From the NCBI GenBank assembly GCA_014695345.1, contig JACJOC010000058.1:62001-126000 (forward strand): 64,000 nt of DNA, in the 5' to 3' direction. A program made the position numbers and the translations under genes. Shown here piece by piece: positions 1 through 64,000 of the stretch. Position 1 is the first letter of the stretch. Every line of letters starts with the position of its first letter. The notes below the pieces were generated by a model that saw only the letters and a program-made list of their open reading frames with translations, ran no database searches and was not told where the DNA came from. Source of the stretch: Cyanobacteria bacterium FACHB-471. GTDB taxonomy: Bacteria; Cyanobacteriota; Cyanobacteriia; Elainellales; Elainellaceae.

Positions 1-1
1 G

Positions 2-565
2 TTGGTGTGGACTTGGTTTCAAGCCTCTTTGTTCCGGGGAGCTAGTTCAATTACAGATGGTCGGGAACTGATTCGGCAGCCCGGATTTCCGGTTGCGATT
101 CTACCGATTGTTGCTGTCACGACTAATCTTGTAAATTTTTTGTTATCTCTCCCGATCCTGCTCCTGTTTTTAGGAAATGAGGGAGGTTGGCTTAAGCCAG
201 CATTTGCACTGCTTCCTATTCTCATCTTGATCCAGTTCTTACTGACTCTCAGCCTGACTTATCTGGTTGCTGCTATTAACGTCACGTTTCGCGACACTCA
301 ACACATCTTAGGAGTTCTTCTTAATCTGGTCTTTTACCTAACTCCAATCTTTTATGACACGGATACGATTCCAGCCCAATACCTTCAAGCGTTTCATCTC
401 AACCCGATGACTTATTTGATCGAGGCTTATCGTACTGTATTGCTTGAAGGAGCGCTGCCGGGCTTGCTACCACTTCTGTTCTTGACTTTGATGTCTCTGG
501 GTCTTTTGTTTGGTACTTATCGGATCTTTCGACGAGCAAGCTACCGTTTTGCAGAGGAATTGTAA
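2..565 (+). CDS. ABC-2 type polysaccharide exporter permease (Wzm-like), 5' partial
   Basis: This is the C-terminal 187 residues of a membrane permease that would move a finished polysaccharide across the cytoplasmic membrane with the ATPase that follows. It has several strongly hydrophobic segments (about residues 31-56, 67-95, 103-122 and 155-172). The 'NPMTYLIEAYR' stretch between the late helices is typical of ABC-2 O-antigen/teichoic-acid permeases. Such proteins are usually about 260-280 residues, and the reading frame is open to the window edge, so roughly 80 N-terminal residues lie outside. The first codon shown (TTG) is not taken as a real start. The stop codon directly abuts the ATG of the ATPase gene, so translation is probably coupled. 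Confidence 0.88.
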   Translation: MVWTWFQASLFRGASSITDGRELIRQPGFPVAILPIVAVTTNLVNFLLSLPILLLFLGNEGGWLKPAFALLPILILIQFLLTLSLTYLVAAINVTFRDTQHILGVLLNLVFYLTPIFYDTDTIPAQYLQAFHLNPMTYLIEAYRTVLLEGALPGLLPLLFLTLMSLGLLFGTYRIFRRASYRFAEEL

Positions 566-1834
566 ATGCAGCACGCCATTCTCGCGCAGGGCTTATACAA
601 GCAGTTCACTCGATATCATGCAAATAAACCCACGACGCTGCAAGAAGCAATTTTGCGCGGACTGCGTCGCATGAAACCCATCGACCAGTTTTGGGCACTG
701 CGTGATGTTAGCTTTAGCATTGAGCCGGGACGGATGGTGGGGCTAATTGGCCGCAACGGGTCGGGCAAATCAACGTTGCTCAGGCTTTTGGGGGGAATCG
801 GGCGACCTGACAAGGGAAAAATCAGAACTTACGGCAAAGTTAGGGCTTTGCTCGACTTGGGTGTGGGATTACATCCTGACCTGACTGGGAGAGAAAATGT
901 TTTTGTGAGCGGCGTGATATCTGGGCTAACGCGACGTGAGGTGCAGCAACGCTTTGACTCAATCGTGGGATTTGCAGAGCTAGAGTCTTCAATTGATAAT
1001 CCTCTACGTACTTACAGCACAGGGATGAGATTGCGACTGGGCTTTGCGATCGCTGTGCATACTTCTCCTGAAATTTTGCTCCTGGATGAAGTGCTCGCGG
1101 TAGGAGATCTCTCGTTTCAGCGAAAATGTCTGGACCGAATTAACCAGTTTAAGGCAGAAGGATGCGCCATCATCCTAGTTTCCCATGATGAGTCTCAAAT
1201 CCAGCAGCTTTGTGATGAAGTCATCTATTTGCGTGAGGGGCAATTGGTCGCGCATGGTGAACCCGAAATCGTGATCGGACAATATGTTGCCGAAATCAGT
1301 AATCGAACACATCAACGCACACCACAAGAACATTTAACTTCAACTACAGAGTCCGGCATTGAACTGAGGCTACACGAAAATCGCTTTGGTTCTCTGGAAA
1401 TGCAGATTACAAACGTGCAATTGCTAAGTGCAGCAGGGTTCACCGTTAAAGAATTGCACAGTGGTGACGCACTACAAATCGAGATTGAATATTCAGCGCC
1501 TCAGCCGATCGCTTCCCCCATCTTTGGAGTGACGATAACCCGTGAAGACCAACTTGCTTGTTACGACACAAACACAGCAGCAACTGGACAAGCGACACCA
1601 ACAATTCAGGGACAGGGGAAAATCACGCTTCACTTAAAGAGGTTGGATCTCAACAGCGGACAGTACTACGTCAACGTGAGCATTTATGAGTCGGAGTGGA
1701 ACTATGCCTACGATCACCATTGGCATGTTTATCCTTTGCTGATTCGGCAGAGTGGCTATGAGAAGGGAATATTGAGTGTGCCTCATCAGTGGGAGTTTGA
1801 CAATGCTCAAACCCTTGCACACAGAGGTCACTAG
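566..1834 (+). CDS. Polysaccharide ABC transporter ATP-binding protein (Wzt-like) with C-terminal glycan-recognition region
   Basis: This is the ATPase subunit of the exporter. The nucleotide-binding domain (about residues 1-245) has Walker A GRNGSGKST at 62-70, an ABC signature of the variant form YSTGMRLRLGFA at 150-161, Walker B ILLLDE at 170-175 and the switch histidine in SHD near 207. This signature variant is usual in O-antigen and teichoic-acid exporters. After a linker, residues about 265-405 form a beta-rich region like the Wzt C-terminal domain, which in characterised O-antigen systems binds the modified non-reducing end of the glycan. At 422 residues the protein is long enough for that domain, unlike short TagH/KpsT types. 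The start ATG follows the upstream stop with no gap. The substrate cannot be read from the sequence. Confidence 0.92.
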   Translation: MQHAILAQGLYKQFTRYHANKPTTLQEAILRGLRRMKPIDQFWALRDVSFSIEPGRMVGLIGRNGSGKSTLLRLLGGIGRPDKGKIRTYGKVRALLDLGVGLHPDLTGRENVFVSGVISGLTRREVQQRFDSIVGFAELESSIDNPLRTYSTGMRLRLGFAIAVHTSPEILLLDEVLAVGDLSFQRKCLDRINQFKAEGCAIILVSHDESQIQQLCDEVIYLREGQLVAHGEPEIVIGQYVAEISNRTHQRTPQEHLTSTTESGIELRLHENRFGSLEMQITNVQLLSAAGFTVKELHSGDALQIEIEYSAPQPIASPIFGVTITREDQLACYDTNTAATGQATPTIQGQGKITLHLKRLDLNSGQYYVNVSIYESEWNYAYDHHWHVYPLLIRQSGYEKGILSVPHQWEFDNAQTLAHRGH

Positions 1835-1917
1835 ACCAATCTAGTGAAACTGTTTCGAGACAAATCTGAAGTACGACGTGCATTAACTACGAGGCTGCCC
1901 GTGCTACCTATTGCGAG

Positions 1918-4356
1918 ATGACAGATATGGCTTACTCGACAACTTCTGAAAATCCGGCATCGAACAGCAACCTTCATCTCGTGGTCGTCGAGGCATATGA
2001 AGGAGTAGCGGAGCTGTATGCAGACGAGCCAGAGGAGATAAAAGCCGCTAGAGGGTTAGGGCTTCCTGTTGCAGAAATTGCAGAGCAACTAGATTGTCGC
2101 ATTACAGTTCTGAGTTGGGATCAGTGGCGAAATTATGAAGTTAGAAAACTGTGGACACCTACGCCAGCTACTCGCCCAAGTACGCCACCTGATTTTAGCC
2201 ACATGCAGGTTGATTTTCAATCAGAGCGAGTTAAGCAAGTCTCACTTCCTGCAGTCGATCCAGACTACGGGTTGCCGTTTGAGGAGTGTGGCTTAAGCCC
2301 GCGATCGCATGGACTCATCAACGACAGTGGCTTATTGTTTTTCGCATCCTACTGTCTTCTGAGAGAAATCAAAGTACTTCATCAGCAAGATCCTTTTCAA
2401 GCTGTAATTCTGCCTATGTGGGGCGGAGTTGGCTATGTCTCTCAAATGGCACGGGCAACCCATGCTCCAAATCAACTGGATGTGCCCTTCGGCGTGGTTG
2501 TAACAGATCCCTCACTTACCCGTCAACGTGCCAACCAAGAAGGGGAATGGCTCCGTCATGCCGTCATCCGCCGTCAAATGGAAGACTTATCGCTAGCACT
2601 CGCCGACCTGACGCTAGCTTTTGGACTGAGAGGAAAAGAAACGGCGATCGCCGGAAGACTACCTGAAGCTTCCCTTCCTGTTTTAGCCCCTCGATTTGTA
2701 GAAGCGTCTTGTCTAGATGCGATCGCCTACGCAGCGAACCATCCTGCCCAGAGTTACCAGTCTCTTCAGTTTTTTCTCTATGAACCGCAGGAAGCTGCGT
2801 CAGGAGTGCTGAATACATTAGACGCGGTTGCACAGTTAAACCGTCAAGAACTAAGACTAGAACAACCTGTAATAAGTTCCGGTCCTGAAATGACTTTTGC
2901 TCCCATGAAGCCTAGGGAGTTTACACATTACTGGTCTTCACGCGGATTTGTCCGAGAATTGGTGCGCGATCGCCAATGGCAATGGCAGCGGGACTATCCA
3001 CAAATTACACAAGGTTTCCGGATTCGTTTATATCCCAGTAATTTTGAGTACTTACCGAACGTTTGGGCAGAACTAGCCCGTTGCTCTTTTGTGGTGTTGT
3101 CCCCAGCAGCAGCCGAAGGACTTGCAGCCGGAACAGCTTTACCCCAAGAAGTCTTGATTCAGGGAGAACCCAACCCAGAAACTTTAGCAAATCACTTGCA
3201 ATGGATTGCACAAGCAGATTTGCAGCAGCTAGATCAGATTAGACAAAACCTGTGCCGCCAAGTTGTTGAAGCTCATCGAGGTGAAGGAAGACAGCGGTTG
3301 CTTGATGAAACTGCTACCAGCTTAGGGCAACTCCTGGCTAGTCCTCCTCCACCACAGGATTTGTCGGGAGTCGCGCTGCTATTAGGCGATCGCCGTTTCC
3401 CTTTACAAACCCTTGCCCAACAAAATCAACCCCCTTCCCTACCAGAAAGCAATTCTCACATTCAGCCAGGCACGTTGTCTGTAGTTGTGCCTTGTTATGA
3501 GATGGGAGCCATGCTCAAGGAAGCGATAGAGAGCATCTGGAAGTCTGAGCGGTGCCCGGATGAAGTACTCATTATTGATGACGGGTCACAGGGCGAAGAA
3601 ACCATTACAACCATTCGAGAATTAGAAGCGATCGCTTCTAGCAAAGGATTGCCCCTAAGGGTAATTCGCAAACGTAACGGGGGGCTAGCGGCTGCCAGAA
3701 ATACTGGACTTGCAGCGGCAACCGGAGAATTTATCTCTTTTCTAGATGGCGATGACTTGATTGAACCACAGTTTTACTCGCTCGCTCAACACCTGCTTCA
3801 GCAGTATCCTCTGTTGGGTGGTGTTGCAGCCTGGGCTTCTATTTTTGGGACAGGTATCCCAGATGGATTCTGGAACTCCCCTCAACCAGAACTACCATTT
3901 CTGCTGATCGAAAACAGTGTATTTATTCCCTGCTTGACTCGTACTGTTCTCCTCCGACAGCTTGGTGGCTACGACACTCGCCAGAGATATAACTATGAAG
4001 ACTGGGAACTTAGCGTTCGAATGCTAGCAGCAGGGTGGATGATTGTCACCATTCCAATGCAGCTAATGAGATATCGCATCCGCCAAGACTCACTTTATCG
4101 CAGCATGACAGATGTACAAAATCAGGTGATGCGAGAACTGTTTTTGACAACTCACCAAGATGTGGTTTCTAAGTTTGCAGTAGCGATCGCCATGCAGCTA
4201 GAGCACCAGTGGAAACAACTTGCCTATGCAGAGCCACCTTCTAACTCACCTGTATTAACGCAAGTGAGCAATCTGTACACTGCTCTTGCATCTACCCCGA
4301 TTCCTAAGTATCTAGCGGTTATCCAACGGTTCGTCAGTCGCTTCAAGAGAACTTAA
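1918..4356 (+). CDS. Two-part glycosyltransferase: uncharacterised N-terminal half plus C-terminal GT2
   Basis: An 812-residue protein. The C-terminal part from about residue 518 is a GT-A fold family 2 glycosyltransferase. It opens with SVVVPCYEMG, has the nucleotide-binding DDGS near 554-557, the metal-binding LDGDD at 609-613 and a late acceptor-side NYEDWELSVR motif. The N-terminal half (about 1-510) resembles the Rossmann-like N-terminal part of GT-B enzymes, but I do not recognise a complete family in it. No membrane segment is evident, so a cytoplasmic or peripheral enzyme is likely. It is the first of three consecutive glycosyltransferase genes on this strand. The ATG at 1918 was kept because the sequence from there onwards is coherent; the next ATG is only three codons later. 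Donor and acceptor sugars are unknown. Confidence 0.85.
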   Translation: MTDMAYSTTSENPASNSNLHLVVVEAYEGVAELYADEPEEIKAARGLGLPVAEIAEQLDCRITVLSWDQWRNYEVRKLWTPTPATRPSTPPDFSHMQVDFQSERVKQVSLPAVDPDYGLPFEECGLSPRSHGLINDSGLLFFASYCLLREIKVLHQQDPFQAVILPMWGGVGYVSQMARATHAPNQLDVPFGVVVTDPSLTRQRANQEGEWLRHAVIRRQMEDLSLALADLTLAFGLRGKETAIAGRLPEASLPVLAPRFVEASCLDAIAYAANHPAQSYQSLQFFLYEPQEAASGVLNTLDAVAQLNRQELRLEQPVISSGPEMTFAPMKPREFTHYWSSRGFVRELVRDRQWQWQRDYPQITQGFRIRLYPSNFEYLPNVWAELARCSFVVLSPAAAEGLAAGTALPQEVLIQGEPNPETLANHLQWIAQADLQQLDQIRQNLCRQVVEAHRGEGRQRLLDETATSLGQLLASPPPPQDLSGVALLLGDRRFPLQTLAQQNQPPSLPESNSHIQPGTLSVVVPCYEMGAMLKEAIESIWKSERCPDEVLIIDDGSQGEETITTIRELEAIASSKGLPLRVIRKRNGGLAAARNTGLAAATGEFISFLDGDDLIEPQFYSLAQHLLQQYPLLGGVAAWASIFGTGIPDGFWNSPQPELPFLLIENSVFIPCLTRTVLLRQLGGYDTRQRYNYEDWELSVRMLAAGWMIVTIPMQLMRYRIRQDSLYRSMTDVQNQVMRELFLTTHQDVVSKFAVAIAMQLEHQWKQLAYAEPPSNSPVLTQVSNLYTALASTPIPKYLAVIQRFVSRFKRT

Positions 4357-4372
4357 GTATTTTAATTGCTTT

Positions 4373-6631
4373 ATGAAACACCTAATTATCTGTGGTGAAT
4401 ATCCTCCCGCACCCTTTCCACCCGGAGGTATTGGAACTTACGTCATGCACATTGCCCGCCTGCTTGCCGAAAGTGGCGAGACGGTACATGTAATTACGCA
4501 GCTTTGGGCAGGTGCCGCCAAGCGAATTGAGGAGAAATGCCAGGGCAGACTCATTATTCACCGTGTACCGCTTGATGATTGGGACTCCTTTCTCCTACGA
4601 AGCCCCAATTCTGAGCAACGAGCAAAAGAAGTGAAGGCGCTCTCCCAGTCCTGCTTTCCGGCTCAAGCCTTTTCCTGGCAGGCAAGCTTACTCGCAGAAC
4701 AACTGGTTGAAGAAGAGGGTATTGATCTGATCGAGGCACAGGATTATGAGGCTCCTCTCTACTACTTCCAGTTGCGGCGGGCATTAGGACTTGGACCAAA
4801 ACAAACGCCCCCTTGTTTAATTCACCTACACTCTCCCACAGAATTTATTGCTCAGCATAACGACTGGGATATCAGTTTGCCCAATCTGTTGACCGCCAAA
4901 CGGTTGGAGGACTATAGCATTGGGGCAGCGGATGCATTGCTGTGCCCCAGTCAATACTTTGCTAGCCAAGCAGAAACTCATTACGGATTAACAAAAGGAA
5001 GTATTCAAGTCATTCCTCTACCAATCGGTGATAATCCAACGCTAAAGCGCGACTCAGAAACCTGGCAGCAAGGCAACATCTCTTATATAGGGCGGCTAGA
5101 GCGACGAAAAGGAGTACTGGAATGGATTGAGGCTGCGGTGGAGGTAGCTGAGAGCCATCCAACAGCTCAGTTTGAATTTATTGGGACCAACTGCCTAGGT
5201 TCTCATCGAATCAGTGGAGAAGAATTTGTTGAACGGCAAATTCCAGATCATCTCAAAGCAAGATTTCATTTTCGGGGTAGGCAAAATCGTTCCGTTTTAC
5301 CGCGCTTTTTGAGGCGATCGCGCATTGCTGTTGTGCCATCCCGCTGGGAAAACTTTCCAAACACTTGTGTGGAGGCAATGTGTTCAGGATTGCCCGTGAT
5401 TGCCTCTCCAGAAGGTGGCATGGTAGAGATGATCAAAGATGGTGAAACAGGTTGGCTAGCAGACAGTGCCAGTTCACAAAGCCTTGCCACAGTTCTCAAA
5501 CGAGCCTTGGAGACCCCACCCGCTGAAATAGCTGAGATGGGTGACAAAGCGGCCTTCTCAATTCGCCAAATGTGTGATAACGAGAGAATTCTGGAGAAAC
5601 ATCTAGAACTCAGGCAACAGCTCGTTGATCACAAGGCAAAACGCTCTCTCTGTCTGCCTGTTAATCTCCCTTGGCAAAAACAACCGCTATCTAATGAGTC
5701 CGCTCACCGAGTTGCTAAAACTGACGCTGAAGGAATTGCAGTTGTAATCTCCTGTTTCAATGATGGAGAAATTCTTGATAAATGCCTGCAGAGTGTAGCG
5801 AATCAATCCCAAAAGCCAATAAAAATAGTCATAGTAGACAGTGGCTCAACTGATGAACAAACGCTGAAAGGGCTACGGCAGGCAGAATGGGATGGCTTGC
5901 AAATTATTCAAAACAAGAAGGGAGATCCAGTTTCAGCCAAAAACCTAGGCATCAAGTCTATCTTGCAGTCTGAGTGTAAGCCTTTAGGATTTGCCTTCTT
6001 TGAAGCGAAACACATCTTCTACCCCAACTTTATTGAAACCTGTGAATCAACACTCCGCAAGTGTCCAGAAGTTGGAGTTGTTTCCTGTTGGGCACGAGAG
6101 GGTGGTAGTGAACAAGCTTGGGTGAAACCTTGTCCTAGTTTTCCCTATCAATGGCTAACGAATGAAGCAGTTCCGTTCAGTGTCGTCCGAACAGAAACAC
6201 TGCATGAAGTCAATCAATTCAGAGCAGAAATGCATCAAGGATACGAGGACTGGGATTTGCTCAATGCAATTCTAGCGGCAGGATGGGTTGCTGTGACACT
6301 TCCCGAAATCCTTGCCGATGACTGGTCGGGCAACAGTTCTGTTCTCAATATGCCTAGCATTCACGCTCACGGCAGAATGCGTCGAGAAATGCTGGAAAGG
6401 TTTCCAGGTTTAGTTGCTCGTGATGCCCAAGAAATTGCGCTCCTGAGTAGTTTGAACCCTGTACCGTCTATTCAACAGGAGTTGTCTACACCTCAAGGCA
6501 AGCAATTTCTGACTCAAATCATTCTTTCTTCATTCAAAGAAGCAACTTTGCGGATTCTTGGAAAAGTCAAAAGCACTGTCTTTCAAGTCTTGTCCTCTTT
6601 TCTGAAACCAATCAGAAAACAGGCAGTTTGA
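4373..6631 (+). CDS. Fused glycosyltransferase: N-terminal GT4, C-terminal GT2-like domain lacking DxD
   Basis: A 752-residue fusion. Residues about 1-420 are a GT-B family 4 transferase. It begins with the glycine-rich acceptor loop PPGGIGTY, has GRLERRKG near 240 opening the donor domain, and an EX7E-type motif (WENFPNTCVE) near 326-336 followed by CSGLPVIAS. Residues about 450-700 have the layout of a GT2 domain (VVISCFNDGE, VDSGSTD, a late YEDWDLLNAI motif). However, where GT2 enzymes carry the metal-binding DxD in a 'fLDaDD' context, this one reads FAFFEAKHIF. The second domain may therefore be inactive or serve in binding. It lies 16 bp after the preceding glycosyltransferase gene and is probably in the same operon. 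Confidence 0.86.
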   Translation: MKHLIICGEYPPAPFPPGGIGTYVMHIARLLAESGETVHVITQLWAGAAKRIEEKCQGRLIIHRVPLDDWDSFLLRSPNSEQRAKEVKALSQSCFPAQAFSWQASLLAEQLVEEEGIDLIEAQDYEAPLYYFQLRRALGLGPKQTPPCLIHLHSPTEFIAQHNDWDISLPNLLTAKRLEDYSIGAADALLCPSQYFASQAETHYGLTKGSIQVIPLPIGDNPTLKRDSETWQQGNISYIGRLERRKGVLEWIEAAVEVAESHPTAQFEFIGTNCLGSHRISGEEFVERQIPDHLKARFHFRGRQNRSVLPRFLRRSRIAVVPSRWENFPNTCVEAMCSGLPVIASPEGGMVEMIKDGETGWLADSASSQSLATVLKRALETPPAEIAEMGDKAAFSIRQMCDNERILEKHLELRQQLVDHKAKRSLCLPVNLPWQKQPLSNESAHRVAKTDAEGIAVVISCFNDGEILDKCLQSVANQSQKPIKIVIVDSGSTDEQTLKGLRQAEWDGLQIIQNKKGDPVSAKNLGIKSILQSECKPLGFAFFEAKHIFYPNFIETCESTLRKCPEVGVVSCWAREGGSEQAWVKPCPSFPYQWLTNEAVPFSVVRTETLHEVNQFRAEMHQGYEDWDLLNAILAAGWVAVTLPEILADDWSGNSSVLNMPSIHAHGRMRREMLERFPGLVARDAQEIALLSSLNPVPSIQQELSTPQGKQFLTQIILSSFKEATLRILGKVKSTVFQVLSSFLKPIRKQAV

Positions 6632-6680
6632 GGAATCTCTATCTAATTGACCAAGTCGTTCATTTTTGATTTAGACCTGT

Positions 6681-7616
6681 ATGAATCCCTTAATATCTGT
6701 TGTCATTTGTACACACAATCGAGATCGGTATTTAGGCAAAGCAATTCGAAGTTTGCTCGATCAGCAAATGCCTAAAGATCAATACGAAATCGTCGTAGTT
6801 GATAACCGCTCAACAGATACTACAAAAGACGTAGTAGAGCAATTTTCAGCAGAAAATCCTATTCGATACATTTATGAGCCAAATCTAGGACTTTCCTATG
6901 CACGTAACACGGGCTGGCGTAGCTCCGAAGGGAAGTACATTGCTTATTTAGACGATGATGCGATCGCCCATCCAGGTTGGCTCAACACGATTCTTGAGGT
7001 ATTTGAGACCGTAACTCCAAGACCTGGATGCATCGGTGGAAAAGCAGAAGCGATCTGGGAAGCTCCAAGACCAGACTGGGTTTCTGATGAGTTGGTTACG
7101 GGCTTGACTGTAATTGATTGGTCAGATACTCCGCATCCCATTTCCGATCTATCTCAAGAATGGTTGGTCGGTGCAAATATGGCATTTCCCAAAGAAGTAC
7201 TGGAGGAGATTGACGGATTTATCCCAGGGCTTGACCGAGCAGGCAAGAACTTGTTATCTGGAGGCGATGTTTTTCTAGAGAAGCAAATCATGCAAGCAGG
7301 ATATTCCTGCTTCTATCATCCCAAAATGGCCATTGGTCATCACATTCAAAAAACCAGATTAGATCGTCAGTGGTTTCTTCGGAGATATTACTGGCAAGGA
7401 GTTTCTGATGCTGCAACTCATTTAATTGAACAGTCTCCTTCTGCAATTGGACGGCTGCAAGCTGCTGTATCCAGAGCTGTGAATTTGCTGCGATCGCCCC
7501 AAAAAATTTCTCACCTGTTGTTGCCTAGAGAAGATCCAAAACAATTTACAGAAAAGTGTTTTGCACTGATCGAAGTCGGTCACATCGTCGGACTGTTAGG
7601 AGCAGTACAAAGATAA
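6681..7616 (+). CDS. GT2 family glycosyltransferase
   Basis: A 311-residue, single-domain inverting GT-A glycosyltransferase. Residues 5-14 (ISVVICTHNR) form the first strand and nucleotide contact, DNRSTD at 41-46 the base-binding loop, and LDDDA at 90-94 holds the metal-binding DxD (91-93). An ARNTG motif at 74-78 is typical of the family. The region near GGDVFLEKQIM corresponds to the ED-like catalytic segment, and an RRYYWQG motif follows it. No transmembrane helix is predicted by eye. It lies 49 bp after the fused glycosyltransferase and 6 bp before a GT4 gene, which suggests one transcription unit acting on the same glycan. The sugar specificity cannot be told. Confidence 0.9.
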   Translation: MNPLISVVICTHNRDRYLGKAIRSLLDQQMPKDQYEIVVVDNRSTDTTKDVVEQFSAENPIRYIYEPNLGLSYARNTGWRSSEGKYIAYLDDDAIAHPGWLNTILEVFETVTPRPGCIGGKAEAIWEAPRPDWVSDELVTGLTVIDWSDTPHPISDLSQEWLVGANMAFPKEVLEEIDGFIPGLDRAGKNLLSGGDVFLEKQIMQAGYSCFYHPKMAIGHHIQKTRLDRQWFLRRYYWQGVSDAATHLIEQSPSAIGRLQAAVSRAVNLLRSPQKISHLLLPREDPKQFTEKCFALIEVGHIVGLLGAVQR

Positions 7617-7622
7617 AATGCC

Positions 7623-8678
7623 ATGCATATTCATTTAATTCGTACCCGTTATCCGCATTGGGGTGGAAACTCTGGTATCCACCAGTTTGTTCGATACATC
7701 GATCAAAACAAATATGACATAGATACGTGGGTCGCTTCAGACAGCGATGAAGACTTTCCTCTACAACATTCAGGGTTACGAGATGTGCTGCGCCACGCAG
7801 TTCAAATGCGGGGAATCCAGTGGTACAAATTAAGTGACCTCACCGCAGAGTATAAAGCTCTGCAAAAGTGTTGGAAGCAACAAGTTGATATTGTCCATTA
7901 CCTGGATGGAGAGCACTCACCACAGTTTCTACCCAGGCTGCTCAAGCTATTAGGGAAAAAGCGTCCTAAAGTCATCGCCACCTTCCACCAACCCCCTGAA
8001 CTGCTTGACTCACTTCTCGATCGTTCAGTCATTCCACTACTGGACTTTGTTACGGTAGTATCGCCTGCACAAGTTGCTTATTTTAGTGATTTGATCGGAG
8101 CTGATAAAGTTTCCTCAATTCTACATGGCATTGATACAGACTACTTTCATCCAGGTGATGGATCCAAAGAAGACAAGTTTAAATGCATCACTGTTGGTAA
8201 ATATTTAAGAGATTTTGTAGCATTACGAGCCGTTGCGGAAGCACTCAGCGATCGCAAGGACATTGAATTTCATGTTGTTTCCTCAAATGCAGATGAAGTT
8301 AAAGACTTAGCAAACGTCACAATTCATCAGGGCATTGATGATGCTAGTTTACTCAAGCTTTATCAACAATCCAATTTGTTGTTTCTGCCATTAACTCAAT
8401 CTACTGCCAATAATGCTCTGTTGGAAGGTATTGCCTGTGGGTTACCTGTCTTATCCACCGATTTGCCTTCTGTAAAAGCTTATTTGCCAGGGAAAGAAGC
8501 CATTCTGGTACAAAACAACGATCCAAAACAACTCACAAACGCAATATTAGAACTGGCTGATAATCCAGTAGATTGCAAGGTAATGGGAGCAGAAGCTCGC
8601 AGACGAGCAAGAGAACTGGATTGGAAGAATATTACTTCTCAGTATGAAGCTCTCTATTCTCAAGTCATGAGTAGTTAG
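7623..8678 (+). CDS. GT4 family glycosyltransferase
   Basis: A 351-residue GT-B retaining glycosyltransferase. The N-terminal domain starts with MHIHLIRTRYPHWGGNSGI, a glycine-containing loop near the acceptor site. The hinge region HGIDTDYFHPG near 169-179 is a hallmark of GT4. The donor-binding segment reads STANNALLEGIACGLPVLSTD: the second Glu of the EX7E motif is present, but the first is not, a pattern seen in a subset of GT4 enzymes. It begins 6 bp after the GT2 gene and is followed after about 50 bp by the trifunctional gene, all on one strand. It probably adds one sugar to the glycan made by this locus. Confidence 0.88.
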   Translation: MHIHLIRTRYPHWGGNSGIHQFVRYIDQNKYDIDTWVASDSDEDFPLQHSGLRDVLRHAVQMRGIQWYKLSDLTAEYKALQKCWKQQVDIVHYLDGEHSPQFLPRLLKLLGKKRPKVIATFHQPPELLDSLLDRSVIPLLDFVTVVSPAQVAYFSDLIGADKVSSILHGIDTDYFHPGDGSKEDKFKCITVGKYLRDFVALRAVAEALSDRKDIEFHVVSSNADEVKDLANVTIHQGIDDASLLKLYQQSNLLFLPLTQSTANNALLEGIACGLPVLSTDLPSVKAYLPGKEAILVQNNDPKQLTNAILELADNPVDCKVMGAEARRRARELDWKNITSQYEALYSQVMSS

Positions 8679-8729
8679 CTTGTGCGGCAATAAACATAAC
8701 AGCAAAGTAAAGAAAAATCTGGAGATTAC

Positions 8730-11700
8730 GTGAACGTATCCATCGTGATCGCTGCCCATAACGCAGCAGGGACAATTGCTGAAACGCTTAATTCCCTCCT
8801 ATGCCAAACTTATTTGGACTGGGAGGCAATCATTGTTGATGACGGCTCAAGCGACGAAACAGCAGCGATCGCGGCTCAATTTACAGCAAAAGATGCCCGA
8901 ATTCAGGTAGTGAGCCAACCTCAAGGAGGGGTCAGTTCAGCTAGAAATCGAGGAGTTAGTTTAGCTCAGTCCAACTGGTTACTTTTTCTAGATGCGGACG
9001 ATTGGCTCTTACCTCCTTGTCTTGAGCTATTGACAAACGTGCTGAAGTTAAACGCTGAAGTAGATGCGGTCTACTGTGGTTGGGCACGAGTTGCCCCAGA
9101 TGGAAGATATATTGACCAGTACTGCTGTCCCTGCTCAGACAACCTATTTGAGGTATTTGCAAAATACTGTGCTTTTGCAATTCACACCTGCATCTTCAGA
9201 CGCTCACTGTTTGAGTCAGTTGGGGGATTTAATCCTTCGCTCAAAACCTGTGAGGATTGGGATCTGTGGCAACGGATTGCTCGCACAGGGGCTTCTTTTG
9301 CAGCCGTTTACAAGGTTCTTGCACTGTATCGGATGAGACCGGATTCAGCTTCAATGAGCAGTTTCCAAGTTTTTACAGATGGTTTGCAGGTAATCACTCA
9401 AGGGCATTCAACTGATCCACGCATCTCGAACCCGGATCCCAATTACCAAAACGGATTACCCACAGACCAACTCTCCAGCACAAAGTATTACTTTGCCTGT
9501 TGGATTGCTGGACTCATGATTGGCAGCGGTAGCGATGCGCGATCGCTGCTCGAAGTTCTCAAAGATGAACCTGCTCCTGAGCTAGATCCACAAAACATTG
9601 TCCAAAATCTCTTCCTAGCATCGCTTTTACCTACCTGCCAAACTCCAAGTGAATGGAATAAACTTTGGGCTACTATACAAGCGCAAGTTAACAATTTCCT
9701 ACTTGCTTTAGAGGAACAAACTCAAATTTCAGGATTACATCACGATGTTTATACTGCTCTTGAACAGCACTGCTCAGAGCCATTAGCAATACCAGAACGT
9801 ATGGAAACTAAAGTTTCACATACTATTCAGCTTGAGATTACAGAACCCATACCTAACCTTTCCTTGCCAGAAGGGGTTGAACGCCTGCATTGCACCATTG
9901 AACTAGAAGGAACTTGTCTCGGCACATTAGAACTTCCCGTTTTTGAAGGGTATGTTCATAGTTATGTGTTGACTGATGCGATCGCCGCTGACTTTGCTTG
10001 GCAAATTATAGGGCATTTCTTTGAGCACACTGTTTATCCCTCCTTGAGTATTGAAACACAGGAAACTCGTTCATCCATTCGACGAGGAAACCTGTGCCTT
10101 GCAGAATTACCGTCTGAACAACCTATCGTTTGGTCGAAAATTCATAATCAGATTGGCTGGACAGTGTTTCTACAAGAGATTTGGGCACGTCCAGATTTGC
10201 CAGAGGCTAGCTTTTATGATCCTCAAGCGCCAGAAGAGCCGAGCACAAAGTGTTGCTTAAGTGACGGTTGGCTCACACTTGAAGTGAGTGAAACATTGCC
10301 AGACATAAAAGTTGCAGGACAACAGCTTGACGTAGTTCTTACAGTAGGTGGAGTTGCTATTGGAGTTGTCCCGGTACCTGTTAAAGATGATGTGGTGCGA
10401 TCGCAAGAACTTAGAGCAGCACTTACAGCCGCCGCAGGATACGAACTCTGCTGCACAGCCGTCCGAGAAGGGCTCCTTGGCAGACCTGTTACAGAGCCAA
10501 CCTCTCTCCGAGATAGACTCCTCGAAGCAGCTTCTCACAATTCGCCTACTGATGCTCTTAACCGCGTCTTATCACCCAATGAGAGAGGTGTGGTGCTAGG
10601 GCGACGTACCTTTAATGAGTTTGGGACGAGCGCTTCTCGCAGGGCGGTGTTTCCCGCCACAGTAGCCCGTGAACTGAGTGATTGTGCTTTGATGGCTGGC
10701 GAACCTGTTTTACATGTGCTGGAGCCAAGTGAACAAGCTGCTCATGTAGTCTATGCACCTGATTTAATTTGGTGTCCCGTTCAAAAGCAAAAACCCTCTT
10801 CCACACATACGTTCCGCTCCAACACAAAACAGGCAGTTGAGGTACCGCTTTATAATCGCAGCTACTTTGAAACGACCTTTGCAACCGGTCCCGTTCACTG
10901 GAATTACACGAACCAGTATGAACAAATCAAGTATGAGCAAACGCTTTCCTTGCTACCCCCCAAGCCAATCGCACGGGTGCTTGAGCTTGCTTGCGCTGAA
11001 GGACACTTCACCGCACAGCTGGCTCCTCACGTTGAACATTTGACTGCTGCAGATATTTCTCAAATTGCCCTTGAGCAAGCGGCTGAACGGTGCGCTGCCC
11101 TAAAAAACGTTGACTTCATGCATCTCGACTTCATGAAGGAACCACTGCCTGAGCCGTTCGATTTAATTATTTGTAGTGAAGTACTTTACTTTGCCAATGA
11201 GCGAGAAACCCTTCAGAACGTGGCTCAAAAGTTTGCGGATGCCCTCGCACCTGGTGGTTACTTATTAACGGCACATGCAAACCTGGTTGTTGATGAACCT
11301 GATTGTCCTGGCTTTAACTGGAACTTTCCATTTGGGGCAAAAGTAATTGGGGAAATACTAGCAACCACACCATCCCTTCACCTAGCTAGGGAAATCTGGA
11401 CTCCACTTTATCGAATTCAGCTTTTTCAACGTAGCCCGCAGTTTCGGTGGTTCTTCTCTCAAACCGCTCCAGAGTTGATTAAATTGCCGCAACCTACACC
11501 ACCCCCACCTCAAGTTGCCGCCGATGTTTTGTGGAATGGAGGTACGCCCCGCGATCAGACAGTTCAATCTGTTTCAACCTATCATCTCCCGATTCTCATG
11601 TACCATCGGGTTGCCCCTAGCGGTGCGTCGGAGTCAGCTCGCTATCGTGTCAGTCCGGATGCCTTTGAGGAACAGGTTCGTTATTTATATGACGCAGGAT

Positions 11701-12275
11701 ACTACAGCATTACGCTAGAGGATTGGCACGCCGCAATGAAAGCTCACCGACCGTTACCAGGTCGAGCTATCATGTTTACCTTTGATGACGGCTATCAAGA
11801 CTTTCAAACCTATGCCTGGCCAATCCTGAAGCAGTATGGATTCACAGCGATTGTCTTTCTGGTTGCAAGTTTAGTAGGCAAAACCAATCTTTGGGATCAG
11901 GCTTACGGAGAAGAAATTCCCCTCCTTGAATGGCAGCAAATTCGACAACTAGAGAGTGAAGGAGTTGAATTTGGCTCACACTCTACAAACCATCATCCGC
12001 TAACCACAATTCCTTATGAGGCAGTAATCCGAGAAGGAATTTGCTCACGTATGATTTTGGAGCGGGAACTGGGACACCTCGTCAAAACCTTTGCCTATCC
12101 TCACGGTGCTGAAGATCGAGTCATCCAGCATCTAATAGGAGCTTGTGGCTACTCCTTTGGATTAAGTTGCCGATCGGGATTGTGTGGTCTACAGGAACCT
12201 CTACTCGCTCTGCCTCGCATTGAAATCACTGGTTCTGATAAGTTGCGTGATTTTGTTGCGAAGCTAAATCCATGA
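8730..12275 (+). CDS. Trifunctional protein: GT2 glycosyltransferase / NodS-like methyltransferase / NodB-like polysaccharide deacetylase
   Basis: An 1181-residue protein with at least four parts. (1) Residues 1-230 are a GT2 transferase: VSIVIAAHNA, VDDGSSD at 36-42, DADD at 88-91. (2) Residues about 240-700 are poorly known and contain two copies of a beta-rich module (about 363-432 and 507-584). (3) Residues about 735-920 are a SAM-dependent methyltransferase: VLELACAEGHFT near 749-760, LIICSEVLYFA later, the pattern of NodS N-methyltransferases. (4) Residues about 950-1181 are a NodB-type deacetylase: MYHRV, TFDDGY near 1016-1021 and SHSTNHHPL near 1082-1090, the usual metal-binding aspartate and histidines. 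Start is GTG, preceded by GGAGA 4-5 bp upstream. Family knowledge suggests transfer, deacetylation and N-methylation of an amino sugar; the combination on one substrate is inferred. Confidence 0.9.
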   Translation: MNVSIVIAAHNAAGTIAETLNSLLCQTYLDWEAIIVDDGSSDETAAIAAQFTAKDARIQVVSQPQGGVSSARNRGVSLAQSNWLLFLDADDWLLPPCLELLTNVLKLNAEVDAVYCGWARVAPDGRYIDQYCCPCSDNLFEVFAKYCAFAIHTCIFRRSLFESVGGFNPSLKTCEDWDLWQRIARTGASFAAVYKVLALYRMRPDSASMSSFQVFTDGLQVITQGHSTDPRISNPDPNYQNGLPTDQLSSTKYYFACWIAGLMIGSGSDARSLLEVLKDEPAPELDPQNIVQNLFLASLLPTCQTPSEWNKLWATIQAQVNNFLLALEEQTQISGLHHDVYTALEQHCSEPLAIPERMETKVSHTIQLEITEPIPNLSLPEGVERLHCTIELEGTCLGTLELPVFEGYVHSYVLTDAIAADFAWQIIGHFFEHTVYPSLSIETQETRSSIRRGNLCLAELPSEQPIVWSKIHNQIGWTVFLQEIWARPDLPEASFYDPQAPEEPSTKCCLSDGWLTLEVSETLPDIKVAGQQLDVVLTVGGVAIGVVPVPVKDDVVRSQELRAALTAAAGYELCCTAVREGLLGRPVTEPTSLRDRLLEAASHNSPTDALNRVLSPNERGVVLGRRTFNEFGTSASRRAVFPATVARELSDCALMAGEPVLHVLEPSEQAAHVVYAPDLIWCPVQKQKPSSTHTFRSNTKQAVEVPLYNRSYFETTFATGPVHWNYTNQYEQIKYEQTLSLLPPKPIARVLELACAEGHFTAQLAPHVEHLTAADISQIALEQAAERCAALKNVDFMHLDFMKEPLPEPFDLIICSEVLYFANERETLQNVAQKFADALAPGGYLLTAHANLVVDEPDCPGFNWNFPFGAKVIGEILATTPSLHLAREIWTPLYRIQLFQRSPQFRWFFSQTAPELIKLPQPTPPPPQVAADVLWNGGTPRDQTVQSVSTYHLPILMYHRVAPSGASESARYRVSPDAFEEQVRYLYDAGYYSITLEDWHAAMKAHRPLPGRAIMFTFDDGYQDFQTYAWPILKQYGFTAIVFLVASLVGKTNLWDQAYGEEIPLLEWQQIRQLESEGVEFGSHSTNHHPLTTIPYEAVIREGICSRMILERELGHLVKTFAYPHGAEDRVIQHLIGACGYSFGLSCRSGLCGLQEPLLALPRIEITGSDKLRDFVAKLNP

Positions 12276-12335
12276 GGAATAGCGATCGCCCTTAGACTTT
12301 AAGAACACAAATCGGCATCAGTTAAGTCGAAAATC

Positions 12336-14024
12336 ATGGAATCAATACCAGAGCATAAAATCATACGCTCACAACTTTTTTCAGATTGTTTCTTCTTGAG
12401 TATTGTTGTCCTAATCTCTTTAATTCTCTACATTCCGTCTCTCGGCTTTTATAGTGACGACTGGTCATTTTTAGCACCTCTTAATCTCTCTACAGATCAA
12501 TCCTTTCTGGGGTTATTTCAATCTATCTATCTACATCAGCCTAACGTCCAGATGCGACCTGTGCAGGTTCTTTACATTGCAGGTCTTTATTGGTTATTTG
12601 GCTTAAATCCATTAGGATATCATCTAATCAATTGTGTATTTCTTAGCTTGGGAATCGTCTTCTTCTACTTAGTTCTTAGAGAATTAAAGCAACCACGCTT
12701 TCTTGCACTATCCATTCCGTTAGTATATGCGCTACTTCCTCACTATTCAACGAACCGATTTTGGGTAGCAGCTTTTCAAATTACTTTAAGCATGACCCTA
12801 TACTTTCTAAGTTTATATGCAGACCTTGTAGCAGTACGTACCAAAACGACATCAGGACTGTGGGCTTGGAAGTTGATCAGTATTGCAAGCCTTTTAATTA
12901 GTGGGTTAGCCTATGAAATCTTTTTGCCCTGGTTTCTATTTAACCCCTTATTATCTTGGTATAAGGGGAGATTACTCAATCAATCAATTTTAAGCTATTT
13001 CAGCAAGCTAAAATTAATATTGTTAATGGGAAGCACGTTCCCTTGCGTAGTATTTGTGTTTCTCTTCAAGAAGGTGACAACAACTCGTCAAGGAGAACTT
13101 GAGTTCAAAGAGCATCTAGGTTGGTTTTTTCAACTTTTTAAGGACGCAGTTACAATTAGCTATGGTGACTATGGATTTAAATTACCTCGGATTGTAGGCA
13201 GTATTATTTATAGCCAAACTAACTGGGTAATATTAATATTAGGCGGATTGGTGGGGTTGGTTGTGTTCAGTTATCTATTTCATATCGTTAAACTACAGAA
13301 CATTAACCTACTCAATTACACTAACGGACTGAAATTGACTTTAGCTAGTTTCTTTGTTTTTGCAGCAGGCTATTCAATATTTTTGCTTACGCAAAACGCC
13401 CAAAACTCAGCCGCAGGCATTAGCAACCGTATCGCTATAGCCTCGGCAATAGGAGTAGCATTTACTTTCATAGGCTTAATCGGACTGGCAAGCAGTTTTA
13501 TTCGTACAAATCGCTCACGTAAAGTCCTTTTTTGCCTGCTAATCGCTTTACTCTGTAGTAGTGGTTTTATAATCAACAATGCCATTGCTTCCTATTGGGC
13601 TGATGCCTACCGTCAAGAACAGAATATCCTTGCTGATATTCAACAACACCTGCCATCCTTAAAGGATGATGCTACTTTGATTCTTGACGGGATCTGTCCC
13701 TATTCCGGACCAGCAGTCGTTTTTGAGTCCAATTGGGATTTAGCAGGAGCATTGCGGATAATCTATAAAACCTACACTTTGAAAGCTGATGTCGTGACGC
13801 CTAATTTACAAGTGAATGAGGATGGACTTACCACAGCCTTATACTACGGATCACTAGTGAGTCATTATCCCTACGAAAATCTATTGATTTACAATATTAA
13901 AGACAAATTAGTTCATGAGATAACGGATGCGGATGCAGCTTATCGCTATTTTCAAACTTTTAATGCTGACTATGACAACAATTGCCCCAAAGGAAGAGAA
14001 GGTCATGGCGTAAGAATTTTCTAA
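12336..14024 (+). CDS. Polytopic membrane protein, possible GT-C glycosyltransferase
   Basis: A 562-residue protein with about ten or more hydrophobic segments spread over residues 18-430, then a soluble C-terminal part of about 130 residues. Near the first periplasmic loop it reads YSDDWSFLAPL; an acidic pair before Trp at this place is the catalytic signature position of GT-C enzymes such as the PMT/ArnT-like and GT39/GT83 families. That supports, but does not prove, use of a lipid-linked sugar donor. A role as glycan polymerase is an alternative. The coding region is visibly richer in A+T than its neighbours, and I saw no HIP1 octamer in its 1.7 kb, which may point to separate origin. It is convergent with the next gene. 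Confidence 0.7.
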   Translation: MESIPEHKIIRSQLFSDCFFLSIVVLISLILYIPSLGFYSDDWSFLAPLNLSTDQSFLGLFQSIYLHQPNVQMRPVQVLYIAGLYWLFGLNPLGYHLINCVFLSLGIVFFYLVLRELKQPRFLALSIPLVYALLPHYSTNRFWVAAFQITLSMTLYFLSLYADLVAVRTKTTSGLWAWKLISIASLLISGLAYEIFLPWFLFNPLLSWYKGRLLNQSILSYFSKLKLILLMGSTFPCVVFVFLFKKVTTTRQGELEFKEHLGWFFQLFKDAVTISYGDYGFKLPRIVGSIIYSQTNWVILILGGLVGLVVFSYLFHIVKLQNINLLNYTNGLKLTLASFFVFAAGYSIFLLTQNAQNSAAGISNRIAIASAIGVAFTFIGLIGLASSFIRTNRSRKVLFCLLIALLCSSGFIINNAIASYWADAYRQEQNILADIQQHLPSLKDDATLILDGICPYSGPAVVFESNWDLAGALRIIYKTYTLKADVVTPNLQVNEDGLTTALYYGSLVSHYPYENLLIYNIKDKLVHEITDADAAYRYFQTFNADYDNNCPKGREGHGVRIF

Positions 14025-14071
14025 GCTATTATTTTCCTATTCAATCTGGTTAGCAACAATTCATTCTGAGG

Positions 14072-14093
14072 TCTGCTTCTCTTTACAAGCAGA
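14072..14093. terminator. Short stem-loop between convergent genes
   Basis: A 7-bp perfect stem (TCTGCTT / AAGCAGA) with an 8-nt loop lies in the 72-bp gap between two convergent membrane-protein genes. There is no clear T-run on either side, so this is a weak candidate for a shared terminator rather than a textbook one. Confidence 0.35.
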
Positions 14094-14096
14094 TGG

Positions 14097-15821
14097 TCAA
14101 AGTTGACGCGAAAATCCGGCTTGGACACCATGCTCTGGATTCCGTAATCGAATTGCTCTATCCGGTTGATTTGTACAAGGTAATTCTGCTGCCCAACAAG
14201 CCCCCTTTTGATTTTTTGGAGAGAAGTAGGTTACGTCATTAATTTGTTTTTCTACCACTTCTACTTGAACAACTTGGGGCGGTAAAAGGAGGCGCGATCG
14301 CACTCCTTGACTGGTTAAGCTCGTTCCAACCATGGCAGCCAACAATAGTGAAATGAATAGACTTTGGTGCTGTAGCTTCTTAAGTTGCCATGAAGACAGC
14401 GGCCGGTTAGTAATTCTCGCCAAACTAACTTGGAGTTGTGATTGAAATAGGAGAGCAGCCAGCAAAGTAGGCAAAAGAACAAAATATCCTATACCAAACC
14501 TCAACAAAGGTGCTTGCGATAAGGTGAAAGCGCTTCCAACAAACGCCAAGATTAAAATCCAACAGTAACTGAAATTCTGTTTTGCTCGGGATTCTTTGAT
14601 TACATAACCCGTTGATGCAATAGATATTCCAACTAATAGCACAATTAATTTACTTGAGCTGATAGAGTTAAACCATTGCCAGAACAGCCATAGACTGGAG
14701 TTGGCTTGAGAGGGCGGAGAGCCAAACCAACTGCCCCAACCACGAGTTACTTCACCAAGCGCTTGAGCTTCGTGAGAAGTGATTGCCCAGGGCACGTCAA
14801 GACATAGTAAAGGAGAAGGATATAGCAAGCAACCAGAATTGGTTGCTCCAAAGAAAAGTATGGGTAGTAAGAGTAAAATACTGACTACACTGCCCACCAA
14901 AAATCGTCTTGAACTAAATCTTCTACCGAACAAGTACACTAGGCTAGTGACAAACAGAAGAGGCAGGGCTGTAAGCTTAATTGATGTTGCTCCAATAGCT
15001 AATATTAGGGGAATCAAATCAGCATAAAGAACTGGATGCTTCAACTGAGTAGAATTAATGGAATCGGAACTTACTAATATCACCCAAGCAACCACACCCG
15101 TCAAAAAGATAACTGGAATGTCAGGAGAGGGAGAGATTAAAACAGTTGACAAAAGCCGGGTCGCAACACTGCCCGAAATAACTATAAATAAGAAAAATAC
15201 GATAAACCAGTCACTAATTTTTGATTTTTTAGCAAAGCCTTGAGTTAAACAGACTATACAATGCAAGGATGCCAGAAATATAACAAAACCATTCGTTACG
15301 GCACTAGCTCGACCTTCCAGGAAGACGGCATTGAGAGGTGCGGCAAGAGCAAACCAGGCGGAGGCAAAGCCGAGTTGCTTTGAAAGTAAGGCGATACCGG
15401 GAACTGCACCAAATTCTGATAACCAACGGATTGCACCATAGTGATAAAGACCTGTGTCAATCCAGGTCACTTGGCGTGTGGTTAAGGCGGCAACTCCAAT
15501 GGACAGCGTCAAGATTCCTACAAGTACACTGGGGGTCAAGTGCGATCGCAGTATTGCGATTTCACATCGAACCTTTGGGGACAGCAAGGACAGAAAGCCT
15601 AGTATCGCAGCTACTAATCCTCCTACCCAGGACGATAAAGCAAAGATAAAAGACGTTGCTAAAAGCGCAATAGAAAGGAAAACAACGCCCAACCAAAGAG
15701 AAATAATTGAGCGATCGCCCAATCTCACAAAAATGTTTGCTTTCAAACTATTCAGCAAGGCTGTGCCAGTTAACCAACAAACAATACTTAAAAGAGTCCA
15801 AACAGCAATAAAGTAGAGCAT
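14097..15821 (-). CDS. Large polytopic membrane protein of unknown function
   Basis: A 574-residue protein with about twelve hydrophobic helices. Between early helices it carries VTWIDTGLYHYGAIRWL (about residues 118-134), an acidic plus GLYH motif that recalls a family of uncharacterised bacterial membrane proteins found in glycan loci (I think of the LIC_10190-like group, but cannot confirm). The C-terminal about 60 residues are hydrophilic and end with two cysteines in CWAAELPC. A role as GT-C transferase, polymerase or ligase for the surrounding glycan locus is plausible from context only. It is the only gene of the locus on this strand and is divergent from the next GT2 gene across 491 bp. 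Unlike its AT-rich neighbour it does contain HIP1 octamers. Confidence 0.7.
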   Translation of the reverse strand: MLYFIAVWTLLSIVCWLTGTALLNSLKANIFVRLGDRSIISLWLGVVFLSIALLATSFIFALSSWVGGLVAAILGFLSLLSPKVRCEIAILRSHLTPSVLVGILTLSIGVAALTTRQVTWIDTGLYHYGAIRWLSEFGAVPGIALLSKQLGFASAWFALAAPLNAVFLEGRASAVTNGFVIFLASLHCIVCLTQGFAKKSKISDWFIVFFLFIVISGSVATRLLSTVLISPSPDIPVIFLTGVVAWVILVSSDSINSTQLKHPVLYADLIPLILAIGATSIKLTALPLLFVTSLVYLFGRRFSSRRFLVGSVVSILLLLPILFFGATNSGCLLYPSPLLCLDVPWAITSHEAQALGEVTRGWGSWFGSPPSQANSSLWLFWQWFNSISSSKLIVLLVGISIASTGYVIKESRAKQNFSYCWILILAFVGSAFTLSQAPLLRFGIGYFVLLPTLLAALLFQSQLQVSLARITNRPLSSWQLKKLQHQSLFISLLLAAMVGTSLTSQGVRSRLLLPPQVVQVEVVEKQINDVTYFSPKNQKGACWAAELPCTNQPDRAIRLRNPEHGVQAGFSRQL

Positions 15822-16312
15822 AAATCTAGACTATTAAACACACCAAGCTTAACAAGATTAAGTGCTTTTTCTAGATAATAAAGGCTAGTTAGTAAAATAT
15901 TTGTACTGGCTTAATATGACTAGCGAGAAGTGTAGAGATACTCTTTAAAGAGTGCATAAAGGCGGCGATTGTTTAACATACAGTAGACATACAAGTATTA
16001 GTATTAATTAACACGTTAGAGATATTGCCTAGGCACTATTCCCACCTCATCTACCTGCCTTATCTTCAGCAAAATTTTCTATCCCTCCCGGGTATCACGC
16101 TTCACGAGGAATGTTCAGTGCAGTCAATTTGTGGCTCAGCTCAAGCAAGGGGATTACCCATTCAAAAAATTAGAGATAGCAAATTAGATACGTGATTTTA
16201 TCCGGATAGATAAGTGGTTTGTTAGTAAAAGGTCTTGGCAGAGACTTTTAAAAATTTGGAAGTACCTAGTGGCATTTTCCAGGTCCTATCTGGAGGCGAG
16301 TGAATACTTGTA
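15822..16312. promoter_or_regulatory. Divergent intergenic region, 491 bp
   Basis: This AT-rich gap separates the minus-strand membrane-protein gene from the plus-strand GT2 gene at 16313 and must hold promoters for both. I see no open gene, no strong inverted repeat and no HIP1 octamer in it. A purine-rich GGAGG lies about 18 bp before the ATG at 16313. The length suggests regulation at this point or a former gene, but no decayed coding sequence is recognisable. Confidence 0.5.
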
Positions 16313-17368
16313 ATGACTTTGACCAACTCAGATGTACGTTCTTCCATAGAACCAGCAATTTCAATTGTGATTCCGGTTCACAATGGCGGTGAAAGCTTCC
16401 GCGAATGTTTGTCTAGTTTAACCAAATTTGTTCCTAACTCTATAGAAGTTGTCATTGTTGTAGATGGTGGAACGGATGATTCTTGGCGTTTAGCTGAAGA
16501 GTCTGGAGCAAAGGTCATTAAGTTCCCGACTGCAGGTGGCCCGGCCCGAGCAAGAAATGCAGGGGCGAAGGCAGCTCAAGGTGACATTCTGTTTTTTGTT
16601 GATGCAGATGTCACCATTGGTGCTGACACGTTGTCGCAGGTGGCAATCGCCTTCCAAACGTATCCCAATATTGCAGCCCTGATTGGCTCTTACGATGATG
16701 CTCCTGGCGCAACTAATTTTCTATCCCAATATAAAAACTTGTTTCATCACTATACTCATCAAACGGGTTGTGAAGAAGCCTCTACATTTTGGGGTGCCTG
16801 TGGTGCAATTCGACGAGATGTATTTTTAGAGATTGGCGGTTTTGACGAAGCGTATCGCTATCCTTCCATTGAAGATATTGAGTTAGGCTATCGACTTAAA
16901 CGGGCGGGACATCAAATTCGGCTTTGTAAAAATGTGCAGGTCAAGCACTTAAAGTGTTGGAGACCCGTCTCTCTGTTGAGGGCTGAATTCTTCTACCGTG
17001 CCTTGCCCTGGACTGAGTTGCTATGGCGCGATCGCCAATTTGTCAATGACCTAAATCTCAAAACCTCAAGTCGCGTCAGTCTAGTACTGACTTATGGGCT
17101 ATTGATTGCTCTGGCTGCAAGCTTCTGGTGGCTACCTGCCCTGGGTTTGGCAGGTATTCTGAGTTTGTCTTTGCTGCTGCTAAATTTTTCTGTTTATCAA
17201 TTCTTTCAACACAAGCGGGGATTATGGTTTGCCGTGCGGACCGTTCCCTGGCACTGGCTTTATTTTCTCTACAGCGGACTTGCTTTTGCAATTGGCACTA
17301 TTCGCTACCACATCCGCCAGTACAGATTGCCAAAGCCAAGTTCCCTCAAATCTAAAGCATCAGTCTGA
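16313..17368 (+). CDS. GT2 family glycosyltransferase with C-terminal membrane helices
   Basis: A 351-residue protein. Residues 16-25 (ISIVIPVHNG) begin a GT-A fold; VDGGTDD at 50-56 and VDADV at 96-100 (DAD 97-99) are the nucleotide- and metal-binding sites, and ARARNAG at 78-84 is conserved in the family. A late FDEAYRYPSIEDIELGYR segment holds the ED catalytic-type acids. Residues about 245-330 contain two to three hydrophobic helices, so the enzyme is membrane anchored, as in dolichol/undecaprenyl-phosphate-sugar synthases and cellulose-synthase-like proteins. It opens the second plus-strand block of the glycan locus. Whether it makes a lipid-linked sugar or extends a chain is not decided by the sequence. 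Confidence 0.87.
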   Translation: MTLTNSDVRSSIEPAISIVIPVHNGGESFRECLSSLTKFVPNSIEVVIVVDGGTDDSWRLAEESGAKVIKFPTAGGPARARNAGAKAAQGDILFFVDADVTIGADTLSQVAIAFQTYPNIAALIGSYDDAPGATNFLSQYKNLFHHYTHQTGCEEASTFWGACGAIRRDVFLEIGGFDEAYRYPSIEDIELGYRLKRAGHQIRLCKNVQVKHLKCWRPVSLLRAEFFYRALPWTELLWRDRQFVNDLNLKTSSRVSLVLTYGLLIALAASFWWLPALGLAGILSLSLLLLNFSVYQFFQHKRGLWFAVRTVPWHWLYFLYSGLAFAIGTIRYHIRQYRLPKPSSLKSKASV

Positions 17369-17460
17369 ATAAGCATCCACTTCTACAAATTCAGACTAGA
17401 TGTTCGCCAAGGTTTTACGCTCGACGCGGGTCAACTTTAAAGGATATTGGAGAAGGATTG

Positions 17461-18954
17461 ATGAAGCATTACCCTGTTGCAATTCTGGGAGGCGGTCCAG
17501 CTGGGTTGACTGCTGCATACCAATTAGTCAAGCAAGGTATCCAGTCTGTTGTGTTAGAGAGGTCTGACAAGGTTGGTGGAATTTCCAGAACCGAAACCTA
17601 TAAGGGCTATCGGTTTGACATTGGTGGGCACCGATTTTTCACTAAAGTAACTGAGGTTGAGCAATTTTGGCACGAAATTCTGACAGATGACTTCATCAAA
17701 GTTCCTCGACTGTCCCGAATTTATTATCAGGGCAAGTTTTACAACTATCCGCTCTCTTTGTTCAACGCACTAAGTAATCTCGGTGTTGTCACCAGTTTCA
17801 TGATTTTGGTGAGTTATCTCAAGGCAAAGCTAAAAGCAAAGCTGCGACCTGGAAACGAACCAGAAACTTTTGAAGAATGGGTAATTGACTGCTTTGGCTA
17901 TCGCCTTTACCGCATCTTCTTTAAAACCTACACCGAGAAAGTGTGGGGCATTCCATGCGACAAAATTCGGGCAGACTGGGCTGCTCAGCGAATTCAGGGG
18001 ATGTCTCTCAAAAGAGCGGTAATCAACGCAGTATTTGGCAGCCAAAACGCCAAGAGCCTGATTAAAGAATTTGACTATCCACGGCTTGGTCCGGGCATGA
18101 TGTGGGAACGCTGTCAGGAAATTTTGGACAGTAAAGGCTCTCCGGTTGAGCTACACACATTGGTACTTCGGGTAGAGCGTGAAGGAACCCGCATCAAAAG
18201 TATTACAGCGCAGAGAGGCGATCAGACCTTTCAAATTGAGGCAGATCATTTTGTCTCTACTATGCCTGTCACAGCACTGTTGCATCGGCTTGATCCACCC
18301 CCGCCTGAGCATGTTCTAGAGGCTGCTAGAGGGCTAAAATATCGGGACTTTTTGATTGTATCTCTGGTCGTCAACCAACCAGATCTATTTCCTGATAACT
18401 GGATTTATATTCATAGCCCAGAGTTTAAGGTTGGCAGAATTCAGAACTTTAAGAACTGGAGCCCAGAAATGGTGCCTGATAGCAGTAAGACCTGTCTAGG
18501 CATGGAATATTTTTGCAGCGAAGGGGATGACCTCTGGGAAATGTCAGATGCAGATTTAATCAAGCTGGCAAGCCGTGAGGCGGTTGAGTTAGGGTTAGGA
18601 GTCAATAAGGGTGATGTGGAAGATGGAACGGTGATTCGCCAACATAAAGCCTATCCGGTTTATGACGGGGAGTACCGCCAGCACTTACAGGTGATTCAAG
18701 ATTACTTGGAAACATTTGAAAACCTGCAGACGGTTGGTCGCAATGGAATGCACCGCTACAACAATCAAGACCACTCGATGCTGACAGCGATGTTGGCAGT
18801 CCGGAACATTCTAGGTGAAAAGCACGATCTGTGGAATGTAAATACGGAACGGTCATACCACGAGGAGTTTACAAAGCAGCAGTGGTCAAGCGTTCAGGAG
18901 CAGTTTAAGGAGGGGCGATCGCCCATTGAAGCAACAGTGGTAACTCCTAGTTGA
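17461..18954 (+). CDS. FAD-dependent oxidoreductase, protoporphyrinogen-oxidase / UDP-galactopyranose-mutase-like
   Basis: A 497-residue flavoprotein. The N-terminus carries the dinucleotide-binding loop GGGPAGLTAAY (residues 9-19), then an acidic residue (LERSDKVGG) for the ribose of FAD, then IGGHRFFTK. These features are shared by amine-oxidase-like and UDP-galactopyranose mutase-like flavoenzymes. A C-terminal FAD contact is suggested by LQTVGRNGMHRYNNQDHSM. In glycan loci such proteins are often sugar-nucleotide mutases or desaturases; the position between two glycosyltransferase genes favours that over haem synthesis. The ATG at 17461 is preferred over the TTG three bases earlier because GGAGAAGG lies 5 bp upstream of the ATG. 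The substrate is unknown. Confidence 0.85.
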   Translation: MKHYPVAILGGGPAGLTAAYQLVKQGIQSVVLERSDKVGGISRTETYKGYRFDIGGHRFFTKVTEVEQFWHEILTDDFIKVPRLSRIYYQGKFYNYPLSLFNALSNLGVVTSFMILVSYLKAKLKAKLRPGNEPETFEEWVIDCFGYRLYRIFFKTYTEKVWGIPCDKIRADWAAQRIQGMSLKRAVINAVFGSQNAKSLIKEFDYPRLGPGMMWERCQEILDSKGSPVELHTLVLRVEREGTRIKSITAQRGDQTFQIEADHFVSTMPVTALLHRLDPPPPEHVLEAARGLKYRDFLIVSLVVNQPDLFPDNWIYIHSPEFKVGRIQNFKNWSPEMVPDSSKTCLGMEYFCSEGDDLWEMSDADLIKLASREAVELGLGVNKGDVEDGTVIRQHKAYPVYDGEYRQHLQVIQDYLETFENLQTVGRNGMHRYNNQDHSMLTAMLAVRNILGEKHDLWNVNTERSYHEEFTKQQWSSVQEQFKEGRSPIEATVVTPS

Positions 18955-19006
18955 AATCAAACATCCCTTAAATAGTTGTACTAACGATTCAAGGAGCGTA
19001 GACATC

Positions 19007-20062
19007 ATGTCAGAGCCGCAAGTTACGATCGTAGTTACACCTCGTGAGCGATTTAGCTATACTCGTGAGTCGTTAGAGAGCATTTATCAATACACAAAAG
19101 TTCCGTTCAAACTTGTGTATGTAGACGGCAATTCCCCGACAAAAATTCGACAATATCTGGAAGCAAAGTCACAGGAAAAGGGTTTTGAAATTATTCGCAC
19201 TAACTACTACCTTTTCCCTAACCGCTCTAGGAACCTAGGACTAGAACGGGTTGAGACTCCGTATGTCGTGTTTGTAGATAATGATGTCATCGTAACCTCG
19301 GGTTGGCTAGAAGCACTAATTCAATGCTCAGAGGAGACTGGTGCTACCGTTGTCGGGCCATTAGTGTGTCAGGAAGAACCTGTTCATGAAACGATTCACT
19401 TTGCGGGCGGTGAGTCACGGATTATTCGCGACATCAAAGGAAGACTTCGCTTACGCGAAAAAATGTATAAGCAAGGGCGACGCGTAGCAGATATTCGTCC
19501 TCAACTTCAGCGTACTCCAACAGAGTTATCAGAGTTTCACTGCACATTAGTGAAAACTGAAGTTTTTAGGCAAATTGGTTTTTTCGATGAAGCCATGCTT
19601 AACACTAAAGAGCATGTAGATTTCTGTATGGCAGTTGCTCAGGTAGGGGGGACTGTGTATTTTGAACCAGACAGTGTTGCAACTTACGTACCCGGCAAAC
19701 CCCTAAAGTGGACAGATTGGCACTTCTATATGCTGCGTTGGAGTGATGCCTGGGAGTTAGCTAGCCTTAGCCGAATGCAAGAAAAGTGGGGGTTAGCAGA
19801 GGATAGCTATTTTAAGCAAAAGTACAAGGCACTGGGTTGGAGAAGGCGCGATACAATCCTTTTGCCCCTCATTCAGAAAATTACCTTTGGTATTAAACAT
19901 CGATTTCTCCAAAAGGTTTTGATGTATGGCTTGCTTGCTCCTGTAGAAAAGAGGCTTAATCGCTATCTCACGACACAGTACGCTAAGCAACATTTGCAGC
20001 AGCAACAAGTTCAAGCTCCCACACACTCTAAAATCTTAGAGACAGCTACATCCAGAAATTAG
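19007..20062 (+). CDS. GT2 family glycosyltransferase
   Basis: A 351-residue GT-A glycosyltransferase. VTIVVTPRERF at 6-16 replaces the more usual first-strand motif, VDGNSP at 39-44 is the donor loop, RSRNLG at 73-78 is conserved, and VDNDV at 90-94 holds the DxD (91-93). The central part (about 125-165) is lengthened relative to short GT2 enzymes. The protein ends in a basic, glutamine-rich tail without a membrane helix. It is preceded by AAGGAGCG about 9 bp before the ATG and followed after 12 bp by a GT4 gene; the two are probably co-transcribed with the flippase beyond. Confidence 0.87.
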   Translation: MSEPQVTIVVTPRERFSYTRESLESIYQYTKVPFKLVYVDGNSPTKIRQYLEAKSQEKGFEIIRTNYYLFPNRSRNLGLERVETPYVVFVDNDVIVTSGWLEALIQCSEETGATVVGPLVCQEEPVHETIHFAGGESRIIRDIKGRLRLREKMYKQGRRVADIRPQLQRTPTELSEFHCTLVKTEVFRQIGFFDEAMLNTKEHVDFCMAVAQVGGTVYFEPDSVATYVPGKPLKWTDWHFYMLRWSDAWELASLSRMQEKWGLAEDSYFKQKYKALGWRRRDTILLPLIQKITFGIKHRFLQKVLMYGLLAPVEKRLNRYLTTQYAKQHLQQQQVQAPTHSKILETATSRN

Positions 20063-20074
20063 CTACGTAGCCGA

Positions 20075-21295
20075 ATGAAGATTCTTCTACTCCATGATTA
20101 CGGTACAGCGACGGGAGGGGCTGAACTGCAAATGTTGTCTCTGCGGCAAGGATTGCGCGATCGCGGACACGATGTACGTCTTTTCTCCAGTCGAGTCATA
20201 CCCGTGTCAGGGAGCCCATTACTCTCTGACTACCATTGCTTTGGCAGCAACACGCGGCTTCAAGTCTTGTCCCAAACTGCTAATGTTTCTGCCTACTTAA
20301 ACCTGCGTCATGCCTTAAATACTTTTTGCCCTGACATTGTTCATGTTCGCATGTTCATGTGGCAACTTTCGCCACTCATTCTCCCTCTACTCAAATCTGT
20401 GCCCTGCCTCTATCAAACAGCAGTCTACAAGGCGATTTGTCCGCTAGGAACTAAAGTTTTACCCGATGGTCAACCTTGCCAGCATACAGCAGGAGTCAGT
20501 TGCCTGCAGCACTGTCTGTCACCTCAGGCTTGGGTGCCTTTGATGTTGCAGCGACAGCTTTGGTTACGTTGGAAGGATGCTTTTGACCTGGTTGTCGCCC
20601 TCAGTCATGCAATGAAAGCAAAGTTGGAAGCAGAGGGAATTAGACCGGTTGAAGTGGTACACAATGGCGTATCTGAGCGTCCTATGCGATCGCCCCTCAT
20701 TCACCCTCCGACTGTAGTGTTTGCCGGACGGTTAGTACCAGAAAAAGGGGTGAACGTTCTACTGCAAGCTTTTGCTCAGGCTAGACTGCAAGTGCCCAAT
20801 GCACGACTGTGGATTGCAGGACAGGGTACTGAAGCAATGAATTTGCAAACCTTGGCGGCACAACTCAAAGTAGAGGATTGTGTAACCTGGCTTGGACATT
20901 TACCTCACGCTCAACTTGAGAAACAATTTGAGCAAGCCTGGATGCAGGTTGTACCCTCTCTGTGGGAAGAACCTTTTGGTAATGTGTCAACCGAGGCAAT
21001 GATGCGCGGAACGGCAGTAATTGCCAGTGCTGTTGGGGCACAGCCAGAAATTGTCAGCGATGGCACAACGGGCTTTTTAGTGCCACCGGATGACGTTCAT
21101 GCACTCACTGCTGCACTATTGCGTCTGTTGCAAAATCCATCTCTAGCAGAACAAATGGGACAGGCTGGACGCAAACATGCATTCACTCACTTTAGTGAAA
21201 ATCGACGCACCGATCGCTTTGTAGAGATTTATCAGCAGATTCAAGCAACAGGAAAGCACTCCCAGGGATTGAATCCATTCAAAGCTATCTCATGA
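20075..21295 (+). CDS. GT4 family glycosyltransferase
   Basis: A 406-residue GT-B retaining glycosyltransferase. The N-terminal domain starts MKILLLHDYGTATGGAE, with the glycine-rich acceptor loop. The linker VVHNGVSE near 194-201 and FAGRLVPEKGVNVLLQA near 215-231 open the donor domain. The complete EX7E motif is present in EEPFGNVSTEAM near 307-318, followed by RGTAVIASAVGAQPEIV. A cysteine-containing segment in the middle (about 125-152, CPLGTKVLPDGQPC and CLQHC) resembles the metal-binding insertion seen in some GT4 enzymes. The stop codon overlaps the start of the flippase gene (ATGA), indicating translational coupling. Confidence 0.92.
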   Translation: MKILLLHDYGTATGGAELQMLSLRQGLRDRGHDVRLFSSRVIPVSGSPLLSDYHCFGSNTRLQVLSQTANVSAYLNLRHALNTFCPDIVHVRMFMWQLSPLILPLLKSVPCLYQTAVYKAICPLGTKVLPDGQPCQHTAGVSCLQHCLSPQAWVPLMLQRQLWLRWKDAFDLVVALSHAMKAKLEAEGIRPVEVVHNGVSERPMRSPLIHPPTVVFAGRLVPEKGVNVLLQAFAQARLQVPNARLWIAGQGTEAMNLQTLAAQLKVEDCVTWLGHLPHAQLEKQFEQAWMQVVPSLWEEPFGNVSTEAMMRGTAVIASAVGAQPEIVSDGTTGFLVPPDDVHALTAALLRLLQNPSLAEQMGQAGRKHAFTHFSENRRTDRFVEIYQQIQATGKHSQGLNPFKAIS

Positions 21296-22755
21296 GCATC
21301 AAACAAAAAGCGATCAAAGGTGTAGTCTGGTCTGCTATTCAAAGCTGGGGTAGCCAGGCAGGATCACTAATTGTTTTTTTGGTGCTAGCTCGTTTGCTAT
21401 CCCCTGAAGCCTTCGGGTTAGTCGCGTTGGCCAATATATTTTTGGCATTTATGCAAATCTTCCTAAATCAGGGATTTGCTCAAGTCATTGTGCAACGGCA
21501 GAACTTAGAACCAGAACACCTAGATACTGCTTTTTGGACTAATCTTGCAATCGGCATCTTACTCACAGTTCTGGGGTTAACAACTGCTGATCGGGTTGCT
21601 GCCTTATTTAGTCAGCCTCAGCTCACGCCAATCGTACAAGGATTCTCTCTGCTGTTTTTAGTTACTTCTTTTGGCAACATTCAGCAAGCTTTGTTGGAGC
21701 GGAACCTAGCTTTTAGAGCGATCGCCATTCGCTGGCTAGTCGGAACTTTAGCTGGTGGCTGCGTAGGTGTAATCATGGCAGTTTATGGCTTTGGCGTTTG
21801 GAGCCTCGTGAGCCAGCAGTTGGTGCAAGACCTGGTTGGCACCTTAATTCTGTGGGTTGCGAGCGATTGGCGACCAAGGTTTAAAGCTTCACTCAAACAT
21901 TTTCAGCAATTGTGTAGTTTTGGAATCAGTATTTTAGGGTTCAATCTTTTAAATTTTTTAAATACACGAGCAGATGACTTTCTCATCGGTTATTTTTTAG
22001 GTTCGGTTGCTTTAGGCTATTACACGATTGCTTATCGAATATTAGGTGTAATGACCCAACTGTTGGTCAATACCAGCAACCAGGTTGCGCTACCAACCTT
22101 TTCGCGACTGCAAGAAGAACCTGAGCTTTTCCGTAAAGCATTTTATACCGCGACTCAACTCACTAGTCTAGTTGCTTTTCCTACATTTTTAGGTGTAGCT
22201 ACCCTTGCACCCGAACTGATTGTATTACTGTTTGGCAATCAGTGGCTACCTTCAATTCCCGTGCTGCAAATTTTGTGTTTTGCCGGAATGTTGCGGGCAA
22301 TTAACTTCTTTAAAGGATCTGTGTTTATTGCAATGGGTAAGCCCGCCTGGACACTCTGGTTTGGCTTGTTAAATACAGCAGTCAACTTGGTTGGCTTTGC
22401 TATATCCGTGCAATGGGGAATTGTTGCAGTTGCCTCTGCCTACGCGATTCGGGGATATTTAATTTTTCCGATCAATCAATGGGCAGTTAGCCGATTAATC
22501 AGAACACCAATGCTCACTTATCTCAGTCAGTTTACGGCTCCATTTGTTAGCTCGTTAGTAATGGCAGGCTTTATTTTAGGCTCCAAACAATTACTTCAAA
22601 ATTTACTCAACTCTCAAGCACTCTTAGTCGTTTGCATTCTGCTCGGAGCAATAACGTATAGCCTGAGTATCCGATTACTTTCGCCAAAGTTATTTGAAAA
22701 ACTGCTGGGTATTCTTCACTTAGCTTTGTCAAAAACAAAGAGCCAAGGGGCTTAG
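21292..22755 (+). CDS. Oligosaccharide flippase (Wzx, MOP superfamily)
   Basis: A 487-residue membrane protein with about twelve to fourteen helices. The opening KQKAIKGVVWSAIQSWGSQ and LARLLSPEAFGLVALA are hallmarks of polysaccharide transporters related to WzxC, TuaB and AmsL. It would flip undecaprenyl-linked repeat units across the membrane for Wzy-dependent assembly. The start overlaps the stop of the GT4 gene by 4 bp. It is notable that the same locus also carries ABC exporter genes at its left end, because Wzx and Wzm/Wzt usually belong to alternative export routes. Confidence 0.92.
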   Translation: MSIKQKAIKGVVWSAIQSWGSQAGSLIVFLVLARLLSPEAFGLVALANIFLAFMQIFLNQGFAQVIVQRQNLEPEHLDTAFWTNLAIGILLTVLGLTTADRVAALFSQPQLTPIVQGFSLLFLVTSFGNIQQALLERNLAFRAIAIRWLVGTLAGGCVGVIMAVYGFGVWSLVSQQLVQDLVGTLILWVASDWRPRFKASLKHFQQLCSFGISILGFNLLNFLNTRADDFLIGYFLGSVALGYYTIAYRILGVMTQLLVNTSNQVALPTFSRLQEEPELFRKAFYTATQLTSLVAFPTFLGVATLAPELIVLLFGNQWLPSIPVLQILCFAGMLRAINFFKGSVFIAMGKPAWTLWFGLLNTAVNLVGFAISVQWGIVAVASAYAIRGYLIFPINQWAVSRLIRTPMLTYLSQFTAPFVSSLVMAGFILGSKQLLQNLLNSQALLVVCILLGAITYSLSIRLLSPKLFEKLLGILHLALSKTKSQGA

Positions 22756-22827
22756 TTAAATCTCGTTAGTTTGCTGCGTAAGTTTTGGTTATATCCATCA
22801 GCTACATCCAACACTGAACCTAGTTCT

Positions 22828-23745
22828 ATGACACAGCATCCAATTTTCTCAATTATCATTCCCACTTACGCTCGTCCAGAGAGGTTGACAAACTGTCTGC
22901 ACGCGATCGCCCAGCTTGACTACCCAGGCGATCGCTTTGAGGTGATTGTTGTAGACGACGGTAGCCCAACTTCAATGGAGGCGGTAGTTGCTCCCTTTCA
23001 CGACCAACTACACCTGACGCTGATTCGACAAGTTAATGCGGGTCCCGCCAAAGCCCGCAACGTGGGTGCAGAACAAGCCAACGGACAGTTCTTAGTTTTT
23101 ACTGACGACGACTGCGCTCCCGTCCGGGACTGGTTAAAAGCCTTAGAGTCCCGCTTCACCACGACCCCTAGCTGCAGCATCATTGGGGGTCGCACCCTCA
23201 ACGCTCTGCCCAACAACCTCTACTCCACCGCTAGTCAGGTTCTGATTGATTATTTGTACAAGTACTACAGCGAAGGCGATCGCTCTAGCTTTTTTGCGTC
23301 TAACAACATTGCCCTGCCTGCTGACCAGTTTCGGGCCCTGGGTGGCTTTGATACGAGTTTTTCCCTAGCAGCAGGAGAAGATCGAGAATTTTGCGATCGC
23401 TGGCTGTATCACGGCTACCTTATGCTTTACGCCCCAGAAGTGCAGGTCTATCATGCTCACAGCCTCACCTTACCCAAGTTTTGGCAACAGCATTTCAACT
23501 ACGGGCGAGGCGCATTCTGCTTTCACCAGTCCCGCGCTCGACGCAACGTAGAACAAATCAAAGTCGAACCGCTGTCCTTTTACTTCAACCTTTTGACTTA
23601 TCCGCTATCACAAACCTCTCCACTTCGGGGATTACTAATTTCAGTCTTGTTTCTTCTGTCGCAGCTAGCAAACATCACTGGCTTTCTGTGGGAACGGGCT
23701 CAGGTGACCGGAACTCGCCCCGTAGTTATTCCAAACAGGCTGTAA
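22828..23745 (+). CDS. GT2 family glycosyltransferase
   Basis: A 305-residue GT-A glycosyltransferase when started at ATG 22828. FSIIIPTYARPERL at 7-20, VDDGSP at 42-47, AKARNVG at 74-80 and TDDDCAP at 92-98 (DxD 93-95) are the family landmarks, and GEDREFCDRWL is the catalytic ED-type region. The C-terminal end has a hydrophobic segment that may anchor it to the membrane. A longer frame begins at TTG 22771, but the extra 19 residues do not resemble a GT2 N-terminus, so the ATG is preferred. It closes the plus-strand glycan block. Its DNA looks richer in G+C and HIP1 than the preceding genes. Confidence 0.88.
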   Translation: MTQHPIFSIIIPTYARPERLTNCLHAIAQLDYPGDRFEVIVVDDGSPTSMEAVVAPFHDQLHLTLIRQVNAGPAKARNVGAEQANGQFLVFTDDDCAPVRDWLKALESRFTTTPSCSIIGGRTLNALPNNLYSTASQVLIDYLYKYYSEGDRSSFFASNNIALPADQFRALGGFDTSFSLAAGEDREFCDRWLYHGYLMLYAPEVQVYHAHSLTLPKFWQQHFNYGRGAFCFHQSRARRNVEQIKVEPLSFYFNLLTYPLSQTSPLRGLLISVLFLLSQLANITGFLWERAQVTGTRPVVIPNRL

Positions 23746-23920
23746 ATCTAGCTAAAAGGGGTTTACAACCTACTCATTCACAACAAATTTAGAACTGATT
23801 TGGCAACTTCGCTGAAAATTGACCGAAAAACCTTCAGCAGATCGGATATACTGATTGACCAACTGACAATTTGGGCAATCTATCCCTGGACAGATTTTTG
23901 CTAAAGGTAATTTCACCCTT

Positions 23921-24202
23921 ATGGAAGACAAGCTAAAAGAGCTGATTGGACAGTCCAACGTCTGGCTTTACATTGAGAGCAGCAAAGGCTGGGTCAAAAA
24001 TGCGGAGATTTTAGAGGTGGTCAATAAAACGGTCACATTCCGCTACGAGCACGAATCTGAAAGCGAGAAGCGGACTTGGGAAAAGACCACACGGATTAAG
24101 AATATCTCCGAAATCGAAGTGAAGCTGTTGTCCCTTCCCAAGGAAGACCTTCAAGTCACCGCGCTGAAAGACAGACTATCTAATCTCCTGGGTCAAGACT
24201 AA
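23921..24202 (+). CDS. Small conserved protein of unknown function
   Basis: A 93-residue hydrophilic protein without signal peptide or membrane helix. The body (about 13-60) looks like a small beta barrel: WLYIESSKGWVKNAEIL then VTFRYEHESESEKRTWEKTTR, ending in a short amphipathic helix. I believe similar proteins are widespread in cyanobacteria (possibly the DUF6679 family, not certain), but I know no function. It stands alone between the glycan locus and the thioesterase gene, with a 175-bp leader containing no obvious structure. The clear ATG and coherent composition support a real gene. Confidence 0.7.
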   Translation: MEDKLKELIGQSNVWLYIESSKGWVKNAEILEVVNKTVTFRYEHESESEKRTWEKTTRIKNISEIEVKLLSLPKEDLQVTALKDRLSNLLGQD

Positions 24203-24276
24203 AATATGACCTCGTAGTAGCGCATCTTCGGTAGCATGGGAGGGCAATCCTTGAAACGGGGCAACTGAGCCAGTCC

Positions 24277-24699
24277 ATGCAGCCATATAAAACCCAGCTA
24301 CGGGTGCGCTACCACGAAATGGACGCACTGGGGCATGTCAACAACGCCGTCTACCAGCACTATCTAGAACAGGCGGCGATCGAACACTCAGAACACCTGG
24401 GGCTTAACCTCGATCGCTATCGCGAGCTAGGTGGCTGGTTCGTGATGCGACGAGTGGAGCTTGACTATTTGCGTCCGGCGATCGCAGGCGACATCCTCGA
24501 AGTCACCACTTGGCTTCAGGAAATGCGCGGTACCCGTGCTATCCGGCGTTACGAGATTCGTAAGCAGGGTAGTGATGACCTATTGCTTAAAGCAGAGGCA
24601 CTGTGGGTCTGGGTCGATGCGATCGCCATGCGTCCACGCGCAATTCCCGATGTTCTGATTGCTGCTTTTGGGCAACTTGCTCCCGCAGCCAAGGAGTAA
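24277..24699 (+). CDS. Acyl-CoA thioesterase, hotdog fold (4HBT/YbgC type)
   Basis: A 140-residue single-hotdog thioesterase. It has YHEMDALGHVNNAVYQHYLEQA (split here as MDALGHVNN at 15-23, with the likely catalytic Asp16) followed by the long central helix, the standard pattern of the 4-hydroxybenzoyl-CoA thioesterase and YbgC/FadM families. It would hydrolyse an acyl- or aryl-CoA; in cyanobacteria relatives act on 1,4-dihydroxy-2-naphthoyl-CoA for phylloquinone, but I cannot assign that here. The stop lies 4 bp before the start of the alpha/beta hydrolase gene, so the two form an operon. Confidence 0.88.
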   Translation: MQPYKTQLRVRYHEMDALGHVNNAVYQHYLEQAAIEHSEHLGLNLDRYRELGGWFVMRRVELDYLRPAIAGDILEVTTWLQEMRGTRAIRRYEIRKQGSDDLLLKAEALWVWVDAIAMRPRAIPDVLIAAFGQLAPAAKE

Positions 24700-24703
24700 C
24701 CCA

Positions 24704-25564
24704 ATGCAATCCCTAGAAACCTGGCAACACGACTACATCATCAGTAACGGGATTCGGCTGCATTATGTGACTCAGGGGGAAGGTCCGCTGATGCTAATGC
24801 TGCACGGCTTTCCTGAATTCTGGTACTCCTGGCGCAAGCAGATTCCCGAGTTTGCTCAAGACTACAAAGTCGTGGCACTCGATCTGCGAGGTTACAATGA
24901 CAGCGAAAAACCCACAGACCAGTCTGCCTACGTCATGTCTGAGTTTATCAAAGACATAGAAGGCGTGATTCGTGGGCTGGGCTACGATCGCTGTGTGCTA
25001 GTGGGGCACGATTGGGGTGGGGCGATCGCCTGGAACTTTGCCTATGCCCATCCTGAATTGGTAGAAAAGCTAATCATTCTGAATCTACCCCATCCCGCCA
25101 AATTTGCTGAAGGTCTACGCACTCCCCAACAGCTTCTTCGCAGTTCCTACATTTTCTTCTTCCAAATTCCCTGGCTACCCGAACTGTTAGTACAAGCCTC
25201 TGGCTACCAGATTGTTGCTGCAGCTCTAACCGGAATGGCCGTTAACAAGAGTGCCTTCTCTGACGCAGATTTAGCTGCTTATAAAGAAGCCGCCGCTAAG
25301 CCCGGTGCCCTGACCGCCATGATCAACTATTACCGCAACCCATTTCAGCAGGGAATCGTCAACCAGGAATGGGGCGTTTTGGATGTGCCAACTCTGATGA
25401 TTTGGGGCGAAAACGACACGGCTCTGGGCAAAGAACTGACCTATGGTACGGAAGCCTATGTCAGAGACTTTCAAATCCGCTACATTCCTGACTGTAGCCA
25501 TTGGGTGCAGCAAGAACGCCCTGACCTGGTAACTCAATATATGCGGGAGTATCTGGCTAGCTAG
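24704..25564 (+). CDS. Alpha/beta hydrolase, epoxide-hydrolase-like
   Basis: A 286-residue alpha/beta hydrolase. HGFPEFW at 34-40 forms the oxyanion region, VGHDWGGAIAW at 100-110 puts Asp103 at the nucleophile position (Sm-x-Nu-x-Sm with Asp, as in epoxide hydrolases and haloalkane dehalogenases), and CSHWVQQERPDLV near the C-terminus provides the histidine. The acid may be in WGENDTALG. The start at ATG 24704 is chosen because AAGGAG lies 7 bp upstream and directly overlaps the stop of the thioesterase; a longer TTG-initiated frame at 24659 would overlap that gene by 41 bp and adds no homology-like sequence. The substrate is unknown. Confidence 0.88.
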   Translation: MQSLETWQHDYIISNGIRLHYVTQGEGPLMLMLHGFPEFWYSWRKQIPEFAQDYKVVALDLRGYNDSEKPTDQSAYVMSEFIKDIEGVIRGLGYDRCVLVGHDWGGAIAWNFAYAHPELVEKLIILNLPHPAKFAEGLRTPQQLLRSSYIFFFQIPWLPELLVQASGYQIVAAALTGMAVNKSAFSDADLAAYKEAAAKPGALTAMINYYRNPFQQGIVNQEWGVLDVPTLMIWGENDTALGKELTYGTEAYVRDFQIRYIPDCSHWVQQERPDLVTQYMREYLAS

Positions 25565-25587
25565 TCAGATCTCAGTCATTACTTCCC

Positions 25588-25618
25588 GTAGGTTGGGTGA
25601 AGCAAAGCGTAACCCAAC
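25588..25618. repeat. Dispersed palindromic repeat, 'GTAGGTTGGGT' type, copy 1
   Basis: A 31-bp element starting GTAGGTTGGGTG and ending GTAACCCAAC, with a 7-bp GTTGGGT/ACCCAAC inverted repeat around AAGCAAAGC. A second copy in opposite orientation lies at 26363-26392, and a diverged copy with compensated stem at 59996-60030. Short palindromes of this form are common between genes in filamentous cyanobacteria. Confidence 0.8.
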
Positions 25619-25691
25619 GAGACCGGGGCGATCGCCTAAACTCACACCGTAGCCTCCAACTTAAATTAGAAGACCCGCAATTAAGTAGGAT

Positions 25692-25928
25692 TCAAAAATC
25701 AAAACCACGCCGAAACCGTGGGTCAAATTTGTGTTGCTTACTCGAATTGCAGGAACAACAAAGCGTTTGCAAATTACTGATGTCATTGGAACCACCTTTG
25801 GCGAGCGGAATAATGTGATCCACCGAAAGTTTGGTACTAGAACCGCAGCTTTTACACTGGTGCTGGTCGCGTTCTAGCACATATTTTCTAACCTCTGTCG
25901 GAATTAAAATCCGGGGCATTTTACTCAT
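25692..25928 (-). CDS. Small HNH endonuclease domain protein
   Basis: A 78-residue protein consisting almost only of an HNH domain. CKSCG and CCSCN provide two zinc-binding cysteine pairs, [10 protein letters not shown] holds the catalytic first His, and NLQTLC the Asn segment. It is of the small HNH (McrA/5-methylcytosine-like) kind often found alone in cyanobacteria. An inner ATG at codon 4 (25919) is an equally good start. No partner methylase or phage genes are nearby, so a selfish, repair or restriction role cannot be told apart. It sits between two inverted copies of a dispersed palindrome. Confidence 0.85.
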
Positions 25929-25973
25929 CTTGAAACTAGGAATTTAGAGTTCTGATGTATTTTGGCGATCGCC

Positions 25974-26303
25974 CTAATCAACAATAGTTCGTCGAATATC
26001 ATCAAGCGGCGATTCTGCTTGAAAACTTGCTTCATCACTGCTTCCTGAGATATCAGTCAACTCAGGTTCATCAGGACAAAACTCTAAAGACAACCTAACT
26101 TTACCTTTTTGCCAACCTTGAGTAAGACCTAAAACCTCGCATTCTACACCTTCGTAAAACCATGCATCTGATTGTCCTGTAGACTTTTGCATCGCTCTTA
26201 ATAATTCAACTACTTTGAAAGTATTATTGCAAATCAGACTGCTAAGATTCCAGTTTGAGGAAATAACTGCGTTTTGATCCAAATTTTTGAAGTTACTGTT
26301 CAT
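25974..26303 (-). CDS. KGK domain protein
   Basis: A 109-residue protein of the cyanobacterial KGK family. After a variable N-terminus, FKVVELLRAM (about 49-58) corresponds to the helix, DAWFYEGVECEVL (about 67-79) and WQKGKVRLSLEFCPDEPE carry the naming Lys-Gly-Lys motif (about 85-87), and the tail ends SPLDDIRRTIVD. The function of the family is not known to me. It is the third and last of three KGK genes in a row on the minus strand, the first of which is decayed. Confidence 0.8.
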   Translation of the reverse strand: MNSNFKNLDQNAVISSNWNLSSLICNNTFKVVELLRAMQKSTGQSDAWFYEGVECEVLGLTQGWQKGKVRLSLEFCPDEPELTDISGSSDEASFQAESPLDDIRRTIVD

Positions 26304-26362
26304 TCTTTCTACAGTTTCTAGTAATTGCTCACTTCGGCAGGTATGTTACAGCTTTGATCTTG

Positions 26363-26392
26363 TTATGTTACGCTATGCTTCACCCAACCTAC
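26363..26392. repeat. Dispersed palindromic repeat, 'GTAGGTTGGGT' type, copy 2 (inverted)
   Basis: Reverse-complement copy of the element at 25588-25618, reading ACGCTATGCTTCACCCAACC on the plus strand within its middle part. Its last base is also the first base (on the plus strand) of the stop codon of the upstream KGK gene, so the element ends exactly at the 3' end of that gene. The two copies enclose the HNH gene and one KGK gene. Confidence 0.8.
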
Positions 26393-26700
26393 TAGAGGAT
26401 GGTTTGGCGGATGTCTTCTAGGGGAGATTTAGGGACATCCGGGCAGAGTTCTATGCTGACTCTAATTCTTCCTTTGTGCCAGCTTCGTTCACCAAATTTC
26501 AGGACTTCACAGGACAGTCCTTGTGAGAATAGGTGGGCTTCTTCATGAGATAGTAACCGTTGGGCGATCGCCTTCACAAACTCAGTGACTCTAAGAATTG
26601 GCGGCAAATCCAAATACTGCAAAAGTTTAGCAGATTCTACTGATAAAACTTCGTCACGGTTCAGTAGATCAAAGTTGTCTTGGTGTTGGGTTTCTTGCAT
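26392..26700 (-). CDS. KGK domain protein with short C-terminus
   Basis: A 102-residue KGK-family protein. The core reads LSCEVLKFGERSWHKGRIRVSIELCPDVP, where Lys-Gly-Arg replaces Lys-Gly-Lys, and the tail is SPLEDIRQTIL. It has a longer N-terminal region than its neighbour (LLQYLDLPPILRVTEFVKAIAQRLL). The tail is slightly shorter than those of the two paralogues, and the stop codon abuts a dispersed palindrome; truncation by insertion of the repeat is possible. The gene lies 6 bp after the decayed KGK gene and 88 bp before the next KGK gene. Confidence 0.78.
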   Translation of the reverse strand: MQETQHQDNFDLLNRDEVLSVESAKLLQYLDLPPILRVTEFVKAIAQRLLSHEEAHLFSQGLSCEVLKFGERSWHKGRIRVSIELCPDVPKSPLEDIRQTIL

Positions 26701-26706
26701 AAAATT

Positions 26707-27119
26707 CTATTCTTTGTCTTCAACTATCATTTGACGAATGCTGTCCAAAGATGATTCTGGCTGAATAGTTTCCGAAATATCGCTTTCATCTTCTTCTAAG
26801 AATTCAAGCTCTTCTACATAAAATTCAACCTCGACTTTAATTCGAACCTTTCCTACTTTCCAACTGTCAGAACCAACCTGAAGAATTTCGCATTTTATGC
26901 CGGAATCAAACCACCTGTTATGATCATCAGTTCTATTATTGAGAACTAAAATTTTTAGATCTATTTAAATTCCTTTACTTTTAAGTTCATTGCTAAACTG
27001 GCTTGCCAGAGAACTGATAAATCTACTGCTTTCTTAAATTCCCCAACTTTGTATGTGGAATCGCCCAACACCAACACATCGTCATTTCCGCAGTTTCATT
27101 TTTCAAACTTCTCACTCAT
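26707..27119 (-). pseudogene. Decayed KGK domain gene (nonsense codon plus frameshift)
   Basis: Translating the minus strand from the ATG at 27117-27119 gives MSEKFEK, an in-frame TGA (27096-27098), then NCGNDDVLVLGDSTYKVGEF and on to a TAG at 26961-26963. Just before that point the neighbouring frame takes over with LKILVLNNR, CEILQVGSDSWKVGKVRIKV and a tail SSLDSIRQMIVEDKE ending at the TAG 26707-26709. Both pieces match the KGK layout of the two following genes, including the D-D-V-L N-terminal signature, the KVGKV motif and the final SLDSIRQ. At least two lesions are therefore present. The TGA could come from a single change of a leucine TTA. The gene is the upstream member of three tandem paralogues. 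Confidence 0.82.
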
Positions 27120-27183
27120 GGTAATTTTGTTCAGTTACAAATAAATGCTTGAAAGGTGAGTGTAGTTGAAGCAAATTTCTCCG

Positions 27184-27256
27184 GAGAGGGCGTAGCATTC
27201 GGGCGGAAATTTCTGGTTTGTTCTAGGGTTAATTTACCGAATGCTGCACCTCTACA
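27184..27256. repeat. Dispersed inverted-repeat element ('GCATTCGG' type)
   Basis: Two 19-bp arms, GAGAGGGCGTAGCATTCGG (27184-27202) and the nearly complementary CCGAATGCTGCACCTCTAC (27238-27256), flank an AT-rich 35-bp centre. It lies 10 bp beyond the stop of the GTPase gene. Elements with GCATTCGG/CCGAATGC arms are a frequent intergenic repeat in filamentous cyanobacteria. It could act as an RNA hairpin at the 3' end of the GTPase transcript. Confidence 0.75.
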
Positions 27257-27266
27257 GTTTTTTGAG

Positions 27267-29799
27267 CTATGGGGTTGATTTTTCAAATAGCTTTTGATGT
27301 TCTGCTTCCGCTAAAGAGGCGATCGCCCCATTCGTTTCAGCGGTGACATCAGCTTCAAGCACTTCTGAAACTTCTAATTGAGGAGATAGGTCTGGGATTG
27401 GTAGAGGCATGAGCAGATCTGACCCGTTAATTTCTGGTAGCTTTTTGCGATCGAGATGCATAGATTCGAGGCAAGTGTTAATGCCTGCGATCGCCCTGTT
27501 GTAGACCGCAATTTTTTGCTCAACCTCAGCTTGTTTACGACGATTGGTTTTAAGTTTTTCCTCTGCTTCTTTATCGAGGATTTGAGAGAGGTAAAGCCGC
27601 GCCTGATCGTACTGCTGCAGGATTGCTTCTGCCTGTTGGCTTGCGCTGGTTAGCAAGTGATAGTTGAGCGTTTGGTTGATGGTTTGGCGAAAGGTTCGCA
27701 TTACCGTTTCTTTCACTTTTTGCTCAAAGTCGAGCTTGAGCAGTTGGCGAATGGCGGGTTCAGCTTCGATCATGTTTTGGTAGTCGTAACCCCGGCAAGC
27801 CTGTTGCAGGGTTTGGCGCAATTGCCACATGGCGCAGGTGCCCTCAGTGTAAAATTCAGGACGCTCACGCACATAGCGATCGCACTCCGTCCGGGCTTCG
27901 TTTACCACTGCCTTTTTCACCCGCTCTAGCAGTAGATTCAGGTTGCGCTCAATGCTGTCATCGTTTCCTAGCAGGCGATAGAGGTTGCGGTAATATTCCT
28001 GCTGTTTAACCCGATTGGTGAGTCGATGGAAGAAGTTGGTGACGACCTCAACAGCAGATTCGACCAGCACATCTTCTAGCCCATTTGCCAAGTAGTAGAA
28101 AGCCTCAGTCAAAATGCCCAACAGTGGCACAACAGAGTTGCGCTTATGGCTTGCCTGGGCGCGTTTGTGGACTTCGCCCACGGAGAAAGTGTTGAGCAAT
28201 TCGTCCAAACGGCTAACCATTCTGGCTTTGAGCTTGAGGAAGTCGCGCTCTAAGGTGGAGTTGCTGGCGCTGGCGATCGCCTCATTCACTTCCCACTCAA
28301 TGTCTTTCTGGAACGCATCTCCAACCTGCTTTAGCTCCTTGCTAAGTTGCCTGAGTTCCTGTTCCTTAATTGCCTCAATGTCTTGCGGTTGGCTTTCCAA
28401 TTCTCGCCAGGTTTCCAGGTAAGACTTCCGCAAACTAATGCAGAGCGGCTGTAGGTCGTCTGCCAGGTTTGCCAGCAGCAGAGGGCGCTTTTCTTCAGTT
28501 AGGTAGCGAGTTACTGCAGTGCGAAATTCTTCGATGCCACTGTCTAGAATCAGTTGCTCAACCAGCGGATCTCCCTGTTCGCTGAGAATTCGCACATAGT
28601 TTTCGTTGGGCGATTCGTAGCTTTTGACATCAATGCGGAAGCGATCCGCAGGTAGCTTGCCAGAGCTGGCGCAATAGCGGTTAAACTCGCTGACAAATTG
28701 CGGTGTTTCTTCGTGTGCGTTAGTGTCCTGAACGTTCTTAGCAAAGAGGGTATCTAGTCCAAAGCGATCGCCTCTTCCTGCTGCTTTAATTTGACTGCCG
28801 TAGAAGCCCAATAGTCCACTAGTTCTATAAACGCGGCTAGAATCACGAAACTGTTCTTGAATCAGGTTATCGAGCCGTTGCCGCAGTTGGGTGTTGTACC
28901 AGGTTTCATCGACGCGGTTAAAGACGTAGAAGAGGCGATCGCGAATACCGGGATTAGAACGAGTTCGTTCTAGCAGATCGGTTTCTTCAGTGGTCATATC
29001 GCCTGCCGACGCGGGTTTCAGCACACAGACAACGGCGGACGTATCTGAGTCTTCAATTTTGCGATAGGTTAAGTCAGCATCACGCTTGACGGGGGCATCA
29101 ATTCCCGGTGTATCAATCAGAATGTTGCCATCTTTGAGCAAATCATGGTGACAGTTAATATTCCACCCGCTTTAGTACAGCACTGTTGCTGCCTCGACGG
29201 GCATAGCTAGCGGCTTCCTGAAGCGTCGAGAAGTTGAAATGCTCCATTGAATAGGTCGTGTTGCTGACCGTATTAATGTGGTCGCGGTTGTTGAGCAATC
29301 CTTCGATCAGAAAATGGAGAGCGCTGGCTTGTTTCGCCCGTTCTGACTTACTCTCTCCACCTTCCTGGTGAATGATTTCCCGGCATTTTCGCCGCAGCAG
29401 ATCCACCACTTCCATTTGATTGACGTTCACCGATGCAGTCAGTCCTAATCGCTGACAGAGGACGCTTGCCTGCTCTCGAATTTCTGCCTCACTCAGGAAG
29501 GTCAACACCACCCGCTCTTTGCCTGGTTCTGCATAAGCAATCTGACATTCGGTGCCAGTAGCGTGCCCTTCAGCGCTGTAGAGCAATTCTCGCTCCAGCA
29601 AAGCGTTGATCAGCATCGATTTTCCGGCGCTAAATGCTCCCGCGAACACGATCTCAAAAGTGGGGGCGATCGCCTTTCTTAAGGACGTATGAATCGCGGT
29701 CGTGTTTTGTTGCGATCGCAGCGAAGGTTCTTGGTTGAGCAATTGCAACAGTGCATCAACTTGCTCTTGCAGACTTTGGCAGGAGGGCAATTCGTCCAT
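27267..29799 (-). pseudogene. Dynamin-like GTPase, interrupted by one frameshift
   Basis: Two adjacent frames together encode a bacterial dynamin-like protein of about 844 residues. The upstream piece (from ATG 29799; MDELPSC) carries the G1 loop GAFSAGKS at 54-61 and the G2 region GHATGTEC. It runs into TAA just after LKRVEY. The downstream piece resumes within a few bases as HHDLLKDGN, then the G3 motif DTPGID, G4 FNRVDE and a long helical stalk with coiled coils to the C-terminus. Skipping a single T near 29155-29160 restores one continuous frame, so a one-base insertion (real or a sequencing error) is the simplest cause. Such proteins remodel membranes in cyanobacteria. The start at 29799 is preferred to a longer frame because the family begins close to it. 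Confidence 0.85.
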
Positions 29800-29977
29800 C
29801 GGTAGTGGAGTCCTTATGTGGGAAATGCTTGACGATAAAGAGGGATACCTTGCCCAGCATTCCCACTCCACATTTCAAGATTGAAGTGGTGGTACGGATT
29901 TCAACCCATACTGATAGAAAATTTCAGACCTCGCAGCTAGCTGAGTACTCTAAACTTGCCGCAGTACAACAGCAAAC

Positions 29978-30331
29978 TCATGACAATACAGCTTTAATTC
30001 GAGCTAACAATTCACTGGTGTTGAAAGGTTTAGTGATGTAGTCGTTTGCACCTGCTTCTAGCCCCCAGGTTTTGTCAATGTCCTGGTCTTTGGCTGAGAG
30101 AATTACAATTGGCACATTAGAAAAGGCCCGAATGCGCCAGCAGACCTCCATGCCGCCGACTTCTGGCAGCATCAGGTCAAGCAAAATCACATCGGGAACT
30201 TGCTTATGAAACTGCTTAATTGCGGTTGCTCCGTCTGAGGCAGTTGTAACGTCATAGCCTTCTTTTCGTAAAGCGTAGCTGAGGCTATCTCTTAAAGGAG
30301 CTTCATCATCTACGATTAATACGTGTGGCAT
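29978..30331 (-). CDS. Single-domain response regulator (receiver only)
   Basis: A 117-residue CheY-like receiver with no output domain. The acid pocket is VDDE at 7-10, the phospho-acceptor is Asp52 in LLDLMLP, the switch Ser79 is in LSA, and Lys101 is in TKPF. The wording 'KDQDIDKTWGLEAGANDYITKPF' around the switch is that of OmpR/PatA-type receivers. It would act by protein-protein contact, receiving phosphate from a kinase such as the large hybrid kinase encoded nearby on the opposite strand, although that pairing is only inferred. The TAA of this gene lies 178 bp from the start of the GTPase gene on the same strand. Confidence 0.92.
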   Translation of the reverse strand: MPHVLIVDDEAPLRDSLSYALRKEGYDVTTASDGATAIKQFHKQVPDVILLDLMLPEVGGMEVCWRIRAFSNVPIVILSAKDQDIDKTWGLEAGANDYITKPFNTSELLARIKAVLS

Positions 30332-30443
30332 GGTTCAGATGAGTTTTTAACTTTTGTATCCTCTCTGACATTTTATCCTTAATGGTAGTTGTCACCTGCT
30401 TCTAAGGTAGTGACCATTTTGTTCCTGAGCGGCTACAGCCAAG

Positions 30444-30743
30444 CTATTGAGCTCGGAGGTCTGCCATCAACAGATTGATCCGCTCTGCCACATCCGCTTT
30501 TCCTTCTGGGTCAGCATTATGCAAAAAAATATCGAGAACAAACCAGCGGCAAAGAGCAGGGTCAATTTGTACCAGGTTAAGCATGACTGCGTTTAAAACT
30601 TCTGTCACCAGGTCATCAGGAAGCCGGCGAATTTCGTCGCAGATGGCGATCGCTTCTTCAGTTTTCTGGGTTTCTCTTGCCGCCACCATTACCTTAACCA
30701 CTGCATTAACCAGCTTGCCTAAGTCATTTTCCAAATCGTTCAT
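30444..30743 (-). CDS. Small alpha-helical protein of unknown function
   Basis: A 99-residue protein from ATG 30743 (MNDLENDLGKLVNAVVKVM), helical and acidic, without signal peptide. A longer frame from 30818 would add 25 residues that look like translated leader, so the shorter start is chosen. It has the pattern EAIAICDEIRRLPDDLVTEVL, which reminds me of small cyanobacterial helical repeat proteins, but no family is recognised. It lies 112 bp upstream of the receiver gene on the same strand, so the two may be co-transcribed. Confidence 0.62.
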   Translation of the reverse strand: MNDLENDLGKLVNAVVKVMVAARETQKTEEAIAICDEIRRLPDDLVTEVLNAVMLNLVQIDPALCRWFVLDIFLHNADPEGKADVAERINLLMADLRAQ

Positions 30744-31231
30744 GTTGTGAGAACTGTTAATAATCGCTAAGTTGATCAAATTCAAAATAAATTTATGTAA
30801 GAAGGCGGAAACCGGCACACCACGCTTCCGCCTTCACCATAATTTTTTCGTGAATCCTAACACGGGAGTTGAAACAGTTTCCACAGCAATAAACCCCTTA
30901 TCCTCCTTTTTCCGTGGAAAGAGCTGTACTAGTGAAAACAGAAAAAAACGGCATCTATCTTTTGGCAGAGATGTTTCTTCCTGTTCCTGCCCGATAATAT
31001 TTGAGGAGTGAGACTTGCCCGACAAGTCTTTATTTCTCCGCGATCAACAGTGATCAGACAAGAAATGTCATTGATGTTACCGAATCAATCGAAGAACTGG
31101 AAAAGTGTCTTAGTAGGAACGCTTTCCAGTTAGCATGGGTCATTGTTGTAACCTCACGTTTCAACCTCAGGTGCATTAATCTCCTTGCTACTCTCACTTA
31201 ATTTGCCTCACGTCTTAATAAGGATTAAGCC
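30744..31231. promoter_or_regulatory. Divergent region upstream of the poly-HAMP kinase, with a 10-bp hairpin
   Basis: This 488-bp gap separates the small minus-strand gene from the plus-strand hybrid kinase. A perfect 10-bp stem (GAAGGCGGAA / TTCCGCCTTC) with a 15-nt loop lies at 30801-30835, within the likely leader of the minus-strand gene. On the plus strand it is followed 10 bp later by a run of six T, so it could instead end a plus-strand transcript. No further gene is seen. Confidence 0.5.
30801..30835. other. Perfect 10-bp stem-loop in a leader region
   Basis: The arms GAAGGCGGAA and TTCCGCCTTC pair perfectly around a 15-nt loop. The loop is rich in A and C (CCGGCACACCACG). Read from the minus strand it lies 58 bp before the ATG of the small helical protein and may be part of its 5' leader; read from the plus strand it resembles a weak terminator. 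Confidence 0.45.
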
Positions 31232-34200
31232 ATGCCGACCGTGACAGCCAACAGTGACACTGACAATCTTGACCCCAAGCAACTTTTAAGAGTGCTGACA
31301 GAGGTAAAGAAAGGAAACTTTTCGGTAAGAATGCCTAATGACCAAACGGGCATTTCTGGAAAGATTTCTGACACGCTGAACGAAATCATCGAAATGAATC
31401 AGCGCATGGCTCAGGAGTTGGAGCATGTCAGTACGGTAGTGGGCAAAGAGGGCAAGATTGACCAGCGAGCTTCTTTGGGCAATGCCACAGGTTCCTGGAC
31501 AGCGTGTGTTGAGTCGGTCAATACCTTAATTACTGACCTGGTGCAGCCTATGGAGGAAACCACCCGTGTAATCCGGGCGGTTGCTAGTGGTGACTTGTCA
31601 CAGTCGATCGCCACTGAAATTGAGGGACGACCGCTGCGAGGTGAATTCCTGCAAACCGCGCAAATCGTCAACACGATGGTGGGGCAGCTCAATTCCTTTG
31701 CCTCTGAGGTGACGAAGGTAGCTAGAGAGGTGGGCACCGAAGGAAAACTCGGTGTACAGGCAGAAGTGGAAGGCGTTGCCGGAACCTGGAAAGACCTGAC
31801 CGACAGTGTGAACTCTATGGCGGGCAGCTTGACGGCGCAGGTGCGAAACATTGCCGAAGTCACGACAGCGATCGCCAACGGTGACCTCTCCAAGAAAATC
31901 ACCGTAAATGTGAAAGGAGAAATCTTAGAGCTGAAAGACACGATCAATGTGATGGTGGATCAGCTCAACTCCTTCGCTTCAGAGGTAACGCGGGTCGCGC
32001 GAGAAGTTGGTACAGAAGGGAAACTCGGCGTACAGGCAGAAGTCCGAGGCGTTGCCGGAACCTGGAAAGATTTGACCGATTCCGTCAACTTCATGGCGGG
32101 CAGCTTGACGGCGCAGGTGCGGAATATTGCTGAAGTTACGACAGCGATCGCCAACGGTGACCTCTCCAAGAAAATCACCGTGGATGTAAAAGGAGAAATT
32201 CTAGAGCTAAAAGACACGATCAATGTGATGGTGGATCAGCTCAACTCCTTTGCCTCTGAGGTAACGCGGGTCGCGCGAGAAGTCGGAACAGAAGGGAAAC
32301 TCGGTGTACAGGCAGATGTAAAAGGTGTCGCCGGAACCTGGAAAGACCTCACCGATTCGGTGAACTCGATGGCAGGCAGCTTGACGGCGCAAGTACGAAA
32401 CATTGCCGAAGTCACGACGGCAGTAGCGAATGGCGACCTCTCCAAGAAAATCACGGTAGATGTGAAGGGCGAGATTCTGGAGCTAAAAGACACGATCAAT
32501 GTGATGGTGGATCAGCTCAACTCCTTTGCTTCAGAGGTAACCCGGGTCGCGCGAGAAGTGGGAACGGAAGGTAAGCTCGGTGTGCAGGCAGAAGTCCGAG
32601 GGGTAGCCGGAACCTGGAAAGACCTGACCGACAGTGTGAACTCGATGGCAGGCAGTTTGACGGCGCAGGTGCGAAATATTGCCGAAGTGACGACAGCGAT
32701 CGCGAACGGCGACCTCTCCAAGAAAATTACTGTTCAAGTCAAAGGCGAAATTCTTGAACTGAAAGACACGATTAACACGATGGTCGATCAGTTAAGCGGC
32801 TTTGCCTCAGAGGTAACGCGGGTGGCGCGAGAGGTGGGTTCAGAAGGAAAGCTGGGTGTGCAGGCAGACGTGCGCGGTGTAGCCGGAACCTGGAAAGACC
32901 TCACCGACTCCGTCAACTTCATGGCAGGCAGCTTGACGGCGCAGGTGCGGAACATCGCCGAAGTCACGACGGCGGTGGCGAACGGCGACCTGTCGAAGAA
33001 AATCACCGTCGATGTGAAAGGTGAGATTCTCGAACTGAAAAACACGATCAACATCATGGTTGATCAGTTAAACTCCTTCGCCTCAGAGGTAACGCGGGTT
33101 GCGCGAGAGGTGGGAACAGAAGGAAAACTGGGTGTGCAAGCCGAAGTCCGAGGAGTAGCCGGAACCTGGAAAGACCTCACCGACTCGGTGAACTCGATGG
33201 CGGGCAGCTTGACCGCGCAAGTGCGGAACATTGCCGAAGTCACGACAGCGGTGGCGAACGGCGACCTGTCGAAGAAAATCACGGTGGATGTAAAGGGCGA
33301 AATCCTCGAGCTGAAAAACACGATCAACACGATGGTGGATCAGTTGAGCGGCTTTGCTTCTGAGGTAACCAGGGTGGCGCGCGAGGTAGGTTCAGAAGGC
33401 AAGCTGGGTGTGCAAGCCTATGTGCGCGGTGTAGCGGGTATCTGGAAAGACCTGACGGACTCCGTGAACTTCATGGCAGGCAGCTTAACAGCGCAGGTAC
33501 GAAACATCGCCGAAGTGACCAAAGCGGTGGCCAACGGCGACCTATCTAAGAAAATTACGGTGGATGTAAAGGGCGAAATCCTCGAACTGAAAAACACGAT
33601 CAATACGATGGTGGATCAGTTAAATTCCTTTGCCTCTGAGGTAACGCGGGTGGCAAAAGAGGTAGGCACTGAGGGAATTCTGGGCGGTCAGGCAGATGTG
33701 CGCGGTGTAGCCGGAACCTGGAAAGACCTGACCGACTCGGTGAACTCAATGGCAGGCAACCTCACCGCCCAAGTGCGAGGCATCGCGAAAGTCGTGACGG
33801 CGGTGGCAAACGGCGACCTGAAGCGAAAGCTAATGCTGGAGGCGAAGGGCGAAATTGAAACCCTGGCAGACACAATCAACGAGATGATCGATACGCTGGC
33901 AACCTTCGCTGACCAGGTAACGACGGTGGCGCGGGAAGTAGGGATCGAAGGAAAACTGGGCGGTCAGGCGAAGGTTCCGGGTGCGGCAGGTACGTGGCGC
34001 GACCTAACCGACAACGTGAACGAACTGGCGGCAAACTTGACCACACAGGTGAGGGCGATCGCCGAAGTAGCAACTGCTGTGACCAAGGGCGACTTAACCC
34101 GGTCGATTTCCGTTGCCGCAGAAGGCGAGGTGGCGATCCTCAAAGACAACATCAACCAGATGATCGCCAACCTGCGCGAGACGACGCAGAAAAACACCGA

Positions 34201-37051
34201 GCAAGACTGGCTCAAGACCAACCTGGCTAAGTTCACTCGCATGTTGCAGGGGCAACGCGACCTGGAAACAGTGTCCAAGCTAATTCTGTCGGAACTAGCT
34301 CCCCTGGTATCGGCACAGCACGGCGTATTCTACTTAATGGACGGTGGCGAACAGCAGGAAGCCTGCCTGAAGCTACTTAGCACCTACGCTTACCGAGAGC
34401 GCAAGCATCTAGCCAATCGCTTCCACCTGGGTGAAGGACTGGTGGGTCAGTGCGCTTTAGAAAAAGAGCGGATCTTGATTACCGAAGTACCTCATGACTA
34501 CGTCAAGATCAGTTCGGGTTTAGGGGAAGCTTCACCGCTGAATCTGGTGGTTCTGCCCGTTCTATTTGAAGGGCAGGTAACGGCTGTAATTGAGCTAGCT
34601 TCCTTCCGCCGCTTCAGCGAAATTCACCTCACTTTCTTTGACCAACTCACCGAAAGTATTGCGATCGTACTTAACACAATCGCCGCCAGTATGAGAACCG
34701 AGGAACTGCTGAAGCAGTCCCAATCTCTGACCGAAGAACTCCAGAGCCAGCAAAAGGAGCTAACCGACACCAACAAGCGACTAGAGCAACAGGCTCAGTC
34801 ACTCAAGGCATCGGAAGAACTGCTGAAGAGCCAGCAAGAACAGCTTCAGCAAACCAATGAGGAGCTAGAAGAAAAAGCTGAACTGCTGGTACTGCAAAAC
34901 CGCGAAGTGGAGCGTAAAAATAGCGAGATTGAACAGGCTCGACAATCTTTAGAGGAAAAAGCTGAACAGCTTGCCATGACCTCAAAGTACAAGTCTGAGT
35001 TTCTGGCTAATATGTCCCACGAGTTACGCACCCCGCTAAATAGTCTGCTGATTTTGGCGCGGCTGCTGACTGAGAACAATGACGGCAACCTCACCAGCAA
35101 ACAGGTTGACTATGCCCGCACCATCTACTCTTCTGGCAACGACCTACTTGGCTTAATTAACGATATTCTCGACCTAGCAAAAATTGAATCTGGCACCATG
35201 TCAGTGGATGTCAGCCAGATTCACTTTAACGATCTGCGCGACCAGATTGAGCGAACTTTTCGACAAGTGGCCCAGGACAAAAAGCTAGAGTTTTCGATTG
35301 AATTCGCCGAAAACTTACCTTCGGCACTTTACACCGATCCCAAGCGACTCCTGCAAGTATTGAAGAACCTGCTGTCTAACGCCTTCAAATTTACTGAGCA
35401 GGGGCAGGTGTGTCTGCGGGTTGGGGTGGTGACTCAGGGCTGGAGTTCTCAGCGATCGCCCCTCTCTAGAGCTAACTCAGTGATTGCCTTCTCAGTTACC
35501 GACACCGGCATTGGCATTGCCCCTGAAAAGCAACGCCTGATCTTTGAGGCCTTCCAGCAGGCAGATGGCACAACCAGCCGCAAGTATGGCGGCACAGGGT
35601 TGGGGCTATCGATTAGCCGAGAAATTGCTCAGATGCTAGGTGGCGAAATTGCTCTAGTCAGCCAACCAGAGCAGGGCAGCACATTCACCCTCTATTTACC
35701 CCAGACCTATGTAAGCCCAGAGGATAAGCCCCAAGACCCCATCACCAGAACCCTCAGAAACGCTGAGTTGGTAACCACCTCTATCAGCTCTAGCGGACTA
35801 ACAAGCCTATCGCTCTCCGGCACAAGTAGCTTGCCTGCCGCCGATATCGAAGACGATCGAGGCAACATCGAACCGGGCGATCGCGTTCTCCTGGTGATTG
35901 AAGACGACCTCAACTTTGCCCGAATTCTACTCGACATGGCGCGATCGCAGGGCTTTAAGGGCATCGCCGCCAGCCGCAGCGACGTAGGACTGATGCTCGC
36001 GAAAGAGTTTAAGCCCGCTGCGATCATGCTCGATATTCGTCTACCTGTGATGGACGGTTGGACGGTACTCGATCGGCTAAAGCGTGATCCTGAGACTCGC
36101 CATATCCCTGTTCACATGATGTCGGTCGAGGAAGGGAAGCACAAGAGCTTGAAGCTAGGGGCGATCGCCTACCTGCAAAAGCCTGTCAGCAGTGAATCTC
36201 TGTCAAATGCGCTGACCGACATCAAGAGCTTCATTGACCGTCCAGTCAAGCATCTGTTGCTGATCGAAGCCGATGAAATGCAGCGGCACAGCATCGTAGA
36301 CCTGATTGGCAATAGTGACGTTAGCACGACCGCCGTCAGCAGCGGCTCCGCTGCCATCGAAGCACTGCAGTCAGGGCACTTTGACTGCATCGTGCTAGAC
36401 ATGGGCTTGCCCGACATCTCCGGTCTAGAACTGCTGGAGCAAATCCGCCGTGAAGCCCCCAACGCCAATTTGCCCATCGTTATCTACGTCGGCAAAGAAC
36501 TGTCCGCGCAAGAGGAAATTCAACTTCAGCAACTTGCCGAAACGACCGTCGTGCGAGAAGTCCGCACCCCCGAACGGTTGCTCGATGAAACGTCTCTATT
36601 TCTGCACCGAATTCAAGCAAACCTGCCTGCCCCCAAGCGGCAGATGCTAGAGCAGTTGCAGAAGTCTGACCCCATCCTCGCCAATAAAAAGGTGCTGATT
36701 GTAGATGACGACATCCGCAACATCTTTGCCCTAACCAGCGTGCTAGAGCGCTATCAAATGCAAATCATTCATGCCGAAAATGGGCGAGATGGCATTGCGT
36801 TGCTGCAATCTATGTCAGATGTTGACCTGGTATTGATGGACGTGATGATGCCTGAAATGGACGGTTACGAAACCATGCAGGCAATTCGTCAGGAAGAGGG
36901 TTTCAATGATCTTCCGATCATTGCCCTGACGGCAAAGGCGATGATGGGCGATCGCGAGAAATGCATTGAAGCGGGCGCATCTGACTACATCACCAAACCC
37001 GTCAACACGGATCAACTGCTGTCGCTGCTGCGAGTTTGGCTGTATCGGTAG
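31232..37051 (+). CDS. Soluble hybrid histidine kinase: poly-HAMP array, GAF, HisKA-HATPase, three receivers
   Basis: A 1939-residue cytoplasmic signalling protein with no membrane helix. Residues about 10-985 are a chain of HAMP-type modules: two diverged units, then seven nearly identical 92-residue units starting at residue 204 (VRNIAEVT...), then two diverged ones. A GAF domain follows (about 1005-1150), then a coiled coil (1160-1255), HisKA with His1263 in SHELRTPLN, and HATPase with [16 protein letters not shown] and GGTGLGLS. Three receivers end the protein, with acceptor Asp1601, Asp1723 and Asp1870; the middle one has lost the usual acid pair and lysine. The plan resembles fungal group III (Nik1/Os-1) kinases. 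Input may come through the GAF domain, the array or both. A receiver-PAS-kinase gene follows on the same strand. Confidence 0.95.
31841..34048 (+). repeat. In-frame tandem array of 276-bp HAMP units (8 complete periods)
   Basis: The codons for VRNIAEV or its variants recur at 31841, 32117, 32393, 32669, 32945, 33221, 33497, 33773 and 34049, that is with exactly 276 bp between each. The first seven units are almost identical in protein, yet differ at many third codon positions; the eighth (33773) is clearly diverged. The exact spacing means no indel has been fixed across 2.2 kb. Confidence 0.95.
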
Positions 37052-37081
37052 GAATGAAGATGGCGATCGCAGGCTAATTTT

Positions 37082-37109
37082 GTAGGGGCGGTTCGCGAAC
37101 CGCCCCTAC
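37082..37109. repeat. Perfect 28-bp palindrome
   Basis: The two 14-bp arms GTAGGGGCGGTTCG and CGAACCGCCCCTAC are perfectly complementary without a loop, 30 bp after the kinase stop codon. Related elements with the same GTAGGGG/CCCCTAC ends lie at 40006-40033 and 55614-55638. As RNA it would form a very stable hairpin, though without a T-run. Confidence 0.85.
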
Positions 37110-37156
37110 CGAGGTTTGTGGCTCATAAAAGTGAGAAATTGCTGTGAATTGGGTAT

Positions 37157-37504
37157 CAGATTAGTGGACAAAGCTTCGTTAAAGCTTTGAGATCTGCCAA
37201 TGGACCTCTAAGGTTCACAAACGAAGCTTAGAGTCTAATGAATAAACCTTGGAGCTTCGCTAATGAAGCTTTGAGCTGCGTGAATGGACCTTGGAGCTTC
37301 ACCAATGAAGCTTTGATGTTGGCGAATAAATCACCTCATGTTCACCAACGAATTCTTAAGCTGCATGAATGAACTTCAGAGCTTCGCGAGTAAATCTTTG
37401 AGCCTCACGAACAAATCTTTAACCCTGACCGATTAAACTTTGAATTTAGCGAGCGAATCTTTAAGCTTGGTGAATGAGTCTTCTAATTTATTGAGTAATT
37501 GAGT
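37157..37504. repeat. Degenerate tandem array, 21-bp period, about 16 units
   Basis: Aligned by the recurring AATGAA/AATGGA start, consecutive units begin at 37178, 37199, 37220, 37241, 37262, 37283, 37304 and 37325, then (after one 22-bp unit) at 37347, 37368, 37389, 37410, 37431, 37452, 37473 and 37494. The best-kept units contain a short palindrome GAAGCT-TTG-AGCTTC. Units 37262 and 37304, and units 37241 and 37283, match best, so a 42-bp superperiod is visible. Being a multiple of three, the repeat reads as heptads (such as NEALSFT on the plus strand), but stop codons interrupt all long frames. Confidence 0.8.
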
Positions 37505-37595
37505 TGGGTGACGAGTCCTTTGACACAATGTCCTACCGTTCTGCATCCCCGATCCCTGATCCCTAGCCCCCAATTTCCGAAACTGGCGTAAGTTC

Positions 37596-39170
37596 ATGCA
37601 GTCTGAAACCCAAGTCAATATTCTCCTGGCAGATGACGAACCGGAAAACTTAATTGCGCTAGAAGCTGTGTTGGAAGGGTTGGGTCAAAACCTGGTTAAA
37701 GCCAATTCGGGCGAAGACGTTTTGCGATACCTGCTCTATCAGGACTTTGCGGTAATTTTGCTGGACGTGCAGATGCCCAAGCTGGATGGATTTGAGACGG
37801 CGATGATGATTCGCCAGAGAGAGCGATCGCACCATACCCCAATCATTTTCCTCACGGCCTTTAGCACCAGTGATAGCCTCATGTGCAAAGGCTATTCTTT
37901 GGGAGCCGTAGACTATTTGTTTAAACCGATTGACCCGGTCATCCTGAGTTCTAAGGTGGACGTCTTTGTAGACCTCTACAAGAAAACGTTAGAAGTCCAG
38001 CGCCAGGGCTTAGAACTAGCAGCCATCAATGCCGAACTGCGGCAGAGCGAAGAGCGATTTCGCACACTCAGCGCTTGCTCTCCGGTTGGCATCTTCCTCA
38101 CTGACATAGAGGGGCACTGCACCTACGCCAACCCCCGCTGTCAAGAAATTTGTGGCTTTAACCTGCAAGATAACTCCAGTCAAGGCTGGCTAGACTTTGT
38201 CCACCCCGAAGATCAGGAAAGGGCGATCGCCAACTGGCTGACTCATCTCCGAGACGGACATGAATATTCAGATGAATTTCGGTTGCAGCGACAGGACAGT
38301 ACTTGCTGGGTGCATCTTCGCTCCTCTCCCATGCTTTCCAACGTGGATACCCTAGTTGGACACGTCGGCACCCTGGAAGACATCACTGAGCGTAAACAGG
38401 CCGAAGCCGCGCGTGCCCAAATTATTCAAGAGCAGGTCGCCCGTCGCGAAGCAGAAACCGCCAATCGGCTAAAGGATGAATTTCTAGCGGTGCTTTCCCA
38501 CGAACTTCGCACTCCCCTAAACGCCATCCTGGGCTGGTCGCGTCTGTTGCTAACCAAGGACTTTGATGCAGAAAAAACCCTCCGCGCTTTAGAAACTATT
38601 GAGCGCAACGCCAAATCTCAGGCAGAGTTAGTCGAAGACATTCTAGATGTTTCCTTAATCATTCAAGGGAAACTGCGTCTTCAACTTCAGCCCATTGACC
38701 TGATTCAGCTCATTACAAGCGTGCTAGATTCCCTTCACCCCATTGCTGAATCCAAGTCAATCCAGTTTGAAACTGAGTTTGATGTAACTGCCGCAAATAC
38801 TGCGGGAGACTCAGGACGGTTGCGGCAAATCTTACGAAATCTGCTGTCTAATGCGATCAAATTCTCACCAGAAGAGGGCAAGATCAGAGTTCGTTTGACC
38901 AAGCAGCAGAATGACGAAAAAAGCTTTGCTCAGATTCAAGTGATCGATCACGGCATCGGCATTGAACCCGATTTTTTGCCCTATGTATTCGATCGCTTCC
39001 GTCAGGCAGACAGCAGCACTACCCGCTCTTATAGCGGCTTAGGCTTAGGACTGGCGATCGTCCGCCATCTCACTGAGCTACACGACGGTACCGTTCAAGC
39101 TGAAAGCGCAGGCGAAGGCAAGGGAGCAACATTCACCGTTAACCTGCCGCTCCTCGAACAGCCAACCTAG
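37596..39170 (+). CDS. Receiver-PAS-histidine kinase
   Basis: A 524-residue soluble kinase. The N-terminal receiver (about 7-125) has LADDE at 11-15, acceptor Asp57 in LLDVQMP and Lys in LFKPIDP. A short coiled coil leads to a PAS domain with a PAC motif (about 145-272, ending TLEDITERKQAE). HisKA follows with His302 in [14 protein letters not shown], then HATPase with LLSNAIKFSPEEG, DHGIGIEPDFLP and GLGLGLAIVRHL. A receiver at the N-terminus suggests the kinase is itself controlled by phosphotransfer, perhaps from the upstream poly-HAMP kinase. No membrane helix is seen. It lies 544 bp after the first kinase with a repeat array between, so a shared transcript is possible but not shown. Confidence 0.93.
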   Translation: MQSETQVNILLADDEPENLIALEAVLEGLGQNLVKANSGEDVLRYLLYQDFAVILLDVQMPKLDGFETAMMIRQRERSHHTPIIFLTAFSTSDSLMCKGYSLGAVDYLFKPIDPVILSSKVDVFVDLYKKTLEVQRQGLELAAINAELRQSEERFRTLSACSPVGIFLTDIEGHCTYANPRCQEICGFNLQDNSSQGWLDFVHPEDQERAIANWLTHLRDGHEYSDEFRLQRQDSTCWVHLRSSPMLSNVDTLVGHVGTLEDITERKQAEAARAQIIQEQVARREAETANRLKDEFLAVLSHELRTPLNAILGWSRLLLTKDFDAEKTLRALETIERNAKSQAELVEDILDVSLIIQGKLRLQLQPIDLIQLITSVLDSLHPIAESKSIQFETEFDVTAANTAGDSGRLRQILRNLLSNAIKFSPEEGKIRVRLTKQQNDEKSFAQIQVIDHGIGIEPDFLPYVFDRFRQADSSTTRSYSGLGLGLAIVRHLTELHDGTVQAESAGEGKGATFTVNLPLLEQPT

Positions 39171-39204
39171 CTCACATCGTAGATTGCGTGGATGGGTCAG
39201 CAAT

Positions 39205-39259
39205 AGCGTAATGCATCACTCTTTTCTTCGTGCGTTACGCTGTCGCTAACGCACCCTAC
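39205..39259. repeat. Dispersed palindromic repeat ('GTGCGTTACGCT' type) overlapping a gene end
   Basis: GTGCGTTACGC (39230-39240) and CGCTAACGCAC (39244-39254) are arms of a short inverted repeat followed by CCTAC. An outer arm AGCGTAATGCA (39205-39215) can also pair with TGCGTTACGCT. The stop codon and last residues (GRVR) of the minus-strand transporter gene lie inside the element. A relative occurs at 60083-60113. Confidence 0.8.
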
Positions 39260-39935
39260 CAAAACTGGAAAGGTGAAACGGATTGAAGTTTGTGTCCGTG
39301 TCATAGTAATCTTCCCGTTCCTGTTGCTTAAGCCAACCCGTGAGCCAATAAGTCGCGGGAGTAAAGAGAATTTCCACGCCGCACTTAAACAAATAGTTTG
39401 AAACAATCAGCGTCAGCAGCAGACTGTTGGGAACCACGTTGGTGAAGGCAACTAGGATAAAAATGGTGGTGTCTACGAGCTGCCCGATCAGCGTAGAACT
39501 GATAGTTCTCACCCAAAGCTGTCTGCCACCCGTGAGAATCTTGAGCTTTGCCAAAATGAAAGAGTTAGAAAACTCACCTGCAAAGTAAGCCACTAGACTG
39601 GCAGCTACGATGCGAGGAGTCAACCCTAAAATTTTCTCGTAAGCTTCCTGGTTAGTCCACTCTGCGGCAGGCGGCAATGCCCCTACCACAATTAAAGTGA
39701 TAGACAATAGCAAGGCTGAGATAAAGCCGAGCCAGATTACTTTGCGCGATCGCCCATAGCCATAAACTTCTGTCAGCACATCGCCAAAGATGTAGCTCAG
39801 CGGAAACAAAATCGTCCCGCCATCGAAAGTGAATGGACCCAGGTTGACAATTTTGGTAGACGTAATATTTGAAATCAGCAACACCGTCACAAACAAAGCG
39901 GTGATGGTGTCTAGATGCTTAAATGACTTGGACAC
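39246..39935 (-). CDS. yhhQ: Queuosine precursor transporter (YhhQ/VUT family)
   Basis: A 229-residue membrane protein with about six helices. LLISNITSTKIV, FDGGTILFPLSYIFGDVLTEVYGY and LIGQLVDTTIFI are the conserved landmarks of the COG1738 family, whose characterised members import preQ0 or preQ1, the queuosine precursors. A role in queuosine salvage is likely from the family. The start is ATG with a short leader; I saw no convincing preQ1 riboswitch in the 100 bp upstream. The C-terminal about 15 residues are unusual: the last four (GRVR) and the stop codon are encoded by a dispersed palindrome. Confidence 0.9.
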   Translation of the reverse strand: MSKSFKHLDTITALFVTVLLISNITSTKIVNLGPFTFDGGTILFPLSYIFGDVLTEVYGYGRSRKVIWLGFISALLLSITLIVVGALPPAAEWTNQEAYEKILGLTPRIVAASLVAYFAGEFSNSFILAKLKILTGGRQLWVRTISSTLIGQLVDTTIFILVAFTNVVPNSLLLTLIVSNYLFKCGVEILFTPATYWLTGWLKQQEREDYYDTDTNFNPFHLSSFGRVR

Positions 39936-40005
39936 AATGCTGATAATTCTCGCTAGATAGGATGCTCAGCTATTGTAATAGACCTGTTGAAACATAATGC
40001 CTGCT

Positions 40006-40033
40006 GTAAGGGCGAACGTCTGTTCGCCCCTAC
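40006..40033. repeat. Palindromic repeat related to the 37082 element
   Basis: The arms GGGCGAAC and GTTCGCCC pair around a 4-nt centre and are bounded by GTA and CCTAC. The element lies 8 bp from the stop of the minus-strand GMC oxidoreductase gene, where it may form a 3' hairpin. Confidence 0.75.
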
Positions 40034-40041
40034 CGCTAAGC

Positions 40042-41832
40042 TCAGGCAACGACCTGTTTGAGGTGATCTGCTAGACGAATCGCCAGGGCTGCGAGCGTTA
40101 GTGTTGGGTTTGCCGCTGGGGAAGTGGGAAAGACCGACAGGTCACAGGCATAAAGGTTGTCATAGCTGAGGAATTTCAGATCGGTATCCACCACTCCACT
40201 GTTATCAGCGCCCATTCGCAGTGTGCCGACTTCATGGGCAACGCCACCCAATCCAGCTTGCTTTAAGTCCAAGTTGTTGTTGGGTAGTGGTACACCACCT
40301 AACGTAGCAATCACCTGATCTTTCAACGCATTTGCTTCACCTAAGAAGCGATCGCTCTCTGGGCTGCGCTGCATCTGCACCACAGGTTTGACAAAAGATG
40401 GTCCCATTTGTTGAACGGTGTTAGTCTCCATCAGTGGCACATTAAATAGAAACACCAGTTCACACAGCATCATGTTATTTCTCAACATTTGCTGTTGTAC
40501 GAGAATGTCATCGTCCACATAGCGCCCCTGATTAAAGTCTGCTCCTAGCTCTAGCACCATGTTGAAGGCGTGTTGATCGGCTGAAATGGACTTGTGTTGT
40601 AACAGGATTTTGCTGGAGTCGATAGCGCTAAAGAAAGGTGAGTTTGCCGGAACAGCAAAGTGAGTGAAATAAATTGGGTGGTCAGTGATTCCCACGCCCA
40701 TCTTGCCGTTGGGGTCGAGCAGTCCGCTGAGTTGAGCAATCTTAGTGCTCTCTATGGTGCCTGCTGACAGCACCACAGTTTTAGATTGGTAGGTACGATA
40801 TTTCTGAGCAATCAGGTCATAGGCGACTACTCCCGTTACTGAAGTTCCGGTGGTTTGTAGCTCCACGACGGCATGATTCAGGTTAATCGAAAGGTTGTCA
40901 TCACCAGCAGGATTATCCGTTAGCTTTGACTCCATCAACAGGTCAGCAGTAGAAAACATGCCGTTGGGAATCAAGCTGCCGTTGCTGTATTGCACTGCCA
41001 TTGGTGCATCAAAGTGATTGAAATCAGGAAATTGAGTCCGCAGCGATCGCTTCACCTGTTGATGATAGTTTGAGGGAGCCTGCGGAACGCGGTTCATCAG
41101 ATCTTCGGCCCGCTGATAACCACTGTCTTCCAGATACCATTTGATTTGGGTTGGCCACTGATCCATTTCCCAGGAAAGCATTCGGGGAATTAGCCCGCCC
41201 CAAAAGAGCGATCGCCCACCCAGGTTAAACGCCTGCCCACCAATGAAGTTAGAACCAGGTGCGTTGGCATAGTTGTCAACTTTAAACTCATCATAGAGTC
41301 CCCAAACGTGTTTATCAAACTGCCCCACGCCATGTTGACGGGGCAAGTTTGCCACATGGCTAGGAAACAGATAGCTGCCTGCTTCCAGCACCAGTACCTT
41401 CATACCTAGATCAGAAAGCTGGTCTGCCAGAATGCCACCGCCGATGCCAGAACCGACGACGATCACATCAAATAGGTCTGTCTCATTTAAATTGGGCTGA
41501 AAAAACAACTGCTGCACATGAGAGTTTTCCACTACCATTTCCTGACGGGGTGGAAAGGTAACTTGTGCTTCGGTGTAGATGTAATTACCGCCCAGCACAG
41601 GCGCTAGAAACAAGTTAGGCTGATTCATCCAGTAAGTTTGTTCCAGCACAAACTTAAATGTCATGCCGCCACCGTAACGAGCTTCGGGCAAATCAAATCG
41701 CCACTCATCATTCTCATAGATGCCGGGAATATCTTGGTCCCAGCCATCCACATTGTTGCGTAAGGTAATTTGCAGGTCAGGACGGTAGTTGATGGTTTGA
41801 AACCGAATTTGAAACATGGGGCTTTTGTCCAC
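40042..41832 (-). CDS. GMC-family FAD oxidoreductase with N-terminal extra domain
   Basis: A 596-residue flavoprotein. The dinucleotide-binding motif VIVVGSGIGGGILADQL begins near residue 125 and is followed by LEAG, both typical of glucose-methanol-choline oxidoreductases. FNLGGRSLFWGG and the C-terminal SPAANPTLTLAALAIRLADHL fit the family, as does HEVGTLRMG with the likely catalytic His. The first about 115 residues are an extra beta-rich segment (RFQTINYRPDLQITLRNNV) I cannot assign; it resembles a starch-binding-like or Ig-like fold only loosely. The frame starts with GTG 41832; an ATG at 41817 is an alternative. No signal peptide is seen. The substrate is an unknown alcohol or sterol-like compound. 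Confidence 0.87.
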   Translation of the reverse strand: MDKSPMFQIRFQTINYRPDLQITLRNNVDGWDQDIPGIYENDEWRFDLPEARYGGGMTFKFVLEQTYWMNQPNLFLAPVLGGNYIYTEAQVTFPPRQEMVVENSHVQQLFFQPNLNETDLFDVIVVGSGIGGGILADQLSDLGMKVLVLEAGSYLFPSHVANLPRQHGVGQFDKHVWGLYDEFKVDNYANAPGSNFIGGQAFNLGGRSLFWGGLIPRMLSWEMDQWPTQIKWYLEDSGYQRAEDLMNRVPQAPSNYHQQVKRSLRTQFPDFNHFDAPMAVQYSNGSLIPNGMFSTADLLMESKLTDNPAGDDNLSINLNHAVVELQTTGTSVTGVVAYDLIAQKYRTYQSKTVVLSAGTIESTKIAQLSGLLDPNGKMGVGITDHPIYFTHFAVPANSPFFSAIDSSKILLQHKSISADQHAFNMVLELGADFNQGRYVDDDILVQQQMLRNNMMLCELVFLFNVPLMETNTVQQMGPSFVKPVVQMQRSPESDRFLGEANALKDQVIATLGGVPLPNNNLDLKQAGLGGVAHEVGTLRMGADNSGVVDTDLKFLSYDNLYACDLSVFPTSPAANPTLTLAALAIRLADHLKQVVA

Positions 41833-42085
41833 TAAAGTTTATGCAGCATCAACTGGAGCAGCCGAGGGCATAGGGAAGCGTTGGAGTTGCGTTTGCCGAT
41901 TCTCAACTCTCAATTGCTTGTAGTGGAAACGCAGTGCTGTTTCGTCCTTCCGGAATGCGGGAAGGAAATGTCAGCGATCGCTAGGAAAGACGAGGGAAAG
42001 TTTAACCGTCCGCCAAGGATACAGCCTGCACTTTCAGATCCACGCAGTTGCACCTTAAGATAGAGGTTTATATTTTTCTATCCTA
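41833..42085. promoter_or_regulatory. Divergent promoter region, GMC oxidoreductase / folC
   Basis: A 253-bp gap between divergent genes. It contains the imperfect inverted repeat TCCTTCCGGAATGCGGGAAGGA in two halves (TCCTTCC and GGAAGGA at about 41947-41968) and an AT-rich TATATTTTTCTAT shortly before the GTG start of folC. I consider the 60-codon frame here spurious. Confidence 0.5.
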
Positions 42086-43432
42086 GTGCAACTTCCTGAT
42101 ACCTTTCAGTCTGTTCCATCGAAATTAGAGCTTGATTCTGCTTCAGACCATCCCAACATTGATGCTGTTTTAGAGCAGTTCAATCATTTTGGCGTGCAGC
42201 TTGGCTTAGAGCGGATTCAGCGCCTACTGGCAGATCTAGGCAATCCTCATCAGCAAGTACCCATCATTCATGTCGCTGGCTCAAATGGCAAAGGCTCGGT
42301 TTGCGCCTATCTTTCCTCGATTTTGACAGAGGCAGGCTACCGGGTTGGGCGCTATACGTCTCCTCATTTGGTGAGTTGGAATGAGCGGATTTGTTTGAAT
42401 GAAGCGCCAATCTCCGTCGCCGATTTACACCATTTACTGTTGCAGGTGATTGCTGCAATCCAGGAGCCGGAGGAATCCCCGACTCAATTTGAAGTGATTA
42501 CGGCTGCGGCGTGGCTCTATTTTGCTCAGCAGCAGGTTGATGTTGCGGTAATGGAAGTTGGTTTGGGTGGGCGATTGGATGCAACGAATGTGTGCGATCG
42601 CCCCCTCGTCAGTGTGGTCACGTCCCTCAGCCGCGAACACTGGCAGCGTCTCGGACCAACCCTGGCAGACATTTCTCGTGAAAAAGCAGGCATCCTCAAA
42701 CCCAACTGCCCCGCTGTCATCGCCCCCCTGCCCTCCGAAGCCGAACCCGTGATTAAACAGCGCCTCGCTGAACTTAACTGCCCTACTGTCTACCCTCCAG
42801 CCGCGCAACTTTTCACCCCTGGTTGGGCTCTCTACCCCAACCCCCAATCCCCTTTACCTCTCAAATTCCCCCTACCCCTGCCCGGTGCCCATCAACTGAT
42901 CAATTCTGCTCTGGCGATCGCCACTGTCCAAATTCTTCAGCAGCAAGGTTGGGAGATTTCGGAAGCAGCAATCGTCAGCGGCATGTCCAAAACGCAGTGG
43001 CCGGGACGGCTCCAGTGGATTACTTGGCAAGAGCAGCCCGTGTTAATTGATGGGGCTCACAACCCAGCAGCAGCGATCGCCCTGCGACACTACATCGACA
43101 ACAGCGAAAAAGTGCGCCAGCCAATCCATTGGGTAATGGGAATGCTCACCACGAAGGATCATGCCGATGTGTTTAAGGCGTTGCTGAGAGGGGGCGATCG
43201 CCTCTACCTGGTGCCTGTCCCCGACCACCTTTCAGCGGAACCGGAAGCGCTGGCAAAACTAGCATTAGAAATCTGTCCCGACCTGGCAAGTTGTGAAGTG
43301 TGTGAAGATGCGATCGCTGGACTTCAAGCCGCAACAAAAACCGGGGCAACAGAATCTTTTACCCCGGTTTTGTGCGGTTCGCTTTATTTGATTGGGCATT
43401 TCTTTCGAAATGCTGCTAAGAGCGATTTTTAG
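42086..43432 (+). CDS. folC: Bifunctional folylpolyglutamate/dihydrofolate synthase
   Basis: A 448-residue enzyme that adds glutamate to dihydropteroate or folates. The ATP-binding loop VAGSNGKGSV lies at 63-72, FEVITAAAWLYFAQQQVDVAVMEVGLGGRLDATN holds the conserved acidic and glycine residues, and DGAHNPAAA near 320 is the C-terminal domain signature of the FolC/Mur ligase superfamily. The first about 25 residues form a short extension before the usual start of the fold. Translation appears to begin at GTG 42086; no better ATG is near. The 3' end overlaps the convergent solute-binding protein gene by 4 bp. Confidence 0.95.
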   Translation: MQLPDTFQSVPSKLELDSASDHPNIDAVLEQFNHFGVQLGLERIQRLLADLGNPHQQVPIIHVAGSNGKGSVCAYLSSILTEAGYRVGRYTSPHLVSWNERICLNEAPISVADLHHLLLQVIAAIQEPEESPTQFEVITAAAWLYFAQQQVDVAVMEVGLGGRLDATNVCDRPLVSVVTSLSREHWQRLGPTLADISREKAGILKPNCPAVIAPLPSEAEPVIKQRLAELNCPTVYPPAAQLFTPGWALYPNPQSPLPLKFPLPLPGAHQLINSALAIATVQILQQQGWEISEAAIVSGMSKTQWPGRLQWITWQEQPVLIDGAHNPAAAIALRHYIDNSEKVRQPIHWVMGMLTTKDHADVFKALLRGGDRLYLVPVPDHLSAEPEALAKLALEICPDLASCEVCEDAIAGLQAATKTGATESFTPVLCGSLYLIGHFFRNAAKSDF

Positions 43433-44757
43433 CGATCGTTCCATTCCGACTCGGCATCAGCGATCGCCTGCTCAACCGTTTTTTGGTCGAGCATAGCAGC
43501 CTGCAAATTGTCGTAGATGATGCCTTGCAGTTTCTTCACATCTTTAATCTGCGGTAGCAACACCTGAGCATCTTCCATCTGGCTGGCGCTCACCACCCGT
43601 GCCCGATCGGGAGGCGTAACCTCAGCAGGCAGATCGGTGAAGTAGCCATCTTTCAGCGCTTCAACCGTTGAAGGCAGGACGTTTGCAGCCTTTGCAAAGG
43701 CAAGCTGATTTTCATTGTTGGTGACAAACAGGGCAAACTTTACAGCGGCATCTGGCTGATCGGTCGATTGCGGAATCACCAGGTTCATCACCGCAACACT
43801 CTTTGCTCCAGTTGAACCCGTGATTTGAGGGGCTACACCCGATACCTCAGCGATCGCAGGTGCATTAGTAGCGACTGTTTCTAAGAAGTGAGGACTAGAG
43901 GACAGCAGCGCCACTTCTCCCGACTGATAGAGTTCGATCGCCCGCCGATGTCCCTGAGTCAACACCTCTCTGGGCAGCAGTCCGTCCTTGTACAAATCCA
44001 CCCAGTACTGAAAAGCGGCTCGACCTTCGGGCGTGTTAAATGCAGCCTGTCCTTCCTCATCCACAAGCTGAACGCCCATCTGAGCAAACGACTGCAACAC
44101 CTCGGCAGAATCTTCCGGTACAAACGTCACAAAGAAAGCATACTTGCCCGTTTCGTCTTTGACCGCGCGAGCAACCTCTGCCAGATTTTCGTAAGTCGAA
44201 ACTTGCTCCCACTCCGTATCTTCTGCCGCCGGAAGCGGAATGCCAGCCTGTTCTAAAAGCTGCTGGTTGTAGATCGTAACGCTCGTGGTGAGATACCAGG
44301 GAATGCCAAAGCTTTTGCCGTCCAGCGTACCCGCTTCCCAGATCTTGGGCAAATATTGCTGCTGCTGCTCGGGTGAAATCTTGTCTCCCAAATCTAACCA
44401 GGCATTTAACCCAGCCAGTTGAGCTGCGAAATCAGGGTTTAGATTCACCACATCAGGCGCAGTGCCCGCAGAAACAGCAGTAAGAATTTTGCTTTGCATA
44501 TCTGCCCAGGGCACATCCACCCAACGCACCTTTGTCTCCGGATTTTCTGACTCAAAGGTGGCAATAAGCTGGTTGAAATAGTCGGTAAACTCTGGCTGAA
44601 GCTGCATCGTCCAAAATTCAACTTCTTGAGTGCCCGATTCGGCTTCTGAATTAGTTGGTCCTGCGCTGCAACTGACCATCCAGCTTAGCAGCAGCCCTAG
44701 CAGGGCAAAGATGCCCAACCGTTTCCATTTGCTGATTCTTCCCATGTTCCCACCCAC
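43429..44757 (-). CDS. ABC transporter sugar-binding lipoprotein
   Basis: A 442-residue periplasmic solute-binding protein of the family-1 (sugar/MalE-like) type. The N-terminus is a lipoprotein signal peptide: basic RISKWKRLG, hydrophobic IFALLGLLLSW, then a lipobox MVSC (Cys near 30). The mature part begins with VEFWTMQLQPEFTDYFNQ and has the AGTAPDVVNLN segment typical of these receptors. It would capture a sugar or glycoside outside the membrane. No permease or ATPase genes lie beside it in the window, so it works with components encoded elsewhere. It follows the PhoX-family gene on the same strand after 126 bp. Confidence 0.9.
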   Translation of the reverse strand: MGGNMGRISKWKRLGIFALLGLLLSWMVSCSAGPTNSEAESGTQEVEFWTMQLQPEFTDYFNQLIATFESENPETKVRWVDVPWADMQSKILTAVSAGTAPDVVNLNPDFAAQLAGLNAWLDLGDKISPEQQQQYLPKIWEAGTLDGKSFGIPWYLTTSVTIYNQQLLEQAGIPLPAAEDTEWEQVSTYENLAEVARAVKDETGKYAFFVTFVPEDSAEVLQSFAQMGVQLVDEEGQAAFNTPEGRAAFQYWVDLYKDGLLPREVLTQGHRRAIELYQSGEVALLSSSPHFLETVATNAPAIAEVSGVAPQITGSTGAKSVAVMNLVIPQSTDQPDAAVKFALFVTNNENQLAFAKAANVLPSTVEALKDGYFTDLPAEVTPPDRARVVSASQMEDAQVLLPQIKDVKKLQGIIYDNLQAAMLDQKTVEQAIADAESEWNDR

Positions 44758-44883
44758 CGCGACGAATTCGAGTCCAGGATGCTGACCTAGAGCTACAGGT
44801 TAAAGGTTATAGGATACAGCTCTATGTCTCCGATTTCCTACCTCCTGTTCCCAATTTGCTTTTTTGAGGGAAATGGGGTGGCG

Positions 44884-46206
44884 TTATGCGCCGATCCACG
44901 GACCCCAAATCGCGAAGGTAATGCCGGGGTTTTGAATATTGACGAAGAGGGTTTCACCGTCGGGGGCAAAGCAAACTCCAGCAAGTTCGCTGGGGTTGAG
45001 CGCATTGTCAGCAAATGGGTAAAGCTCTCCGTCTGGGGTAACTCCGACAATAGATTGGCGATCGCTCCCATCTTCACAAACAAACAAGTCTCCAAATGGC
45101 GACAGAGTGATGTTATCGGGGTTTTTGAGGTGATTTGCGTCAGTCGGTTCAATAAATAGCTCCAGGGTGCCGCCTTGCTCAGCAGTACTGCCCGGAACGT
45201 AGCGCCAGACCTGCCCTAACTCGGTTGCGCCGCCGATGGTGCAGCAAAAGTAAAATTCGCCATTGCCATACCAGATGCCTTCACCCCGGCTGAATTGGGC
45301 TGCGCCAGAATTCGCCCCTTCTAGCCTCACGGTATCAGTAGGGGGGGTTGGGTCAGCGATTGTCACCCACTCTGCCTGCATTGGTTGCCCCACCGAAATC
45401 GTTCGGATGCGGTTGCTGGTGTCGAGCGTTGACAGGTCGGGCAGGGCGATCGCCTGCAACACGCCACCTGCCTGCAAGTTGCCTGGTTGATCTGGAATGA
45501 AGCGATAGAACAAACCGTCTGGACGATCTTCGGTTTGATACACAATCCCAGTGGCAGGATCAACAGCGATCGCCTCGTGGTTAAACCGCCCCATTCCTAC
45601 CAGCGGAACGGGATCGACGGGTTCAGTGGCGCTAGCCGGAACCTCAAAGTTGTAGCCATGAGCAGCGTCAACCGCTTCCGTGGCTGGCGTGGAAACGTCT
45701 TCTTCACAGCTAATCCACGATCCCCAAGGGGTCGCACCTCCAGCACAGTTGCGGTGCGTGCCTGCCAGAGAAACAAAATCGCGAATGATGCGGCGATCGC
45801 GATTCAAAATCAGGGTAGTAGTGCCGCCACGTCCGGTGGAGTCATAGGTTTTATGGGAAGGGGCGATCGCTGCTGGCTTATCCCATTCGCCCAGATTCAT
45901 TTCATGGTTGCGAACCAGAATGATCGTGTTGTCGCGTCCAGCAAATGCCGCCATGCCATCCGGGTTGCCTGGAACTGGATGGCCATCGCTCATCACATTT
46001 CCGGTCTGCGAAAGAATCCGATATTGGAATCCGGGAGGCAAATCTAGCAACCCGTTAGGATCACGCACCAAAGAACCGTAACCCTGACTCCGAACTGACT
46101 GACCCCGAATTTCCTTGGAATACAGCGCCTTGAGCGGAGCAGCTGCCAGAATGCTTCCGGCGGCTCCAGCTCCTGCCAGGGCAAAAAATTTGCGTCGTGA
46201 AACCAT
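44884..46206 (-). CDS. PhoX-family phosphatase-like protein with Tat signal
   Basis: A 440-residue exported protein of the PhoX/DUF839 family. MVSRRKFFALAGAGAAGSILAA is a Tat-type signal (SRRKFFA twin arginine, then hydrophobic stretch). The conserved beta-propeller regions include LVRNHEMN, GGTTTLIL, TPWGSWISCEEDV and FVCEDGS, which in PhoX provide calcium and iron ligands. Family knowledge suggests a periplasmic phosphatase, but it is shorter than classical PhoX, and many DUF839 proteins are uncharacterised. AGGAGAA lies 5-6 bp before the ATG. The 65-bp space to purT shows no clear Pho box. It is followed by the sugar-binding lipoprotein gene. Confidence 0.85.
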   Translation of the reverse strand: MVSRRKFFALAGAGAAGSILAAAPLKALYSKEIRGQSVRSQGYGSLVRDPNGLLDLPPGFQYRILSQTGNVMSDGHPVPGNPDGMAAFAGRDNTIILVRNHEMNLGEWDKPAAIAPSHKTYDSTGRGGTTTLILNRDRRIIRDFVSLAGTHRNCAGGATPWGSWISCEEDVSTPATEAVDAAHGYNFEVPASATEPVDPVPLVGMGRFNHEAIAVDPATGIVYQTEDRPDGLFYRFIPDQPGNLQAGGVLQAIALPDLSTLDTSNRIRTISVGQPMQAEWVTIADPTPPTDTVRLEGANSGAAQFSRGEGIWYGNGEFYFCCTIGGATELGQVWRYVPGSTAEQGGTLELFIEPTDANHLKNPDNITLSPFGDLFVCEDGSDRQSIVGVTPDGELYPFADNALNPSELAGVCFAPDGETLFVNIQNPGITFAIWGPWIGA

Positions 46207-46271
46207 CCGTTCTCCTGAGCCTAGCGGATTTACACTGCAGCTCTCTCAGCCATAAAACAGCTTTTTGGGAT

Positions 46272-47495
46272 TCAAACCAAAATTTTCACCTCAGCCGCAC
46301 AAGCGGTCGCGCGTTCCCTCGCTTGCTCGATCGTCTTACCTGTAGCAAGAGCTACTCCCATGCGACGGTTTTTGTAGCAGGTGAGTTTGCCGAATAGTCG
46401 TAGCTTTGTCTCAGGAATCTGGAGTGCACGATCAGCTCCGGTCGTTTGCGGACTCTCTCCTGCTCCCGGAGCCAAAATTACGGCAGAAGCACTGGGTTTG
46501 ATCAAGTCGATGGAGCCGATGGGCAGTCCGGCGATCGCCCTTACGTGCAGCTCAAACTCTGACATGTTCTGGCTGATCATCGTCACCATGCCGGTATCGT
46601 GCGGGCGCGGACTGACTTCACTAAAGTAGACGGTTTGCTCTCCATCCGGTTCACCCTGAATGAATAGCTCCACGCCAAAAATGCCCCAACCGCCCAGAGC
46701 GTCAGTAATTTTGCGGCCAATGTCGTGACATTGAGCCAACGTAGCTTCTGGCAGGGGGCAAGGTTGCCAGGACTCCCGATAATCACCGCTTACCTGCACA
46801 TGACCAATGGGTGGGCAGAAGGCAGTGCCCTCAATCGATCGCACCGTTAGCAACGTGATCTCGGTGTGAAAATCAACAAATCCTTCGACAATGACTCTGG
46901 CATTTTTAGCCCGACCACCCGTGTGAGCATAGTTCCAAGCAGGCAAAATCTGAGCTTCGGTGCGCACAGTGCTCTGTCCCTTGCCTGACGAACTCATGAC
47001 GGGCTTGACAATACAGGGCAAACCGATAGCCGCGATCGCCTCCTGATACTCCGCCTCCGTTTCCGCAAACCGATAGGGCGATGTCTTTAGCCCCAACTCC
47101 TCAGCCGCCAGCCGTCGGATGCCTTCTCGATTCATCGTCAGGTTCGTTGCCTGGGCAGTTGGTATGACGCGCCAGCCCTCTTGCTCTAGCTCGATTAGGG
47201 TTCCGGTAGCGATCGCCTCAACCTCTGGCACGATTACGCTCGGACGCTCTTTGGTCACCAGCCAACGCAGCTTTGCCCCATCCAACATATCCACGACGTG
47301 AGCGTGATGGGCAACCTGCATTGCAGGTGCATTCGCATAAGAGTCAACTGCAATTACTTCTAAACCCAGACGCATTGCTTCGATTGCCACCTCCTTGCCC
47401 AACTCTCCTGAGCCGAGCAGCAGCAGCCGTTGGGCATTGGTAGTTAGCGGTGCCCCCCAAACCTGATGAGTTGAAAGAGAAGCTGGAGCATTCAT
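46272..47495 (-). CDS. purT: Formate-dependent phosphoribosylglycinamide formyltransferase
   Basis: A 407-residue ATP-grasp enzyme making formyl-GAR from GAR, formate and ATP in purine synthesis. The N-terminal segment [27 protein letters not shown] is the GAR-binding Rossmann-like part, [13 protein letters not shown] the ATP-grasp loop, [18 protein letters not shown] and [17 protein letters not shown]-type segments (here [17 protein letters not shown]) the catalytic core. Length and order match PurT throughout. It is the first gene of a minus-strand group with the PhoX-family protein, although the functions are unrelated. It is divergent from pilM across 543 bp. Confidence 0.96.
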
Positions 47496-48038
47496 GACGG
47501 TAAAAAATGATGGAAAAACGATGGAAAACCAGAGTAATACTGGACATTCTCAGGTCGCTTCATTATCATGCCTTACTCTGGAGCCCGGTTCTAGATTTTA
47601 GTCACGAGCCATACAAATGATCAGTCAAATCATCAGGCGGTGGTCATTGGGTGGGTCATTAACCAATGACACTAGCCAAAATCAAATTATTCTGACCAGA
47701 ATTTGAGTCATTCTGACCAAAATCAAGCTCGTCTTTGCCAGGAGAATCGATTTTCTCAGTGTTTTTCTCAATTTTTTTCAGATAAATTTCGTTCAACTGT
47801 ACTTTTTTCTCTAAATTGTGTGTAATATCGCTGGTAAATCAGTAAGTTTCACAGCAGAGAAACTTCTACCGACCGGTAACAGGGTGGCATCTTTTAAGGT
47901 TTGTATCCTTCGACTAAGACTGGCAATTCTGACTTAAATTAGGTACCATGCGCTAGCGCTAATCCCGCTGCACTGACTGTTTCTAAACTCAATTCGATTG
48001 CCTAACTTCTTCTAACTTCTGAACGAGCGGACAAAACT
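47496..48038. promoter_or_regulatory. Long divergent region upstream of pilM
   Basis: A 543-bp gap between purT and pilM. It holds an 8-bp perfect stem GTCATTGG / CCAATGAC (47643-47670, 12-nt loop). This is followed by two near-repeats of ATTCTGACCA(A/G)AAT (from about 47689 and 47710). Further downstream is a very AT-rich stretch, then GTAATATCG as a possible -10 region near 47822. No gene is seen. The length and repeated motif suggest regulated pilus gene expression. Confidence 0.5.
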
Positions 48039-49151
48039 GTGTTTAGCAGCTTCAAGGGTTTACTATCAAAAAAGACTAAAGGGATCGGGATAGAGTTGAC
48101 TCCCGAACGAGTCAACATTGCGCGGCTGAGAAAAAAAGGTCAGGCGTTTCAGCTCGTCACTCTGGCATCTGCCGAAGTTCCAGAGGGAGTTTTTCAAGAA
48201 GGGCAGATCGTAGACTCTGCGACGATGGCAGAAATCATTCAGTCAGTTGTTGCAGAAAGCAAGATCAAAATTAAGAACGCCGCGACTGCTATCCCCGGTG
48301 GACGGGACACCGTTACCCGCATCATTCCAGTACCTGCAGAGCTAGATGATCGTGAGCTGCGGGAAATGGTTCTCAATCAGGAAGCTGGACTATATCTACC
48401 ATTCCCTCGTGAAGAGGCAGATGTAGACTACCAAAAACTCGGCTTCTTTGTGGATGAAGACGGGATCGAAAAGGTGCAGGTGTTGCTGGTAGCCACTCGC
48501 AAAGAGGTAACTGATTCCTATATCAGCACCTTCCAACAAGCAGGCATCACAATCAATGCGTTGGAAATCAGCAGTTTCTCCTTAATCCGAACGATTCGAG
48601 AGCAGCTCAGGCAGTTTACGCCTCAGGAAGCCGCGGCGATCGTTGATATTGAGTTTGAAAGCACGGAAATCTCTATCGTTGTGGATGGAGTTCCTCAGTT
48701 CTCTCGAACCGTGCCCATTGGAACGTTTCAGATTCAAAGTGCGCTCAGTCGGGCGATGAATTTGCCTCCTTCGCGCAGCACTGAGCTACTCCAAGGAATG
48801 ACGGTTCCAGTAATGCCGATGGACAGCGTTGGGATGCCCAAAATGGGTGGAACCAATCCTGGAACGGCGGCAATGCTGAGGGTTTTAGGTGAATTGGCGG
48901 ATGAACTTCGCCGTTCGATCGATTTCTACCTCAACCAAGGCGACAACTTAGAAGTAGCACAGCTTTTGTTAGCGGGTCCCGGTGGGGCGATCGGCCAACT
49001 TGATGAATTCTTCTCTCAGCGGTTAAGCTTGCCTGCCAGTCAGGTCGATCCGGTTGCGGCACTTTCGCTTGAGGTAGACCAGGAAATTCCTTCAGTTCAA
49101 CGACCTGGGCTAGGGGTTGTTTTGGGTTTGGGTTTGCGGGAGGCATGGTGA
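48039..49151 (+). CDS. pilM: Type IV pilus assembly ATPase-like protein PilM
   Basis: A 370-residue actin-like cytoplasmic protein of the pilus alignment complex. GIGIELTPERVNIARL (15-30) is the first phosphate-binding segment of the FtsA/PilM fold, AIPGGRDTVTRIIPVP follows, and VDIEFESTEISIVVDG supplies the second. LLLAGPGGAIGQLDEF near the C-terminus is the adenosine-side motif. It binds the cytoplasmic tail of PilN. The frame starts at GTG 48039; there is no nearer ATG with a good ribosome site. The stop TGA is 1 bp from the pilN start. In cyanobacteria this operon serves motility and natural competence. Confidence 0.96.
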   Translation: MFSSFKGLLSKKTKGIGIELTPERVNIARLRKKGQAFQLVTLASAEVPEGVFQEGQIVDSATMAEIIQSVVAESKIKIKNAATAIPGGRDTVTRIIPVPAELDDRELREMVLNQEAGLYLPFPREEADVDYQKLGFFVDEDGIEKVQVLLVATRKEVTDSYISTFQQAGITINALEISSFSLIRTIREQLRQFTPQEAAAIVDIEFESTEISIVVDGVPQFSRTVPIGTFQIQSALSRAMNLPPSRSTELLQGMTVPVMPMDSVGMPKMGGTNPGTAAMLRVLGELADELRRSIDFYLNQGDNLEVAQLLLAGPGGAIGQLDEFFSQRLSLPASQVDPVAALSLEVDQEIPSVQRPGLGVVLGLGLREAW

Positions 49152-49152
49152 T

Positions 49153-50025
49153 ATGTACAGTCTAGATATCAATTTTCTGAATGACCGGGTTGAGCGTCCG
49201 GCAGAAACTGGCAGACCCGACCCTCGTATTGTCCAGGACAGTCCTCGACCTATCTTTTTAGGGGTAGGGGTCGCAGCGCTGCTGCTAGGGTCTGTAGTCG
49301 GGCTATGGGTTTTCTTGCAGAGTCGTAATGCGGCTTTGGCTCAGCGGCAGGCTGAGCTAGATTCTGAGCTAGCTGCTTTGCAGGCTCAACTCTCTGAAGT
49401 GGATACGATTAATCAGCAAATTACAGCGATTAATACTGAAGTTCAGGCTTTAGGGTCGGTCTTTAATCAGATCAAGCCCTGGTCAGCACTGTTGCAGGAT
49501 ATTCGCGATCGCGTCCCGGCTAACGTTCGGATTGGTTCAATTGAGCAACTGAGTGATGAAGACAGCGCCACAGCTGCAGCTGCTGGTCAACCCTCACCTG
49601 TAGCTCAACCTGCGCCAGCAGCTTCCCCGACCGATCCCAATGCTGCTCCAGCCGATCCCAATGCTGCTCCAGTTGCCCCAGCTCCACCAACCACGTCAGT
49701 AGTTCAAATCTCTGGGCTGGCTCGTTCATTCGACGATGTGAATGACTTTGTCCTGACGTTAAAGCGATCGCCCTTCCTAGAAGCTGAAGAGACTCGCCTC
49801 TTAACCGCTGAACTCATCGACAACCCAACCCAAATTGAGTTTGGGGAAGGTATTCAGTCCAACAATATTGAGGTAGAACTGCCCCAGGTGGTTCAATATA
49901 CAATTTCTAGCCAGTTAACCGATCTTCCGGCATCAGAATTGTTTCAGGACCTGGAGCGAACCCTGGCTGTCGGTTTGACGGCTAGAATTCAAGCACTTCG
50001 AGAGAGAGGAGTCATTCAGCCATGA
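49153..50025 (+). CDS. pilN: Type IV pilus assembly protein PilN
   Basis: A 290-residue inner-membrane protein. The N-terminus MYSLDINFLNDR is the conserved PilM-binding tail, a single helix lies at about 36-57 (IFLGVGVAALLLGSVVGLWV), then a coiled coil and a ferredoxin-like domain. Residues about 140-180 form an Ala/Pro-rich linker with the heptapeptide DPNAAPA duplicated; the DNA there is a direct repeat of 21 bp (49633-49653 and 49654-49674). The ATG at 49153 is chosen because the longer frame would overlap pilM and the true N-terminal motif starts here. The stop overlaps the pilO start (ATGA). Confidence 0.94.
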   Translation: MYSLDINFLNDRVERPAETGRPDPRIVQDSPRPIFLGVGVAALLLGSVVGLWVFLQSRNAALAQRQAELDSELAALQAQLSEVDTINQQITAINTEVQALGSVFNQIKPWSALLQDIRDRVPANVRIGSIEQLSDEDSATAAAAGQPSPVAQPAPAASPTDPNAAPADPNAAPVAPAPPTTSVVQISGLARSFDDVNDFVLTLKRSPFLEAEETRLLTAELIDNPTQIEFGEGIQSNNIEVELPQVVQYTISSQLTDLPASELFQDLERTLAVGLTARIQALRERGVIQP

Positions 50026-50828
50026 CCGTCGGTGGAGATTTCGTCCCTTCAGGGGACAGAAGAGAATATGACGCTGGGGGCAACTACCCCACAGTATTTG
50101 GCATTAGACTCACCCCATCTGTAAGTGGGATCTTGATTGCTCTTTTGGGGTTGGGTGCGTCAGCCTACTTACTGATCAACCTGGTGCAACCAACTTGGCA
50201 GCGAAACCAGGAATTGCGTCAGGATGTTGCTGCTAAGGAAAGCCAGTTGATTAACCGTGAGGAAAGTCAGCAGCAAATTCAGGAAGCAAGGGCTGAATTG
50301 GCAGAAGCTAGACAGGTGAGAGCTGATGTTGTCGCTCTATTTGCCAATCAAGAGAGCATTGACACGCTGCTACTTGACTTGAATGAACGCATCCAGGCAG
50401 TCAATGCCGGAATTCAGGATGAAGATAGAAGGGCAAACTTGACCCGGTTTGAGCTAAATGAAGAATTGTCTGGCGTAGTCACTGACAGTTCACTGGGTAC
50501 AGAGGTTAACAACCGGATAGAACGACGTGTATACGATGTCGAGCTTGAGGGCGATTTTCCTCAAACTCAGTCAATCATGCGAAATATCGAACGATTACAG
50601 CCTTTGCTAGTAGTCAAAAATCTTAATTCTGAACTAGATTTTGCTGCACAAAGTATTCTAATTGATGCTCAAGGCAGACTACTGCCAAATGGTCAACCCG
50701 TCACTCGCATTACCACTGCCTTCCAGCTACAGGCGCTTGTACCGGTAGAAAATACACCTGCTCCTGCTGCTAGCCCTCCCGCAGCAGGAACGACAGAAGG
50801 GGAAGCGGTTGAGGGAGCCACTAATTAG
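50022..50828 (+). CDS. pilO: Type IV pilus assembly protein PilO
   Basis: A 268-residue inner-membrane protein that pairs with PilN. A single helix near 30-52 (VSGILIALLGLGASAYLLINLV) is followed by a long coiled coil (about 58-110) and a globular periplasmic domain; the C-terminus is an Ala/Pro-rich tail. Start codon and pilN stop overlap by 4 bp. In proteobacteria a pilP gene would follow, but here the next gene is pilQ, the usual order in cyanobacteria. The intergenic 136 bp before pilQ contain two short hairpins (50841-50858 and 50880-50897). Confidence 0.93.
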   Translation: MTVGGDFVPSGDRREYDAGGNYPTVFGIRLTPSVSGILIALLGLGASAYLLINLVQPTWQRNQELRQDVAAKESQLINREESQQQIQEARAELAEARQVRADVVALFANQESIDTLLLDLNERIQAVNAGIQDEDRRANLTRFELNEELSGVVTDSSLGTEVNNRIERRVYDVELEGDFPQTQSIMRNIERLQPLLVVKNLNSELDFAAQSILIDAQGRLLPNGQPVTRITTAFQLQALVPVENTPAPAASPPAAGTTEGEAVEGATN

Positions 50829-50964
50829 TTAGACATCTGTGCAGAAGTGTAAATCTGCACCATCAGGGGCATGTTCGTGGATGCGTTAAACCGCATCAAG
50901 CCTAACCTGGCTCAATAATCAATTCAATTCAACGTTAAAAGGGTTTCTGAAGGAGGAGTGGACT

Positions 50965-53094
50965 GTGAAGCATCTTGGACTTGGTAGCGCTTTGGGCAGC
51001 AGTATTTTGACGAGTGGAGCCTGGGTGCTGTTGGCAACTCAACCAGCTTTTGCTCAAGCAACTCAGGTGACGAATGTCAGGCTCAATCCTAGTGGGCAAG
51101 GGGTTGATGTGATCTTGGAAACGCGAGATGGCGATCGCCCTCAAATCTTTACCGTCAGCCAGGGCAACACACTGGTTGCCGATGTCGTAAACACCCAACT
51201 CGCGCTGCAAGACGGCAACGGCTTCTTGCAAAATAGCCCTGCTCCAGGAATTAGCTCTGTTGTCGTCAGTCAACTTGATGCAAACAGCGTCAGAGTCACC
51301 GTTACAGGTGATGCCGAAGCTCCGTCTGGTCAAATTTCTCAAGGTAATGAAGGCGTAGTCCTGAGTGTCAGCCCTGCCGAACAAGGCTCAGTCGCACAAC
51401 AGCCCAGCCCAGCCACCTCAGAAGCTGCTAACACAGACTCCCAAACGGTTGCACAACGCCAGCCCGTTGCCCAGACTCCAGACGATGTGCTAGTGCCAGA
51501 CCCACAGATTGAAATTGATGGGGTTCCAATTCCAGCCCCCACTCAGCAAAACTTTACCCCACCTCTACAACCTCGTGCAGTTGCCCCACCTGTCGGTGAC
51601 ATTGCAGTTTCTCTGGTTGACACCTCACCCCCAGCGATCGACCTAGGAACAGGAGAATTGGTACCTCGTCTGGTGTTGCGCGATGCACCCGTGCGAGATG
51701 TGCTGTCTCTGTTAGCCCGGGCTGCCGGACTCAACGTTGCTTATATCGGGCAAGACTCATCCCAGACGGAAGATGCTGCTGCTCCCGACGGAGCTGCCTC
51801 AGACATCAGAATTTCTCTGGACATTGAGAATGAGCCTGTCCAGGATGTTTTCAACTACGTGCTGCGGATTAGTGGGCTAGATGCAAACCGTACAGGACGC
51901 ACAATTTTCGTTGGGCCGAGCCTACCTAACGAAGCCCGTCAGTTAGTCACTCGCAACTTGCGGTTAAACCAGGTTCCCGTAGGAACAGCCCTCAACTTTT
52001 TGGTTGGTCTAGGTGCTGAAACTGCCGTTAGCCGCCAACGTCAGGTCACCTTCGTGAGCGCCATTCCGGTTGAGACGGGTGCTGAAGGAGGTGCAACGGT
52101 CACTGAGCAGTCAGCCCAAACGTTTACGGAAGAGAGAATTGAAACTCAGCGCGTAGATTTTGAGGATTCTACTCCTTTACTTCGCGGCTTGCAGGTAGTA
52201 GGTGACGAACGTACCAATTCCGTCACTTTGGTTGGTGCACCCAATCAAGTTGAGATTGCAACTGCCCAGCTAGTTCAACTCGATGTACGCCGTCGCCAAG
52301 TTGCAATCAATGTTCGGATTGTGGATGTTGACCTCCTAGCGCTTGACCGAGCTTCCACCAGCTTTTCTTTCGGCATAAACGATACTTTCGTAGGTGTCGG
52401 TGGCGGTCGGGGACTCACCGTCGATTTTCTTGATCCTGGTACAAATATTGATCGTAACTTGGTTGCCGCACTTGAGCTTGAGGTGGAAAACCAGAATGCT
52501 AAGATCCTCACTGATCCAACTTTAGTCGTTCAAGAAGGGCAGACGGCTGAGGTGCAGTTGACCGAAGAAGTAATTACCAACTTCGAGATTGAAACTACTG
52601 GGACAGGCGATGATAGAACTCAAACCGTAACCGTTGAGCGAACACCTGCGGGTTTAATCTTGCAGGTTCAAGTTGACCGAATTGACGACAACGGATTTAT
52701 CTCATTGTCGGTAGCTCCTTCAATCTCGGCTCCTGCTGCAGTAGAGGAAGTTGAACTGGATGATAACTTGGTTGAAATTACTCTCTTAGCCGAAAGAAGA
52801 TTAACGTCTGGGCAGGTGCGTGTACGAGACGGTCAGACGCTCATCCTCTCTGGTATTATTCAGGACCAAGATCGGACTGTCGTGAGTAAAGTTCCCATCC
52901 TGGGTGACATCCCTCTGCTGGGTGCCCTCTTTAGAGACACGGACCGCACAAATTCTCGTCAGGAAGTGATTGTGATCTTGACTCCGCAAATCTTAGATGA
53001 CTCGGATGGTTCTACGTTTGGCTATAGCTATACGCCGCAGCGAGAGACGCAGCAGTTCTTGGAGGATCGCACTCGTCCTACCCAAGAAGATTAA
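50965..53094 (+). CDS. pilQ: Type IV pilus secretin PilQ
   Basis: A 709-residue outer-membrane secretin. A signal peptide ends near AFAQA (about residues 28-34). An AMIN domain (about 37-115) would bind peptidoglycan. It is followed by a Pro/Gln-rich linker, an STN/N0 domain (LVPRLVLRDAPVRDVLSLLARAAGLNVAY in two halves near 230-260), an N1-type domain, and the secretin barrel (about 440-690) with the signature VPILGDIPLLGALFR and VIVILTPQIL. The GTG start at 50965 has a strong AGGAGG 8 bp upstream. The protein forms the pore through which the pilus passes. The operon is closed by the hairpin at 53154-53190. Confidence 0.96.
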   Translation: MKHLGLGSALGSSILTSGAWVLLATQPAFAQATQVTNVRLNPSGQGVDVILETRDGDRPQIFTVSQGNTLVADVVNTQLALQDGNGFLQNSPAPGISSVVVSQLDANSVRVTVTGDAEAPSGQISQGNEGVVLSVSPAEQGSVAQQPSPATSEAANTDSQTVAQRQPVAQTPDDVLVPDPQIEIDGVPIPAPTQQNFTPPLQPRAVAPPVGDIAVSLVDTSPPAIDLGTGELVPRLVLRDAPVRDVLSLLARAAGLNVAYIGQDSSQTEDAAAPDGAASDIRISLDIENEPVQDVFNYVLRISGLDANRTGRTIFVGPSLPNEARQLVTRNLRLNQVPVGTALNFLVGLGAETAVSRQRQVTFVSAIPVETGAEGGATVTEQSAQTFTEERIETQRVDFEDSTPLLRGLQVVGDERTNSVTLVGAPNQVEIATAQLVQLDVRRRQVAINVRIVDVDLLALDRASTSFSFGINDTFVGVGGGRGLTVDFLDPGTNIDRNLVAALELEVENQNAKILTDPTLVVQEGQTAEVQLTEEVITNFEIETTGTGDDRTQTVTVERTPAGLILQVQVDRIDDNGFISLSVAPSISAPAAVEEVELDDNLVEITLLAERRLTSGQVRVRDGQTLILSGIIQDQDRTVVSKVPILGDIPLLGALFRDTDRTNSRQEVIVILTPQILDDSDGSTFGYSYTPQRETQQFLEDRTRPTQED

Positions 53095-53153
53095 GGATTA
53101 ATGTGAGTTAGTTCGCGCTGTTTCAGTCGCCTATTGTGCCTTTGAGATGACAA

Positions 53154-53190
53154 AAAAGATTGCCGATCGCAGTGCGATCGGCAATCTTTT
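53154..53190 (+). terminator. Strong intrinsic terminator after pilQ
   Basis: A perfect 17-bp stem with an AGT loop: AAAAGATTGCCGATCGC (53154-53170) pairs with GCGATCGGCAATCTTTT (53174-53190). Its A-run and T-run make it work on either strand. It lies 60 bp after the pilQ stop. A HIP1-like GCGATCG core is built into both arms. Confidence 0.92.
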
Positions 53191-53307
53191 ACGTTTAACG
53201 TAGAGGATGAATCAATACTGGTTTTAATCTACATTTAACAGGACTTACAGAGGAAAATGATGCATAATTGACGAGATCTATTTTCGCTGCTGAGATTTCC
53301 TAGTTTC

Positions 53308-53754
53308 ATGAGCAAATTATTCTCTAAGTTTAGCCTTGCTTTAGTGGCTCCGGCAGCACTGCTGACAGTTGTTGTGAGTGCGCTTTCAGCTAGTGCCCAA
53401 TCAATGTACACTCCAGTTCCATTGGATAGTAGCAACGAAATTACGGATACGCTTACAGATTCAGATATTCCAACAGGGTTTGGTGGGTTTGCACGGGATT
53501 ATCTGGTTACGTTTGAAGCAGGCGATCAGGTAGCGATCGATCTAACTTCTGATGAGTTTGATACCATCATTACCTTGATTGGGCCGGACGGTGCAACATT
53601 CGGTGAGAACGATGACGGTCCCGATGGCACGACCAACTCTCTCTTATTTGCTCGGATTACTGTACCAGGTAGCTATATTGTTCGGGTTAGACCTTATGCA
53701 GGTCAAGGACTGGGTTCTTTTAACCTGAAAGTTACTCGTCTGCGTCCGATTTAA
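53308..53754 (+). CDS. Secreted PPC-domain protein
   Basis: A 148-residue exported protein. The signal peptide (FSKFSLALVAPAALLTVVVS... cleavage near ASAQS, about residue 31) is followed by one pre-peptidase C-terminal-like beta-sandwich: YLVTFEAGDQVAIDLTSDEFDT, then LIGPDGATFGENDDG and SYIVRVRPYAGQGLGSFNLKV. PPC domains normally follow secreted proteases, but here the domain is alone, so binding or structural roles are likely. It lies downstream of the pilQ terminator and is probably transcribed alone. Confidence 0.85.
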   Translation: MSKLFSKFSLALVAPAALLTVVVSALSASAQSMYTPVPLDSSNEITDTLTDSDIPTGFGGFARDYLVTFEAGDQVAIDLTSDEFDTIITLIGPDGATFGENDDGPDGTTNSLLFARITVPGSYIVRVRPYAGQGLGSFNLKVTRLRPI

Positions 53755-53995
53755 GTTCTTGGTCTGGGGCGCTGCTTTTAGCTGGAATGAACAATTGCGG
53801 TGCCCTTTGCCCTCCTGACTGAATGGGTAAGTTGTTTGTTGTGGTGGTTGAAGCGGGTGTTGATGTAGTGCTACTCGCACTACTGGGCAAAGATGATGGA
53901 TGGGTAAGTGAGTGGCACAGCAGCGTTAATAGACAGGAACAAACTGCTAGTAGCCACAGGTCTAGAGCCTTACTCGACAGCCGTCGATCGCCCAT
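53732..53995 (-). CDS. Possible small membrane-anchored Ser/Thr-rich protein
   Basis: An 87-residue candidate from ATG 53995 (MGDRRLSSKALDLW). A hydrophobic segment at about 12-30 (LDLWLLAVCSCLLTLLCHSL) is followed by a low-complexity Ser/Thr/Pro stretch and a charged end. It could be an exported or anchored peptide. A longer frame reaches to 54136 but its extra part is basic and unconvincing. It overlaps the end of the PPC gene by 23 bp in the opposite direction. I recognise no family; the call rests on the membrane-segment pattern only. Confidence 0.4.
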   Translation of the reverse strand: MGDRRLSSKALDLWLLAVCSCLLTLLCHSLTHPSSLPSSASSTTSTPASTTTTNNLPIQSGGQRAPQLFIPAKSSAPDQELKSDADE

Positions 53996-54325
53996 TGTTA
54001 GAGCAAAATATTGGATTGAGCGGGTTTGGATTAAGTAGGTGGAGTGGGATCTAGAGCGATCGCCCCTAAGCTTGGTCATTGTTGCATTCCTATCCTTCAA
54101 CATTGCTTTGACGCTTTGACCTGAAAGAGGTTCCAATCCGATTTATCAACTTCATGGCAACCTCATCAAGCAGCTTACCCAAACCAGGGTCCGTAACATA
54201 GCTCTGTCTACGGAAAGAGTAGGGGGCTTACTCCAGGTTAGATGAAACTCTCCCTCTTGAGAGGCGACTTGATTTAGTCAAGTCTGATACTTCTAGGTGA
54301 AGTTAAGTTTTCCTGGAGAGGATCT
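53996..54325. promoter_or_regulatory. Leader region of the helical carotenoid protein gene, with hairpin
   Basis: This 330-bp stretch holds the promoter of the carotenoid protein gene. A 7-bp perfect inverted repeat GACTTGA / TCAAGTC with a 5-nt centre lies at 54266-54284, 42 bp before the ATG, and could be an operator or a leader hairpin. GGAGAGGA lies about 4 bp before the ATG at 54326. I see no further gene here. Confidence 0.45.
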
Positions 54326-54856
54326 ATGTCCCCTAACCCAAATGCTGTTACATCTGACTATCTGCCTGAAGAAACCCAGAAGACGGTAGACGCATTTTCA
54401 AAGCTCGGCACTGATGAAAAGCTGGCATTTCTCTACTATGTCTACACAAAGATGGGAGACTCTGTAACTCCAGCGGCTCCAGCAGCAACCGAACCCGAAC
54501 TTGCGCCTCAACTATTGGGCGATGTGTATGAGATGTCAAAGGACGAGCAGCTTGGCGTGATGCGGGCAATCGTCAATCAGGAAGATACTGACCTATCTCG
54601 TGCCTACGGTGCGTTGAAAGAAAATAACCAGCTTATGGTTTGGTTTGCTTGGGCACAGGCAATGGGCACTACAATTATTGGAATGCCTGATGATTACCAA
54701 ATTCCGCAAGCTATCAGCCAGCTCCTCAGCCAGATTGAAAATCTAGATTTTCAGGAGCAAATTTCGATGCTGCGCGAGGTGGCAGGCAGCATGGGCTACA
54801 GCGACGTAAAGGCAATTCCTAGTCAAGCAGAAACTGGCAAAACTGCTAGCCTATAA
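54326..54856 (+). CDS. Helical carotenoid protein (homologue of orange carotenoid protein N-terminal domain)
   Basis: A 176-residue all-helical protein matching the N-terminal domain of orange carotenoid protein. YYVYTKMG (37-44, with Tyr40 at the place of OCP Tyr44) and LMVWFAWAQAMG (103-114, with Trp106 at the place of OCP Trp110) are the carotenoid-contact helices, and MPDDYQIP matches the linker helix. There is no C-terminal NTF2-like domain, so it belongs to the stand-alone HCP group, members of which quench phycobilisome excitation or singlet oxygen. A separate C-terminal-domain homologue, which could deliver carotenoid, is not in this window. The first about 10 residues differ from OCP. 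Confidence 0.88.
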   Translation: MSPNPNAVTSDYLPEETQKTVDAFSKLGTDEKLAFLYYVYTKMGDSVTPAAPAATEPELAPQLLGDVYEMSKDEQLGVMRAIVNQEDTDLSRAYGALKENNQLMVWFAWAQAMGTTIIGMPDDYQIPQAISQLLSQIENLDFQEQISMLREVAGSMGYSDVKAIPSQAETGKTASL

Positions 54857-55027
54857 GCAAGTCATGTAGCAGGGTCGCACGATGTAATAGCTGTAGTTGT
54901 TGGGTGTGTTTGGCAAAATTGCAGTAGAAGGACTACCTGGGGGAGGTCAGGTTCAGGAAACTGTGAGAGAATCGGCTCAGACTTTACTCAAAGCCAGTCT
55001 AGTAAGCTAATTCCCTTAAATTTGCTC

Positions 55028-55594
55028 ATGCACCACAGTTTTTTGATCCGAATTGCAGCCATTCCACTCGTTGCGACTGGGTTATTGGCTACTGTGTCCA
55101 CTGCTCCAGCCGCCGCTGTCGGTAATGATTACCAAACTTGTGCAAATGAGTTGCTGAGTGCAGGTATTTCTGAGGAAGAAGCCGCCGCTGCCTGCGCGGC
55201 AGCTCTTAATCCTGAAGAGCTATCTGAATGTGTGATTGCCATTGATGCGGGGACTGCAGTTGAGGCAACGGACGCACTATCGGGCTGTCGGCGGGTACGT
55301 CGTCCAGATGAACTGTCAACTTGCGTGGTTGACGTCGCTTTTGATGTTGATGCAACAGAAGCCTTGAATGTGTTGGACTATTGTCGTCGCAGCCTATTAC
55401 CAGAACGCTTTTCAGAATGTGTTGTGGGGTTGCGGACTGAGGTTAGGTTTCCAACAGATGAAATTCTCAATACCTGTATTGCAGCAGGCGATCGCCCCCG
55501 TGAGCTATCCCCCACCTTCATTCCTCTAACCCCAAGCCAAACTCCTATTAACCCAGATATTCGAGTCACTCCTATCCTGCCGGGGGGACAGTAG
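55028..55594 (+). CDS. Secreted cysteine-repeat protein of unknown function
   Basis: A 188-residue exported protein. The signal peptide (FLIRIAAIPLVATGLLATVSTAPAAA in pieces) is followed by repeated segments with paired cysteines: LSECVIAI...LSGCRR, LSTCVVDV...LDYCRR, FSECVVGL...LNTCIAA, spaced by about 35-40 residues, plus an initial CANELL...AAACAAAL. It thus looks like four small helical units with two cysteines each. The C-terminus is a Pro/Thr-rich tail. I believe such proteins are widespread in cyanobacteria, without known function. The ATG at 55028 is preferred over the TTG two codons earlier. A palindrome follows it between the two convergent genes. Confidence 0.78.
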   Translation: MHHSFLIRIAAIPLVATGLLATVSTAPAAAVGNDYQTCANELLSAGISEEEAAAACAAALNPEELSECVIAIDAGTAVEATDALSGCRRVRRPDELSTCVVDVAFDVDATEALNVLDYCRRSLLPERFSECVVGLRTEVRFPTDEILNTCIAAGDRPRELSPTFIPLTPSQTPINPDIRVTPILPGGQ

Positions 55595-55613
55595 AGCGTA
55601 GCAGAATTCTATG

Positions 55614-55638
55614 GGGGCTTGGCAATGCCAAGCCCCTA
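55614..55638. repeat. Palindromic repeat between convergent genes
   Basis: The arms GGGGCTTGGCA and TGCCAAGCCCC (11 bp each) flank a single A and are followed by TAC. It lies 20 bp after the stop of the cysteine-repeat gene and 9 bp from the end of the convergent TPR gene, so it probably serves as hairpin terminator for both. It belongs with the 37082 and 40006 elements by its GGGG/CCCCTAC ends. Confidence 0.8.
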
Positions 55639-55646
55639 CAAAGTTT

Positions 55647-56681
55647 TTATCCCTGACTTGCCTCCTCGGCCCTATCTCTTGCCGCTGAGCAGTTTTGGTC
55701 TCTGCCAGTCGCGCGGGTGTCAGCACGGCAGGCTTCCCAGGCAATTTGACCGGCCAGGGTGGGGAGCAGTTGAGTTTGCCGTTCTAGTGCCTGCTGAAAG
55801 AATGTTAGACTTTCCTGATCTCTTTCCTGCTGCACCAAAATTTGGGCTTTGAGATAGAGCAGGTCGGGGTTATCGGGCGTTGCCTGCAAGGCTTGCTCAA
55901 CGGCTGCCATAGCTTCGTCTTGCTGGTCAAGGTCGCGGTAGGCGATCGCAATCCCCCGCTGGGCTAAGTATTCAGGAGCCGCATAGTTCTCTAGGCGTTC
56001 AATTGCCTGATCTGGATCGGAAAAAGGCAGATTTACTGCCAACATCAAATCCATGTATCCCTTCAACAGATTTAGCTCCGGATCAGTAGGGTCAATTTCT
56101 TCGGCTGCTTTAAGGCTATCAAACACCAGTTGAAGTTTGCTTAGGGCAGAGGGCGTTCCTCTAACGACCCCTTGAACGGTTATCGTATGGGCACCTTCGA
56201 GAAAATGACCAGCAGCAATGTAGATGTTGCCCCTTAGGGGATCTGTTGCAATCAGCCGCTCAGCCGCCTCGCGGGTCAGGGTTGCATTCTCTGACATAGC
56301 ATCTAGATCTTCATTCATAAAAGCCAGAGAAGCTTTCATGGCGTAAGCAAGCGGTTCATTGGTTTGGGCAGACTGGAGCAACTGCTCAGCCGAGCGATAG
56401 TTTCCTTGCTCAAATAGCGCATTGAAAGCTGCTTCGGTCTGGTCATCAATCGCCCGAGGATTGCTTTCTCTAAATGGATCGCCTGCCAGCGATGGAGTGA
56501 CCCATAGGGTAGCGATCGCCATTGCTCCAGCGATCGTAGCCACAGCCTGTCTAGCAGCTACTAAAACGGGTTGCTTTTTATTGTGTCCGTGCAATAAATC
56601 AATGGAAACAGACTTTAGCCCTTTTGTGCCTCTAGATTGGAGCTTTTGTAGCGATAGAGACGTTGTAGGCGTTCCGGTCAT
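55647..56681 (-). CDS. TPR-repeat protein with N-terminal membrane segment
   Basis: A 344-residue protein. After about 40 basic residues there is a signal-anchor (VATIAGAMAIATLWVTPSLAG, about 47-67, with a possible cleavage at SLAG), then a helical repeat region. Recognisable TPR units are at about 75-110, 200-235 and 235-300 (EYLAQRGIAIAYRDLDQQDEAMAAVEQAL, DLLYLKAQILVQQERDQESLTFFQQAL), and a cysteine pair sits near the C-terminus. Proteins with LLKGYMDLMLAVNLPFSDP are, I believe, a conserved cyanobacterial TPR family (Sll0314/Alr1548-like; not certain). It would act as a scaffold in the periplasm or at the membrane. Confidence 0.82.
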   Translation of the reverse strand: MTGTPTTSLSLQKLQSRGTKGLKSVSIDLLHGHNKKQPVLVAARQAVATIAGAMAIATLWVTPSLAGDPFRESNPRAIDDQTEAAFNALFEQGNYRSAEQLLQSAQTNEPLAYAMKASLAFMNEDLDAMSENATLTREAAERLIATDPLRGNIYIAAGHFLEGAHTITVQGVVRGTPSALSKLQLVFDSLKAAEEIDPTDPELNLLKGYMDLMLAVNLPFSDPDQAIERLENYAAPEYLAQRGIAIAYRDLDQQDEAMAAVEQALQATPDNPDLLYLKAQILVQQERDQESLTFFQQALERQTQLLPTLAGQIAWEACRADTRATGRDQNCSAARDRAEEASQG

Positions 56682-56949
56682 AATTCAGCCTCAATAAAGT
56701 TGTAGTGAAGGAGTTAAATCAAGATAATTTCAACACGCCGTATGGCATTAGCACACAGGCGGATTTCACGCATCTGGGTGGATATGGATCGCACCAATTA
56801 TCCACATTCAAAAGCGTATACCTCAGAGGTTAAGAGAATTTTGAGGACATCGACTATGACGCGATCGCCCTGAAGGGGTTCCTATTTGTATCAAGTTTGC
56901 AAATTCCTAGACTAGTATAGAAATCACATCGCTGCTTGCCTGACTGCTA

Positions 56950-57618
56950 ATGCTCTATCTTAGAAATCTGGTTTATCATCCCGCTGCAACTCCAACCGCA
57001 ATTCTGAAATCGATCAATTTAGAATTAGCGCCTAAACAGATGGGATTGGTAATCGGTCCGAGCGGCTCTGGCAAAAGTACACTACTCGAAATTTTGGCAG
57101 GTTTAGCGCAAAAAACATCCGGCGCAATTCACTGGCGCAGTCAAGAACTCACACCCGAACACCTTCAGCAACTAGGTGGATTAGTTTTTCAGTTTCCAGA
57201 GCGCCACTTCTGCGGCAGCACGATTCTAGATGAACTGCGGCTGGGCCATCCTGAACTGGGCAAAGAACGCATCGAGCAAGCCCTTCAGCAGGTTGGGCTG
57301 GCTCACATACCGCTAAAAACCTCGCCTCACTCGCTCAGCGGTGGGCAGCAACGGCGCTTAGCTCTGGCAGTCCAGTTGATTCGTCAGCCCTATTTGCTGC
57401 TGCTAGATGAACCCACAGCAGGGTTGGATTGGTCGATGCGCCAACAGTTAGTGAGTTTACTGGCAAAGCTCAAGCAAGACTGGAGTTTGCTAATTGTCAC
57501 CCACGACGCTGGAGATTTACTGGCGATCGCCGATCAGTGCTGGACGCTCAATCATGGTGAGCTTGCTCCAGCAGATCCCGCTAAGCTGGCAATTGGTAGA
57601 CCACAGCCCGTGAGATAG
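56950..57618 (+). CDS. ABC transporter ATP-binding protein, CbiO/ECF-like
   Basis: A 222-residue stand-alone ATPase. Walker A GPSGSGKST (about 37-45), the Q-loop in VFQFPERHFCG (78-88, with the FPERHF wording of energy-coupling factor ATPases), signature LSGGQQRRLALA, Walker B YLLLLDEPTAG and switch histidine THD are all present. The closest relatives in my memory are cyanobacterial and chloroplast CbiO-like proteins (plant ABCI11/NAP14), linked to metal homeostasis, but this is not proved. No permease is adjacent. The gene lies 21 bp before rsmG on the same strand. Confidence 0.87.
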   Translation: MLYLRNLVYHPAATPTAILKSINLELAPKQMGLVIGPSGSGKSTLLEILAGLAQKTSGAIHWRSQELTPEHLQQLGGLVFQFPERHFCGSTILDELRLGHPELGKERIEQALQQVGLAHIPLKTSPHSLSGGQQRRLALAVQLIRQPYLLLLDEPTAGLDWSMRQQLVSLLAKLKQDWSLLIVTHDAGDLLAIADQCWTLNHGELAPADPAKLAIGRPQPVR

Positions 57619-57639
57619 GGAAAAAAAGAGGGGTGAGGA

Positions 57640-58401
57640 ATGCAAGACGAAGGGAAAGGCAAAATTTTTTTGCCTGTCATGGCTGAACTGTGGCAGGAGA
57701 CAGTAGGCTGGCAGCCTGACGAACAGCAGCAGACAAAATTTCAGCGTCTCTATGAGCTGATTCTAGAAGGCAACCAAAAACTTAACCTAACGCGCATCAC
57801 AGAGCCGCAGGAATTTTGGGAAAAGCACCTGTGGGATTCCCTCCGAGGCATTGCTTTTCTGTTGAAGGACAACAAAACTCCAGCGGATGAGTTAACTTCC
57901 TCGTCCTTGCAAATCCTTGACATTGGTACTGGAGCAGGTTTTCCTGGGCTGCCCGTGGCGATCGCCCTACCCCACGCAACCGTCACCCTACTCGATTCAA
58001 CCCGCAAAAAAATCGCTTTCCTCGACTCTCTCATCCCTGAACTGTCTGTTGAGAATGTGAAAACGCTAGTGGGGCGAGCAGAACAAATGAGGGGCGATCG
58101 CCAACACCGAGAACAGTACGATTTAGCGCTAATTAGAGCCGTTGGTTCTGCCTCAGCCTGCGCTGAATATGCCCTACCGCTACTGAAACCGGGCGGCTCA
58201 GTGGTTCTCTACCGAGGACAGTGGACAGATGCGGAAGCAACGGAATTGGCTCAAACGGCTGAGCGATTTAACGGCAAACTTGACACAGTCGAAGAATTTA
58301 CCACGCCGCTAACTCAAGGTATCCGTCACTGCATCGCTGTGCAGAAAGTTAGCTCTAGTCAAGTCAATTTGTCCAGGAAAACAGTTTCTTCACCGACTTA
58401 G
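57640..58401 (+). CDS. rsmG: 16S rRNA (guanine527-N7)-methyltransferase
   Basis: A 253-residue SAM-dependent methyltransferase modifying G527 of 16S rRNA. QKLNLTRITEPQEFWEKHLWDS (46-67 in part) and the SAM loop DIGTGAGFPGLP (94-105) are diagnostic, with VTLLDSTRKKIAFL and LIRAVGSASACAEYALPLLKPGG further on. The start at 57640 is kept because GTGAGGA lies just upstream and the cyanobacterial homologues carry a similar short N-terminal extension; ATG 57679 is an alternative. It is convergent with the aldo/keto reductase gene, 10 bp apart. Confidence 0.95.
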   Translation: MQDEGKGKIFLPVMAELWQETVGWQPDEQQQTKFQRLYELILEGNQKLNLTRITEPQEFWEKHLWDSLRGIAFLLKDNKTPADELTSSSLQILDIGTGAGFPGLPVAIALPHATVTLLDSTRKKIAFLDSLIPELSVENVKTLVGRAEQMRGDRQHREQYDLALIRAVGSASACAEYALPLLKPGGSVVLYRGQWTDAEATELAQTAERFNGKLDTVEEFTTPLTQGIRHCIAVQKVSSSQVNLSRKTVSSPT

Positions 58402-58411
58402 CCCTACATAC

Positions 58412-59593
58412 TTATTGCTGAGAAAGCCGCTGAACCGTCTTGCCGCCTAGAAGCTGGTGAGTTTCTTCTAAAAGGGCTGGAATTTTGTCGGCGTGGGGAC
58501 TCTGAGATAAACATTGGCGCAAGTCTAGACTTTTCACTCGATCGGCTTTGTTGCCGGGAAACCAGTGACTCGCATTGCCCAGCATGTTGTAGCGAGTTTG
58601 AGCGAAATCAACCAGGTCGTAGGCGATCGCCAAATTCCTCAGCCACAAAATCGACCTAATATTTATGCCTCCTGGTGTTTCCTCTGGTTTGGGTAGCCCA
58701 ATGTGCCAGGTTTTGTACCAGGTTTCGCCCAAGCGGGCGATCGCCTCATTCTCCAACCGTTTTAAAATTGGCGGCAAAACAGTATCGGTCTGGTCGAGCA
58801 GTGGCAGTGCCTTCAAATGCTCATCAAAATCTTGAGGTCTCGCCGCCCCAATGCTAAGCGTGTGAACTTGGGGATGGCTGAGGCAAAACAGATCGTTAAA
58901 TACCATTGGGCTGAGCGGGGCACACAGTTCTACTAGCTTCGGGGACGGTTGATAGAGCATTCCGCCTTTGTCAGAGGGGCTGATGATGAAAACGCCCATA
59001 TCTCGCTCAGTCGTCGCTTCGATTGCTGCCCAGTTGATTTGATTGATGTAGTACCAGTGCAGGTTAATGTAGTCGAACTGGTTAGTCTCAACCGTTCGCA
59101 GAATGATGTCGGTTGGCGCGTGAGTCGAGAAACCAATGAACCGCACTTTGCCCTGCTGCTGAAGCTGTCGCGCTACATCCAGACAACCACCAGGACGAAT
59201 GCTTTGGTGTAGCAGTTCAGGGGTATTGATACCGTGCAACCCTAACAGGTCAACGTGGTCGAGCCGCAGGTTAGAGAGGGACTGGTCAAAGGTGCGGCGA
59301 AACTCTTTGGGGTCTTCACACGGACTCACTTTAGTCTGCACAATTAGCTGTTCTCGCGGCAGCTTTGGCAAAATTCGCCCTAGCTGTAGCTCTGAACTGC
59401 CATAGCCTCTGGCAGTTTCAATGTGGTTGATGCCCACTTCTAGCGATCGCCGAATTGTAGCTTCCAGGTTTTTCTGGCGATCGTTTGGAATGCTCCATCC
59501 CGGCACGTCTTTCCAGGAATGCTGATAGCGCATTCCACCACAGGAAAACACGGGCATCTGTAACTCTGTCCGGCCAAAGCGTCGATACTGCAT
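58412..59593 (-). CDS. Aldo/keto reductase
   Basis: A 393-residue NAD(P)H-dependent reductase. The TIM-barrel landmarks are GINHIETARGYGSSELQLG (catalytic Asp replaced by Glu-Thr, Tyr in GYGSSE), the LLGLHGIN strand and VRFIGFSTHAP. The usual 'D-T-A-x-x-Y' motif reads E-T-A-R-G-Y, so the conserved aspartate is a glutamate. The C-terminal about 90 residues have no 4Fe-4S cysteine cluster, unlike many predicted oxidoreductases of the long Fer4-fused type, although the length matches them. The substrate is unknown. The start is ATG 59593. Confidence 0.87.
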   Translation of the reverse strand: MQYRRFGRTELQMPVFSCGGMRYQHSWKDVPGWSIPNDRQKNLEATIRRSLEVGINHIETARGYGSSELQLGRILPKLPREQLIVQTKVSPCEDPKEFRRTFDQSLSNLRLDHVDLLGLHGINTPELLHQSIRPGGCLDVARQLQQQGKVRFIGFSTHAPTDIILRTVETNQFDYINLHWYYINQINWAAIEATTERDMGVFIISPSDKGGMLYQPSPKLVELCAPLSPMVFNDLFCLSHPQVHTLSIGAARPQDFDEHLKALPLLDQTDTVLPPILKRLENEAIARLGETWYKTWHIGLPKPEETPGGINIRSILWLRNLAIAYDLVDFAQTRYNMLGNASHWFPGNKADRVKSLDLRQCLSQSPHADKIPALLEETHQLLGGKTVQRLSQQ

Positions 59594-59670
59594 GAGGTAA
59601 AGCGTCAGGGAGTAGAGAACGGCAATACTTAGAACTTAACATCCCTGAACTTAACATTTGAGTAGCTCCC

Positions 59671-59703
59671 GTAGGATGCGTTAGGCGCTAGCCGTAACGC
59701 ATC
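59671..59703. repeat. Dispersed palindromic repeat ('GTAGGATGCGTTA' type)
   Basis: GATGCGTTA at 59675-59683 and TAACGCATC at 59695-59703 are perfect 9-bp arms around GGCGCTAGCCG, which itself is nearly palindromic. The leading GTAG matches the other dispersed palindromes in the window. Confidence 0.78.
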
Positions 59704-59746
59704 GTCCACAATTTCAGTGCACTACGCCCACAAGCTCCATCCTTTA

Positions 59747-59977
59747 GAAGCTATGCAGAACCACAAAGGAGCCATGCAGAATCATTCAGCAGCTATACGG
59801 AACTGTTGAGAAGCTATGCAGAACTATTGAGGAGCTGTGCAGAACTATTGAGGAGCTGTGCAGAACTGTTGAGGAGCTGTGCAGAACTGTTGAGGAGCTG
59901 TGCAGAACTGTTGAGGAGCTGTGCAGAACTACAAAGCAGCTGTGCAGAACTACAAAGGAGCTGTGCGGAGTCGCTGA
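59747..59977. repeat. Tandem array, 21-bp period, 11 units
   Basis: Units begin at 59747, 59768, 59789, 59810, 59831, 59852, 59873, 59894, 59915, 59936 and 59957, exactly 21 bp apart. Each reads GGAGCTGTGCAGAACT plus a five-base end that is either GTTGA/ATTGA or ACAAA. Units 59852, 59873 and 59894 are identical. The first three and the last are diverged, so the array grew from its centre. The plus strand reads as the heptad LLRSCAE, the minus strand as VLHSSST. Confidence 0.92.
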
Positions 59978-59995
59978 GCAGCCAAACCCTGAGCC

Positions 59996-60030
59996 GTAGG
60001 ACGAGTCAAGCAAAGCTTATCTGTCCTAAC
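59996..60030. repeat. Diverged 'GTAGG...AAGCAAAGC' palindrome
   Basis: The element starts GTAGGACGAGTC, has the centre AAGCAAAGC found in the 25588 element, and ends GTCCTAAC. The outer stem TAGGAC/GTCCTA differs from the 25588 copy but still pairs, i.e. the changes are compensatory. Confidence 0.72.
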
Positions 60031-60082
60031 ATCAGGCATGGAGTGCATCAGGTACTGTCGTAACGCACGTTGCTGATTGCTT

Positions 60083-60113
60083 GGTGCGTTACGCTGCGCT
60101 AACAGCACCCTAC
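60083..60113. repeat. Dispersed palindromic repeat ('GTGCGTTACGCT' type), second copy
   Basis: GGTGCGTTACGCTGCG is followed by CTAACAGCACC and CTAC, matching the element at 39230-39259 except for a small insertion in the right arm. A CGTAACGCAC at 60060-60069 upstream can pair with GTGCGTTACG as an alternative stem. Confidence 0.78.
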
Positions 60114-60164
60114 TTTGAGGTCAAATCGCTAGATTGCTGTCTAAGTAAGTTGCTCAGGATGCGG

Positions 60165-60878
60165 TTACTCCATTTCCCGCACGCTCGCCTCTCCGTCTTT
60201 GACTTCACCAATCAAAACCACATCAGTTACGCCAACAAATAGCCCATTCTCCAGCACACCAGGAATGTTGTTTAGCGTCTTTTCCAGTTCCGCAGGGTCG
60301 GCAATCGCTTCAAACGTCACATCCAGCACCATGTTGCCCTGATCAGTAATGACCGGGCCGTCTTTCTTTACGCCCATCCGCAATTCTGGTTTGCCGCCCA
60401 GCGCTTCGATTGCTTTGGTGGCGGGAGTAATTGCCATCGGCAGCACTTCTACAGGCAGCGCAAAGGTAGAGCCGAGGCGATCGACCAGCTTGGAACTGTC
60501 TACCACGACGATAAACAGCTTTGCTAACGAATCCACCACTTTTTCGCGGGTGTGAGCTGCGCCGCCGCCCTTAATCAGATTCTTTTGCGGATCGACCTCG
60601 TCCGCGCCATCAATGGCGATATCAATTTGGTCAATTTCGTCCAGGGTGGTTAAAGGAATGCCATACTGTTTTGCTAGAACGGATGCCTGAAAAGAGGTAG
60701 GAATGCCTTTAATATCCTTCAAGTCGCCAGATTTTAGGCGATCGCCTAAATGTTGAATTGCAAAGGCAGTAGTTGACCCCGTGCCTAACCCCACAATGGA
60801 ACCTGACTGCACGCGGTCGGCGGCAGCTTTGCCCACCTGCTGTTTCATCAACTTAACGGGATCAAGTCCTGTAGTCAT
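60165..60878 (-). CDS. rpiA: Ribose-5-phosphate isomerase A
   Basis: A 237-residue enzyme converting ribose 5-phosphate and ribulose 5-phosphate, needed in the Calvin cycle and pentose phosphate pathway. [10 protein letters not shown] (30-39) binds the phosphate, DGADEVD (90-96) carries the catalytic aspartates and [11 protein letters not shown] (103-113) the lysines and catalytic glutamate. The start at 60878 ([11 protein letters not shown]) is preferred over a frame reaching 60989, because an AGGAGGG site lies 7-8 bp upstream and the extra 37 residues are not RpiA-like. It is divergent from the TPR-membrane gene at 60995. Confidence 0.96.
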
Positions 60879-60994
60879 TGGCAAACCCTCCTGTGAAAAG
60901 CTTCTGCGAAAAGACAGACGGTTTCTAGCATGACGTAAAGTTGTCCCAATTCCTAGCCTCTCAACTTCAAGCGTTTTCGATTGATCCAACCTTT

Positions 60995-62815
60995 ATGAAT
61001 GCAAGCTCAAATTTCGCCGCTGATGATGGGGTGCCATTTTCGCTGGAGCAGTGCCGCCAAAGGCTGCAACGCGCCAGTTCTAGTCAGGAACGGCTGAAGC
61101 TGCTCTGTCGGGAAGGGTTGCTATTGATGCAGGCGGGACACTATGAGCAAGCAATCGCCAGCTACGAGCAGGCATTGCAGCTTCAACCCGATGATGCTGA
61201 GATTCATCACTATCGGGCTGTGGCATTGGAAAATTTAGGACGCTATCGACAAGCACTTGCTGCCTACGACCAGGCAATTGGAGTGAGTGTAAATCCCAGT
61301 GCCCAACTTTGGAGCGATCGCGGCAACGCTTTGCGAAATCTCTCTCGCCATGCCAAAGCGCTGGAAAGCTATGAAAAAGCGCTGATTCTTCAGCCCGATC
61401 ACGTCAAAGCACTATCCGGCAAAGGTCTGACGCTGATGCTGCTGAGGCGGACGAAACAGGCATTAGCAAGCTGCAACCTGGCAGTGGAGCTGGAACCCAA
61501 CTCCGAGGAAACCTGGAGCAGTCGAGGAGCAGTCTTGCTAATGGCGCATCGAGATCAGCAGGCGCTAGCCGACTTTGACAAAGCGTTGGAACTTCAGCCT
61601 GGGTTTAATCGAGTCTGGTTTAACCGTGGCGTGGCGCTGTTGCGGTTGGGGAAAGAGACAGAGGCGATCGCCAGCTTTGAGCAAGCGTTGAGTGACGCAC
61701 CAATTCGTCGTGAGGTTTGGCACTCTAGCGCCTGGGTGAGCTGGGGCTATGTGTTGCTTAAGCTGGGGCAATTTGAGCGGGCGATCGCTAATTTTGAAAA
61801 AGCGTTAGAGCTTCAGCCCCGTTCCTATCCGGCAGCGCTGTACAAACTGATCGGTTTAGTTTTATCGGGTCAATTTTTTGCCTATGCCACCCGTCCAGCG
61901 AGTCGAGGAAAGCTGCTGCACGATTTTGGTACGGTGATTCATTTCCTCAAATATCGCCTGCTCTTTTTTGTAGGTCTCATTCTTCTCCTATCTCAAAGCC
62001 AGGGAGACTGGGCAGATACCGTTCGGCAAGTAGTTCCGACCCTATTTTCCGGCGTAATCATCGCTTTGCTGATTGCCGACTTATGGAAAAACAAATCTAA
62101 GTTAGAACTAGTTTGGAAAGCCTATTTCCAAAGCGGCATCTTAACCTACTTTCGTGCAGCGGCAATTATTGTAATTACACTTGGGACGTATTCGATCGCC
62201 GATTACTTTGCACCACCCTTTATGCGTTGGGGCTGGGCAAACCTGGTGTTTGGGCAACCAGGAAATATTATTTTCCAGCCGTTTAATTTGTTCAGTTCTG
62301 CTGTTACTGAAATCAGCGATCTAACTGCTCCAATTAGTAACTTAGTGGGGGCAATCGCCCTACAGTTCGCCTCAGCTTTGACTTTAAATCTCCAATCTTT
62401 AGGAACGCAAATTACCGAAAACCAGGCAACTACTGGCTTTAACTATAGCTCACTCTTTATTATTGGATTTTGGTTATTGTTGCTTCTAGGAATTCCCTTC
62501 TGGGCAAAGCTAGAAGAGCTAATCTTCCGTCAAGGTGCCAATACCTGGAAGCAAATTCTGATTCGCTCCACCCAATTTGGCTTGGTTCATTTGTTAGCTG
62601 GAATTCCGATTTTAGGTGGGTTTGTGCTAATCGTACCGGGTTTTTTATTTGCCTGTCGCTATAAGTATGTCCACGATCGCCAGCTACGCAAAACCGCCGA
62701 TCCACTTCAAGCACGAGAGGCGGGCGTGATGGCTAGCACTGCCGACCACGCCGTATACAATGCGATTTTGGTTAGCTTCGTTGCCAGTTTGTTTTTGCAG
62801 CAGTCTCTCGGCTGA
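60995..62815 (+). CDS. TPR protein with C-terminal membrane domain
   Basis: A 606-residue protein. Residues about 40-290 are about seven tandem TPR units with the usual pattern (GHYEQAIASYEQALQLQPDD, SRHAKALESYEKALILQPDH, GQFERAIANFEKALELQPRS). Then come about five hydrophobic helices (about residues 320-585), including LLFFVGLILLLSQ, IIIALLIADLW and GFWLLLLLGIPFW. No enzyme motif is seen in the membrane part. The TPR part would be cytosolic or periplasmic and recruit partners. The ATG at 60995 is favoured over TTG 60941, though the 18 extra residues cannot be excluded. It lies 11 bp before the MOSC gene. Confidence 0.82.
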   Translation: MNASSNFAADDGVPFSLEQCRQRLQRASSSQERLKLLCREGLLLMQAGHYEQAIASYEQALQLQPDDAEIHHYRAVALENLGRYRQALAAYDQAIGVSVNPSAQLWSDRGNALRNLSRHAKALESYEKALILQPDHVKALSGKGLTLMLLRRTKQALASCNLAVELEPNSEETWSSRGAVLLMAHRDQQALADFDKALELQPGFNRVWFNRGVALLRLGKETEAIASFEQALSDAPIRREVWHSSAWVSWGYVLLKLGQFERAIANFEKALELQPRSYPAALYKLIGLVLSGQFFAYATRPASRGKLLHDFGTVIHFLKYRLLFFVGLILLLSQSQGDWADTVRQVVPTLFSGVIIALLIADLWKNKSKLELVWKAYFQSGILTYFRAAAIIVITLGTYSIADYFAPPFMRWGWANLVFGQPGNIIFQPFNLFSSAVTEISDLTAPISNLVGAIALQFASALTLNLQSLGTQITENQATTGFNYSSLFIIGFWLLLLLGIPFWAKLEELIFRQGANTWKQILIRSTQFGLVHLLAGIPILGGFVLIVPGFLFACRYKYVHDRQLRKTADPLQAREAGVMASTADHAVYNAILVSFVASLFLQQSLG

Positions 62816-62826
62816 TTCCTAAAACC

Positions 62827-63634
62827 ATGCCTTACCTGAAGCACATCACCATTTTTCCAATCAAATCGCTGGATGGTCTGGAGGTGACACAGGCAACTTT
62901 CTTGAAGGGAGGAGCGATCGCCCACGACCGTGAGTTTGCGATCGTCGATCAGCATGGAGAATTTGTTAACGGCAAGCACACCGACAAAATTCATCGATTG
63001 AGATCAGTGTTTGATCTGCCTGCCAGAATGGTGACAATGACCAATCAAGACAGCCGCCCAGTCCCAGAAATTTCATCTGGACGACGAGCGACAGGCACTC
63101 TCAGCTTGGTTAAGTGACTTCTTTGGCTACACGGTTGAGCTAAAACAAGACCTTCACATGGGTTTCCCCGATGATCCCGATGCTAGCGGCCCGACAGTGG
63201 TGAGTACTGCGACATTAGAGGCGATCACCTCCTGGTTTCCCGAACTGAGTCTAGAAGAAGTGCGTCGTCGGTTTCGTACCAACCTCGAAATCGATGATGT
63301 TCCAGCATTTTGGGAAGACCAACTGTTTGGCGAGGCAGGACAGCTTGTGCCGTTTCAGATTGGTGATGTGGTGCTAAACGGGAGCAATCCTTGTCAGCGC
63401 TGTGTGGTGCCTACGCGAGACTCGTTGAAGGGCGATCGCTACCCCAACTTTCAAAAGACTTTTATCACTAAACGCCAGGGAACTTTGCCTGAATGGGCTG
63501 TTCCTCAGCGCTTCAATCACTTCTTTAAGCTAACTGTAAACACGCAGGTTGCAGCATCGGAAGCAGGCAAAACCATCAAACTTGGCGATGAAGTCAAGCT
63601 TTCCTCCACTTTCTCATTGCCAGGTTCTATCTAG
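62827..63634 (+). pseudogene. MOSC-domain protein, interrupted by a frameshift
   Basis: Two overlapping frames together encode a MOSC_N plus MOSC protein of about 269 residues. The first piece starts MPYLKHITIFPIKSLDG (the N-terminal MOSC_N barrel) and runs off into VPEISSGRR. The second frame is open from before this point as QKFHLDDERQALSAWLSDF and continues through the MOSC core with NPCQRCVVPTRDSLKGD, whose cysteine is the expected molybdenum ligand. A one-base change between about 63030 and 63075 would restore one frame. MOSC proteins carry or move sulfur to molybdenum cofactors or reduce N-hydroxylated compounds. Whether the frameshift is genuine or a sequencing error cannot be told. 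Confidence 0.82.
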
Positions 63635-63643
63635 TAGCGCCTA

Positions 63644-63714
63644 GAGGCTCTGCCTCCTCACTTTTCACGAGGCAGAGCTTCGGTATAAGCATCCCCAGGT
63701 AAAACCCGGGGACG
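63644..63714. repeat. Composite inverted-repeat element ('GAGGCAGAGC' type)
   Basis: GCTCTGCCTC (63647-63656) and GAGGCAGAGC (63669-63678) form a perfect 10-bp stem with a 12-nt loop. A second, poorer stem CCCCAGGT/ACCCGGGG follows and the element ends GACGAG. This two-hairpin form with GGCAGAGC and GGGGACGAG is one of the common intergenic repeats of filamentous cyanobacteria. It lies between the convergent MOSC and PRPP synthetase genes. Confidence 0.78.
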
Positions 63715-63754
63715 AGATCAGCAGTGAGAAGCTTGAGGTGGGAGCAGCCTAGCT

Positions 63755-64000
63755 TTAGCGGAACATGCTGCTTACAGAGCTATCTTCGTGAATCCGCCAG
63801 ATGGTTTCACCCAGCAGATTTGCCACAGATAGGACAGTAAGCTGCTTAAAGCGATTTTCTTCAGGGACAGGAATTGTATTGGTTACAATCACTTCCTCAA
63901 AGACTCCGCTCGACAATCGCTCAACCGCAGGAGGCGAAAACACGGCATGAGTCGCACAGGCATAAACCTGACGTGCGCCTTGTGCTCGTAGGAGCCTAGC
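63755..64000 (-). CDS. prs: Ribose-phosphate pyrophosphokinase, C-terminal part
   Basis: The frame is open to the window edge and shows the last about 81 residues of PRPP synthetase: RQVYACATHAVFSPPAVERL, then IVTNTIPVP (the PRPP-binding-end region) and LTVLSVANLLGETIWRIHED, ending SSVSSMFR. These are highly conserved at the C-terminus of cyanobacterial Prs. The enzyme makes phosphoribosyl pyrophosphate for nucleotide, His and Trp synthesis from the product of RpiA, which is encoded 3 kb away. The N-terminal three quarters lie outside the window. Confidence 0.93.
   Translation of the reverse strand, partial: ARLLRAQGARQVYACATHAVFSPPAVERLSSGVFEEVIVTNTIPVPEENRFKQLTVLSVANLLGETIWRIHEDSSVSSMFR

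Follow-up and report, generated by a model that had tools for sequence, protein, structure and literature searches.

The Nod factor enzymes NodC, NodB and NodS together carry out three kinds of chemistry that match those of the protein described here, and true NodS N-methylates only once NodB has deacetylated, as stated in PMC5080398. The termination of O-antigen chains provides a second point of reference. In the terminated O-antigens that PMC11231755 discusses, a module of Wzt reads the end of the chain, only terminated chains are exported, and the terminators carry a coiled-coil ruler. The architecture that we describe is already named in RefSeq ("trifunctional glycosyltransferase/class I SAM-dependent methyltransferase/polysaccharide deacetylase"), and hence is not new; one protein so named, WP_013334356.1 of Gloeothece verrucosa PCC 7822, has like domains in the same order as the protein studied here and is 48% identical to it over its full length, and we saw no difference in layout between the two. 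The preliminary description of this DNA was right in saying that the architecture is annotated in other cyanobacteria. We know of no tested function for the RefSeq family and, to our knowledge, little has been established about the surface glycans of cyanobacteria, and descriptions of modifications that end ABC-exported glycan chains are few. Within the full-text library that we searched, the scope of which leaves out most subscription journals, no paper contained the phrase "trifunctional glycosyltransferase", and in literature searches of similarly restricted scope we recognised no paper on the three-part architecture.

The window is the whole stretch of DNA that we analysed, 64,000 nucleotides of Cyanobacteria bacterium FACHB-471, and all of the features given below lie on its forward (+) strand. 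A single uninterrupted open reading frame at 8730-12275 runs from a GTG start codon to a stop and comprises 1181 codons, and full-length relatives of the 1181-aa product were found. The preliminary description had placed a glycosyltransferase, a SAM-methyltransferase and a deacetylase in this one frame, and both Pfam and residue alignments bore this out. In particular, all three of the families that it had named matched the protein: GT2 (PF00535) at residues 4-163 (E 8e-33), NodS (PF05401) at residues 727-849 (E 2.6e-17) and Polysacc_deac_1 (PF01522) at residues 1008-1142 (E 1.1e-21). NodS was the top profile of the middle domain, with Methyltransf_25 a narrow runner-up (E 2e-15), and the catalytic residues of the GT2, methyltransferase (MT) and deacetylase (DE) domains were all present in the alignments, with none of the three sets lost. 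The order in the frame (GT2, then SAM methyltransferase, then CE4 deacetylase) is that of the RefSeq trifunctional architecture. Relatives with this architecture occur in many phyla, as judged from the best 80 of 105 relatives, and a frame with the same domains was present in 76 of the 79 loci from this set as well as in 5 plasmid records, which excludes a chance origin for the three-domain frame. Together with the window these make up a set of 82 MT-bearing proteins, 35 of them from Mesorhizobium. The full alignment had 88 rows, of which six without an MT were set aside, namely an MT-less copy from Scytolyngbya (L072) and five short frames lacking both MT and DE (L074, L131, L132 and the second frames of L070 and L061). 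No RNA family reached its gathering score within the window.

The GT2 domain (residues 1-215; 8730..9374) carries the motifs DDGS (37-40), DADD (88-91) and CEDWDLW (174-180), and residues D88, D90 and D176 were intact in 77 of the 82 MT-bearing rows; of the remaining five, one is truncated by the end of its contig. Its nearest solved chains are K4CP (2z86) and heparosan synthase, the best match being to the 376-567 part of K4CP; matches to fucosyltransferases were found too. Because these solved relatives use different sugars, we dropped the assignment of a sugar donor. The domain is followed by a helical linker (residues 216-350; 9375..9779; no Pfam match) in the AlphaFold2 model, the mean pLDDT of which is 88.2, and then by a middle module in two copies, M1 (residues 357-461; 9798..10112), modelled as beta strands and a long helix, and M2 with a trailing part (residues 507-675; 10248..10754), delimited from models and profile comparison. 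The M1 profile weakly finds M2, and the M2 profile weakly finds M1. In total, some 490 residues of the protein had no Pfam match, and residues 211-720 used as their own query found no family at E values up to 1. A Foldseek search of the middle module against the PDB gave no match at E 0.001 or better, and the best VIA-align 2 hit had a Z of 3.2 over 42 residues, a result that shows neither a new fold nor the absence of this one elsewhere. A hydrophobicity scan found no hydrophobic N-terminal stretch, and the only two stretches above threshold fall within regions that are folded in the model. Given also that SAM and sugar nucleotides occur in the cytosol, the protein as a whole looks cytosolic.

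The MT domain (residues 705-930; 10842..11519) was aligned with NodS 3ofj, its best-matching solved relative (E 2.9e-16), and residues E752, G758 and D775 were intact in all 82 MT-bearing rows. The earlier assignment to a NodS pattern holds at the level of the superfamily but does not extend to NodS proper. Indeed, the MT scored 77.8 bits against the NodS equivalog NF041650 (cut-off 300), for which two true NodS proteins scored 341 and 345, and in an MT tree built without 31 Mesorhizobium loci seven NodS proteins formed a clade of their own (100/100) separate from the 51 trifunctional rows. In the same tree the MTs of operons that encode a PIG-L deacetylase grouped with the trifunctional MTs apart from NodS, on a branch of 91/81 that is below the starred level. 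(Note that the PF05401 profile is not specific, because it also matched in 8 of 14 control genomes.)

The DE domain (residues 948-1181; 11571..12272) is a CE4 deacetylase of the PgaB/PplD type. Aligned with its nearest solved relatives, PplD (6dq3) and PgaB (3vus), its TFDDG and SHSTNH motifs supply the DD and HxxxH residues of base and metal site: D1019 (base) and D1020 (metal ligand), with roles taken from the family, at 11784..11789, and the metal ligands H1084 to H1088 at 11979..11993. Residues D1019, D1020, H1084 and H1088 were intact in 81 of the 82 MT-bearing rows. The domain scored 12.8 bits against NodB TIGR04243 (cut-off 240; a true NodB, 319.4) and 111.3 bits against the PgaB equivalog TIGR03938 (cut-off 321.9), in the latter case over the deacetylase part only. 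Accordingly, the term NodB-like used previously is accurate for the CE4 fold only and does not denote NodB itself.

With moderate confidence, we propose that the protein is a cytosolic enzyme of an ABC-transporter surface-glycan pathway. Specifically, the GT2 domain would extend the growing chain with a sugar, in the simplest case an N-acetylamino sugar; the acetyl group would be taken off that same residue by the CE4 domain, and the NodS-like domain would use SAM to methylate the freed amine, acting on nitrogen rather than oxygen. The chain would thereby gain an N-methylated amino sugar, probably located at its non-reducing end or close to it, which would be in place prior to export by Wzm-Wzt, with the C-terminal domain of Wzt recognising the cap. 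An N-methyl-amino-sugar terminus had been suggested before, and an N-methylated amino sugar emerges as the most likely product from the coupling of MT and DE, from the pairing of NodS-like MTs with deacetylases, and from the published order of NodB and then NodS. This reading is simple to test because both steps reside in one protein.

Across the relatives, possession of an MT coincides with an intact DE site, with one contradiction. In Scytolyngbya, the copy that lacks an MT (L072, 16285-19227) carries H1084R in its DE, and a clade of fusions from another cyanobacterial family, in which a sulfotransferase replaces GT2 ahead of the middle module and DE and the MT is absent, has lost the metal ligands of the DE. 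In a first set of these sulfotransferase fusions (five of the seven scanned with Pfam), D1020G occurred together with H1084M or H1084L in 7/7; in a family scan in which 30 of 33 matching genomes yielded a locus, the genomes of the first seven all being among the 30, D1020G was present in 30/30 loci and H1084M or H1084L in the 28 whose sequence includes that position. The DE of these fusions nests among the trifunctional DEs in a tree that left out the same or nearly the same Mesorhizobium loci as the MT tree and a few further near-copies, and in which the bootstrap had not settled. The contradicting relative is L073, which keeps a full MT and has DEYH at the four DE positions, and which may therefore methylate without its own deacetylation. 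The coupling represents few events, because it rests on two losses of the MT among full-length members, one of which is a whole clade, and 35 of the 82 rows that enter its counts are Mesorhizobium near-copies.

NodS-like MTs outside the trifunctional family were also found with deacetylases. Such a gene was nearby in 17 of 20 loci (by profile, PIG-L in 13 and CE4 in 3, with an annotated PIG-L gene 2.8 kb off in 1 further locus), and no deacetylase was present in the stretch around the MT in the other three. By comparison, a deacetylase lay beside generic Methyltransf_11 proteins in 0/30 control loci, which were stretches of 2.4 to 3.3 kb, all cyanobacterial and from 13 genomes, whereas the test loci reached up to 14 kb and came from varied taxa. 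The 20 comprised 13 of the 18 non-nodS, non-trifunctional matches listed and 7 from other searches, and left out two near-copies, three Deinococcus matches and further weak ones; five annotated nodS records (L175-L178 and L182) are known NodS and stand outside the 20. Of the 13 loci found with the PIG-L profile, 9 are annotated as PIG-L and had been used to build it, and the other 4 were found by profile.

These two sets of results bear on the alternative that fares best, namely that the three domains work on one chain but at different groups, with the GT adding a sugar, the MT O-methylating a hydroxyl and the DE deacylating elsewhere, and that they are fused since glycan-assembly enzymes form complexes. 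O-methylated ends are common in O-antigens. The methyltransferase part of the bifunctional wreM of Rhizobium etli, which may or may not belong to this family, reportedly carries out 2-O-methylation of fucose, and we counted this against the N-methyl reading. Proteins that combine MT and GT modules are documented in Klebsiella O7 in PMC11231755, and both L073, with its MT but without the DE metal ligands, and the low specificity of PF05401 fit this alternative. Independent action, however, would not remove the MT and the DE site jointly, and it leaves unexplained why MTs outside the family lie mostly beside deacetylases, most of which are of another fold. We consider the alternative possible, if rather unlikely.

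Export was assessed from the surrounding genes. The window begins within a gene for a Wzm-like ABC-2 permease (2..565, cut by the window start; PF01061, E 9.6e-14), followed by one for a Wzt ATPase (566..1834; PF00005) with a C-terminal carbohydrate-binding domain (Wzt_C PF14524, E 1.4e-22); a Wzm that adjoins a Wzt bearing this domain is a trait of chain-terminator systems. Four glycosyltransferase genes (1918-4356, 4373-6631, 6681-7616 and 7623-8678; overall 1918..8678), with gaps of 6 to 83 bases between neighbours, lead up to the trifunctional gene. The next gene downstream (12336..14024) encodes a 562-aa membrane protein with nine hydrophobic stretches and no family match, a relative of which was found, among the loci searched, only in Coleofasciculus (L065), at the equivalent position. 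The trifunctional gene lies directly after Wzt in L056, L061, L065 and L072. For a wider survey, 30 Mesorhizobium loci were left out as near-copies, giving 54 loci and the window, of which 52 neighbourhoods (window included) held a clustered family member. Wzm or Wzt was present in 16 of these and a one-chain ABC transporter in 20 (both in 1), and neither was present in 17, some of which lie on short contigs; the stretches extended no further than 10 to 20 kb from the gene, and contig ends often truncated them. Five Mesorhizobium stretches that we examined contained no exporter of either type. We counted these neighbourhoods without an exporter against the proposed reading. The co-occurrence with Wzt raised in the preliminary description thus holds for the window and several other cyanobacteria without being general, and we rejected Wzt as a universal partner. 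Because exporter genes are common neighbours, a cap added prior to export is likely.

The one-chain transporters raise another alternative, that such an exporter flips the product, which would be a lipid-linked oligosaccharide or a glycolipid rather than an O-antigen cap, the cyanobacterial link to Wzt being a later redeployment. The 20 transporters were recognised by clustering, ABC_membrane and ABC_tran were present in the five that we checked, and the order glycosyltransferase, trifunctional gene, glycosyltransferase, exporter was seen repeatedly (L116, L117, L120, L126, L135 and L138 are examples). The clustering, however, may have grouped in exporters that carry other substrates (the one in L119 looks to us like a type I secretion ATPase), and the exporter adjoining the gene in the window is Wzm-Wzt. 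This alternative, which would itself be compatible with a deacetylate-then-methylate step, seems to us improbable.

The sulfotransferase fusions retain the DE fold with a broken metal site, and the fold therefore serves some purpose without catalysis, which favours the idea that the DE of the trifunctional protein is mainly a scaffold that holds the glycan while the GT and MT alone are catalytic. Such a role would not need the DDHH residues found in 81 of the 82 MT-bearing rows over many phyla, and we regard it as very improbable. Finally, a true Nod-factor-like lipochitooligosaccharide is scarcely credible as the product of this organism and was rejected, since what favours it is a resemblance of activities only, the MT and DE fail membership of NodS and NodB, which leaves no case for a Nod factor, and NodC does not appear for the trifunctional protein among the 25 of 38 families listed, occurring only as a weak match of the neighbouring gene 1918-4353 (20 bits; cut-off 550).

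The M2 region is common to the trifunctional protein and the sulfotransferase fusions, and the latter followed Wzm-Wzt in 3/3 loci examined. We tentatively raise the idea, more doubtful than probable, that the gene position following Wzm-Wzt is occupied by interchangeable capping enzymes that have the middle module and CE4 fold in common. The trifunctional version would place an N-methyl amino-sugar cap by means of its GT2, DE and MT, and the version with a sulfotransferase for the GT, no MT and a dead DE would place a sulfated cap, each cap being read by its own Wzt as an export signal. If true, this would be a new chain-termination chemistry and a rare swap of cap enzymes on a fixed scaffold.

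Compared with known systems, the trifunctional protein resembles the sulfotransferase fusions in its middle module, its DE and its position after Wzm-Wzt, and differs from them in having GT2 in place of the sulfotransferase, an MT, and an intact metal site. It shares three kinds of chemistry with NodC, NodB and NodS, but these are separate proteins, its MT scores under the NodS cut-off and does not join the NodS clade, and its DE is not of the NodB type. PgaB, IcaB and PplD, the closest CE4 relatives of the DE in sequence and fold, act outside the cytoplasm, whereas the DE studied here shares its polypeptide with enzymes that depend on SAM and nucleotide sugars. Unlike the multimodule O-antigen terminators, the protein had no Pfam match to a kinase family. 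In PMC11231755, the Klebsiella O7 terminator ORF6 is likewise a single protein with both GT and MT modules and a link to Wzm-Wzt, and the multimodule terminators, including WbdD, are likewise associated with a carbohydrate-binding domain on Wzt; by contrast with the terminators described there, the model of the window protein contains no coiled-coil ruler (its longest helix has 26 residues) and the protein has a deacetylase instead. If the N-methyl reading is right, then a family present in nitrogen-fixing symbionts, anammox bacteria and cyanobacteria makes N-methyl amino sugars. A full-text literature search found no paper on the operons of PIG-L and NodS-like MT genes (acyl-CoA dehydrogenase, PIG-L, MT and often a glycosyltransferase). 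In these operons a related MT is again paired with a deacetylase, but the genes are separate and the deacetylase is of an unrelated fold, and the reading proposed here for the trifunctional protein hints at what these unnamed operons do.

Translation of window positions 8730–12275 (+) yields one 1,181-residue frame in which Pfam detects a GT2 domain (residues 4–163), a NodS domain (727–849) and a Polysacc_deac_1 domain (1008–1142), referred to here as the glycosyltransferase (GT), methyltransferase (MT) and CE4 deacetylase (DE) of a trifunctional protein. We could align the GT with K4CP, the MT with NodS (3ofj) over the SAM-binding half and the stretch preceding it, and the DE with PplD and PgaB across TFDDG and HxxxH. 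In 82 MT-bearing rows (35 of them from Mesorhizobium), residues E752, G758 and D775 of the MT were intact in all 82, D1019, D1020, H1084 and H1088 of the DE in 81, and D88, D90 and D176 of the GT in 77. The domains and their kept active-site residues thus confirm the claim of the preliminary description that three enzymes share one frame. Residues 211–720, searched separately, gave no Pfam match. Modeling with AlphaFold2 of the whole protein (42-sequence alignment; mean pLDDT 88.2, pTM 0.75) and of the middle part separately (22-sequence alignment; pLDDT 84.6, pTM 0.83) indicated that the middle part comprises two related modules, in each of which strands precede a helix; when either module is used as a profile, it detects the other copy weakly. 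Other proteins of such clusters, some grouped with glycosyltransferases, also contain the module by weakly scoring profile matches, as at L072 6175–7524 (E 1.7e-5) and L055 2479–3720 (E 7e-4).

Fusions of a sulfotransferase to the middle module and DE, without the MT, were present in 7 of 386 cyanobacterial genomes, and in every one of them the DE metal site is lost (D1020 to G, H1084 to M or L). A family scan of these fusions (L233–L262, in which the seven genomes recur) revealed D1020G in 30 of 30 fetched loci and H1084 replaced by M or L in all 28 that cover the site. The three loci whose surroundings were examined (L200, 6483–8927; L201, 6583–9069; L202, 7300–10053) each place the fusion, with its broken metal site, after Wzm–Wzt, and the sulfotransferase part at L035 matches NoeE weakly (32.5 bits, cut-off 500). 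In Scytolyngbya, a second family copy (L072, 16285–19227), a few kilobases downstream of the first, also lacks the MT; its DE site is damaged (H1084R) and its GT residues D88, D90 and D176 are intact. In a DE tree, the sulfotransferase clade and this MT-less copy nest among trifunctional rows (branch 95/90; 28 trifunctional, seven sulfotransferase and one MT-less row). Both MT losses observed among DE-keeping members therefore accompany loss of the DE site, as against 1 of 82 MT-bearing rows (L073, a real exception, with an MT and a DE metal site that is not intact), a coupling that rests on two events rather than dozens. That the two were lost together is most simply read as a sign that MT and DE would perform one two-step reaction, deacetylation and then methylation.

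The question which METHYLTRANSFERASE was addressed by a phylogeny built from 80 MT sequences. In it, the MTs of trifunctional proteins and one split relative group together (branch 90/94) and are joined by MTs of PIG-L operons (branch 91/81), both branches being under the starred level, and the seven NodS sequences stand apart as a distinct clade (100/100). The window MT scores 77.8 bits against the NodS model, with a cut-off of 300. The MT can accordingly be called NodS-like, as had been proposed, but because the NodS clade is separate it is not NodS itself.

Among 20 loci of NodS-like MTs from outside the trifunctional family, profiles identified a PIG-L neighbor in 13 and a CE4 neighbor in three; one more has an annotated PIG-L 2.8 kb away, and three have no deacetylase neighbor. 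None of 30 generic methyltransferase loci had one (these control loci are cyanobacterial and span 2.4–3.3 kb, the test loci up to 14 kb). Two of the three CE4-paired MTs are true NodS, and the CE4 gene beside the one at L197 is a full-score NodB; in the third case (L195, 4899–8066) the MT is fused behind a long hydrophobic part that has no Pfam match, and the CE4 gene follows in the same frame right after the stop codon. As PIG-L and CE4 have unrelated folds and identical chemistry, the pairing points to the amine. An operon of PIG-L deacetylase and NodS-like MT recurs at about 800–4700 in L179, L180, L181, L183, L184, L186, L187, L190 and L192 (hosts: Deinococcus, Acinetobacter, Bradyrhizobium, Roseomonas, Sphingobium, Novosphingobium and Komagataeibacter). 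All of these except L180 include an acyl-CoA dehydrogenase gene, and in all except L180 and L184 a glycosyltransferase gene adjoins the MT.

The trifunctional architecture already carries a RefSeq name, so the layout is that of a known, named family; in the literature searched we found neither a functional description of the architecture nor a tested function of the family. Of the 79 best loci among 105 relatives (scan of one genome per species), 76 hold an MT-bearing frame of the trifunctional kind, and these best-scoring loci come from Cyanobacteria, Verrucomicrobia, Planctomycetes (including Brocadia), Acidobacteria, Gemmatimonadetes, Ignavibacteria, Calditrichia, Omnitrophota, Myxococcota and Proteobacteria. 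The distribution is patchy: of 386 cyanobacterial genomes, two carry the MT at E 1e-20, the window's own among them, and four of the 337 genomes of the class of genome G450 gave a match at E 1e-15, with the trifunctional type only in G450 itself. In both trees, of MT and of DE, the protein of Synechococcus sp. CS-1325 (L125) sits within proteobacterial sequences, a placement suggestive of transfer between phyla, with assembly contamination as a possible alternative. Many Mesorhizobium species retain a short-middle version (L083–L107, L109–L115, L123, L133, L136); five stretches examined (L083, L088, L097, L105, L136) showed no clustered exporter or GT neighbor, and GT residues are altered in three rows (L094, L111, L136).

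The trifunctional protein has no hydrophobic N-terminal stretch, and its two hydrophobic stretches both lie within folded parts of the model. Because nucleotide-sugar and SAM enzymes belong to the same polypeptide, the DE is expected to be cytosolic, in contrast to PgaB. Eight genes spaced by at most 83 bases lie on one strand, and the trifunctional gene is the seventh of them, with Wzm, Wzt carrying Wzt_C, and four GT genes upstream. Downstream lie a membrane protein without family (12336–14024, +), for which the searched loci yielded a single relative, in the same place in L065, and a LIC_10190 membrane family gene (14097–15821, −). Elsewhere in the window, 31232–37051 (+) encodes a 1,939-residue hybrid histidine kinase with a long HAMP array, GAF and three response-regulator domains. 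The trifunctional gene directly follows Wzt in L056, L061, L065 and L072; a one-chain ABC transporter lies near it in 20 of 52 neighborhoods (five of these checked by Pfam) and neither exporter type in 17.

The preliminary description had proposed that the fusion may make an N-methylated amino-sugar terminus or similar cap. This interpretation is partly supported: deacetylation and methylation gain support from the MT–DE coupling and the deacetylase pairing. We give the proposed mechanism as a whole an even chance, and hold deacetylation followed by methylation to be more likely than the cap. New here are the coupling, the pairing of MT relatives with deacetylases, the variant with a sulfotransferase and the shared middle module. 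PMC11231755 describes terminated O-antigens whose chain end is read by a module on Wzt, and a cap made before export fits the window neighborhood; the coiled-coil ruler of the terminators described there is not seen in the trifunctional model. In the Nod pathway, according to PMC5080398, chitooligomers are never N-methylated without prior deacetylation, and this published order is the one that we propose the trifunctional protein would follow.
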